Shown here piece by piece: positions 1 through 30,057 of a stretch of DNA of 30,057 bases. The position numbers and the translations under genes are program-made. The stretch is from the IMG/VR virus record IMGVR_UViG_3300048686_000134, positions 1-30,057 of that record. One strand, given 5' to 3'. Numbering within the stretch: the first letter of the stretch is position 1; each line of letters begins with the position of its first letter. The notes beneath the pieces are model-generated. The model saw only the letters and a list, made by a program, of their open reading frames with translations. It did no database searches and was not told the DNA's origin. Origin of the DNA: a virus.

Positions 1-3000
1 CTAATTAATGATGTGGATCTCTTAAATAGATTTACAAGACCACCTAATGCAAATTCTTGTGGCTCGCCTAAATGAACTCTTGTTAGACCAGGAACATCTT
101 TAAGAATTTTTTGATAACTAAATCCTAATGGTGAATAATCTTCTGTTAACCCTGGCCTTATGCCAATGTCTTCACCATATCCTAGTGCGCTACCCTTAAT
201 AACATAGATCATTCTTCCTCTACTATCTCTTACTTCAGAGATATTGTCAGAGCCAAATTCGCTTCTTAGTAGTGGCCCATGAACACTTTCTGATGCACTA
301 AGACCCATAGAAGACTTAAGACGCTTAATAGTATCTGTTGGAAGAGTATATCTTAGTGCCCCTCTTTCTCTCATCAATGTATCAAAAAGTGTTTCAAGAC
401 CAACGTCATTATATGCTTGTCTAACTTCACTATAAAGGTCTGGATCAGATATTGTTTTTGAACTAAGTCTTCCTATTCTTGATGATACGGAAGATGCTAA
501 TCTATCTGCTGCTTGTGAGGATGTTATTCCTAATCCAGCTAGAACAACTTTTGCTGATGGAACCTGATCAAATGTAGACTGATAAAAATCAACCATACTT
601 GTTAGTGCTCGTACATCTTCTTTTGAAGCTCTTCCAAATCTTAGATCTTTATTAACATCGGCTGCAAATTGTCCTTTTCCAACTCCAACGTTGGCTGACA
701 TTGCAGAAAGTACATTAACTCCAGCTCTTGACTTCATTCTTCTAGAAAGAGTTTGTAGGACACCTGGATCACTTACTTCTGATAAAAACTTAAATGTTCT
801 ATTGCTTCCAATTCTTTCGGACTGTGATGGCCTACCAGCAAATCCCATTGCAGCAAGAACTCTAGCTTGTTCTTGAAGATTCTTTGCTACTTGTCCACCC
901 CCAGGGCGATTGAATGGTGCGCCAAAATACTGGACACCAGGAATTGGGCCACCAGCATTTCTCTTTAACACCTCATTACCATTATTTATTGCATGTAAAA
1001 GAGGAAGATTTTTTTGAGTTGCATCTTTATTAACTACAAACTCTCCAGGAGTAAGCATTGCTGGAACAGTATCGGTATTTCCAACTCCTGGAACAGTTGC
1101 TCCCGTAGACATATAATTTATTTTGCCGCCGCGATTTCTTCTTTGTTTTCTTGGTGGTCTTGCTCCTGCACCAGTTGCAGCAGCAGCAGAAGGTCCAAAG
1201 AAGACGTTGCTAAGTTCAGCGGTTTGTAATTGCTTTGCAATTAAAATATCATAGGCTTCTGATAGATTTTGAATAGCTACTCGTGCATTTCCAGCTGCTG
1301 CTACCTGCTCTAATAATGCGGCATTTGCTGCATCAGTAGCAATACCAAGCTGTTGTGCGGCACCAGCAGCCTCAATTTCTTGTAGTCCCATATATCTTAA
1401 TGATTGTGATACCGCTTGAACTGCACCAGATATTCCGCCTTTTCCAAGACCCTTTATAGCTACACCAATAACACTTCCAAACTTTACTAAAGTTCCCATC
1501 AAGTTCATTAACAAGCCCAAGAACATAGTTCCTGCTGGGATAACTACTCCAGTTATAATTGTTGCAAGTGCAACAAAGTTTTTAGCACCGTCTGGCAACT
1601 TATCAAACATTTCAAATAGTTTTGAGAAAAAGTTAATAATTGGTGTTGATATTTTCATAAACATTTCACCAAGTGGTGCGATAGACATTTTAAATCTTTC
1701 CATGGCAGCCATATACTTTGTAGATGTTGCCTCAGAAATAACGCTTAGTTCTCTTTCTGCTGATGTAGCCATTTGCTCTGCTGACAAACCAGCTAATTGT
1801 AAAACTCTTGATGCCTGAGTTCCGTCTTTAATAATGTTGTCAAACAATGCTCCAAGTCTTGCGTATTGGTATTTACCAAAAAGTTCTTCCAATGCCTGCT
1901 GACGAGTAAATTTATCAAGTTTAGAAATCTCTTCTGCAAAGGCTGTTACTGTTCCCATTAAATCGCCACGATTTGTTTGAACGATGTTTGTTATATTAAT
2001 TCCCATCTTTTCTAATGTTTCAGTAGCTTTATTTGTTGGATTAATTAATGATGCAAGACCAGATTTTAGAGCGTTTGCTCCTTGAGCAGCACTTACACCA
2101 CCTTCTTGCATAGCAGCCATCATTGCAGCAAGATCTCTTACGTCACCACCTAAACCAACAATTACTGGCGCTACTCTTGGAATTGCTCCAGCTAGGTCTT
2201 GTAGGGTAACAACTGTTTGGTTTTCAACTGCGTTTAAAAAGTTAATTTCTTTTGTTAAGTCTGTTGTAGAAAGCTTAAAAGCATTTTGTAAGGCTATAGT
2301 TGCACTTAAAGCTTCTCCTTGCTCCATTTGTCCCAGGGTAGCAAGCCTTGTAGCCTCAGTCGTTGCAGCAACAAGTTCAGCATTTTTTGCACCAGCAGCA
2401 GCAGCCTCAGCCGCCAGCCCAATAGTGTCTTTTACTGCAATTCCATATTTAGTAAATTCAACAGCAAGACCTTCAACTGCCTTCATATTTTGTTCAATTT
2501 CTTCTGGAGTTGTAAATGCATCTCCATATACTTTTTTAAATCTTACTGCTGCCTGCTCAATTTCTTTAAATGTTTTACCTGCGGCAGCACCAAAAATTGT
2601 AAGTGGAACAGTAAAACCAACCATCAACTGGCGACCAGCCCACTGTGTATTCTTACCGAAGTTAATCATTGAAGTTGTTGCTTGACGCAACATTGCACGA
2701 TGAATAGCTAGTCTTTCATTTGACACCATTGCACTATCATTAAATGCCTGTAGTGGCCGTATTGCAATAGCATCTCTAAAACCATTTGCAGCGGAAGTTG
2801 CACTAACAAATTGTGTTTGAAGCGACTGAACTCTAGAATTTGCTAAAGATAAAACTGCTGCTGCCTCAGCACTGTTTTTTCTAAACTTTGCATTAAAATA
2901 TTGACCAAGAGTTGCTTGACCTTTTGTAAGAGTTTGATCAAGTCGTTTTGCAGATGTTTCCATCTTAATTTGCTGTGCAGTAAATGCTCCTGTAGCGTTT

Positions 3001-3170
3001 GCAGCAGCCAGCAGCGTTTCGCTAAAGCTTCTTGCGGCTTGAGCGTGAACAATATTGTTTTTATTTAATGCAGTATTGAAAGCATTTATTTGTGACTGAA
3101 GATTGCGAAGTTGTGCAGCAGCATCACTAGTATTAATCGCAATATCAATAACTGCTTTAGTTGTTGCCAT
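1..3170 (-). CDS. Tail tape measure protein, TP901-like (3' end cut by window)
   Basis: The protein sets tail length and is threaded inside the tail tube. The frame is open for about 1056 codons from ATG at 3170 to the window edge, so the C terminus lies outside. I translated it directly. The N terminus is an Ala/Gln-rich helical region with coiled-coil character. A TP901-type core begins around residues 178-215 with WAGRQLMVGFTVPL and KTFKEIEQAAVRFKK. A long hydrophobic stretch lies at about 525-580, and the recurrent tape-measure motif VPAMLTPGEFVVNKDA at about 700. The start has a good SD (GAGG, 6-nt spacer) and overlaps the frameshifted chaperone gene by 14 nt, the classical chaperone to tape-measure order. 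Family assignment is from motifs and context. The hydrophobic segments fit a role in DNA ejection through the membrane (inference). Confidence 0.95.
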   Translation of the reverse strand, partial: MATTKAVIDIAINTSDAAAQLRNLQSQINAFNTALNKNNIVHAQAARSFSETLLAAANATGAFTAQQIKMETSAKRLDQTLTKGQATLGQYFNAKFRKNSAEAAAVLSLANSRVQSLQTQFVSATSAANGFRDAIAIRPLQAFNDSAMVSNERLAIHRAMLRQATTSMINFGKNTQWAGRQLMVGFTVPLTIFGAAAGKTFKEIEQAAVRFKKVYGDAFTTPEEIEQNMKAVEGLAVEFTKYGIAVKDTIGLAAEAAAAGAKNAELVAATTEATRLATLGQMEQGEALSATIALQNAFKLSTTDLTKEINFLNAVENQTVVTLQDLAGAIPRVAPVIVGLGGDVRDLAAMMAAMQEGGVSAAQGANALKSGLASLINPTNKATETLEKMGINITNIVQTNRGDLMGTVTAFAEEISKLDKFTRQQALEELFGKYQYARLGALFDNIIKDGTQASRVLQLAGLSAEQMATSAERELSVISEATSTKYMAAMERFKMSIAPLGEMFMKISTPIINFFSKLFEMFDKLPDGAKNFVALATIITGVVIPAGTMFLGLLMNLMGTLVKFGSVIGVAIKGLGKGGISGAVQAVSQSLRYMGLQEIEAAGAAQQLGIATDAANAALLEQVAAAGNARVAIQNLSEAYDILIAKQLQTAELSNVFFGPSAAAATGAGARPPRKQRRNRGGKINYMSTGATVPGVGNTDTVPAMLTPGEFVVNKDATQKNLPLLHAINNGNEVLKRNAGGPIPGVQYFGAPFNRPGGGQVAKNLQEQARVLAAMGFAGRPSQSERIGSNRTFKFLSEVSDPGVLQTLSRRMKSRAGVNVLSAMSANVGVGKGQFAADVNKDLRFGRASKEDVRALTSMVDFYQSTFDQVPSAKVVLAGLGITSSQAADRLASSVSSRIGRLSSKTISDPDLYSEVRQAYNDVGLETLFDTLMRERGALRYTLPTDTIKRLKSSMGLSASESVHGPLLRSEFGSDNISEVRDSRGRMIYVIKGSALGYGEDIGIRPGLTEDYSPLGFSYQKILKDVPGLTRVHLGEPQEFALGGLVNLFKRSTSLI

Positions 3171-3836
3171 CAATTACCTCATAGTCTAGACCAGCACCAA
3201 TACCGAACCCTGCTCTTTGTGCAGAGTATCCTTGTAGGCCAACGATATCGTATGGGTCAGAAGTTTTACCGCCGCTTGCAACTCTTGCCTTCATAGCTTC
3301 CCATGGATTAATCTTTCTTTCTGATTCACCATCTATGTTTACACCCTTGAGGGCAGCAAAGAATTTTTTATTTTCATAATCTTCTTTTTGCTTTGCCTCA
3401 AGAACTGCAACCAATTCTGGCATTGAAAGACTATCCTCCATTTCTTGGTAGTCCTTCCAGTGACCTAGTAGGAATACCCGTGATTCTATGGCGACTAAAT
3501 CTAGTTCGTCCCAGCTAGAGCCGCCGCTAGTGCGTTTGGGTCGTTCAACTTAATCCCTGCTGCTATTTCAATAATCTTATAAATTGTTGGTAAGTCAAGA
3601 ACGTCCTCTAAGTGATCCTTTGTAGCAATTTCTGGATTATACTGCTTCATTGCAATTACAGCACAATCTAGAAGAAGATCCATTGACTTAATGTTGTCTT
3701 CAGCAATCTTTTCATCACCGATCTTCTGAAACTCTTTCATAAAGTCACGAAGAAGTGAAATTTTTAGTGGTCGCATACTAATATTTGTTCCGTCAATTAG
3801 CTGAACTTCTACTATTTCGTATACAGATGTTGCCAT
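3157..3836 (-). CDS. Tail assembly chaperone, long form made by -1 frameshift
   Basis: This is the G-T type tail chaperone that coats the tape measure and recruits major tail protein during assembly. The upstream frame is read from ATG 3836 to the slippery heptamer C CCA AAC (3540-3534). A -1 slip then continues in the frame ending at 3157, giving about 101 + 125 = 226 residues. Right after the slip the new frame reads RTSGGSSWDELDLVAIESRV, in protein-like sequence with no stop. The stretch from 3441 down could start at an ATG, but it has no convincing SD and the coding frame extends upstream to the slip site, so an independent gene is unlikely. Position between major tail protein and tape measure is the canonical one. 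Slippage efficiency cannot be read from sequence. Confidence 0.85.
3501..3836 (-). CDS. Tail assembly chaperone, short (unshifted) form
   Basis: A 111-aa protein and the zero-frame product of the chaperone gene. It starts MATSVYEIVEVQLIDGT and ends LAAALAGTN at a TAG just after the slippery site. The body is helical and acidic, typical of the G protein of lambda-like tails, where it binds the tape measure and is absent from the mature virion. The SD AGGAGG lies 4-5 nt before ATG. The gene begins a new transcription unit: a strong hairpin (3875-3903) follows the major tail gene, and an extended -10 (3859-3867) lies inside the short gap. Function is assigned from position, length and the frameshift; primary sequence of this family is poorly conserved. 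Confidence 0.85.
   Translation of the reverse strand: MATSVYEIVEVQLIDGTNISMRPLKISLLRDFMKEFQKIGDEKIAEDNIKSMDLLLDCAVIAMKQYNPEIATKDHLEDVLDLPTIYKIIEIAAGIKLNDPNALAAALAGTN
3534..3540 (-). promoter_or_regulatory. Programmed -1 frameshift site CCCAAAC
   Basis: On the minus strand the zero-frame codons are GAC CCA AAC, so the heptamer C CCA AAC fits the X XXY YYZ rule exactly. The stop of the zero frame lies 31 nt downstream, and the -1 frame is open through to 3157. The downstream stretch is locally GC-rich, with repeated CTAG/AGCT words that might pair. I do not claim a specific pseudoknot. Confidence 0.82.
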
Positions 3837-3858
3837 TAATCCTCCTAAATACTCTTAA

Positions 3859-3867
3859 ATTATAACA
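3859..3867 (-). promoter_or_regulatory. Extended -10 promoter for the chaperone/tape-measure unit
   Basis: The minus strand reads TGTTATAAT, a perfect TGnTATAAT element, just after the hairpin that ends the major-tail unit and about 22 nt before the chaperone ATG. No TTGACA-like -35 is seen at 17 bp. The leader would be short but includes the SD AGGAGG. Confidence 0.55.
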
Positions 3868-3874
3868 TAAAACA

Positions 3875-3903
3875 GTTTAGCCCACCTTTTGGGTGGGCTA
3901 AAC
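3875..3903 (-). terminator. Rho-independent-type terminator after major tail gene
   Basis: A perfect 12-bp stem, GTTTAGCCCACC pairing with GGTGGGCTAAAC, encloses a 5-nt loop. On the minus strand it is followed by TGTTTTATG, a moderate U-rich tail. It separates the major tail gene from the chaperone gene. Because the stem is symmetric, it could also stop plus-strand transcription. Confidence 0.8.
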
Positions 3904-3921
3904 CATAGTTATTTATTAAGA

Positions 3922-4614
3922 TTAAACTGCACCAGAATAAGCAACTACACGATCTACGATCTTTCCGTAGGAACCGTTAGAAGCAGGCATTAAACGGAAT
4001 GTTACTTCAAACATAGAAGCCTCATCACGCTTTGCACTTACTGTAACGCTCTCAATGGATAGAACTCGCAGAGCAGCATAAACACGCTCAATAGCTGCAT
4101 TACCAGTTGCGGCAGGATCACCTGTGCCTGGTCCTACAGCGATAAGAGCACGCTCTAGTGGAACTTCACCAAGATTTCCAGACTGCATGTTAAATGCTGA
4201 TCTGTTAGCATTGGTTGTGTCAAGATCTCCAACACCAGCAGCAGTAGCAATCAGTAGATTCTCTAATGTTGCTTCAGCAAATGCTGTAACAAGATTAACC
4301 TGCATACCCTGCTTGTACATACGAGCAACGTCAAGTAGCTGATCAACCTGAACCTCACCGAAATCTGGCTGGAACTGAACCTCAAGACCGTTCATTGTAT
4401 ATCCAACATTTGTCCATGTAGCGGAAGCTGACGCAAGTGTATCTGCATATCTTGCACTAGCACTGAAAGCTGGAATGCCGCTTGCGCCGCCTCCAGAGAA
4501 TCTGTACTCTGCATTTGCTCCTGTGCCGCTGTAATACTCTAATGGACCACCGTTGGCAACAAACACCTGTGCTGCACCAACAATAATATTTCTAGCATCA
4601 CCTAGAACTGCCAT
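3922..4614 (-). CDS. Major tail tube protein
   Basis: A 230-aa protein that polymerises into the tail tube. Recognisable features are the motif GYTMNGLEVQFQPDFGEVQ near residue 70 and the following AEATLENLL segment, as in major tail proteins of many actinophage-type siphophages. The C-terminal half (SVTVSAKRDEASMFEVTFRL) looks like the tube beta-sandwich. A GTG at 4623 is in frame, but it lies inside the SD (AGAGGTG, 4627-4621). ATG 4614 (MAVLGDARN), 6 nt after the SD, is therefore the better start. The gene is bracketed by its own -10 element (4668-4673) and a strong terminator, as expected for an abundant protein. Its base composition is less AT-rich than the neighbouring neck genes. Confidence 0.88.
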   Translation of the reverse strand: MAVLGDARNIIVGAAQVFVANGGPLEYYSGTGANAEYRFSGGGASGIPAFSASARYADTLASASATWTNVGYTMNGLEVQFQPDFGEVQVDQLLDVARMYKQGMQVNLVTAFAEATLENLLIATAAGVGDLDTTNANRSAFNMQSGNLGEVPLERALIAVGPGTGDPAATGNAAIERVYAALRVLSIESVTVSAKRDEASMFEVTFRLMPASNGSYGKIVDRVVAYSGAV

Positions 4615-4667
4615 ATCTTTCACCTCTTTTAATAGGATTGTTTGGCGTGGGGCGTTTCCTCGTATTC

Positions 4668-4673
4668 ATTATA
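4668..4673 (-). promoter_or_regulatory. -10 element upstream of major tail gene
   Basis: The minus strand reads GTATATAATG in the 68-bp gap after the tail-terminator gene. The predicted leader of about 45-50 nt carries the SD AGAGGTG. No clear -35 is seen. The same GTATATAAT word occurs upstream of the protease gene. Confidence 0.5.
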
Positions 4674-4682
4674 TACTGTTAT

Positions 4683-5180
4683 TTAAACATTATTATAGAT
4701 ATTTGCAATATGATAATCATATCTGATAATTAACTCTGTTGAATATTCTTTTTTAGCACCAGAATCTTTTGTAGAAGACCCAACATATTTTAATTGTGAG
4801 ACATTTATGCAATGAAAAAAATATTTATTATTATTAAATGTTCCGCAAAACTCATTGATATCATTTGCAGCAGCATCTTCACGATCAAGAACGTTAGCTA
4901 TAAAATCTCTCCACTCATATATCTCAGCAATAGATCCTTTAATAGAATACATAAGTTGACCAGATTTAATTGGATAAAAATATTTATTAGTTGATCTTGC
5001 ACGAATAAATGAATCATATATAACGTATGGCTTATTTCCCCATGCAGCATCTCCAGCCTTTACATCAGTTATAGGGAAAAATGGTACTGTCCCACCATAT
5101 TGACTATATATAGCAGGTTTTGCTAATTGAAACTGTTTCCATACATATTTATTTACTGCTACGTCTGGATAATCACTCAT
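4683..5180 (-). CDS. Probable tail terminator protein
   Basis: A 165-aa protein just upstream of the major tail gene, the position of the tail terminator (lambda gpU-like), which caps the tube and joins it to the neck. It contains no motif I can name; mixed alpha/beta content with WKQFQ near the N terminus and STELIIRYDYHIA near the C terminus is compatible with the family. ATG 5180 (MSDYPDVAV) is preferred over the in-frame GTG 5189, because the SD AGGTGA sits about 5 nt upstream of ATG and the GTG lies within the SD. It overlaps the preceding gene by 8 nt, indicating translational coupling. The call rests on order and length. Confidence 0.6.
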   Translation of the reverse strand: MSDYPDVAVNKYVWKQFQLAKPAIYSQYGGTVPFFPITDVKAGDAAWGNKPYVIYDSFIRARSTNKYFYPIKSGQLMYSIKGSIAEIYEWRDFIANVLDREDAAANDINEFCGTFNNNKYFFHCINVSQLKYVGSSTKDSGAKKEYSTELIIRYDYHIANIYNNV

Positions 5181-5865
5181 ATATATCACCTACTGGCATG
5201 TTTTGTATCCAAGAAAGTGCTGTTGCCCTTCCTCTTTGTAAAGCATTTCCAGATTTCATAGCTGCATTAAAATTTTGTTCATATGGTTTTGCATCCATAA
5301 AATACTGATAAAACCTTATTGCTCTTAAGTATACCTCATCAAAATAATTATTGTAAAATTCTTCAAATTGATTGACAAAAGATCCGCGAACTTCTGGTCC
5401 TCCAGGATTTTCTATAACTATTGGACCAGCCCTAAAATATTCAACTCCATCTATTTCAAAAAATAATGCCTGAGCTTCTACCTCTTGAATTACAACAGGA
5501 ATACCCTCTTCCATAATTCTTGCCTTTTCATAAAAGGGCTGATTAGATGTATCAGATGGTGTTTCAGAATTTAAAAATTCAGAAGTAATAATCACATTAT
5601 TTTTGGATATTGATTTTTTTAATTCAAATAATCTTGAATTTGAATCTCCCACTCTTCCCCACTCATATACATGATGAAGCATACCAGGATTAACTCTTGC
5701 TAGCTGATCTAAATATTCATAAAATCCATCTACACTCATTTTTGCAATTTTTGATGTTACTGTAATTTCTTGTGCTTTAGTTTCTTTTAAGAAACCATCA
5801 GTATATGCCACAAGATTATTCAAAACTTTCATTGCTTTTTTTGATTCTATTTTTGCTTTAGGCAT
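5173..5865 (-). CDS. Neck / tail completion protein (HK97 gp10-like)
   Basis: A 230-aa minor head-tail joining protein. The N terminus is Lys-rich (MPKAKIESKKAMKVL). A central part with GMLHHVYEWGRVG is followed by an acidic, Tyr/Phe-rich helical C terminus ending in ATALSWIQNMPVGDIYE. HK97-gp10-type proteins commonly carry the 'HxYEWG.VG' type of signature, which supports the call. The start overlaps the stop of the stopper gene by one base, and the 3' end overlaps the tail-terminator gene, so this is a tightly packed neck operon. It is longer than typical gp10 proteins (about 110-150 aa), so extra domains are possible. Confidence 0.6.
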   Translation of the reverse strand: MPKAKIESKKAMKVLNNLVAYTDGFLKETKAQEITVTSKIAKMSVDGFYEYLDQLARVNPGMLHHVYEWGRVGDSNSRLFELKKSISKNNVIITSEFLNSETPSDTSNQPFYEKARIMEEGIPVVIQEVEAQALFFEIDGVEYFRAGPIVIENPGGPEVRGSFVNQFEEFYNNYFDEVYLRAIRFYQYFMDAKPYEQNFNAAMKSGNALQRGRATALSWIQNMPVGDIYE

Positions 5866-6299
5866 TATAGCTCCTGACTATCTGCCCTTACACAACGAAC
5901 TCTATATCCCATGATGCTATTTGAAACATCAAGCATTGGCTCAACAGCAGAAATTTCAAAAACAGTGGCAGTACTTGAATCTTCTTTCCAAACTATATTT
6001 TGAGAAGCATCTTTAATATTAGTAATTAATATATCTGTTACTCTATATGTTGTTCCAGATGTGGCTAATTGAATATCTTCAGCTGTTCTAAAGTTAACTA
6101 CAATATCATATTCAATATTATTTTCAGAATTAAGGAAGCCTGGAGTTCTTGAATTAGGATTTTGTTTTATTGCTGAACATTTTACCGATCTATCTTTTGA
6201 CCATGTTCTAGTAACTTCACCAAAATCATTTTGTTGCTTTGTTGCATAATATATGTCAGCAGACATTGGATAGAATAGCTGATTCATACCAGCAAACAT
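5865..6299 (-). CDS. Head closure / stopper-like neck protein
   Basis: A 144-aa protein between the adaptor and tail-completion genes, the position of the head-tail stopper that seals the capsid after packaging. Beta-rich sequence such as ADIYYATKQQNDFGEVTRTW, DIVVNFRTAEDI and TTYRVTDILITNI fits the small beta-barrel stopper fold. It directly abuts the adaptor gene (stop at 6300) and shares one base with the next gene. Internal ATGs at MNQ and MSA are alternative starts; no strong SD decides between them. Assignment is by order and general fold character. Confidence 0.6.
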   Translation of the reverse strand: MFAGMNQLFYPMSADIYYATKQQNDFGEVTRTWSKDRSVKCSAIKQNPNSRTPGFLNSENNIEYDIVVNFRTAEDIQLATSGTTYRVTDILITNIKDASQNIVWKEDSSTATVFEISAVEPMLDVSNSIMGYRVRCVRADSQEL

Positions 6300-7163
6300 T
6301 TAAATTACTCCTGGTACAATTTTATTTTTGTATGGAGATAAAATTTTGTCAACAGTTAGGTTTCCTGTTCCAGAACTAGAACCTTTCGCAAATTGAACAC
6401 GATATTCGGTATTATCAAATAGTTCAATATATTTATTAATATACTCCATGGAATTATTAACAATATCTTTTACTAAGAGGTAGCAGGCTTTTTGAATGTC
6501 TTCTGGAATAATTCTATATCCAAAGTCTGCATCAATTAGATAATCATATCCATTAGCAAATGCTGCATCAAGATATCTGTCTCTCCAAACCTTTGGATAT
6601 TCTATTTTATTATGAATAACATCAATGGGAATAATAGATGACTTATCTACACTAATTTTATACAAATTCATATCTTCATCCGAAGAATCATGAATAAGTT
6701 CTCCATTTTCATACATCATATAAAGTGATTGTATTTTTTCGTTAATTGGTAAATAGTCAAGGCCCATTCCAGAAACTTCTTTTTCTTTTCTTACAAATAG
6801 GAATGGCCCAACTTCTGATTCTATTATCATTCTTGCAATAGATTCAGCTTTTATAATTTCTGATGTTGTTTTTCCTAAATCTGTTGCTGCGGCATTTATA
6901 TCACAATATGGTCTTAAGACATTAATTCCTGTTGAATAAACTAAGCTTGTTCCATTATAAATAAGTGCCTCTAGATTTCCTGAATATGTAAGATAACGAG
7001 AATTTAGTGTAAAGATAACTACACCAGACGCATTTGATGTAGCGGAAGCAGAAAATGAGTCACCTAAAATAACATCATCATAATATATTGTATAAAGAGT
7101 ATTTGGACTCAAAGTAAATGATGCCTGTATAGACGTTGTGTTGGGAAGTCGTAGAATTTCCAT
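6300..7163 (-). CDS. Head-tail connector adaptor with extra N-terminal beta domain
   Basis: A 287-aa protein. Residues about 85-287 read like a gp6-type adaptor that binds under the portal: helices ATDLGKTTSEIIKAESIARMI and PEDIQKACYLLVKDIV, joined by a beta insertion. Residues 1-85 form a separate Thr/Ser-rich beta domain (TLSPNTLYTIYYDDV, SGNLEALIYNGTSLVYS), unusual for an adaptor and Ig- or carbohydrate-module-like in texture. The start ATG directly follows the TAA of the 57-aa gene, so the two are translationally coupled. The adaptor call is based on the C-terminal part and the position between capsid and stopper. Confidence 0.62.
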   Translation of the reverse strand: MEILRLPNTTSIQASFTLSPNTLYTIYYDDVILGDSFSASATSNASGVVIFTLNSRYLTYSGNLEALIYNGTSLVYSTGINVLRPYCDINAAATDLGKTTSEIIKAESIARMIIESEVGPFLFVRKEKEVSGMGLDYLPINEKIQSLYMMYENGELIHDSSDEDMNLYKISVDKSSIIPIDVIHNKIEYPKVWRDRYLDAAFANGYDYLIDADFGYRIIPEDIQKACYLLVKDIVNNSMEYINKYIELFDNTEYRVQFAKGSSSGTGNLTVDKILSPYKNKIVPGVI

Positions 7164-7337
7164 TTATACTCCATATGCGCTAGCAACTTCTTGGGGAGTT
7201 GCTAATCTAACTTTATTTGTTATTTTCATCCAGGCTTCCGCATCAGAAGATGTAGTTATATTATAACCCTTTGATAATCTACCCAATTTTTTATCAAATA
7301 ATCCATTTTCTGCAAATATAGCTACTTTACCTGACAT
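7164..7337 (-). CDS. Small 57-aa protein downstream of capsid gene
   Basis: I translated this short frame directly: it begins MSGKVAIFAENGLFDKKLG and ends TPQEVASAYGV, with its TAA touching the ATG of the adaptor gene. Small proteins ending in a similar 'ATPQEVA..YGV' are frequent after capsid genes in siphophages, but their role is not known to me; a neck or decoration role is possible. The ATG lies 7 nt after TGATATAAT (7353-7345) and has no SD, so translation is probably leaderless. It would be the first gene of the neck operon. Confidence 0.72.
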   Translation of the reverse strand: MSGKVAIFAENGLFDKKLGRLSKGYNITTSSDAEAWMKITNKVRLATPQEVASAYGV

Positions 7338-7344
7338 ATAAATA

Positions 7345-7353
7345 ATTATATCA
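7345..7353 (-). promoter_or_regulatory. Extended -10 promoter TGATATAAT for the neck operon
   Basis: Minus-strand TGATATAAT, then 7 nt, then ATG of the 57-aa gene. The expected transcription start falls at or next to the A of ATG, predicting a leaderless mRNA. It follows the post-capsid hairpin. Confidence 0.65.
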
Positions 7354-7369
7354 CTACAAAATGAAGAGA

Positions 7370-7386
7370 GGGGGCATTTAGCCCCC
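7370..7386 (-). terminator. GC hairpin after the capsid gene
   Basis: A perfect 6-bp stem, GGGGGC with GCCCCC, and loop TAAAT on the minus strand, extended by a nine-base C/G run. The tail afterwards (TCTCTTCATTTTG) is only moderately T-rich, so this may be a partial terminator or an mRNA 3'-end stabiliser for the capsid transcript. Confidence 0.55.
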
Positions 7387-7406
7387 CCCCAACAATTATT
7401 TACTTA

Positions 7407-8405
7407 TTACTTGCTGCCGTAAGCAATTGCATCAGTTTCTTCAACCTGAACACCGAAACGGACAAAGACGGTGTACTCAACAGTATCCTTCTTTGGCTTG
7501 AATTCACGGTGAACAACAACATCTCTCTGGAAGCCCCAAATACGGTTTTCGGGGAAAGTGAGAGAGACATAATCGTCGGGGAAGTAAGGAACCTCAACAA
7601 TTGGAAGACCGAGTACACGATACTGTACTGGTGCGCCAACGATCTGTGGGACCGTTCCGTCAACAATTCTCTCTACGATTCTTTCAGAACTGAAGTTGCC
7701 TGTCTGAGCCAACTGATTGAGTAGGCTTGACATGGTTGGGCTACCTGTGTAGAACTTCATTGCAGAGCGTGAGCCGCGATACTTGCGTGGCATGGCAAGA
7801 ACAATATCCTGTAGATCCTGGACTGTCCATGCTGAACCACTGGAAGTAACGGCTGTTGCCTGATTTCCAGTTAGCTCCTTTGCATGGAATCCCTGCATGA
7901 TGCTAAGGAATGAGTTTGTTCCAGCACCAGTACCATTGATAGCAAGATCCTCTAGGTCGTTAGCAAATGCTCTTGTCATTGTACGAACTAGATGATCCTC
8001 AAGTGCTGAACCCTCTAGGTTGTCCTCAAGGGCTTCAGTTGAAACTTCCCAATCAAGTCTAATCTTCTTTGTTGTGATTTCGACCTTTGTGAAAGCAACT
8101 GCTGCATTTGTATAAGTGCCATCAGCCTGGTTTGCTGCACGAATGACACGCTCACCGACATTTAGCTTCTCAAGTTCAGCGGTATTGGAACGCATTGTTA
8201 CTCTGCGACCATCCTGTGCTAGAACCTGCTGCTCCCAAATGTATTCGATGAACTGGCGAGACTGCTCAGGATTGAGAATACCGCCGTCGTCAGTTGTGCT
8301 ACCAACTACACCAAGATCGTAGAGCTGAGGATTAGTGACACCACCAATACCACCAGATACTACGGCTCCTGCTGCGGCTGCCTTTTCTAGAATTTCATCT
8401 GACAT
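7407..8405 (-). CDS. Major capsid protein, HK97 fold
   Basis: A 332-aa protein that forms the icosahedral shell. Typical HK97-fold elements are ILNPEQSRQFIEYIWEQQ (N-arm/early spine), LDWEVSTEALEDNLEG leading into the long spine helix ALEDHLVRTMTRAFANDLE, the loop INGTGAGTNSFLSIMQGF, and the late P-domain IVEVPYFPDDYVSLTFPENRIWGF. The start is ATG 8405 (MSDEILEK), 7 nt after a consensus SD AGGAGGTGA. The in-frame GTG at 8414 lies inside this SD. There is no long N-terminal delta domain, consistent with a separate scaffold supplied by the upstream gene. The gene is clearly less AT-rich than its neighbours, fitting high expression. Confidence 0.93.
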   Translation of the reverse strand: MSDEILEKAAAAGAVVSGGIGGVTNPQLYDLGVVGSTTDDGGILNPEQSRQFIEYIWEQQVLAQDGRRVTMRSNTAELEKLNVGERVIRAANQADGTYTNAAVAFTKVEITTKKIRLDWEVSTEALEDNLEGSALEDHLVRTMTRAFANDLEDLAINGTGAGTNSFLSIMQGFHAKELTGNQATAVTSSGSAWTVQDLQDIVLAMPRKYRGSRSAMKFYTGSPTMSSLLNQLAQTGNFSSERIVERIVDGTVPQIVGAPVQYRVLGLPIVEVPYFPDDYVSLTFPENRIWGFQRDVVVHREFKPKKDTVEYTVFVRFGVQVEETDAIAYGSK

Positions 8406-8425
8406 TTTTTTCACCTCCTGGTTTA

Positions 8426-9022
8426 TTACCGATATAGGTCAGCGGAATTGAGGAAACGACCGCCCCACATCGACTTATTTAGTTGTATTTCCTGAACGAT
8501 CCCGCCAAGATCGCCAGACTTACGGACTGCTGTATCGGCTTCTACGTCATCAATACGCTGTCCAAACTCACTAATGTTTCCCTTTACCTCATTTACTGAT
8601 CCCTTTACAACGTCAATCTCTCCGTTTACGGATTGAACTGACTTCTTAAGTTCAGCTATTTCAGCTCTAAGGGATTTGATTGTCGTAGACAAATCTCCAA
8701 AAGCTTCTACTAGAGAAGCCTTGACTTCATCAACTGATTTTGCCAAGTCTTCGTTGCTATTTGTAGGAGTTGTGGATTCTTCGTTAGCTTCTTCTTCTAC
8801 AACAATATCCTCAACAGAAGTTTCTGATTTTTCAACAATTTCCTCAGTGACCTCTTCAATAACTTCTGCTGGTTCTTCTGCTGGTTCATCAGCAGGCTCT
8901 TCAACAACGTCCTCATCTGCAACCTCTACGTCTTCTTCAACTAGTGGTTCTTCAATAGTTTCTTCAGACTTAACAACAATGTCTTCTGCGGCTACAGCTG
9001 ATCTCTTTCGTGTTCCTGCCAT
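8426..9022 (-). CDS. Nested in-frame scaffolding protein (internal start)
   Basis: ATG at codon 270 of the protease gene begins MAGTRKRSAVAAEDIV and gives a 198-aa acidic, coiled-coil protein ending at the same stop. The evidence for independent initiation is a consensus SD AAGGAGGGG exactly 6 nt upstream, better than that of the full-length gene. It also falls precisely at the junction between the protease/ribbon part and the scaffold part. The arrangement parallels lambda C/Nu3, where the scaffold is translated from within the protease gene. The scaffold would assemble the procapsid and then be digested by the fused protease. Confidence 0.75.
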   Translation of the reverse strand: MAGTRKRSAVAAEDIVVKSEETIEEPLVEEDVEVADEDVVEEPADEPAEEPAEVIEEVTEEIVEKSETSVEDIVVEEEANEESTTPTNSNEDLAKSVDEVKASLVEAFGDLSTTIKSLRAEIAELKKSVQSVNGEIDVVKGSVNEVKGNISEFGQRIDDVEADTAVRKSGDLGGIVQEIQLNKSMWGGRFLNSADLYR

Positions 9023-9829
9023 GCTAATCCCCTCCTTATCGTTATTTTCAGCAATTGATTTGGCTAATTCGTCAATCGCTTCTCTATTATCAGATTCTTC
9101 ATCTGAACCCTTTTTAAATGATTCAAATAGATTACGAATTGTATCAGATTTACTAACATCATTGCTTTCTACAAAACCAATATTGGTCATTGGCTTGTTG
9201 CAATCTGGACAAGACATATCATTTTTTGAACTAAGTAAAACCATGTCGTTCTTTGAGCACCAATAAACACTTTCCAAGTAGTTCTTTTCAATATTCTCAA
9301 CATCTTGGTCGGCAAACTTTTGAATTGAAACAATGTCTGCCGCTGGACAAGCTGGATTATCTACAATAGAAAGCTCATCAAGTTCATAATCTTTGATAAG
9401 TCTTGCTGGACCATTTGCGCCCTTAGTATAAATATCTTCTGAATCTTTAATTCTTCCGCCAATAGAAAAACCAGTTAGAATCTTTTCATTAATCTTGTGC
9501 CAGGTATCTTCTGCGCCCTTTGAAATATAAACGTCTACAAAGATTCCGTTGTACAAGCCACCAGAGTCTTTATCAAAATATTTATCTTGTTTAAATGAAA
9601 CCATCTTTCCAACAGCTAGTGGCGTATGTTGTTCACGAATGTTTCCACGAAATCTTTGAAAGGCTTTTACGGATGCATCAACACTAACAATATCGCCCTG
9701 CTTATCAAGCATGTCTAATGTCGCCCATCCAGAAACGATTCTGCGTTCTTTATCTACCTTCTGAATAGGCATAGAAAAACTGATATTGTTGCCTTCTGTT
9801 GCCCAGTAAGCTTTAGATAAAATAGTCAT
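8426..9829 (-). CDS. Prohead protease fused to zinc-ribbon-like insert and scaffold domain
   Basis: A 467-aa protein. Residues 1-165 are an HK97/XkdF-like prohead maturation protease with probable catalytic His68 (REQHTPLAVGK) and Ser122 (LTGFSIGGR), followed by DELSIVDNPACPAA as in the family. Residues 188-215 carry a Cys cluster, C191 then C207-x2-C210 (WCSKND, MSCPDC), suggesting a small metal-binding ribbon. Residues about 270-345 are very acidic, with EEP/EEPAE repeats. Residues 355-440 form a coiled coil (TIKSLRAEIAELKKSVQ), typical of scaffolding. A strong internal SD at 9029-9037 allows separate expression of the scaffold part. The gene sits between portal and capsid. Its own -10 element lies 9 nt before ATG. 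Confidence 0.88.
   Translation of the reverse strand: MTILSKAYWATEGNNISFSMPIQKVDKERRIVSGWATLDMLDKQGDIVSVDASVKAFQRFRGNIREQHTPLAVGKMVSFKQDKYFDKDSGGLYNGIFVDVYISKGAEDTWHKINEKILTGFSIGGRIKDSEDIYTKGANGPARLIKDYELDELSIVDNPACPAADIVSIQKFADQDVENIEKNYLESVYWCSKNDMVLLSSKNDMSCPDCNKPMTNIGFVESNDVSKSDTIRNLFESFKKGSDEESDNREAIDELAKSIAENNDKEGISMAGTRKRSAVAAEDIVVKSEETIEEPLVEEDVEVADEDVVEEPADEPAEEPAEVIEEVTEEIVEKSETSVEDIVVEEEANEESTTPTNSNEDLAKSVDEVKASLVEAFGDLSTTIKSLRAEIAELKKSVQSVNGEIDVVKGSVNEVKGNISEFGQRIDDVEADTAVRKSGDLGGIVQEIQLNKSMWGGRFLNSADLYR
9029..9037 (-). promoter_or_regulatory. Internal Shine-Dalgarno for scaffold
   Basis: Minus-strand AAGGAGGGG, 6-nt spacer ATTAGC, then ATG 9022, lying inside the protease coding frame. 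It is one of the strongest SD sequences in the window. Confidence 0.75.
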
Positions 9830-9838
9830 ATTACACCT

Positions 9839-9844
9839 ATTATA
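9839..9844 (-). promoter_or_regulatory. -10 element upstream of protease gene
   Basis: Minus-strand GTATATAAT followed by 9 nt and ATG 9829. The 9 nt include AGGTG, so the predicted leader is only 2-3 nt if this -10 is used. AGGTG would then be untranscribed, or would serve as SD only in read-through mRNA from the portal gene. Confidence 0.45.
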
Positions 9845-9865
9845 TACTATAATTTTATCAAATTG

Positions 9866-11287
9866 TTACGATGTAGATCTACCCTCGCCACCTGGATTTC
9901 TACCAGATGGGCTATTAGGTGAATCAGTTGCATTGTTCTGTCTTTCTACATCCCTTTGCCTTGTACCTCTTGTTTGTGCAAGCATTTCTGCTCTTTGTTG
10001 TGGACCAAGCTGAACTGTTTCTTGGCCGTCTGGCCTCAATGTCATTCCTAATCTTTGTCTTACTTCATTAGGAACAACAACCTGCATCTTAAGATATCTT
10101 TCATCAATTTGACTTTGAGTATTTTCGTCAGTAAGAGTAAGCTCGTCTAATTTTAATATAAACATATTTGTTTTTTCTTTAATAATTTTATTTAAAACTT
10201 TTTCAATATTTCTTTGAGCTGGTCTTGCAACTTGTTCCTTAAATGTTCTATCTGCTGCCAATGCTGCTGCGATGGAAACTCCTGCTGCTGATCCAACTTT
10301 CGACATTGGCATTTGATGAGACATTAAAATATCTTCACGATTTGACTTGCGATACCTTTCAAATGACCCATCCTGTATGCCACTTTCAATTGGCTTCATG
10401 TCAAACTCAACCTTATTATCAACAGTATCTCCTGGTAATGGAAGGAATAAGGTTCTATGATTTTGACCTCTTAGACCACTTTGCAAAAATCTAAAAAGTT
10501 TTTCTTCTGATTCATTTGAAAGTTTGCCACCCTTTAGGGTAACAATGTATCTTGGCACAGCCTTATTTTCAAAATAATCAACATTGTATCTAGCTGCTAG
10601 CTGATCTCCAACAATTGAGTATGATGCTGCAAGACCATCTGGAATACCATAGTAACTATTTTTGGGAGTATACTTTTTAAAATGAATAAGTTCATTTGGC
10701 CTTGGATCTGAGGTTACTGGATTAGACTTATTTTTATCTTGAAAATTCTTAAAGAATACAGTCTGTTGGTTAACAATTTGAACGTACCCATCGCGTAATC
10801 TTCTTACTCTAATTGTTGTAGCAGGAATGTGTCCAATATATCCTATTTCACCAGTTACTGTTCTTCCAATTTCAATATATCCATTTCCAGTAGATTCAAG
10901 ATCTATAAGCATTTTTTCTAGAACATGGCTAAAGGTATCTTCATCATTTCTTTCTTCAAGCCAATTTTTCAAATCTTCCTTGCCTCTTTCAATTTTTGCA
11001 TATGCTCGCATTAATTGATCGTCTGATGTTGCTTCTTCAAGCTTTTCTTTTGTGCCACTTGATAATTCGAAATGATATCCAAGTCCAACGATGTTGGCTG
11101 CTTTAGCATTAATTGCAGCGTGATTGGCAAACGATGTTTCATAAAAGGTCGCAAGCTCATCAAGATTATATGGTGGAATAATTACATCAAAAAGTCCATA
11201 CGCTGTTGTTATATCTTGAAGAGGAATAAGTTGTTTTGATTTTGCATCATCTACCCCAGTCCATGCCTTTGACATTTTTCTGGTCAT
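9866..11287 (-). CDS. Portal protein (PBSX/HK97-like)
   Basis: The dodecameric vertex through which DNA is packaged. The 473 residues from ATG 11287 include AAINAKAANIVGLGYHFEL, a clip/wing region, GNGYIEIGRTVTGEIGYIGH, IHFKKYTPKNSYYGIPDG, the long helix with LAARYNVDYFENKAVP, and GVSIAAALAADRTFKEQVARP (crown side), matching PBSX-family portals. The C terminus is Pro/Gly/Ser-rich and disordered. The ATG has no good SD. Codons upstream of it remain open and protein-like back to a TAA at 11399, with no ATG/GTG/TTG in that frame. A different frame beginning at ATG 11412 runs into this frame at an A6G slippery run, so the true N terminus may be 42 residues longer (see 11308-11412). The terminase is not adjacent. 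Confidence 0.9.
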   Translation of the reverse strand: MTRKMSKAWTGVDDAKSKQLIPLQDITTAYGLFDVIIPPYNLDELATFYETSFANHAAINAKAANIVGLGYHFELSSGTKEKLEEATSDDQLMRAYAKIERGKEDLKNWLEERNDEDTFSHVLEKMLIDLESTGNGYIEIGRTVTGEIGYIGHIPATTIRVRRLRDGYVQIVNQQTVFFKNFQDKNKSNPVTSDPRPNELIHFKKYTPKNSYYGIPDGLAASYSIVGDQLAARYNVDYFENKAVPRYIVTLKGGKLSNESEEKLFRFLQSGLRGQNHRTLFLPLPGDTVDNKVEFDMKPIESGIQDGSFERYRKSNREDILMSHQMPMSKVGSAAGVSIAAALAADRTFKEQVARPAQRNIEKVLNKIIKEKTNMFILKLDELTLTDENTQSQIDERYLKMQVVVPNEVRQRLGMTLRPDGQETVQLGPQQRAEMLAQTRGTRQRDVERQNNATDSPNSPSGRNPGGEGRSTS

Positions 11288-11307
11288 TCGACGCTTAAAA
11301 TTTGCAT

Positions 11308-11412
11308 CTAATCCATCAAATTGTTTTGCAATTTCTGCATCAACAGCAAAAGGATCTTTTTTACTTCTCTGTCTAGTCTTGCAACTAGATCTATATCTTT
11401 ACCAGTCTCCAT
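11308..11412 (-). CDS. Upstream frame that may encode the portal N terminus via -1 shift
   Basis: From ATG 11412 the frame reads METGKDIDLVARLDREVKK, then reaches A AAA AAG (11362-11356). Without shifting it ends after 34 aa at 11308. A -1 slip joins it to DPFAVDAEIAKQFDGLDANF in the portal frame, giving a 515-aa portal. Hydrophilic, helical and continuous sequence on both sides of the A run supports a single coding unit. The start overlaps the 3' end of the 115-aa gene by 14 nt and has AAGGG about 11 nt upstream. The alternative is a one-base deletion (A7 read as A6), as a real mutation or a sequencing error. Confidence 0.5.
   Translation of the reverse strand: METGKDIDLVARLDREVKKILLLLMQKLQNNLMD
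11356..11362 (-). promoter_or_regulatory. Candidate slippery heptamer AAAAAAG in portal 5' region
   Basis: The zero-frame codons are GTA AAA AAG, so A AAA AAG is a dnaX-type -1 slippery sequence. The -1 frame is the portal frame. No clear stimulatory hairpin or upstream SD-like stimulator was found. Confidence 0.45.
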
Positions 11413-11746
11413 ACCTTTTAATACCCTTTGCAGCATCTATCCAAGCTCCCAGGTCTGTTTCGCTTGGAATGTGTCCTTCCTTCATTCTGTCTAGTTGTTC
11501 GCTATATTCCATATCAGAAACTCTTCTTGTTCCTGCCCAAAACTCTGCCTTTCCTTCTGGATGGCCGTAGTGTTTTGCAGCATCTGTAATTTTTTTAATA
11601 GATTCTAAATCATATTTTTTTGATGGAATATTCATTATGTTTCCATTACCATCACTAACAACTTTGCCATCTGGCTTTCTCCAAACATATATTCCGTCTT
11701 CTCTGTCTTTTTCAAGTACGGTTAGCTTGGGAGTGGATGACTTCAT
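11399..11746 (-). CDS. Conserved hypothetical protein upstream of portal
   Basis: A 115-aa hydrophilic protein starting MKSSTPKLTVLEKD. Its C-terminal half has the pattern YGHPEGKAEFWAGTRRVSD, a run of acidic/Met-rich helix (RMKEGHIPSETDLG) and GAWIDAAKGIKRYGDW. I have the impression of similar small proteins near structural genes of actinophages, but I know no function. ATG 11746 is chosen over ATG 11752: it lies 7 nt after the extended -10 TGGTACAAT, giving a leaderless mRNA, whereas 11752 would lie upstream of the expected transcription start. Its 3' end overlaps the putative portal N-terminal frame. Confidence 0.72.
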   Translation of the reverse strand: MKSSTPKLTVLEKDREDGIYVWRKPDGKVVSDGNGNIMNIPSKKYDLESIKKITDAAKHYGHPEGKAEFWAGTRRVSDMEYSEQLDRMKEGHIPSETDLGAWIDAAKGIKRYGDW

Positions 11747-11753
11747 GTACATT

Positions 11754-11762
11754 ATTGTACCA
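11754..11762 (-). promoter_or_regulatory. Extended -10 TGGTACAAT, leaderless start
   Basis: Minus-strand TGGTACAAT begins 3 nt after the TAA of the LamG-like gene, with ATG 11746 placed 7 nt after the -10 hexamer. It would start a transcript carrying the 115-aa gene and the portal. Confidence 0.5.
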
Positions 11763-11764
11763 TA

Positions 11765-14700
11765 TTAGACTGGTTTTCCACTAAAAAGTGACCATTGTAT
11801 GTCAGTAAATATATCTATATCATTGGAATTTATGAAAAATGTTGATTCATCTTGTGCAACAATGTTTGATAAACCTAGATGTGATTCAAAAATATCATCG
11901 ACTTTCTTATCAATGTTTCCTTCATATACAGCTAGGTTATTAAAAACAATTCCTGGATGAATTTCTATCTGGCCTATAAAGTTATTATAGTTTAGTGGTG
12001 CTGGAAAATCAAACGTGATAAATGACCATGCTAGTGGTCTTATATATTGATTTTCTAAAAGAATTCCATTTTGATAGTAATTAATATTTTCATAAATTGT
12101 CTCTCCTAATGGAGTTGACATATATGCTTGAATCTTTGCACGCTTTCCATTGTCAGTTGGAACAAGTTTAATATGAATTCTATTTCCATTACTCAATAAA
12201 ATACTAGCTATTTTTTTAGTTGTATTAAATTCATAATTTTCATTAAAAAATATCCACGCACTTATTCCAAAAAGATTGTAGTTTTGATTTTTATTTGGAT
12301 TAATTGGTAATGACAATCCTCTATTATAGCTTGCACTTGAGCTGTCTACTTCTTCATATGGTAAAGAAAATGCTCCAGAATCTGATGTTAGATATAGATA
12401 TGGCATTGAATCTTTATAGAAAATAAATGGATTTTTAATTTTATTTGAATATGAGTATCCAGATCTAACAAATGGATACATTTTATTTCCAGTCAAAGAT
12501 CCTATCGCATACAGACTTAGTTCATCATATGCCAGGGATGAGAGTGACATTCTATTAATGTTTACAGGATCAGTCGATACCCCATCACTTTTTATTTCTA
12601 AATGTGTAGTTATATAAGCCTTATTAAAGTCTACTAGTGTTTTGGGAGAAAAGATAATTGTATTATCAATTGCTCTAAATTTTGTATTATCAACATCAAC
12701 AGAGCTATCTTCAAAATCAATGATACGTTCTGAAGATATTTCTTTTGTATTTGTATAGTTAAGATATCCAATAAACCCAACGTCTTCATATTTTTTAATT
12801 GAAACGAATGCATCAACATTAATATTTGACTGAACACTAACGCTATTAGAAGAATAAATTGGAGAAGGATAATCAATATTAAATTGTATTAAATCAAGAT
12901 CATATTTTGTTTTATTACCGTCTGCATCGTTAACAAATGAACCAAGAAATGAAAGTGGAACAGAATCTTCCCAATATCCCACGCATCCTATATCCATTAT
13001 CATAGACAAGTTAGTTTTCTTAAACAATAAAGTATAGTTTCCTATGTATCTGAGAGGCCATCCATTTAATAATAAAGGAGATGTTATTGAATGATTTATT
13101 GTTCCGTCGTTGTCAAATATTGTTGACAAATCTTTTAATGTAAAGAATTTATTATTAAATGTTACTTTATAAATTTTCCCAGTAAACATGTCCTTTTCAT
13201 ATCCACCTACTGCAAAACTTATAGTGTCTGGATTTAAAAAGAAATTTTTCAATATAAAAGAATATTCTTGAGTTAGCTTATCAATATCAATTCCTACCAT
13301 AAACTTTACGTCTGCTGCATATATATTAATATTTTCAGTTTTTATTTGAGTTGAATTAAATTCATAAACAACTGTTGCCGATCCTGATGAATATGCATTC
13401 ATATAAATTCTAAATATATCTCCAGTTGAATTATTTTTAAAATTCATTAATGTTAACTTATTAATATTATTATCATTAATAGCAGACTGTAACTCTGTAG
13501 GATTTACAGAAAAAATTCCCGTAATAGATGCAACTCTTTCTGTAATCATATTCATAGATGGAAAATTTATTGAACCATATAAGTTATTATATAAAGAGCT
13601 TGGTCTAAATGATATATGCTTAACTGGTTCCAAATCTGTTTGTGCAAAATAGTTGTCGTACAATGGCTCGGATTCTCTAGAAACTGCTAGTCCTTGCCAA
13701 AGACCGTCAAGCCATCTTTGCCAAAGGGTTGTTTCTTGAAGTCCAGCCCAGGTTCTTTGAAATCTTTGAGTTGAGAATATTGAAAGATCATCACCTATAT
13801 AGTTTATTGTTGGTTTAGAATATGATGGCAATGAAATAAAGTTTGAATTTGCTTCTACATTTGAATATGTTCCTGCTGTCCATGCTGTGCTACCTGGATA
13901 AGAAACAGTGTTTGTGTAGTCTGCAAAAGAAAAATCTACATTTGTTAAACTTCCTCCAAACCTAGTAACAATATCATTTGATTTTCCTACTCCTTGAGCA
14001 AACACAAATTTCTTTTTTGCAACTTGCTCTGAAACTATGTATGGATATATTGCTATGCAGTCAATTTCAAAAGGATTAATAAACTCATGAGAATAAAATG
14101 CTAACCAATCTGTATTAAGAACAGTAGTTGATGGAAATAAAACATCCTTTGTTGTCAATGGCATTTGTATAACATTTTCACCATTGATCATTACACTTGC
14201 AAAAGATGACGTATATGTAATATCAATAAGCATTGGCCTATACCATTTACCAACAAAGTGTGACTTTTCATGTGGTCCGATTTTTAAAATTAAAAATCCA
14301 TTACGAACAAATAGTCCATCATCACTTGCAAGTGGACCAAATATTCTAAAGTCTGTTCCTATATTTGGATTTATTCTCATCCAAAACTCGCAGGTCAGTT
14401 GCTTGTATTTTCCAGTTTCATTTAAAAATCCTTTTCCTGGAAAAATAATAGATGGGTTACCATAATTTGAAGGATATATTTCAGTTATGTTTCCAGATCC
14501 ATATACCATGGTAAGCTTTGTATTTGTTGCAAGCATTTTATTATTTTCAATCATATAATAGCCTTCTGATGCATCATCTAGACTATACGCATCTATTGGA
14601 AACGCCTTTATTATTTGTGGCGATGCTGCATAAGATCCAGCAATTATTGAAGAAAAGTTTGACGATGCAGACAGACTTGTGAAAGGTATTGCAACAGATC

Positions 14701-15313
14701 CAACAGTTTCTGAATTATATTCCTCTGACCACTGACCAACTGAAAAATTATACAAAGAAAACTTTTTTGAAACAAAGTTATTTTTAAATATTATTTTTAA
14801 ATATGGATATACGTCTATTCCATTGTTAAGAAGGCCATCAATATCATTAATAAAGTCCTCAGTTAGCTCAATCTTTACCCATTCACTTTCTGGAAAGCTA
14901 TCATATTCATTGTACGATTTAACAATTTGTGAAGTAGTGGGATCTGCATATTCAAAACCTATTTCTACAATATCAATATCTCCATCTGATGAATATAAAA
15001 ATGAGCTTACACAAACACTATACTTTGAAACATCTAAATTATTTTTAGTATTAAATGATTGTGCCTTCATAATCATAGAAGAAGCAGAGCCAACAAAAGA
15101 ACTAATTTCTATGTCGGCATCTGCTACTCCTACCGTTTCTCCTGGCTTTGACTTGATAACTTCTGCTGAAGAACTACTTCCGCCAACTATTGTCCATACT
15201 GGGCTAGCAGAAATTAAAGAAAGATATGAAAAGTCATCATCTAGGCTCCACAATGCGAGTGGATGGTCTGCAAAAATGGATGCTGAATATAAATTAAAGA
15301 TATTCTGTGCCAT
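11765..15313 (-). CDS. Large LamG/concanavalin-like structural protein
   Basis: 1182 residues. The N terminus SASIFADHPLALWSLDDDF resembles the 'PLALW.LDD' opening of LamG/ConA-like modules in phage structural proteins. At least one LamG-like module lies at about 300-445 (TCEFWMRINPN, SFASVMINGENV, FEIDCIAIYPYIV). Further beta-rich repeats of similar texture occur around 600-760 and 1010-1170 (LFGISAWIFFNENY, GQIEIHPGIVFNNLAVYEG). These modules bind carbohydrate or protein, so a host-recognition or virion-surface role is likely (inference). The SD AGGAG lies 5 nt before ATG. It is AT-rich and lies between ribonucleotide reductase and the portal operon, an unusual place for a fibre-type gene. 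No signal peptide or TM segment is seen. Confidence 0.75.
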   Translation of the reverse strand: MAQNIFNLYSASIFADHPLALWSLDDDFSYLSLISASPVWTIVGGSSSSAEVIKSKPGETVGVADADIEISSFVGSASSMIMKAQSFNTKNNLDVSKYSVCVSSFLYSSDGDIDIVEIGFEYADPTTSQIVKSYNEYDSFPESEWVKIELTEDFINDIDGLLNNGIDVYPYLKIIFKNNFVSKKFSLYNFSVGQWSEEYNSETVGSVAIPFTSLSASSNFSSIIAGSYAASPQIIKAFPIDAYSLDDASEGYYMIENNKMLATNTKLTMVYGSGNITEIYPSNYGNPSIIFPGKGFLNETGKYKQLTCEFWMRINPNIGTDFRIFGPLASDDGLFVRNGFLILKIGPHEKSHFVGKWYRPMLIDITYTSSFASVMINGENVIQMPLTTKDVLFPSTTVLNTDWLAFYSHEFINPFEIDCIAIYPYIVSEQVAKKKFVFAQGVGKSNDIVTRFGGSLTNVDFSFADYTNTVSYPGSTAWTAGTYSNVEANSNFISLPSYSKPTINYIGDDLSIFSTQRFQRTWAGLQETTLWQRWLDGLWQGLAVSRESEPLYDNYFAQTDLEPVKHISFRPSSLYNNLYGSINFPSMNMITERVASITGIFSVNPTELQSAINDNNINKLTLMNFKNNSTGDIFRIYMNAYSSGSATVVYEFNSTQIKTENINIYAADVKFMVGIDIDKLTQEYSFILKNFFLNPDTISFAVGGYEKDMFTGKIYKVTFNNKFFTLKDLSTIFDNDGTINHSITSPLLLNGWPLRYIGNYTLLFKKTNLSMIMDIGCVGYWEDSVPLSFLGSFVNDADGNKTKYDLDLIQFNIDYPSPIYSSNSVSVQSNINVDAFVSIKKYEDVGFIGYLNYTNTKEISSERIIDFEDSSVDVDNTKFRAIDNTIIFSPKTLVDFNKAYITTHLEIKSDGVSTDPVNINRMSLSSLAYDELSLYAIGSLTGNKMYPFVRSGYSYSNKIKNPFIFYKDSMPYLYLTSDSGAFSLPYEEVDSSSASYNRGLSLPINPNKNQNYNLFGISAWIFFNENYEFNTTKKIASILLSNGNRIHIKLVPTDNGKRAKIQAYMSTPLGETIYENINYYQNGILLENQYIRPLAWSFITFDFPAPLNYNNFIGQIEIHPGIVFNNLAVYEGNIDKKVDDIFESHLGLSNIVAQDESTFFINSNDIDIFTDIQWSLFSGKPV

Positions 15314-15328
15314 GGTACTCCTTTTATT

Positions 15329-15336
15329 ATTATACA
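15329..15336 (-). promoter_or_regulatory. -10 element upstream of LamG-like gene
   Basis: Minus-strand TGTATAAT in the 28-bp gap after ribonucleotide reductase, 15 nt before ATG 15313. The short leader holds the SD AGGAG. A -35 is not evident. Confidence 0.45.
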
Positions 15337-15341
15337 GGAGA

Positions 15342-17294
15342 CTACGCTGCTACAGTATTTCCTATATCTACTATTTCACATGCACCAGCAACACAACTTA
15401 GCTCTTGTGAACCACTAGTCGTATCTGATTTTTCATAAAGACTTAATAGCGACCAGTCAATGTTAGTTGGCATTTGACTTAAAGCAGATTCATATTCTTC
15501 TTTAGTAATTTCCTGATACGGAGCCTGCTTATATGTGTGTTCGCTTGCAGGAAGGAATGATACTCCACCGATGGAATCAAAGTTGTCATATACCCATGCT
15601 CCAACCCCAATCCACTCATCCTCATGAATATTTATCGTAACCGATGGGTTATGCTCAGTCCAATGCTCGCGGTACACCTTCCATATTTCAAGATGATCTA
15701 TTGCTGTTAGATCTTTTGTAACTATAGCATTTTCTGGTGCCTTAATTGGAAAATAAAAAACAGTCGTATCATTTGGCTTCATTACGTCTGGCTCATTTGG
15801 TAAGCCAGCATCCTTGAGAAACTGAGTCAATGGGTCTTTATTGTCTCCACGAACTGATCGTAGGTAATATGGTGCATACCATGGATGGATTCCACTTGAT
15901 ACTCCAGTTAGCTGAGATACAGTTCCAGATGGCTTAATAGTTGTTACTGATACCGAATGCTGAATACCAATCTTATCTGCTTCAATAGCATTCTCTCCAA
16001 CTGCTAGCTCCCTAAGACCGTTAAGCATATTCGGAAGATTGTTATGAATTTCTCCTGTTAGCTTGTTTCCAAATATACCAGTTAATGATACCCCAAGAAG
16101 TCTTTCTTCCTCTGTGTTATCCTTCCATGATTTACGGATATATTTAAAGTTTGAAAGAGTTGACTGCCAGGTACCTAGAATGGTTGCAAGCCTGACCTTT
16201 TCTGCAAGGTCTTCATATGTGTCCTCTGCTTCAATAACAACTTCTGTTAAATTACAGAATTGATTAGGACGAAGAAGAATTTCCCCACATGGATTAGTTC
16301 CCATTACTTTAGAAGAATCACGGCGGCTGAACTTATCAATATGCTTGCGAACACTATCCATATTATATATTCCCCGCTCTCCCGATTTCGACTCATATAG
16401 GTTCCTCCATTCTCTTAAAAATTGTGCGGTATTTGGCTTATTGTTATATACCGCTGAGTTGTTTGCAAGTGCTCTCTGTGGCTGAGATTCCCACCATTGA
16501 CCACTCTTGGCCTTTGCCATTTCAAAGTCATCAAGATTAGAAAGAGAAATAAGAGCAGAACGACGTACTCCACCAACTACAACTATTTCTCCAATCTTGC
16601 ACATAATGTCATGAGCCTCAATTGGCTTAAGTCTACGACCATGAGCATTCTTAAAAATTGAAACAGTGAATGTAAATAAATTATCAAGTGGATCTGGACC
16701 ACTAGCACGACCACCAAATATCTTAAGTCTGGCGCCTGCTGGACGAACCTTTGACATATCCCATCTTGGAATTTGACCACTAGTAAGCAAAGTTATTAAT
16801 TCCTTATATGCTTTTGCCCAACCAAGCTTAGAATCCTCAACAACGATTGTTGTCTCTGTTGGGAAAAACTCATCAGCAATAACTGGAAGATTGTCTAGAT
16901 ACTTTTGCTCTACTGAGAATCCTACACCTGTTCCGTTCATCAAGATATACATTGCCTCATCAAATGCACGATATGAGTCTACTGCAATAAAAGAACAATT
17001 GTATGCTGCAATGTTATCTCTCTCAAGTGCTGGGCCTGCTGTCATAAGAGCACGCATAGACGGCATGATCTTGTGATTCAAGATTGCGTTTTCTATTTCA
17101 TTAAATATATTATCGTTTACGTCATAGTTGTAATTTTCAGAAAGATGATTTTTCATAAAACTTATATAACGACCAACAGTTTCCACCCACGTTTCTCTAC
17201 GATTCTCTGATTCTATCCATCTAGCGTATCTGCTTATATGAATAAAATTTCTATAAAAGTCTTTGATTGATCCGTGATCGTTAATTAATGACAT
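15342..17294 (-). CDS. nrdJ: Adenosylcobalamin-dependent ribonucleotide reductase, class II monomeric type
   Basis: A 650-aa enzyme reducing ribonucleotides to deoxyribonucleotides for phage DNA synthesis, with coenzyme B12 as radical source. The active-site set is complete: Cys100 (AYNCSF) and Cys347 (FCNLTEV) are the redox pair, Cys336 in NPCGEI is the thiyl residue and Glu338 its partner, and the C-terminal shuttle pair is C634/C639 (CVAGAC). The spacing matches the monomeric Lactobacillus-type triphosphate reductase, though the protein is shorter than that enzyme (about 739 aa). Start: ATG 17294 with AGAGGAAG upstream. The in-frame extension to 17456 overlaps the divergent gene and looks non-coding. 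No thioredoxin/glutaredoxin or B12 riboswitch is seen nearby, so it must use host cobalamin and reductant. Confidence 0.95.
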   Translation of the reverse strand: MSLINDHGSIKDFYRNFIHISRYARWIESENRRETWVETVGRYISFMKNHLSENYNYDVNDNIFNEIENAILNHKIMPSMRALMTAGPALERDNIAAYNCSFIAVDSYRAFDEAMYILMNGTGVGFSVEQKYLDNLPVIADEFFPTETTIVVEDSKLGWAKAYKELITLLTSGQIPRWDMSKVRPAGARLKIFGGRASGPDPLDNLFTFTVSIFKNAHGRRLKPIEAHDIMCKIGEIVVVGGVRRSALISLSNLDDFEMAKAKSGQWWESQPQRALANNSAVYNNKPNTAQFLREWRNLYESKSGERGIYNMDSVRKHIDKFSRRDSSKVMGTNPCGEILLRPNQFCNLTEVVIEAEDTYEDLAEKVRLATILGTWQSTLSNFKYIRKSWKDNTEEERLLGVSLTGIFGNKLTGEIHNNLPNMLNGLRELAVGENAIEADKIGIQHSVSVTTIKPSGTVSQLTGVSSGIHPWYAPYYLRSVRGDNKDPLTQFLKDAGLPNEPDVMKPNDTTVFYFPIKAPENAIVTKDLTAIDHLEIWKVYREHWTEHNPSVTINIHEDEWIGVGAWVYDNFDSIGGVSFLPASEHTYKQAPYQEITKEEYESALSQMPTNIDWSLLSLYEKSDTTSGSQELSCVAGACEIVDIGNTVAA

Positions 17295-17330
17295 AAAAAC
17301 ACTTCCTCTGATAAAATTATGGATAGGTAC

Positions 17331-17339
17331 AATTCTACC
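17331..17339 (-). promoter_or_regulatory. Candidate extended -10 for ribonucleotide reductase
   Basis: Minus-strand TGGTAGAAT lies 36 nt before ATG 17294 in the divergent gap shared with the plus-strand small gene. The leader would contain AGAGGAAG. The overlapping plus-strand word TACAAT (17328-17333) could be the -10 for the opposite gene. Confidence 0.35.
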
Positions 17340-17359
17340 AGAAAAAAAAGGAACAATCA

Positions 17360-17584
17360 ATGGATATAACAATTCAAGAAGTTCATACATATAACGATTT
17401 GGTAAAGAACGGCAAAGCAGAAGAACTGATACTTCCAGGTGTCGGTCCCAACACAATGCTCTTTACTAGTGTTGACGAATATGATAAGGTATACTTCTAC
17501 AATAATCAAGAGGGTATAAAAATATATCCAGGAGAAGAAACAATAGGAAAAATCAAAAAGGTCTTGACAAATCTAGCCAAGTAA
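17360..17584 (+). CDS. Small unknown protein, 74 aa
   Basis: A hydrophilic 74-aa protein, MDITIQEVHTYNDLVKNG onward, with a short beta-rich middle (DEYDKVYFYNNQEGIKIY) and a Lys-rich C-terminal helix. I do not recognise it. It is likely real: the SD AAGGA lies 7 nt before ATG, and it is one of only three plus-strand genes, divergent from ribonucleotide reductase and upstream of the lysozyme-like gene. No TM or signal sequence. A regulatory or lysis-linked role is possible, but nothing in the sequence shows it. Confidence 0.65.
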   Translation: MDITIQEVHTYNDLVKNGKAEELILPGVGPNTMLFTSVDEYDKVYFYNNQEGIKIYPGEETIGKIKKVLTNLAK

Positions 17585-17697
17585 AGTACCATTGATGGGT
17601 GGTAAGGGAGGGAATAGATTATATATAATTATATATTATATATAAATATATATAGAACGTGCTTTAAATCATATAGTCCGAAATGTCCATTATTTAT
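17585..17697 (+). other. Intergenic region with 37-nt pure A/T alternating tract
   Basis: The gap between the two plus-strand genes holds an uninterrupted A/T tract at 17618-17654 built of TATA/ATAT words that are near-palindromic. Before it is a weak 5-bp hairpin (TACCA/TGGTA at 17587-17604), which is too short for a terminator. No tRNA or ORF is seen. The tract could be an easily melted element or a protein-binding site. Confidence 0.5.
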
Positions 17698-17726
17698 TTG
17701 ACACCCATACAATTTTATGGTAACCT
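17698..17726 (+). promoter_or_regulatory. Sigma70-type promoter for the lysozyme-like gene
   Basis: A consensus -35 TTGACA (17698-17703) is followed after 17 bp by TAACCT (17721-17726), which fits the actinobacterial TAnnnT -10. The start would be near 17733, giving a leader of about 26 nt with the SD AAGGAGG (17746-17752). It is the only perfect TTGACA -35 I found in the window. Confidence 0.6.
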
Positions 17727-17758
17727 GAAATAATGTTGCCGCCGCAAGGAGGAAACAG

Positions 17759-18295
17759 ATGAAAACGAAACTGGTAGGAGGTATTATGGCACTAATGCTG
17801 TTAGTAAGTGCAGTTCCATTTACAGCAACTAGTGCTACTGCCAACGAACAGGTGTATGCTAAGTCTGCACCGATTGCGACGGAGGCTTTGTATAAGCCTG
17901 TCGTAAAAAATAGGGAGGTTTTAACAAAGCCAAGCCCTTGTAAAAACTGGCTCGTTCGTAAGTTGAAAGAGGCAGGTTTTAAAGGTAAAGGACTGCGAAT
18001 CGCATGGGCAATTGCTATGCGTGAGAGTGGAGGAAGAGCTAATGCAATTTCTTCTACTGGAGACTATGGTGTCTTCCAGTTCAACCGCGCAGCACATAGT
18101 GGTCAACCATGGTGGGACACCGCCAAAATGCTTGACCGAAACTATAACATTATGATTGCTTATCAAATTTCTCAAGGTGGAAAGACATTCTACCCTTGGG
18201 ATATTGACGGTAATGGTAATCATAAGGGTAACTACACCTCTTCAGGTGTATACAATAAGTATAAGTCATGGTTTAACAAGTATCCGTGTAAGTAA
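17759..18295 (+). CDS. Secreted lysozyme/transglycosylase-like enzyme, candidate endolysin
   Basis: 178 aa. Residues 1-28 are a Sec signal peptide: KTK, then GGIMALMLLVSAVPF, and a cleavage site near ATSATA. Residues 60-178 form a lysozyme-like domain: WAIAMRESGGRANAISSTGDYGVFQFNR contains probable catalytic Glu89, with the family's S/TGDYGxFQ motif and a later YPWDIDGNG segment. Cys61 and Cys177 could form a disulfide outside the membrane. It probably cleaves peptidoglycan glycan strands. The SD AAGGAGG with 6-nt spacer, the TTGACA promoter and the terminator make it a self-contained unit, and its composition looks less AT-rich than its neighbours. It may be the phage endolysin exported by Sec, or a virulence- or fitness-type gene acquired from a host. 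Holin genes lie about 2.4 kb away. Confidence 0.8.
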   Translation: MKTKLVGGIMALMLLVSAVPFTATSATANEQVYAKSAPIATEALYKPVVKNREVLTKPSPCKNWLVRKLKEAGFKGKGLRIAWAIAMRESGGRANAISSTGDYGVFQFNRAAHSGQPWWDTAKMLDRNYNIMIAYQISQGGKTFYPWDIDGNGNHKGNYTSSGVYNKYKSWFNKYPCK

Positions 18296-18301
18296 ATCAG
18301 G

Positions 18302-18347
18302 CGGGGTAAGAAATCTACTTTAAAAAGGTGGCAACATTCTTACCCCG
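18302..18347 (+). terminator. Rho-independent terminator after lysozyme-like gene
   Basis: An 11-bp perfect stem, CGGGGTAAGAA with TTCTTACCCCG, a 24-nt loop, then TCTTTTTTATT. It ends plus-strand transcription just before the convergent glycosyltransferase gene (stop at 18354). The stem may also act on the minus strand, where the tail is less T-rich. Confidence 0.85.
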
Positions 18348-18353
18348 TCTTTT

Positions 18354-19451
18354 TTATTGATCTCTAATTTGAAGCATTACATCATTCCATTCGCCACCAC
18401 GAACTTCCATTGATTGATACTTCTTAATATTTTCTAGATTTCTTTCTACGTCTTCTTTTCTGATTTTGGGGTCAAGTAGTTCTTCACAATGAGCAATCCA
18501 CTCTTGTTCATTATTTGCTACTCTTCCAATGCCTTGTTCTTCTAAAAGTGCGTACTCTGGACTATATGAGGCAATCCAAGGTACGCCAGCGGCAGAATAC
18601 TCAAGACCTTTGATTCCAGATTTTGCATGATTGAACATAACATTATTTAGTGGAACCATACCCACATCAATTTTTCTAAAAAGCTCTGGATACTTGCTAA
18701 TAGGCTTCATAGGCTCTTTAGACTTTTTTACAGATCTAGGTATTCCAAGCTGATCCGCCGCCGCAGGAGCATTGATAATGTTTCCAGAATGGTGAAATGA
18801 TAAGTGATTCTTATCAAGAAAATCACCAAACCACGGACTTAATTGTTCAAGATCCATAGATCTCCATGGAGTAGCACCTACCCAACCAAATTGTGGTAGA
18901 CCACGAGAATGATCGTTTCTCTGTCTCCATCGTGGTAAATCTATACCATTACGAACCATATAGACATTATCATAACCCTTTTCATTCTTATAAAAATCAT
19001 AAAGAAATGGAGTAGATGTAATAATTGCATCTGCATTCTTAATAATGTACATATAGTGATCACGATTATTATCTGGATTTTTTTCAGGATCTGTCATCTC
19101 ATAAGCCATATTTGACTTTTCAAGTCCTTCAAACCAATCATCAATATCTACAACAATTTTTTGACCTTTAGATTTTGCGTCATCAATTTTTTCTGCAACG
19201 GATTTCATCATTATTAACTTCATAACAATAATGTCCCATCCATGAACAGCTTTATCGTCTGGTATAAGCATTCCAAATCCGTGTTGGTCATTGTAACCAG
19301 GAAATCCTATTCCTGTGACCCACCCATGCTTTTCTAATTCCTTCATAGGAAGATAGCATCTATACCAAGCGCAACCGTTTGGTTCTAATGGATTGGTGCC
19401 AAAGGCCCAATCAAATGTTAAAAATGAAACAGTGGGAATATGTTCTGTCAT
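18354..19451 (-). CDS. GT-B fold glycosyltransferase (GT4-like)
   Basis: A 365-aa enzyme that would move a sugar from a nucleotide donor to an acceptor. Early residues CAWYRCYLPMKELEKHG are typical of phage-encoded GT4-like proteins. The central VVDIDDWFEG and ITSTPFLYDFY mark the inter-domain region. The donor-site helix is NHAKSGIKGLEYSAAGVPWI, the family's K-x-x-E pattern. The start is ATG 19451, overlapping the TGA of the preceding gene as ATGA; the GTG at 19469 is less likely. Co-transcription with tail-fibre-like genes suggests its acceptor could be a virion protein, but phage DNA or host-surface glycans are alternatives. No signal peptide or TM, so it acts in the cytoplasm. Confidence 0.82.
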   Translation of the reverse strand: MTEHIPTVSFLTFDWAFGTNPLEPNGCAWYRCYLPMKELEKHGWVTGIGFPGYNDQHGFGMLIPDDKAVHGWDIIVMKLIMMKSVAEKIDDAKSKGQKIVVDIDDWFEGLEKSNMAYEMTDPEKNPDNNRDHYMYIIKNADAIITSTPFLYDFYKNEKGYDNVYMVRNGIDLPRWRQRNDHSRGLPQFGWVGATPWRSMDLEQLSPWFGDFLDKNHLSFHHSGNIINAPAAADQLGIPRSVKKSKEPMKPISKYPELFRKIDVGMVPLNNVMFNHAKSGIKGLEYSAAGVPWIASYSPEYALLEEQGIGRVANNEQEWIAHCEELLDPKIRKEDVERNLENIKKYQSMEVRGGEWNDVMLQIRDQ

Positions 19452-19666
19452 GGATTCTGATTTGTCCACTTACCAATAGAGGCGTTATACTTTAACACCT
19501 GACCGTTTTGTGGATTTGTTATTAGAACATCTGAAAGTCCTGTAACACTTCCACCAGAAATTGGATGAGAGTGTGGTGATGGAACACCCATCAATGGAAC
19601 CCACTTATCCAATTCTGAATCATATATTCTTGCAAGCTTTGGGCTGCTGTCGTCTACTGTTGGCAT
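19448..19666 (-). CDS. Small tail-fibre-like protein, 72 aa
   Basis: Contains KLARIYDSELDKWVPLMG and SHPISGGSVTGLSDVLITNP then GQVLKYNASIGKWTNQ. The 'DVxI..P.nGQVLkYn...gkW.N' motif is widespread in phage tail fibres and base structures. AAGGAT lies upstream of ATG, in the 8-nt gap after the 230-aa fibre-like gene, and the stop overlaps the glycosyltransferase start. It may be an adaptor segment of a split fibre. Only this motif supports a virion role. Confidence 0.68.
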   Translation of the reverse strand: MPTVDDSSPKLARIYDSELDKWVPLMGVPSPHSHPISGGSVTGLSDVLITNPQNGQVLKYNASIGKWTNQNP

Positions 19667-19674
19667 ATTTATCC

Positions 19675-20367
19675 TTACGCTGGTGCTATCGTTGTAATTG
19701 TACCAGAAGCTCCCATATATTTCAATGCTCCACCACTAACAAAAATAAATCCACCATTAACTGGTAATGATCCTGGTGAAGCACTATTTGCTATAAAAAT
19801 TTTGAAACCATCCATAAAAGAAGAATTTGATAGAAACAAATTTCCAGATAAGTTGATGGCTCCGTTTACATTTGCATTATTGTTTATTGTAGTTGATCCA
19901 TTTACTGCAAGATTTCCGTTAATTGCAGCAGATCCAGAAACATTTATTGTTGAAGCACTTGTTACTGTAACAATTGTTTGATTGACTGGATTTTCAAATG
20001 TTACTGGTGCCTGAAAAAGATGTGCTCCAGTCCATGTATAGTTTGCCCCAGTATCTACTTTTCCACCCAATAAAAACCATGTATCAGTATCTGAGTCATA
20101 TACATATCCTGGTTTTCCAGTAGTATTTATTGTTGCATATATGAGTGTACCGTTTGCTGGAGTAGTTCCAGCATTAGAAAGCCCAGTTTTTAAAAATGTA
20201 AATTGTGTACCAGACACTACAGAGTCTACTGTATAGCTGCCATTTATCTGGCTGTTAACTGCTTTAATTGTAAAATATGTTCCCTGACTAAGCCCATGAG
20301 CAGCAGAGGTATTTATTGTTACAGTGTTATTGTTAACAGAATAGGAATTAATAACTATACTAGGCAT
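19675..20367 (-). CDS. Tail fibre / minor structural protein
   Basis: A 230-aa protein. Residues 1-65 form a small beta domain (VTINTSAAHGLSQGTYFTIK) that often occurs at the start of phage structural proteins. Residues 85-115 include YDSDTDTWFLLGGKVD and YTWTGAHLFQAPVTF. Residues 130-185 are Asn/Ser/Thr-rich imperfect repeats (INGNLAVNGSTTINNNANV) suited to a beta-helix or triple-stranded stalk. The C terminus GGALKYMGASGTITTIAPA is a recurrent end motif of phage fibre proteins. It starts at ATG 20367, 9 nt after TGATATAAT, with an almost leaderless transcript, right after the holin-operon terminator. No enzymatic motif is seen. Confidence 0.75.
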   Translation of the reverse strand: MPSIVINSYSVNNNTVTINTSAAHGLSQGTYFTIKAVNSQINGSYTVDSVVSGTQFTFLKTGLSNAGTTPANGTLIYATINTTGKPGYVYDSDTDTWFLLGGKVDTGANYTWTGAHLFQAPVTFENPVNQTIVTVTSASTINVSGSAAINGNLAVNGSTTINNNANVNGAINLSGNLFLSNSSFMDGFKIFIANSASPGSLPVNGGFIFVSGGALKYMGASGTITTIAPA

Positions 20368-20376
20368 GATATAAAA

Positions 20377-20385
20377 ATTATATCA
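20377..20385 (-). promoter_or_regulatory. Extended -10 TGATATAAT before fibre-like gene
   Basis: Minus-strand TGATATAAT, 9 nt before ATG 20367, predicting a leader of about 3 nt. It follows the terminator of the holin unit. Confidence 0.6.
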
Positions 20386-20407
20386 CGATACAGCTATGGT
20401 TCTAAAT

Positions 20408-20439
20408 CAAAAAAAGAAAAAGGCACCCATTAGGATGCC
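20408..20439 (-). terminator. Terminator after holin unit
   Basis: On the minus strand a 7-bp stem, GGCATCC with GGGTGCC (one G-U pair), encloses a TAAT loop. It is followed by TTTTTCTTTTTTTGA. It ends the 21021-20457 unit and is the clearest minus-strand terminator in the window. Confidence 0.8.
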
Positions 20440-20456
20440 AGTTTCCATATTTAACC

Positions 20457-20720
20457 TTAAATGAGGCTAGGATCGTCCTTTTCGGGACCAATATTAGCTG
20501 ATACTATTGATGTTGCATATGACAATACCGCTGCTCCTAGAGATACGCCTGCAAGGGTTTGCCAATCAGCACTAAATGCATCAAATAGTGTTGCGGCAGC
20601 AGTCAGTGAAAGAAATGTCTGTGCCAATGTCTTAATTGCTCGCTCTGTGGCTTTAAGCCAAAATTCCTTTTCTAGCAATGATCCTCCTTTATTCCTGGAT
20701 CTTGTAATTGTATCAGACAT
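20457..20720 (-). CDS. Holin, r1t-type
   Basis: An 87-aa membrane protein that would permeabilise the membrane for lysis. The signature is FWLKATERAIKTLAQTFLSL near the N terminus, a second hydrophobic helix (LAGVSLGAAVLSYATSIVSA) and the C-terminal GPEKDDPSLI, all characteristic of the r1t/phiLC3-type holin family of Gram-positive phages. The start ATG 20720 (MSDTITRSRN) overlaps the upstream gene by 8 nt; GAGG lies about 12 nt upstream. An upstream in-frame ATG (MEDMSD) is possible and could provide a dual start, as in holin/antiholin pairs. It is transcribed with the two-TM protein and ended by the terminator at 20408-20439. Confidence 0.85.
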   Translation of the reverse strand: MSDTITRSRNKGGSLLEKEFWLKATERAIKTLAQTFLSLTAAATLFDAFSADWQTLAGVSLGAAVLSYATSIVSANIGPEKDDPSLI

Positions 20721-21021
20721 GTCTTCCATCCTCAATAGGCATTTCAATATTTTCTTCAAAATCATTAGTTGTTTCGTTACTATATGTATTTTTATTTTCT
20801 AATGACATTGATCTCCAAAGCCTTACATCTTGATATGCAGCACCACCAATGTATGATGCAACAACTGCTCCCATTAAACCAAATGCCCCTAATGCTAGGG
20901 TGTCACCAATATCTGTGTTATCCCATCTTATAGCTACATAAACTATAATTATTGCGGCAAAAAGAAGAGATCCAAATACTGCTCGCCTTCTAAGTTTCCA
21001 TGATGGTCCTTGTTGAGCCAT
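20713..21021 (-). CDS. Two-TM membrane protein, possible second holin or antiholin
   Basis: A 102-aa protein. The N terminus is positive (WKLRRRAVFG), with TM1 at about 15-33 and TM2 at about 41-61 (LALGAFGLMGAVVASYIGGAA), then an acidic soluble C-terminal tail. The segment after TM2, SYIGGAAYQDVRLWR, resembles small membrane proteins encoded next to holins. It lies directly upstream of and overlapping the r1t-type holin, which supports a lysis role. The ATG at 21021 is exactly 7 nt after the TGATATAAT hexamer, predicting a leaderless mRNA. The function is not proven by any motif. Confidence 0.7.
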   Translation of the reverse strand: MAQQGPSWKLRRRAVFGSLLFAAIIIVYVAIRWDNTDIGDTLALGAFGLMGAVVASYIGGAAYQDVRLWRSMSLENKNTYSNETTNDFEENIEMPIEDGRHV

Positions 21022-21027
21022 ATAAAA

Positions 21028-21036
21028 ATTATATCA
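21028..21036 (-). promoter_or_regulatory. Leaderless promoter TGATATAAT of the holin unit
   Basis: Minus-strand TGATATAAT, six bases TTTTAT, then ATG 21021. The predicted start site is the A of ATG. It lies in a 44-bp divergent gap opposite the oxygenase promoter. Confidence 0.7.
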
Positions 21037-21050
21037 TTTTATCTAAATGT

Positions 21051-21059
21051 TGCTATAAT
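21051..21059 (+). promoter_or_regulatory. Leaderless promoter TGCTATAAT of the plus-strand oxygenase
   Basis: TGCTATAAT, six bases GTTCCA, then ATG 21066. The spacing is identical to the divergent holin-unit promoter. No SD is present before the ATG. Confidence 0.65.
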
Positions 21060-21065
21060 GTTCCA

Positions 21066-21851
21066 ATGATTGTAGAAGAACTATATCCGCAAATACTAGT
21101 ATTTCATGATGCATTAGAAGATCCTAAAAATTTTTTAGAAACAATAACTAACCCTAATGAATTTGTTGAACCATGGCATGATTGGTATACTTTAGGAAAA
21201 CAAACTATGTTTAAAAATTATCCGTATTTTAATTTTAATAATTTTCCTAGTGAAGAAGAATGGTTAAGTTCTTGCAATCAAAGCGATAATGATTTAGCAA
21301 AATATATAGCAAACATTTTTTATAAATGTACAAAATACTATGTTGATAAATATAATGTAGATATTGAAAATTGGAATCATGGAATGCCTACAATTTGTAG
21401 TCACAAGGGTAGCGAAATTGAAGAGCCTGGATCAGAAAAAACATTGGCAATGCAATATCATACAGATTTTGTAATGTCACAAAAAGATAATCCTGGTTTT
21501 AAGCATTGGATTACCTGTAATTTATATATAAATGACGAATATGATGGTGGTGAAGTTTCATATAAACTATTTAAAGATGATGGCACTTATGACTTATTAA
21601 AATATAAACCAAAAGCTGGAGATGCTGTAGTTTTTCCATCTCACGAACCTTACTATCATGGTGTTAAAAAAACAAAAAATGGAGAAAAATTTTTTATAAG
21701 AATGTTTTGGGGATACAATTATTCTGGTAGCAAAGAGTGGTTAGAAAATAAAAATAAATATGGCGATGCATGGGAACAAATGGAAAAGGAAAGAATTAAA
21801 AAAGAAAACATGTCATCTTTATGGATGAAGGGTCATATAGAAGAAGATTAG
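21066..21851 (+). CDS. 2OG-Fe(II) oxygenase, prolyl-4-hydroxylase type (plus strand)
   Basis: 261 aa. It uses O2 and 2-oxoglutarate with Fe(II) to hydroxylate a substrate, probably a protein proline or another side chain. The metal triad is H132-x-D134 (QYHTDF) and H198 (YYHGVKK), with R212 (FFIRMFW) for 2-oxoglutarate. The core NLYINDEYDGGEVSYKLF and KPKAGDAVVFPSHEP is the standard P4H beta-helix. ATG 21066 (MIVEELYPQI) is chosen because it sits 7 nt after TGCTATAAT; the upstream in-frame ATGs lie before the promoter. The gene is very AT-rich and is the only oxygenase on this strand. Its TAG overlaps the TAA of the convergent oxygenase gene by 4 bp. The substrate is unknown. Confidence 0.88.
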   Translation: MIVEELYPQILVFHDALEDPKNFLETITNPNEFVEPWHDWYTLGKQTMFKNYPYFNFNNFPSEEEWLSSCNQSDNDLAKYIANIFYKCTKYYVDKYNVDIENWNHGMPTICSHKGSEIEEPGSEKTLAMQYHTDFVMSQKDNPGFKHWITCNLYINDEYDGGEVSYKLFKDDGTYDLLKYKPKAGDAVVFPSHEPYYHGVKKTKNGEKFFIRMFWGYNYSGSKEWLENKNKYGDAWEQMEKERIKKENMSSLWMKGHIEED

Positions 21852-22552
21852 TCTTTATGATATTGATGAATTGGATGAATAGTCTCTTCTGCTTCACCAG
21901 TTTCTATATTCTCAAAAACTCTATTTTGCTCCATTAATCTTTTTACTGCGGGATCAAATGCAAATGTAGTAGAAATATATCTATTTGGTCCGTCAAGAAC
22001 TGGCAATGTGCTATGAGTATACTTAGTTGTTCCTGGATGCATAAGTAAGTCACCAGCTTCTGGCTTGTATTTTATATTTAAGTTTTCATAAAATACTTCT
22101 CCACCATTAAAGTCATTGTGATAAAGAACCATTCCAAACTGAACATAATTTGTTGTTCCATCAGTTCCAGATGGATTATCTGCGTGTGGAAACATTTTTT
22201 CACCAGGCTTCATTCTATGAACAGTGATTAGCCCACCAAAAATCCATTTTTCTTCTCTTTCATCATCAAAAAGATTTCTTATTCTTTGCATTACATTATG
22301 AATTATTGGATTAGATATATTTTCTTCTCCAACATAGGCTATTTTTTTATTCCACCATTCACGTTTATCTTTGTCCCATTGTTCATCTGTAGCAGATTCA
22401 GCTATGTTTAAAAACCAATCTCTTTCATCTTGAGTTGTAAAATTTTTTATTACATGAATATTCTTTTCAACTTGATAATAGTTTGGGTGATTTAAAATTT
22501 TTTCTACCTGATATATGCTTTCGTCACTAATAATATCGTTTAAATTTTTCAT
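21848..22552 (-). CDS. 2OG-Fe(II) oxygenase, prolyl-4-hydroxylase type
   Basis: A 234-aa enzyme of the same superfamily. Metal ligands are H123-x-D125 (MFPHADNP) and H180 (KYTHSTLP), with R191 (GPNRYIST) for 2-oxoglutarate. Core strands are VLYHNDFNGGEVFYENL and IKYKPEAGDLLMHPG. The acidic C-terminal extension (EETIHPIHQYHKD) is not part of the core. The start ATG overlaps the TGA of the upstream oxygenase gene as ATGA, so the two are co-translated. All catalytic residues are present, so it should be active. It diverges clearly from the other two in the N-terminal half, suggesting a different substrate. Protein hydroxylation is inferred from family only. Confidence 0.88.
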   Translation of the reverse strand: MKNLNDIISDESIYQVEKILNHPNYYQVEKNIHVIKNFTTQDERDWFLNIAESATDEQWDKDKREWWNKKIAYVGEENISNPIIHNVMQRIRNLFDDEREEKWIFGGLITVHRMKPGEKMFPHADNPSGTDGTTNYVQFGMVLYHNDFNGGEVFYENLNIKYKPEAGDLLMHPGTTKYTHSTLPVLDGPNRYISTTFAFDPAVKRLMEQNRVFENIETGEAEETIHPIHQYHKD

Positions 22553-23250
22553 GATCCAGTCTCCCTATAAAATTCTGCTTTATGAAATTTATCTGAATAA
22601 TCAAGCATCGTTACTAAAGAGTATTTAGTTCCCTTTCCTACTGGCATAGCTCTATGAGGATACATAAAATTAGATGGAAATATAAATAGATCACCAGCCT
22701 CTGGCTTAATCATTAAATTTTGAAGTCTAAAATATAGCTCTCCGCCACTATAATCATCATTTAAATATGCAACTAAAGATACCGTGCAGTTATATGAGTA
22801 TCCATGATCCGCATGTTCTTGAAAGTGCTGATTTGGCCCGTACTTGACCAAATTCATAGCCTCCCAATACCTTAGCTCTCCAATATTATATTTTAGTGTA
22901 TAGTCTTTAACTGGTTGCAGCTGTCTATAATATAAATGATTATATAAATCATTTACAGTTTCTAATTTTGGAGACCCGTAGCTTTTCATACTTGTTGGCT
23001 TGTATTTAAAATCATAACAATCTCTATACTCTGGCATTAATACACCATAGCCAACATAGGCTGGTGTCCATTTAAAAAATTGATCAGATCCGTCAAGAAT
23101 TTTTGACATGGTATCTATAACTTCTTTACCATTTGGTATTACGTTTTTATAAACCCATATACCATTACCCAAATCTATTGATTCTGTCCATGTTTGTTCT
23201 TGAATTTGATACCATTCTTGTATTTTTTGATGCTCAATTGCTTGTTGCAT
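22549..23250 (-). CDS. 2OG-Fe(II) oxygenase, prolyl-4-hydroxylase type
   Basis: A 233-aa enzyme. Ligands are H146-x-D148 (FQEHADHG) and H199 (MYPHRAMP), with K209 (GKGTKYSLV) in the 2-oxoglutarate position. The core VAYLNDDYSGGELYFRL and IKPEAGDLFIFPSNF is canonical. The N-terminal 130 residues are helical and aromatic-rich (EWYQIQEQTW, WTPAYVGYG). It starts at ATG 23250 with GGAAAGGAA upstream. Its -10 TGATATAAT lies 21 nt before ATG, embedded in the end of the upstream gene. It is the first gene of a two-oxygenase unit. Confidence 0.88.
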   Translation of the reverse strand: MQQAIEHQKIQEWYQIQEQTWTESIDLGNGIWVYKNVIPNGKEVIDTMSKILDGSDQFFKWTPAYVGYGVLMPEYRDCYDFKYKPTSMKSYGSPKLETVNDLYNHLYYRQLQPVKDYTLKYNIGELRYWEAMNLVKYGPNQHFQEHADHGYSYNCTVSLVAYLNDDYSGGELYFRLQNLMIKPEAGDLFIFPSNFMYPHRAMPVGKGTKYSLVTMLDYSDKFHKAEFYRETGS

Positions 23251-23271
23251 TAAATTCCTTTCCAGTCACAA

Positions 23272-23280
23272 ATTATATCA
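23272..23280 (-). promoter_or_regulatory. TGATATAAT promoter overlapping a stop codon
   Basis: The minus-strand upstream gene ends ATG ATA TAA, and TGATATAAT runs through these codons. The leader to ATG 23250 is about 15 nt and carries GGAAAGGAA. Confidence 0.6.
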
Positions 23281-23881
23281 TGTTGGGTATTATCGGCATC
23301 CATTTCTGTGGATACTGACCAATTAATTTAGATGTTGTAATAATATTAAAAGATATTCCTTTATCAATTCCATAAAACTCTGTTCTTGCACCAGACTCAT
23401 ACAATACTAGTGAACCATTTTCTATATTAGTCTTTGTAGAATTTATTTTAATAAAAGCATTATCTTTACATTCTAAAATCCAATATCCACAAAAATTGGG
23501 CGCACCTATTCCACCAGAATCATACCAATAATCTTCTAAAAACTCTGTTTCATATTCTGATGTAATCCAAAACTGTGTTTTATCCGTATTTATTTCATTT
23601 ATTTTACAAAGAGAGCCTAACATTTTTGACAATTCTTTAAAACACTTATAAACACTTTGATTATAAATTTGAAAATAGTTAAATGATAGATTATTTACAC
23701 ATGACCTTTCATATAAAAATTCTGCTTTTTCTCCAGAGGTGAACAAATATATATTTTCTTTATTATTGATTACTTTTTCTATATCTGAAACTACCTCTTT
23801 TGGTGTAACATTTGAATGCTCAACATTATTAATATATTGTTTTTTATTAAAAATAATATATTTTTTATGTCTATTGTCCAT
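23273..23881 (-). CDS. Unknown protein, oxygenase-like fold but no metal ligands
   Basis: A 202-aa AT-rich gene. The C-terminal half (NFCGYWILECKDNAFIKI, IENGSLVLYESGARTEFYG, ISFNIITTSKLIG) has the strand pattern of the P4H/cupin beta-helix, including 'GSLVLYES' where active relatives have 'GDxxxFPS'. However, there is no HxD and no distal His, so the site looks dead or different. The N-terminal half is Lys/Asn-rich with no recognisable motif. It overlaps the preceding gene by 11 nt and precedes the active oxygenases. It could be a decayed paralogue or a substrate-binding partner. The fold resemblance is a visual judgement. Confidence 0.55.
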   Translation of the reverse strand: MDNRHKKYIIFNKKQYINNVEHSNVTPKEVVSDIEKVINNKENIYLFTSGEKAEFLYERSCVNNLSFNYFQIYNQSVYKCFKELSKMLGSLCKINEINTDKTQFWITSEYETEFLEDYWYDSGGIGAPNFCGYWILECKDNAFIKINSTKTNIENGSLVLYESGARTEFYGIDKGISFNIITTSKLIGQYPQKWMPIIPNMI

Positions 23882-24434
23882 TTTCTTCTCTTTCTATTTT
23901 CCCACCAATTCTGTGGTTATACCAAGTATAGGGGAAGACAACATCTCTTTGCATTTCAGTTTCAGGTAGCTGAGACCTTCCATCATTTTTTATTGCTTTT
24001 TTTTCATGTTCAAGCATTTTTACAACTTTTTGATATGCAGCTTCCATTTTACTATCTCTGTCTCCGCCAACATCCATTTCTATATTAAAGTTTCCTAAAA
24101 ATATTATTCTTGTCATTATTCCATACCATAGCCACCAACCTTTTCTTCTATGCCTGGGATTTACCCAACCACTAACTCCATAGTACATTCCAGAACCCAC
24201 TGCTGGATGCAAATATAAAGAATGTATGTCTGGATACTTATGATAAAAATAAGGAGATTCTACAATTGTTCCTTTTGGTAGATCACTATTTGCATACATG
24301 CAATATACATAAGAATAATGATTATGATCTGTTAATTTGTGAATATGCATCCAGCTTGACTCCAATTCAGTTGGATATGATTCAATATCTATTACAAGAA
24401 TATTGTTAATAATTTTTTTTATAAAATTTGTCAT
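23871..24434 (-). CDS. Unknown protein, weakly acyltransferase-like
   Basis: 187 aa. The segment SGMYYGVSGWVNPRHRRKGWWLWYG resembles the beta4-loop-helix of GNAT N-acyltransferases, where an R/Q-x-x-G-x-G/A loop binds the CoA pyrophosphate; here RRKGWW is off-consensus. The C terminus is charged (LEHEKKAIKNDGRSQLPE) and ends in FPYTWYNHRIGGK. Trp, Tyr and His are unusually frequent. It lacks an obvious SD (the stop of the Hint gene lies 7 nt before the ATG) and is probably translated by coupling. The GNAT idea is tentative; otherwise this is a hypothetical protein of the modification cluster. Confidence 0.5.
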   Translation of the reverse strand: MTNFIKKIINNILVIDIESYPTELESSWMHIHKLTDHNHYSYVYCMYANSDLPKGTIVESPYFYHKYPDIHSLYLHPAVGSGMYYGVSGWVNPRHRRKGWWLWYGIMTRIIFLGNFNIEMDVGGDRDSKMEAAYQKVVKMLEHEKKAIKNDGRSQLPETEMQRDVVFPYTWYNHRIGGKIEREENGQ

Positions 24435-24441
24435 AATAATT

Positions 24442-25401
24442 CTACTGATTTATTGGTGTAATATTTTGAATTGGATGCGAGTCATGAACTAACATATTTT
24501 CAGTAAAGAAAATATCATATGGTTCGGTATTAATACATACAACAGTATTTGGAACATTTACTTTTTCTAATAAAAATATTTCTTCAAATGTTTCAGTTTC
24601 ATAAGAATAAACTAAGTCAGTTTCAATAACTTCTTTTACATCAATAAACTTTGCCTCATTATTTCTTTTAATTAAAATATAATGAGAATCTGAAAAAAGA
24701 TCATTATTAATAACAATTGCCCAATCTGAAACTCTTTTTGCAATTCCAAAGATGCTTGTTTCCGTAAACTGAATATTTGGATTTTCACTACTCCAGTTTA
24801 ATGCCTGCGTATTTGAATTATCATTTGTTGACCAGTTTTGTGGAAAATTCTCAATGTCTGCTGACAATAAAATATCTCCAGGCTCTAAATCTCCAGCAGC
24901 AACAAGGCCATTTGGAGTTCTTATTAATGTATCTACACCAACACTTTTTGCATATGGTGGCTTAAAGTTTGGTGGAAAGTTTGGTGGAAAGAATGGTGGA
25001 AAGAATGGTGGAAAGAATGGAGGAAAGAATGGTGGGAAAAACGGTGGGAAAAACGGTGGGAAAAACGGTGGCACATAGTTATAATATGTATAGTTTACTT
25101 GTCCGTTTGGGTCTAGTGGAGTATTTTCAGCAGGAGACTGACTGATAATTATATTATTCAATGCAGAATTTGTAGTATTTGATGGTGTTTGTGTACCAGT
25201 AGTTAGTCCTCTAGCAGCAATGAGAGTATTTGCATTAGTTCGTGTCAGATTAACAACGTTTGGAGTTATAAATAGCCATCTTTTCCAGGTACCAGAAACT
25301 TTGACAAAGGCATCCACAGAACTTCTCCAGGTTCCTGAAACCTTGGCAAAAGCTCTTGAAATGCTTCTATATGATCCGCTATCTTTTACTGAACTGGGCA
25401 T
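24442..25401 (-). CDS. Hint-domain protein with FFPP tandem repeats
   Basis: 319 aa. Residues 12-42 hold two copies of the motif AFxKVSGTW. Residues 48-107 read like a PASTA-type or small beta domain (TRTNANTLIAARGLTTG). Residues 113-140 are seven exact FFPP units, then NFPP and NFKPP. Residues 153-308 form a Hint (hedgehog/intein) fold: S153-VGVDTLIRTPNG, where Cys1 is replaced by Ser; DLEPGDILLS; block-B-like H240 (SDSHYIL); VINNDLF; and an end EPYDIFFTENMLVHDS with H306, D307 in place of Asn, and S308. Hint domains cleave or splice their own backbone. It sits among tail-type genes just upstream of the oxygenases. No signal peptide is seen. Whether it is autocatalytic is unknown because two key positions deviate. 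Confidence 0.78.
   Translation of the reverse strand: MPSSVKDSGSYRSISRAFAKVSGTWRSSVDAFVKVSGTWKRWLFITPNVVNLTRTNANTLIAARGLTTGTQTPSNTTNSALNNIIISQSPAENTPLDPNGQVNYTYYNYVPPFFPPFFPPFFPPFFPPFFPPFFPPFFPPNFPPNFKPPYAKSVGVDTLIRTPNGLVAAGDLEPGDILLSADIENFPQNWSTNDNSNTQALNWSSENPNIQFTETSIFGIAKRVSDWAIVINNDLFSDSHYILIKRNNEAKFIDVKEVIETDLVYSYETETFEEIFLLEKVNVPNTVVCINTEPYDIFFTENMLVHDSHPIQNITPINQ
24955..25065 (-). repeat. 12-bp coding tandem repeat (FFPP/NFPP)
   Basis: Seven 12-bp units at 24982-25065, plus degenerate NFPP/NFKPP units down to 24955. Plus-strand units fall into two adjacent subtypes, ggtgggaaaaac and ggtggaaagaat, which suggests stepwise expansion of local blocks. Each unit encodes Phe-Phe-Pro-Pro, so the repeat keeps the reading frame. 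Confidence 0.9.
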
Positions 25402-25403
25402 AA

Positions 25404-26078
25404 TTACACATACTTAATCCATATGTCACCATCATTACCACCAGTTGGATCTGAGGTTGATGCAGTAATATTCCTTACTCTCGCACTCAGTGGTTGTGCT
25501 CCAGCTAGTGTAATAGATGTTGCATTAGATATTGTACCACCAGTAATGGGCACATATGTTGCTGATGCAGAAGCAATAGTAAGATAAGCTGCTAGTTCTG
25601 TACCAATTGTCTGTGTTGTTAAAAAGTTTGAAAAAACAAATGGATCAGTCATTACCTGATCTTTATCTACCCAAACTACACCGTGTGCAGAAGCACCTCC
25701 AACGCTGGGCATATTATTAGTAAGAGTTGCAGTTCCAGATTCTATAACTTGTAATGAGCTAGCATCAGAATCAATCCACATAAACCCTTCTGGAATAGAT
25801 ATGCTTGTAGACTGAACAATTAGCTCATGTGGAATATTTGGGGCAACTGTTCCACCACCAGTTGGTGTTGCTTCAATAAAGTCTATATCTTCTCTTATTT
25901 TTAAGAGGTGTCCATAAATACTTTCATCTGATGGTTCTTCACCAGTGATATAGTTTTCTTTACCATAATGATAAATTCTAAAGGCTTCTACAATATCAGC
26001 CTTATCTCCTAATTCTGCAATCAATGTATCAAACTCTATAAATGGAGAGTTCGCGGCAGTAGAAATAAGTTGTGGCAT
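25404..26078 (-). CDS. Tail/minor structural protein
   Basis: 224 aa. The first 70 residues are helical and acidic (FIEFDTLIAELGDKADIVEA and SIYGHLLKIREDIDFIEA), a typical oligomerisation or attachment segment of phage fibre-like proteins. The middle and end are Ala/Ser/Thr-rich beta sequence (TATLTNNMPSVGGASAHGVV, TIASASATYVPITGGTISN), ending TGGNDGDIWIKYV, a frequent terminal motif of tail proteins. SD AAGGTG. The promoter TGATATAAT lies 21 nt before ATG. It is followed after 2 nt by the Hint gene, so the two products are probably made together. Confidence 0.68.
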   Translation of the reverse strand: MPQLISTAANSPFIEFDTLIAELGDKADIVEAFRIYHYGKENYITGEEPSDESIYGHLLKIREDIDFIEATPTGGGTVAPNIPHELIVQSTSISIPEGFMWIDSDASSLQVIESGTATLTNNMPSVGGASAHGVVWVDKDQVMTDPFVFSNFLTTQTIGTELAAYLTIASASATYVPITGGTISNATSITLAGAQPLSARVRNITASTSDPTGGNDGDIWIKYV

Positions 26079-26099
26079 AGTCTCACATCACCTTATTTA

Positions 26100-26108
26100 A
26101 TTATATCA
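26100..26108 (-). promoter_or_regulatory. Extended -10 TGATATAAT before tail-protein/Hint unit
   Basis: Minus-strand TGATATAAT in the 38-bp gap after the small membrane-protein gene. The short leader contains AAGGTG before ATG 26078. Confidence 0.6.
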
Positions 26109-26116
26109 TTATGTTG

Positions 26117-26404
26117 TTACCAGGGGAAAAAATGTTTATATATTGCTAAACTTGCAAGAAGTGTCCACCCAATATTAAATAAAATAATAGTTGGTAGAGT
26201 TTTTACTGTTGAAGACCATATTAAGCTTATACTGGAAATAAGAGCAAATATATAGAGCCACCACCATTGATATCCAAAAAGTAGACCAGGGAAGATGATA
26301 CAGAGCTTTGTCATAAACGCCCAAAACTCTACTATATTTGCTTTATTCCAATATTCTTTTTCACGCATTGTTTTTAATGCGTCTACCCATTGAAGATTTT
26401 TCAT
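26117..26404 (-). CDS. Small multi-TM membrane protein
   Basis: 95 aa. The soluble N terminus (MKNLQWVDALKTMREKEYWNK) is followed by three closely packed hydrophobic stretches at about 27-45, 47-63 and 68-91 (IVEFWAFMTKLCIIFPGLLFG, WLYIFALISSISLIW, TIILFNIGWTLLASLAIY). No family is recognised. The start shares one base with the stop of the upstream 132-aa gene. Membrane location is clear; a holin-like or superinfection role is only a possibility. Confidence 0.65.
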   Translation of the reverse strand: MKNLQWVDALKTMREKEYWNKANIVEFWAFMTKLCIIFPGLLFGYQWWWLYIFALISSISLIWSSTVKTLPTIILFNIGWTLLASLAIYKHFFPW

Positions 26405-26802
26405 TATTTTCTTACAGGAACATAGTCTTGCTCAAAATTACTCCAAACATGAGTAACCTCGTCATTTGACATTTGTGGTGGACGCCATTCAAGAGCAACT
26501 TTGTCAAACACATATGAATCTGCCCATGGGTTATCTGGTAAAACTGGAGAAAATTGTTCTATATCAGCATAGTATCTAGAACCAATTTGAGCATTTGGAT
26601 GCATGATCGGTGTATTAAATAATATATCTATCTCCCCAGTATTTGGATCTACTATGATTTCAGACTGTGTTTGATTAACTGGTACATAGTAATATTCATC
26701 TGTTTCCGTAGGTTGTTCTTCGTCAGCTTTAAATACTTGAAAATTTTCTACTAAAAAAGAATTTTTTGATACTATTGCGTAGTCTGTTTGCTCTATTTTC
26801 AT
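26404..26802 (-). CDS. Unknown acidic protein, 132 aa
   Basis: A soluble acidic protein, MKIEQTDYAIVSKNSF onward, with Pro- and Tyr-rich sequence (TDEYYYVPVNQ, SPVLPDNPWADSYVF) and a C terminus ending FEQDYVPVRK. I do not recognise it. The texture is reminiscent of small tail-fibre assembly or attachment proteins, without a defining motif. The SD GGAG lies 6 nt before ATG. Its promoter TGATATAAT overlaps the halogenase stop codon. Confidence 0.6.
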   Translation of the reverse strand: MKIEQTDYAIVSKNSFLVENFQVFKADEEQPTETDEYYYVPVNQTQSEIIVDPNTGEIDILFNTPIMHPNAQIGSRYYADIEQFSPVLPDNPWADSYVFDKVALEWRPPQMSNDEVTHVWSNFEQDYVPVRK

Positions 26803-26817
26803 GATATCTCCAGAAAC

Positions 26818-26826
26818 ATTATATCA
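26818..26826 (-). promoter_or_regulatory. TGATATAAT promoter sharing the halogenase stop codon
   Basis: The TGA of the halogenase gene (26826-26824) is the TGA of TGATATAAT. A leader of about 9 nt with GGAG precedes ATG 26802. Confidence 0.6.
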
Positions 26827-28422
26827 TTCTTCTCCATTATAAATTTGATCTTTTAAGTATTGATAAAGAGTTGGAGATTTATCTGCTGCATCTTGCCAAA
26901 GAGCCTTGTTAATTTCCCAACGCCTTATTGTTTCATCAATAGTTCTCTTATAGTCAATTCCAAACTCATACTCAAGAGATTGAATTCTTGCATCATTGAT
27001 CATTTTAACATGCATACCAGTAGCGATGTATGGAATTCCCGCTCTAGAAAGTGGGTACTCCCATCTATCCATATAATTCATTCCAAAATCTGCATACCCA
27101 CCAGCCTTAGGAACTACATTATCCATCATATCTTTTGCAAACACTCTATCGTTTACATCTTGCCAATACTTTGTATCATTACGATGTGATAAAGCATAAT
27201 GTAGTCCTACAAATTGAGCAAATCCATAAAATAATGTCTTTGATGAAGCATTGAATATGTCTCTATCATACTGAGAAATTTTTTGCTCTCTATCAAGAAT
27301 ATCAACAAGCTTGAATAAAAATTCATGAATGCTATATAGTCCATTGCTTTCTAGTGGCTCAATAAATGCAGCAGAAAGACCAATTCCAACAACATTTTTA
27401 ACAAAGACTCTTTCGTGCATACCAACTCTAAATTGAATATCTTTAAATTCTAGGGAATCAACTTCTTCCCTAGTTCTTGGTATGACCATTCTGTCAGACA
27501 TTAAATATTGTTTGAATTCTTCCTTTGCTTGTTCTGGATCAGCATACTTATCAGAGTATACATATCCTGCTCCAAGGCGCGACCATAAAGGAATATTCCA
27601 GCACCAGCCATTTTCAATAGCAGTAGAATTTGTAAATCCCTCAAGCTCTCTTTCTTTATCCTTGTAGGGAATTCTTGTAGCCCATGCCCTATTATTTGGC
27701 AACCTATCTGCCCACGACTCAAATGGCTCATTCATTGCGCCACCAAGAAGTAGACTCTTAAATCCAGTGCAGTCTACATAAAGATCTGCGTTAATAACGT
27801 CGCCATTATCAAGTGTAAGAGACTCTATCCCTTCATCATTTACCTTAATATCCTCAACCTTACCTTGTATTAACTTTACTCCACGAGGTAGGCAGTAATT
27901 TTCTTTTAGCCATGCACCAAACTTTGTAGCATCAAAATGAAAAGCAATATCTCTATGAATATTAAAGTTTGCAAACTCTCCATTTAAATTAAGATTAAAC
28001 TTATTTCCTTCAAAAAGTGGGGTAGCAGGGAAAAGACACCTGACCATATCGTCCCAGGGAGTATCTGGATAGTAATATTTCTTATAAAACCAATCATTCA
28101 TACCAAAGTTAGTATGCTCAAGCCATGGGGCACCAAACGGGTAGTGGAAAGATTCTCCATCCTTCTCATAAAAATCAGTAAATTTAATGCTTAATTTATA
28201 TGAACCATCTGTACTTGAAAGAAAGTCTTTATCTTCTAGACCAATAAAATTTGTCCAATTTCTAATGCCACCGATTGTGCTTTCTCCTACGCCAACAATC
28301 GGAATGTCTTTTGGCTCAATTACTGTGATATCTAGGTGTGGATATGCCCGAATAAGAGATGTTGCACTCATCCATCCACCAGATCCGCCACCAACAATTA
28401 CAACTTTTTTTACTTCAAGCAT
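26824..28422 (-). CDS. Flavin-dependent tryptophan-halogenase-like enzyme
   Basis: A 532-aa enzyme using FADH2, O2 and halide to make an enzyme-held halogenating species. The FAD-binding motif is VIVGGGSGGWMSA (8-20). GVGESTI (44-50) and the probable catalytic Lys76 (GSYKLSIKF) follow, then the second FAD motif YVDCTGFKS, and the halogenase-specific W-x-W-x-I-P at 273-278 (WCWNIP). Later, SAAFIEPLESNGL matches the family's substrate/chloride-side loop. All key residues are present and length is normal (about 500-540). It is preceded by a consensus promoter (28453-28481) and GAAGGG before ATG. The substrate cannot be read from sequence: free tryptophan or indoles, a metabolite, or a peptide. 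No flavin reductase is in the window, so the host must supply FADH2. Confidence 0.93.
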   Translation of the reverse strand: MLEVKKVVIVGGGSGGWMSATSLIRAYPHLDITVIEPKDIPIVGVGESTIGGIRNWTNFIGLEDKDFLSSTDGSYKLSIKFTDFYEKDGESFHYPFGAPWLEHTNFGMNDWFYKKYYYPDTPWDDMVRCLFPATPLFEGNKFNLNLNGEFANFNIHRDIAFHFDATKFGAWLKENYCLPRGVKLIQGKVEDIKVNDEGIESLTLDNGDVINADLYVDCTGFKSLLLGGAMNEPFESWADRLPNNRAWATRIPYKDKERELEGFTNSTAIENGWCWNIPLWSRLGAGYVYSDKYADPEQAKEEFKQYLMSDRMVIPRTREEVDSLEFKDIQFRVGMHERVFVKNVVGIGLSAAFIEPLESNGLYSIHEFLFKLVDILDREQKISQYDRDIFNASSKTLFYGFAQFVGLHYALSHRNDTKYWQDVNDRVFAKDMMDNVVPKAGGYADFGMNYMDRWEYPLSRAGIPYIATGMHVKMINDARIQSLEYEFGIDYKRTIDETIRRWEINKALWQDAADKSPTLYQYLKDQIYNGEE

Positions 28423-28452
28423 ATTTTACCCTTCTTATATAAAAACAAGACA

Positions 28453-28481
28453 ATTATACACTAATAAAGATAGTGTGACAA
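28453..28481 (-). promoter_or_regulatory. Consensus promoter of halogenase gene with internal inverted repeat
   Basis: On the minus strand TTGTCA (28481-28476), a 17-bp spacer, then TATAAT (28458-28453), preceded directly by TG. A perfect 6-bp inverted repeat, ACACTA/TAGTGT (28458-28463 and 28471-28476), spans the spacer and could be an operator. The -35 begins 3 nt after the stop of the glycine-rich gene. Confidence 0.75.
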
Positions 28482-28484
28482 CTA

Positions 28485-29594
28485 TTAAAATGGTTCTGCT
28501 GGAGTTCCAGCAAATAATGAATCTAATTTGGGATGTGGAAGAACAATTACCACATTGCCATCAGTTTGATATGTGTCGGCAGAATTACTACCGAATCCAG
28601 CACCCATATTATAAATTGGATTTGTTCTTTGTCTATAAAAACCACCTGGGTTAATATATCCTGGATTTGATCCTGCTGGTCTGTCAAATGTTGAATTATA
28701 TTCTTGTACTCCTGCGATTGTTTCTGCAAAAACAATATCTGCCGCAAGAGCAGTATTGCCACCATTAGAAGATGAATTTGCATAGTGACCACTACCTCCT
28801 GAACCACCATTATAATGTGATCCAGAGTGTGTTCCACAGGCTCCACCCCACCAGCCTCCGCCGCCACCACCACTGGTACTCGTTCCTGCGTCTGCTCCTT
28901 GAAGTATTGTTCCAGCCACACCTCCAGTAGTCCATCCACTGCCACCACCAGTTTGTGATGCACGGCCTTGAGAGTGACCTATACCTCCTACCCATCCACC
29001 TCCACTTCCTGCTACACCATGGTGACTGTTTGATCCGTGACCACCTCCACCTCCACCGCCAGCAATAATAAGTGCTGAGGATTGTGACACACCAGTCGGA
29101 GGCCATACCGAAGCATTTGGACCAGCATGATTTTGTGCATTATAAAAGATTCCACTTAACCCACCACCACCTGATCCAGAACCGTGTCCACGACCTCCAC
29201 CACCATAGGCTTTGCCTCCCTGTGCAGCACCTATTGTAGAAGTATTACCAGTATTCTGTGTACCTTTTTGTCCAGTAATCAGAGTATATGGAATATCTTT
29301 TCTAAACTTTACTATTCCCCATGTATATCCACCGTAGCCACCACCATTATATGAGTTACTATAAGTAGAATAAATTCCTGCTCCTGCACCCCACATAAAG
29401 ACAAGTCCTTCAAAATTAGTTCTTGGGATAAATGTTCTTGCACCATGAGTGGTTGCAGAAACAAGAACTCCTGGCATCTGTGAAACTGGATCTACAATAT
29501 CGCTTATTGTAGAAATCTGCCTATTATATTGTGATCCATCTCTTTCAATAAGAGTGTATGAAACTCCAGGACCAGATACTTTATCAATTGCCAT
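28485..29594 (-). CDS. Glycine-rich adhesin/structural protein
   Basis: 369 aa. Residues 1-60 form an N-terminal beta segment (GVSYTLIERDGSQYNRQ). Residues 62-210 and 215-300 are extremely Gly-rich, with Trp and His (VFMWGAGAGIYST, GGGGGWWGGACG, GGSGGSGHYANSS). The end is DGNVVIVLPHPKLDSL. The plan of a strand like 'F.WGAG', Gly-rich loops, YTLITGQKG and a final 'VVIV' strand matches Gly-rich domains of phage tail-tip proteins. Such folds resemble polyglycine-II adhesin tips of T-even gp38. ATG 29594 overlaps the TAA of the upstream paralogue (TAATG); the TTG at 29603 is less likely. Probable role: receptor binding or virion surface (inference). Confidence 0.72.
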   Translation of the reverse strand: MAIDKVSGPGVSYTLIERDGSQYNRQISTISDIVDPVSQMPGVLVSATTHGARTFIPRTNFEGLVFMWGAGAGIYSTYSNSYNGGGYGGYTWGIVKFRKDIPYTLITGQKGTQNTGNTSTIGAAQGGKAYGGGGRGHGSGSGGGGLSGIFYNAQNHAGPNASVWPPTGVSQSSALIIAGGGGGGGHGSNSHHGVAGSGGGWVGGIGHSQGRASQTGGGSGWTTGGVAGTILQGADAGTSTSGGGGGGWWGGACGTHSGSHYNGGSGGSGHYANSSSNGGNTALAADIVFAETIAGVQEYNSTFDRPAGSNPGYINPGGFYRQRTNPIYNMGAGFGSNSADTYQTDGNVVIVLPHPKLDSLFAGTPAEPF

Positions 29595-30057
29595 TATGAC
29601 CAACCCTGTACTAATGAAATAATAACTTGCCCATTTCCACCAATATTATGTGTTGAATTGTATGGTGGTGCTGGAGTAGATCCAAGCCGCCCACCGCCGC
29701 GACCAGTATATGTATTTCTTCTTGCATTAGAAGCCTGTGCTGGTTGATTAGTGTTAGATGTTGATGCATTTGATCCAACATATACGCTTGGAGAAGTTTC
29801 AATATATGAGTTTGCTACAAATTGACGAAGATGCTGATTTGGACCGCTTGTATATAGATCTGGTGCATGTCCAGATCCTCCAGATCCTCCATTGTGATGG
29901 CCAGTAGTATGTCCACCACCGCCGCCACCGAACCAACCACCGCCACCGCCGCCAGTATGTGATGATCCAGTTCCAGCCTGACCACCAAGCATAGCAATAC
30001 CAGTTATTCCACCGTACCCACCGTTTCCTCCAGCAGTTTGTGAGGCCTGACCAGTGT
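29594..30057 (-). CDS. Glycine-rich paralogue (5' end outside window)
   Basis: The frame is open from the right edge to the TAA at 29594, so at least 153 C-terminal residues are present and the start lies outside. ATG 29992 is internal: codons upstream of it continue the same Gly-rich protein (TGQASQTAGGNGGYGGITG). The motifs GGGGGGWFGGGGGG, NGGSGGSGH and the final NGGNGQVII-type strand mirror the downstream gene, showing a tandem duplication. A role as a virion-surface adhesin or fibre component is inferred. Confidence 0.7.
   Translation of the reverse strand, partial: TGQASQTAGGNGGYGGITGIAMLGGQAGTGSSHTGGGGGGWFGGGGGGHTTGHHNGGSGGSGHAPDLYTSGPNQHLRQFVANSYIETSPSVYVGSNASTSNTNQPAQASNARRNTYTGRGGGRLGSTPAPPYNSTHNIGGNGQVIISLVQGWS

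Follow-up and report, generated by a model that had tools for sequence, protein, structure and literature searches.

An ordered set of 2OG oxygenase genes recurs beside a proline-repeat protein in uncultured phages and suggests modification of fibre-like proteins by the phages themselves

Genes of the repeat cassette

The window, i.e. the whole stretch of 30,057 nucleotides analysed here (IMG/VR record IMGVR_UViG_3300048686_000134), belongs to an aquatic phage related to Streptomyces phages; neither the window nor an FFPP locus (a locus with the proline repeat described below) has a DNA match among isolated phages. A sequence-only reading of the window had described a cluster of modifying enzymes around repeat and Gly-rich proteins. 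The cluster is real, though several separate things were mixed in it. Its core, judged from the genes and their relatives, appears to be a cassette with a (PPFF)n protein, R, at its head (24442..25401, minus strand), together with the genes starting at 23871, 23273, 22549, 21848 and 21000. Genes are referred to below by these coordinates and the loci used for comparison by L numbers.

R, the proposed substrate of the cassette, comprises an N-terminal part, a PASTA domain, seven PPFF and two PPNF units, and a C-terminal Hint-like domain. The Hint domain read earlier in this protein is degenerate: the region scores 19 bits against the Hint_2 cut-off of 28.4 and lacks Cys1 and the terminal Asn. 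Position 1 reads KSVGVDTLIRTP with no nucleophilic Cys or Ser, as is also the case in L602 and L603; it is Cys in L049 and others. The C-terminal HN is absent, VHDS being found in the window R and in L602. A Hint-like domain occurs in only about 8 of 88 complete repeat proteins. Directly upstream of R lies a tail-fibre-like gene (25404..26078, minus strand; phrog_14064 tail fiber, 1.9e-5), and in L049 and L602, too, R is preceded by a gene of this type.

The repeat family holds 1193 PPxxPP units. The second Phe is kept in nearly all, the first aromatic position is taken by F, Y, H or W, and synonymous codons vary; on the evidence of these sequences the repeat is shown to be under constraint at the protein level. 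Fibre-type domains in the window R are limited to PASTA and the Hint-like domain. Among its relatives, Peptidase_S74, a tail-spike chaperone, was found in L299 and L191 (3.8e-12 and 3.6e-11), and others carry fn3 (up to 3.8e-21) and PASTA domains. By their domain content, the proteins that carry the repeat thus look like fibres. In prokaryotes the strict repeat was seen only in 4 contigs of 3 MAGs (84,980 genomes), and a literature search returned no paper on the phage repeat.

Two genes of no known family follow R on the minus strand: N (23871..24434, 187 aa) and M (23273..23881, 202 aa). They had been read as GNAT-like and as oxygenase-like without ligands, respectively. Neither has a Pfam or PHROG family match, and the 2OG ligand set was not found in M; both are, nevertheless, conserved members of the cassette. 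A relative of M, 53% identical, occupies the same place in L602; the predicted fold of M itself is of low confidence (pLDDT 37). For N, the IMG/VR search gave no relative, while synteny showed relatives at the same place in L602 and L603.

The remaining cassette genes code for the three P4H-type oxygenases of the sequence-only reading, all of which score above the PF13640 (2OG-FeII_Oxy_3) cut-off of 27 bits, a family that spans many non-prolyl hydroxylases. These are the P4H-like type A enzyme (22549..23250, minus strand; 53.7 bits, 4.2e-14), an enzyme nearest to type H (21848..22552, minus strand; 31.5 bits, 3.6e-7) and a type F enzyme (21000..21851, plus strand; 38 bits, 3.3e-9), which is convergent to the other cassette genes, as in L245. 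The HxD...H iron triad and the 2OG-binding residue are present in all three translations, the latter as Lys at H+10 in 22549 and 21000 and as Arg at H+11 in 21848. By sequence, the nearest solved chain to 22549 is the prolyl 4-hydroxylase 3itq, a modest match (phmmer, 5.5e-4), followed by LH3-type chains of collagen lysyl hydroxylase. Close relatives of 22549 occur in FFPP arrays; the best relative of 21848 lies in the FFPP locus L245 (1.8e-115), where a relative of 21000 is also found (5e-87). Among the array oxygenases the HxD/E..H..R/K residues are kept in 291 of 305.

Linkage of the repeat gene and the oxygenase arrays

Repeat loci were collected by scanning IMG/VR for the proline-repeat DNA alone. 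The 120 loci obtained contain 315 2OG ORFs, or 3.1 per 10 kb, against 0.34-0.43 per 10 kb in the control loci (RNR, Gly6-Trp and Gly6-Tyr). The linkage is directional. A 2OG gene lies within 4 kb downstream of 45 of the 54 repeat genes with enough flank, the other 9 having none nearby, and upstream of 0 of 25. The median gap between the two genes is 446 bp, and they share a strand in 250 of 276 cases. At the RNR control loci, 5 of 29 had a 2OG gene (p = 8e-9 against 45/54). When repeat proteins were collapsed at 50% or 35% identity, a 2OG gene was nearby in 18/25 and 12/18, respectively. Of the repeat-bearing viral records, 26/30 exceed the curated PF13640 cut-off, many with 6-11 domains.

The same picture emerged from 32 phage records chosen by the presence of RNR, an unrelated gene. 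Seven of them have an FF/PP repeat protein, and four or more PF13640 domains were found in these seven and in no other record; four carry the PPFF repeat and three an FFxPP repeat, a looser motif that was recognised after the arrays had been seen and has 0 matches in the 25 other records.

The gene order R-(N-M)-A0-A-P1-P2-D-F-E-G is conserved across 64 loci. R is the first cassette gene in most related loci, and the type A oxygenase is present in all of the 64 labelled ones. P1 and P2 are two paralogous proteins with a dUTPase-like core (phrog_7084). The window cassette is without P1, P2 and D, and shares the order R..A H f' with L245. The sequence-only reading had put forward its own test, whether 2OG genes co-occur with the FFPP protein in further phages. 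The outcome is strongly positive, directional and colinear, and the clustering of 2OG genes beside the repeat protein is far above chance. That dozens of uncultured phages have an ordered oxygenase set next to this repeat suggests that they modify their own fibre proteins.

Halogenase, glycosyltransferase and Gly-rich proteins

The flavin-dependent halogenase (26824..28422, minus strand) is identified with certainty (PF04820, 2.8e-99). Its closest solved relative, over the full length, is VirX1 of cyanophage Syn10 (6QGM; PMC8407142), with 4.7e-101 over residues 1-530. The alignment places the GxGxxG motif (reading GGGSGG), the catalytic Lys (SYKLSIKF), WxWxIP (GWCWNIP) and the catalytic Glu (EPLES). 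There are 79 relatives in IMG/VR. A 2OG gene lies within 4 kb in 40/53 halogenase loci, and halogenase kin are found in other 2OG arrays. The neighbouring gene (26117..26404, minus strand) codes for a small membrane-type protein, conserved in an alignment of its relatives, 32 of 46 of which, where well flanked, have a halogenase within 1 kb.

The earlier view of one single system that includes the halogenase is not borne out. No halogenase was found in the 120 FFPP loci or in 30 FFPP records, and no FFPP repeat in 32 halogenase records; the window and L049 are the only two places where both occur. Since halogenase kin are almost never seen with the repeat, the halogenase and 26117 probably form a second module apart from the R cassette. 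This sets the repeat/oxygenase cassette apart from the phage halogenases.

The GT-B-type glycosyltransferase (18354..19469, minus strand) is recognised mainly by phrog_7162 (1.8e-31), its Pfam matches being below cut-off. It follows the RNR/portal block and is conserved near RNR. It had been read as a possible enzyme for the glycosylation of hydroxyproline. A 2OG gene is present in 3/12 RNR loci with the glycosyltransferase and in 14/68 without it (p = 0.71), and the glycosyltransferase is found in 0/120 FFPP loci. It is part of the phage backbone, without linkage to 2OG genes.

A Gly-rich fibre/adhesin-like protein that matches ALK_LTK_GRD is encoded at 28485..29603 (minus strand). Halogenation of Trp in such proteins, also envisaged earlier, receives no support from gene content, a halogenase being present in 2/88 Gly6-Trp versus 4/81 Gly6-Tyr loci. 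When a repeat-type substrate was sought beside halogenase/2OG clusters, only Gly-rich proteins stood out (21/44 loci). Gly-rich relatives stand directly upstream of the halogenase in L002; there is no general linkage. Thus, of the earlier interpretation, the 2OG/FFPP co-occurrence and the fibre-like carriers stand, and hydroxyproline glycosylation, Trp halogenation and the single system are not supported.

Proposed function of the cassette

From gene content and linkage, we think it fairly probable that the cassette modifies a fibre-like virion protein after translation and that the repeat of R is the substrate of the 2OG-Fe(II) oxygenases whose genes lie downstream, with the halogenase and 26117 separate and the glycosyltransferase part of the backbone. 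The most likely reaction would be hydroxylation of the repeat prolines, perhaps of aromatic residues too. Hydroxylation could make a very hydrophobic repeat soluble; alternatively, it may add rigidity to a rod of polyproline-II type or provide polar adsorption surfaces. Linkage is not proof of a substrate: another product of the same operon could be the oxygenase target, or the oxygenases could act jointly with P1/P2 on a small molecule.

In another reading, the 2OG genes, together with the halogenase (and, in other loci, with P1/P2), would produce or tailor a small molecule or a glycan of the host surface, and the repeat protein merely adjoins them. A precedent is a cyanophage 10-gene cluster of carbamoyltransferases, an amino acid halogenase, 2OG oxygenases and HAD phosphatases, proposed to make a secondary metabolite or to decorate the capsule (PMC7824862). 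VirX1 accepts small aromatic substrates in vitro (PMC8407142), and the 2OG genes near 40/53 halogenases fit the same scheme. We nevertheless regard it as unlikely. The repeat-selected set is without any halogenase, yet the highest 2OG density is found there, and the arrays begin after the repeat gene, not before it. Unlike the cyanophage cluster, the window has no carbamoyltransferase, amino acid methylase or HAD phosphatase domain among its Pfam-scanned ORFs, i.e. all but a few short ones.

Bacterial P4Hs act on host proteins, and the phage enzymes might likewise act on a protein of the host surface or of its translation apparatus, for example one resembling EF-Tu. Repair of alkylated DNA is a further candidate role, and cyanophage 2OG genes close to uvsX/uvsY have been suggested to encode repair enzymes (PMC2984593). 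Pfam, however, places the oxygenases in 2OG-FeII_Oxy_3 and not in an AlkB family, and for a host target or DNA repair one would not expect the genes to be tied so strictly to a place downstream of a single phage repeat gene. We consider such roles improbable. Equally hard to credit is mere co-location of extra genes in the fibre region of aquatic phages with no joint function: repeat and oxygenases do both lie there, and Gly-rich proteins too are often near halogenase clusters, but the other fibre-like markers (Gly6-Trp, Gly6-Tyr) are at background 2OG density, the repeat predicts arrays in RNR-chosen records (7/7 vs 0/25), and gene order is conserved.

A bolder proposal can be made, which we hold to be slightly less likely than not. 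Aquatic phages might build a fibre of a new kind, in which an extended (PPFF)n rod, frequently C-terminal and almost confined to viruses, is matured by a dedicated colinear line of several different 2OG oxygenases together with P1/P2. The product would be a hydrophobic repeat hydroxylated extensively and at specific positions, for which no described virion component offers a parallel.

To our knowledge, phage 2OG oxygenases have no agreed substrate. If the proposed modification of R is true, the enzyme-substrate pair would explain one class of them, protein hydroxylation would be a way for phages to build or protect fibres, and the cassette would offer candidate new peptidyl hydroxylases for Pro-Pro-aromatic sequences. 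By one count, 2OG oxygenase genes are present in 76/153 cyanophage genomes (PMC10452541).

Related systems share parts of this arrangement. PBCV-1 has a virus-encoded prolyl-hydroxylase-type 2OG enzyme, the title of the 1999 work (cited in PMC12333218) reporting 4-hydroxyproline in viral proteins and characterised peptide substrates; the window phage also codes for a genetically coupled proline-repeat protein. PBCV-1 is a eukaryotic virus with a single enzyme, whereas in the phages one repeat protein is directly coupled to an ordered series of predicted enzymes, about ten at most. The Mimivirus collagens with L230 (lysyl hydroxylase/glucosyltransferase) and R699 (PMC9546862) likewise combine a repetitive structural protein with the virus's own 2OG hydroxylase, but there the repeat is Gly-X-Y collagen modified on lysine, and the phages have a PPFF repeat, many oxygenases and no linked glycosyltransferase. 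Modification of virion proteins by phage enzymes, proposed here, is described for mycobacteriophages (Freeman et al. 2023, as reported in PMC12363180); in that account glycosyltransferases act on capsid and tail tube, in contrast to the oxygenases and repeat protein of the present cassette, to which the glycosyltransferase is not linked. The Syn10 locus that encodes VirX1 also holds 2OG and P-type genes, and Syn10 belongs to a different phage lineage.

Association of oxygenase genes with the PPFF repeat

Repeat loci were collected with a DNA pattern for (PPFF)3PP, blind to their neighbours; at least 120 stretches were obtained, and the counts refer to this sample. ORFs were called mechanically, and genes of 2OG-Fe(II) oxygenase (2OG) type were scored with an iteratively built profile of our own, which is looser than Pfam and was checked by Pfam counts and active-site motifs. 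The 120 repeat stretches listed carried 315 2OG-type ORFs in 1.0 Mb, as compared with densities of 0.34 to 0.43 per 10 kb in three control sets from the same collection (RNR loci and two sets of Gly-rich loci). Among the stretches listed, a 2OG gene was found within 4 kb downstream of the repeat gene in 45 of the 54 with enough sequence and within 4 kb upstream in 0 of 25, so that the co-occurrence in other phages expected from the sequence-only reading is upheld and the layout is polar. The linkage persisted, among the same stretches, when similar repeat proteins were collapsed (18/25 at 50%, 12/18 at 35%). When whole repeat-bearing records were scored with curated Pfam, 26 of 30 exceeded the cut-off.

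The association was also followed from the unrelated RNR gene. PPFFPPFFPP was sought and PF13640 domains were counted in 32 viral records drawn from RNR-selected loci. The four records with PPFF had 4, 7, 7 and 5 domains. Three further records, with at least five domains each and no PPFF match, carry a related six-residue repeat (FF-x-PP-x), located in a protein adjoining the array or a few genes upstream; this looser repeat, sought in all 32 records, matched exactly those three. An array is present in 7/7 repeat records (strict plus looser motif) versus 0/25 others. Since the looser motif was recognised after the fact, the strict test is the one that counts (4/4 versus 3/28, p = 0.001).

The cassette and its repeat protein

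Pfam and PHROGs searches bore out the three 2OG oxygenases of the window (A, 22549; H, 21848; F, 21000), the flavin halogenase (26824-28422, minus strand), the glycosyltransferase (18354-19469, minus strand) and the Gly-rich protein (28485-29603, minus strand). The FFPP protein (24442-25401, minus strand) also stood, its Hint part being a weak match, and no family was obtained for the genes read as oxygenase-like (M, 23273) and GNAT-like (N, 23871). Cassette genes in 64 loci were labelled by similarity to reference loci, and a colinear order emerged: repeat protein, at times N and M, then A0, A, P1, P2, D, F, E, H and G, with P1 and P2 in either arrangement. In the window, which has neither P1 nor P2, the order is repeat, N, M, A, H, f' (F, encoded on the opposite strand), and A, H, f' recurs in another FFPP locus, L245. 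N and M recur in loci L602 and L603, and the conserved order makes them parts of the cassette. P1/P2 corresponds to phrog_7084, which has no function annotated there; in its confidently predicted structure (pLDDT 91), weak matches by Foldseek (best E about 1e-3) point to a core like that of dUTPase. This family (L602:6975-7742, L602:8434-9153 and about 180 relatives) recurs in FFPP arrays, in halogenase arrays and at the VirX1 locus.

In 1,193 PPxxPP units the second aromatic is Phe in nearly all, while the first is Phe, Tyr, His or Trp. Synonymous codons are mixed, and retention of Phe despite this mixing suggests selection on the protein. The repeat lies within 30 residues of the protein end in 54 of 88 complete proteins. 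Relatives carry fn3 and PASTA domains and, in two, the Peptidase_S74 chaperone, a typical tail-spike domain. In the Hint domain of the window protein, Cys is missing at the first position and Asn at the last, so self-cleavage of this protein is unlikely. Among prokaryote genomes, the strict repeat was met only in four contigs of three MAGs. In the open-access papers searched, the matches listed for the string PPFFPP concern antimicrobial and other peptides, and the phage PPFF repeat appears not to have been described there.

From this arrangement we propose that the cassette oxygenases would hydroxylate the repeat of the fibre-like protein. Known parallels are a chlorella virus prolyl 4-hydroxylase with viral peptides (cited in PMC12333218) and collagen modification in mimivirus (PMC9546862).

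Halogenase and glycosyltransferase

The glycosyltransferase and the halogenase do not belong to the repeat/2OG cassette. The glycosyltransferase travels with RNR whether 2OG genes are present or not, and its suggested place in a modification set is not retained. The idea of one system of prolyl hydroxylases, Hint-FFPP protein and halogenase likewise found no support: a halogenase was found in 0 of the 120 repeat loci listed and the repeat in 0/32 halogenase records, the window and L049 being the exceptions that carry both.

The halogenase has oxygenase company of its own. In 79 IMG/VR loci with a halogenase relative, 139 halogenase ORFs and 264 2OG-type ORFs (own profile; 2.1 per 10 kb) were counted, and a 2OG gene lay within 4 kb in 40 of the 53 with 4 kb on both sides (23/32 collapsed at 70% identity). 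At loci picked by the 26117 membrane protein, 2OG genes occurred in 15/52 with a halogenase versus 0/26 without (p = 0.0016). This protein (26117-26404, minus strand) is a highly conserved 95-aa membrane-type protein with invariant YW..N..EF.AF and WW, matching no family; its IMG/VR relatives (A1; L085-L162) have a halogenase within 1 kb in 32 of 46 well-flanked cases, and any halogenase occurs in 0/80 RNR loci.

Among solved structures, VirX1 of cyanophage Syn10 is closest to the window halogenase, and key motifs align. At the VirX1 locus a pair of halogenases stands with 2OG-type genes and a single P-type gene; the gene region of this characterised halogenase is itself a 2OG/P-type array. 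A halogenated small molecule has been put forward for cyanophages (PMC7824862). The VirX1 active site is described as open (PMC8407142), and a larger substrate would also suit it. Action on Trp of Gly-rich proteins, suggested earlier, lost ground, as Trp in Gly-rich motifs fails to predict a halogenase. Five tandem Gly-rich ALK-GRD-like proteins (L002:4382-9980) lie immediately upstream of a halogenase that shares 62% identity with that of the window, and a protein combining GGTWR repeats with PTPTP linkers (L018:3687-5510) lies near another.

The phage

The window is a complete IMG/VR record of 30,057 bases, broken off at both ends; the tape-measure gene exits one side and a Gly-rich gene the other. 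Genes for portal, capsid, protease and tape measure can be recognised. The window portal shows 54% identity to that of Streptomyces phages of the Annadreamy group, with which the order RNR, endolysin, portal, protease, capsid is shared. The window is taken to be part of a larger, aquatic siphovirus of actinophage-like type, its host and its aquatic origin being inferred from the relatives among which it falls. Between RNR and portal lies a 1182-aa protein without Pfam match (11765-15313, minus strand); a hypothetical protein occupies the corresponding position in Annadreamy. An SLT_3-type lysozyme (17759-18295, plus strand) adjoins RNR on the opposite strand and is kept in many RNR loci.

Follow-up and report, generated by a model that had tools for sequence, protein, structure and literature searches.

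What would a self-processing domain of the intein type do at the end of a phage fibre protein? The question is raised by a gene in a 30,057-nucleotide stretch of viral DNA (IMG/VR virus record IMGVR_UViG_3300048686_000134, positions 1 to 30,057; here called the window), whose product was originally predicted to join an FFPP repeat to a Hint domain that begins in serine and closes on His-Asp-Ser. If active, this domain was expected to cut or ligate the chain right after the stalk; the alternative was an inactive Hint scaffold. The best explanation of our results is that the gene product belongs to a fibre or another appendage of a tailed phage and that its N-terminal module is followed by a PASTA domain, an aromatic repeat stalk, and, at the C terminus, a bacterial-intein-like Hint domain.

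Architecture of the gene and its surroundings

The gene occupies 24442..25401 on the minus strand, where 25401-24442 translates as one open frame of 319 amino acids plus a stop and encodes a fibre-like protein with a C-terminal Hint domain; the plus-strand reading of 24442-25401 was ruled out by stops throughout. All coordinates in this paragraph are on the minus strand. The N-terminal 50 amino acids match three PHROG families without assigned function, and the duplicated AFxKVSGTW motif is found as AFAKVSGTW (residues 17-25) and AFVKVSGTW (residues 31-39; together 25285..25353). A PASTA domain follows at residues 46-103 (25093..25266; Pfam PF03793, E 2e-6), its 28.1 bits lying above the Pfam cut-off of 23.2. 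Seven perfect FFPP units form the stalk (residues 113-140, 24982..25065); when the protein was shuffled 20,000 times, no run was longer than a single unit, indicating that the repeat did not arise by chance. The Hint domain, delimited by an AF2 model, Foldseek, and VIA, spans residues 153-307 (24481..24945). Within it, Ser153 (24943..24945) aligns with intein residue 1, the nucleophile position, and the predicted scissile bond is Lys152-Ser153. Family conservation marks block B at Ser237-Asp-Ser-His240 (24682..24693), block F maps via gp41-1 to Cys289-Thr300 with the motif INxEPYDxF (24502..24537), and position and family conservation place block G and the +1 residue at His306-Asp307-Ser308 (24478..24486). 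In translation, a 12-residue tail, Ser308-Gln319 (24445..24480), remains behind the domain. Both motif copies, the seven FFPP units, and the residues Ser153, His240, and His306-Asp307-Ser308, all named in the original prediction, were confirmed by position, as was Ser237; the PASTA domain at residues 46-103 and the wider family behind the gene were absent from it.

Portal, prohead protease, and capsid genes are present in this 30-kb virus record, indicating that the window comes from a tailed phage. Two bases upstream of the Hint gene lies a tail-fibre-like ORF (25404..26078, minus strand; phrog_14064, E 1.9e-5), whose match is confined to its C-terminal residues 192-224 and which is likely on the same transcript. 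Seven bases downstream is a GNAT-like ORF (23871..24434, minus strand) with weak structure and Pfam matches: the top Foldseek match has E 0.11 and the top VIA match Z 6.8, and 7 of 26 members hit Pfam Acetyltransf_1. It recurs in 61 of the 83 loci for which neighbours were counted (the first 83, including the same-contig pairs L002/L014 and L004/L081), and 58 rows count as starting beside the Hint stop. Beyond it, two minus-strand ORFs (22549-23250 and 21848-22552) encode 2OG-Fe(II) oxygenases (PF13640, E 4.2e-14 and 3.6e-7). The "tail-type operon" of the original prediction therefore holds upstream, where the ORF is tail-fibre-like at its C terminus, but not downstream, where the genes are acetyltransferase-like or encode 2OG-Fe(II) oxygenases.

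The region 21000-23250 contains three 2OG-Fe(II) oxygenase ORFs (PF13640) in all, one of them on the opposite strand, beside the gene with the proline-rich stalk. We do not claim that these enzymes hydroxylate stalk prolines: 2OG oxygenases occur in just 41 of the 83 loci, and their absence from the flanks of many members with the proline-containing GFTPF stalk also argues against such a role. A search of the open-licence literature for prolyl hydroxylase, collagen-like, tail fiber, and bacteriophage together found no paper. An excerpt of PMC7824862 interprets a cyanophage cluster with a halogenase and 2OG enzymes as a polysaccharide or secondary-metabolite system. The fibre neighbourhood of the window also includes a tryptophan halogenase (26824-28422; PHROG E 1e-140), for which no relative was found in the other 82 loci, and two adjacent glycine-rich ORFs (28485-29992), the larger of which matches the ALK/LTK glycine-rich domain (E 1.9e-9).

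The Hint fold and its family

The sequence signal for a Hint domain is weak. When the window protein and five relatives were scanned against Pfam, the window protein matched Hint_2 at E 0.0019, below the family's cut-off, and one relative matched PT-HINT at E 0.18. Pfam Intein_splicing is matched by 8 of 60 family members (best E 6.4e-6), and an NCBIfam scan returned weak matches alone, the best among them to PASTA kinases. A profile of the relatives that begin in serine (Ser1) reaches two solved structures, the bacterial-intein-like (BIL) domain 2lwy (E 6.5e-5) and gp41-1 (E 7e-4).

An AF2 model built from 60 distinct family members (mean pLDDT 86.2, pTM 0.83) found its best solved Foldseek matches in BIL2 (5.5e-8), 2lwy (1.9e-7), and gp41-1 (8.4e-7). 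VIA gave Z scores of 18.1 to BIL2 over 134 residues, 17.2 to 2lwy over 130, and 16.6 to Hedgehog 1at0 over 130; the 50 entries listed, with Z from 18.1 to 13.8, are all inteins, BILs, or Hedgehog domains, and model residues 1-162 are covered. Model residues 5..159, corresponding to Ser153-Asp307, align with residues 1..440 of the Mtu RecA intein, and model residues 5..161 align with Hedgehog 258..402. By predicted structure, the domain is clearly a Hint fold running from block A to block G, as had been proposed, and the computed alignments show Ser153 and Asp307 of the model to be equivalent to the first and last intein residues, in agreement with where position 1, block B, and block G had been placed. 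Among uncultured phages, predicted proteins that carry PASTA, fibronectin III, or Hint annotations are also close in fold to the model, so this architecture is already in databases under domain names.

Scans of viral contigs yielded 6, 79, 21, and 80 loci, the sets of 79 and 80 covering at most 80 of 195 and at most 80 of 219 relatives, respectively. The search patterns lay in the EPYD/FFTEN region of blocks F and G, and hence block F conservation was directly selected and Ser1 and His240 were not. Across the sources, which include six named phage records, a Hint domain was found in 186 of 188 cases, L089 and L110 being without one. A match in Aphrodite1 (E 0.4), which by eye resembles an intein-type insert in a terminase-like protein, did not match the family profile and was dropped along with L110. 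The viral scans and named phages together contain at least 121 distinct Hint domains, at least 103 with Ser1 and at least 18 with cysteine at position 1 (Cys1); the window shares 31-60% identity with the 59 relatives compared. All Ser1 loci are from uncultured viruses, and 106 pattern matches in bacterial and archaeal genome contigs included no relative by tblastn. On a quick tree, the Ser1 and Cys1 sets are split by a branch with support 100, and their profiles match each other at E 4.5e-18 in that single comparison. Some contigs carry two Hint-fibre genes (L060/L148 and L042/L180).

Throughout the Ser1 set, the Hint domain ends the protein after a low-complexity stretch, whose types before Ser1 are FFPP/PPF, FGA, GFTPF/PFAPF, His-Tyr-Gly-Phe, PGF/EPAF, VIIAEP, and proline runs. 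The median aromatic fraction is 0.30 in the 60 residues before Ser1 versus 0.10 in the Hint domain plus tail, and is higher before Ser1 in 95 of the 103 Ser1 domains listed. The N-terminal domains of relatives vary as well (PASTA, fibronectin III, PKD, and Ig, some below Pfam cut-offs), indicating that one conserved C-terminal Hint domain serves many stalks. The tails behind it are 2-46 residues long (2-13 in 84 and 28-46 in 19 of the 103 Ser1 domains listed) and thus leave no room for a toxin or a sterol-binding part; within a clade, short tails resemble one another (SSAI, SVAI, STAI). His-Tyr-Gly-Phe stalks (HYGGF, YHGF) occur at L070, L112, L114-L116, L118, L127, L131, and L133, and we take them to be reminiscent of adhesive animal proteins.

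The Cys1 set consists of named Alexandravirus-like jumbo phages of enterobacteria and similar contigs. All 18 Cys1 domains listed have TxxH, Asp at F:4, and a His-Asn end, followed at +1 by Thr in 17 and Val in one. Fibre examples from Alexandravirus and Rivsvirus (QQO90250.1, AXG67152.1, AWY08386.1, WOL24679.1) have in common with the window family a homologous C-terminal Hint domain whose block F reads V[DE]P[YF]D and which closes a fibre-region protein but for a tail of 9-10 residues. They differ from the Ser1 set in Cys1, TxxH, F:4 Asp, His-Asn, and Thr or Val at +1, and their Hint domain is preceded by collagen-like Gly-X-Y repeats and another domain, not by aromatic repeats. In the jumbo enterobacterial phages L084-L088, a fibre protein of this kind, collagen-like and ending in a Hint domain of the Cys1/TxxH/His-Asn type, is annotated merely as a virion structural, tail, tail fiber, or hypothetical protein. 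As this sister group has the full TxxH and His-Asn set, the ancestor of the Ser1 and Cys1 domains may have been active.

Conservation of the putative active site

Splicing requires both ends of the domain, and one-sided cleavage requires the N-terminal half alone. In the Ser1 set, the N-terminal half of the active site is kept and the C-terminal half drifts, save for the acid at its end, a pattern that fits one-sided cleavage better than splicing. Ser at position 1 and His240 are present in 103 of the 103 Ser1 domains listed, as are Asp296, Thr158, and Thr215, the last of which is Ala in the Cys1 domains listed. Position 237 in block B is Ser or Thr in 101 of the 103, with Ala or Val in the remaining two. 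The window's domain has the class 1 intein features of position 1 and block B, Ser153 being aligned to residue 1 and block B reading S237xxH240, with Ser taken as the equivalent of Thr.

The C-terminal positions are more varied. The last residue (307) is Asp in 98, Asn in 3, and Glu in 2 of the Ser1 domains listed and is thus acidic in 100 of 103; the replacement of Asn by Asp in the original prediction is real and a family trait. The penultimate residue (G:6) is His in 39, Phe in 34, Tyr in 25, Trp in 2, Lys in 2, and Met in 1, and the +1 residue is Ser in 43, Thr in 10, and another residue in 50, with block G drifting to forms such as YDG, FDR, YNL, and WEG. A His-Asn-(Cys/Ser/Thr) splice end is found in 0 of the 103 Ser1 domains listed, and the C-terminal His-Asn of type A BILs in 0 of 103 Ser1 versus 18 of 18 Cys1 domains listed. 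With respect to type B BILs, His-Asn is absent in the Ser1 set listed, yet H-D-S is still block G-like; this end, found in the window, is a rare Asp-type terminus with Ser308 at +1, class 1 inteins closing on Asn, or rarely on Gln, Asp, or Glu, before a Cys, Ser, or Thr at +1. The usual residue at F:4 is Asp. Here F:4 is Ser in 83, Thr in 17, Cys in 2 (including Cys289 of the window), and Ala in 1 of the Ser1 domains listed, with block F numbered through the gp41-1 alignment after an excerpt of PMC4031507.

Ser1 is encoded by TCN in 87 and by AGY in 16 of the Ser1 domains listed, two unconnected codon classes. The labels TCN, AGY, and Cys1 need six changes on the quick tree, where well-supported branches force at least two for AGY, so that Ser was kept through codon-class switches. 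The Ser in place of the usual Cys, pointed out in the original prediction, is not a sign of inactivity: it is invariant in the 103 domains listed, and Ser1 inteins are known, as described in an excerpt of PMC10189870. The same excerpt reports the NX-motif histidine as highly conserved in 58 Ser1/Ser+1 or Thr+1 inteins and critical in three tested Ser1 inteins. Of the 103 Ser1 domains listed, 3 contain the corresponding motif, [RK]H, in the stretch from block A to block B, where no His is conserved.

Possible roles of the Hint domain

The reading that we prefer, though our confidence in it is evenly balanced with doubt, is that the C-terminal Hint domain would cut Lys152-Ser153 and free the stalk, acting as a detachable fibre cap. 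Ser153 would attack the Lys152 carbonyl in an N-to-O acyl shift aided by His240 and Ser237, and the ester would then be hydrolysed or captured, freeing the stalk from the Hint domain. The cap may keep the sticky, hydrophobic stalk soluble or aid its assembly, akin to S74. With Asp in place of the terminal Asn, C-terminal cleavage would be expected to be slower, and a +1 nucleophile would not be needed in about half of the family. Release after the stalk, one part of the original proposal, fits the conservation; ligation, the other part, fits less well, with Ser or Thr at +1 in 53 of the 103 domains listed, although the window's own H-D-S would formally be a possible Asp-type splice end. The lack of the NX histidine and of the F:4 Asp in the Ser1 set counts against cleavage, as do the two domains listed with Ala or Val at position 237: either another residue replaces the histidine, with Thr215 as a candidate, or the reaction may be slow, triggered, or dead.

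These same absences, together with the drift of block G, would suit an inactive Hint scaffold, which would remain attached to the fibre as a folded C-terminal knob or a cap for trimer formation, with Ser1 and His retained for structural reasons. Against it stand the invariance of Ser1 and His240 and the near-invariance of Ser/Thr237 among the Ser1 domains listed despite their divergence from the window, the retention of Ser across codon-class switches, and the fact that the N-terminal reaction residues alone are retained while the C-terminal ones drift. A structural role for Ser1 is possible, but a neutral scaffold would be hard to square with an invariant Ser1 and His, and we consider this alternative, which the original prediction had raised, unlikely though by no means negligible. 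Decay of a once-selfish intein with which the fibre gene ended would account for the likeness to BILs, whose probable origin lies in inteins or in an ancestor shared with them (excerpt of PMC4031507). A remnant would, however, drift or vanish, and at least 103 distinct sequences carry the domain at their C terminus with Ser1, His240, and Asp296 invariant, making this reading very improbable indeed.

Three further readings would have the stalk joined to something else. In Asp-type splicing or C-terminal cleavage, a class 1 route through Ser1, His, Asp, and Ser308 would join the 12-residue tail to the stalk. Inteins with a terminal Asp take this route according to an excerpt of PMC4031507, all 39 domains listed with a penultimate His, including that of the window, end in H-D followed by Ser or Thr, and similar short tails recur within a clade. 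The penultimate His changes just twice on the tree, so its link to the +1 residue is not independent evidence; moreover, 50 of the 103 domains listed have neither Ser nor Thr at +1, no obvious purpose would be served by ligating a tail of 2-13 residues, the length in 84 of 103, and the NX His is absent, and we regard this route as quite improbable. Hedgehog-like transfer, in which an amine or alcohol on a nearby fibre, lipid, or sugar would take over the stalk from Ser153 and so anchor it covalently, is fairly improbable. It would agree with the restriction of conserved chemistry to the N-terminal half, with the acid at position 307, with the structural similarity to the Hedgehog autoprocessing domain 1at0, and with the company that Lys at position -1 (24946-24948 in the window) keeps: a GNAT-like gene lies in the flank of 44 of 49 distinct domains listed with this Lys versus 0 of 52 without it, after two short-flank rows, one of each kind, were dropped. 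This association amounts to two to three changes on the tree, is therefore indistinguishable from shared descent, and may serve as a lead, not as evidence; in addition, no acceptor is known, and no sterol-recognition region stands behind the Hint domain. In a one-sided acyl-transfer device, the stalk might be handed over as an oxyester from Ser153 to a nucleophile outside the protein, so that sticky aromatic fibres are cross-linked or anchored on the virion or host, with the GNAT-like enzyme acting on Lys(-1). We give this a small chance of being right; if true, viruses would have their own equivalent of Hedgehog processing, and nature an ester-based system for ligating proteins.

Among known systems, the BIL domain 2lwy of C. 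thermocellum is the best profile match with a solved structure (E 3.4e-7 with the Cys1 profile, compared with 6.5e-5 for Ser1), and the window family differs from it in its place at a fibre C terminus, its Ser1, and its Asp end. Ser1 class 1 inteins (Aes123 PolB1, 9hth; PolB16 OarG) have Ser1 and the block B His as in the window family, which is without their NX histidine and terminal Asn; the match is weak and lies in the C-terminal half (E 0.01; Z 15.3). One-sided processing would be alike in Hedgehog, but the window family has Ser1, not Cys1, and no sterol-recognition part, the window protein having 12 residues behind the Hint domain. The PT-HINT domains of polymorphic toxins also stand late in a surface protein, with the difference that no toxin domain follows in the window family (2-46 residues in the 103 Ser1 members listed). 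The likeness in action that we propose for the detachable cap is to the peptidase S74 chaperone, a C-terminal, self-releasing domain; S74 autopeptidase domains occur on low-complexity tail-fibre proteins (excerpt of PMC7824862). S74, which has a Ser-Lys dyad, is an unrelated domain: the C-terminal fold found here is Hint, and Pfam gave no S74 match in the window protein or in five relatives.

The phage fibre Hint family with Ser1 and an Asp end is apparently undescribed in the open-licence literature. A search there for Hint, PASTA, and phage found no paper, the passages found for tail fibre and Hint concern inteins in enzyme genes (terminase, ribonucleotide reductase, helicase), and no report of cleavage in the Ser1 family was found among the open-licence papers retrieved. 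The occurrence of many stalks (FFPP, FGA, GFTPF, HYGGF) before one domain suggests a general solution for aggregation-prone adhesive repeat fibres. If active, the family would be a case of Hint domains put to use in building virions instead of in selfish splicing or the release of toxins, and would give phages a second route, unrelated to S74, to shedding a C-terminal fibre cap. It would also provide a natural collection of roughly a hundred distinct Ser1 Hint domains without the histidine thought to tune Ser1 chemistry, and thus a direct test of that chemistry.
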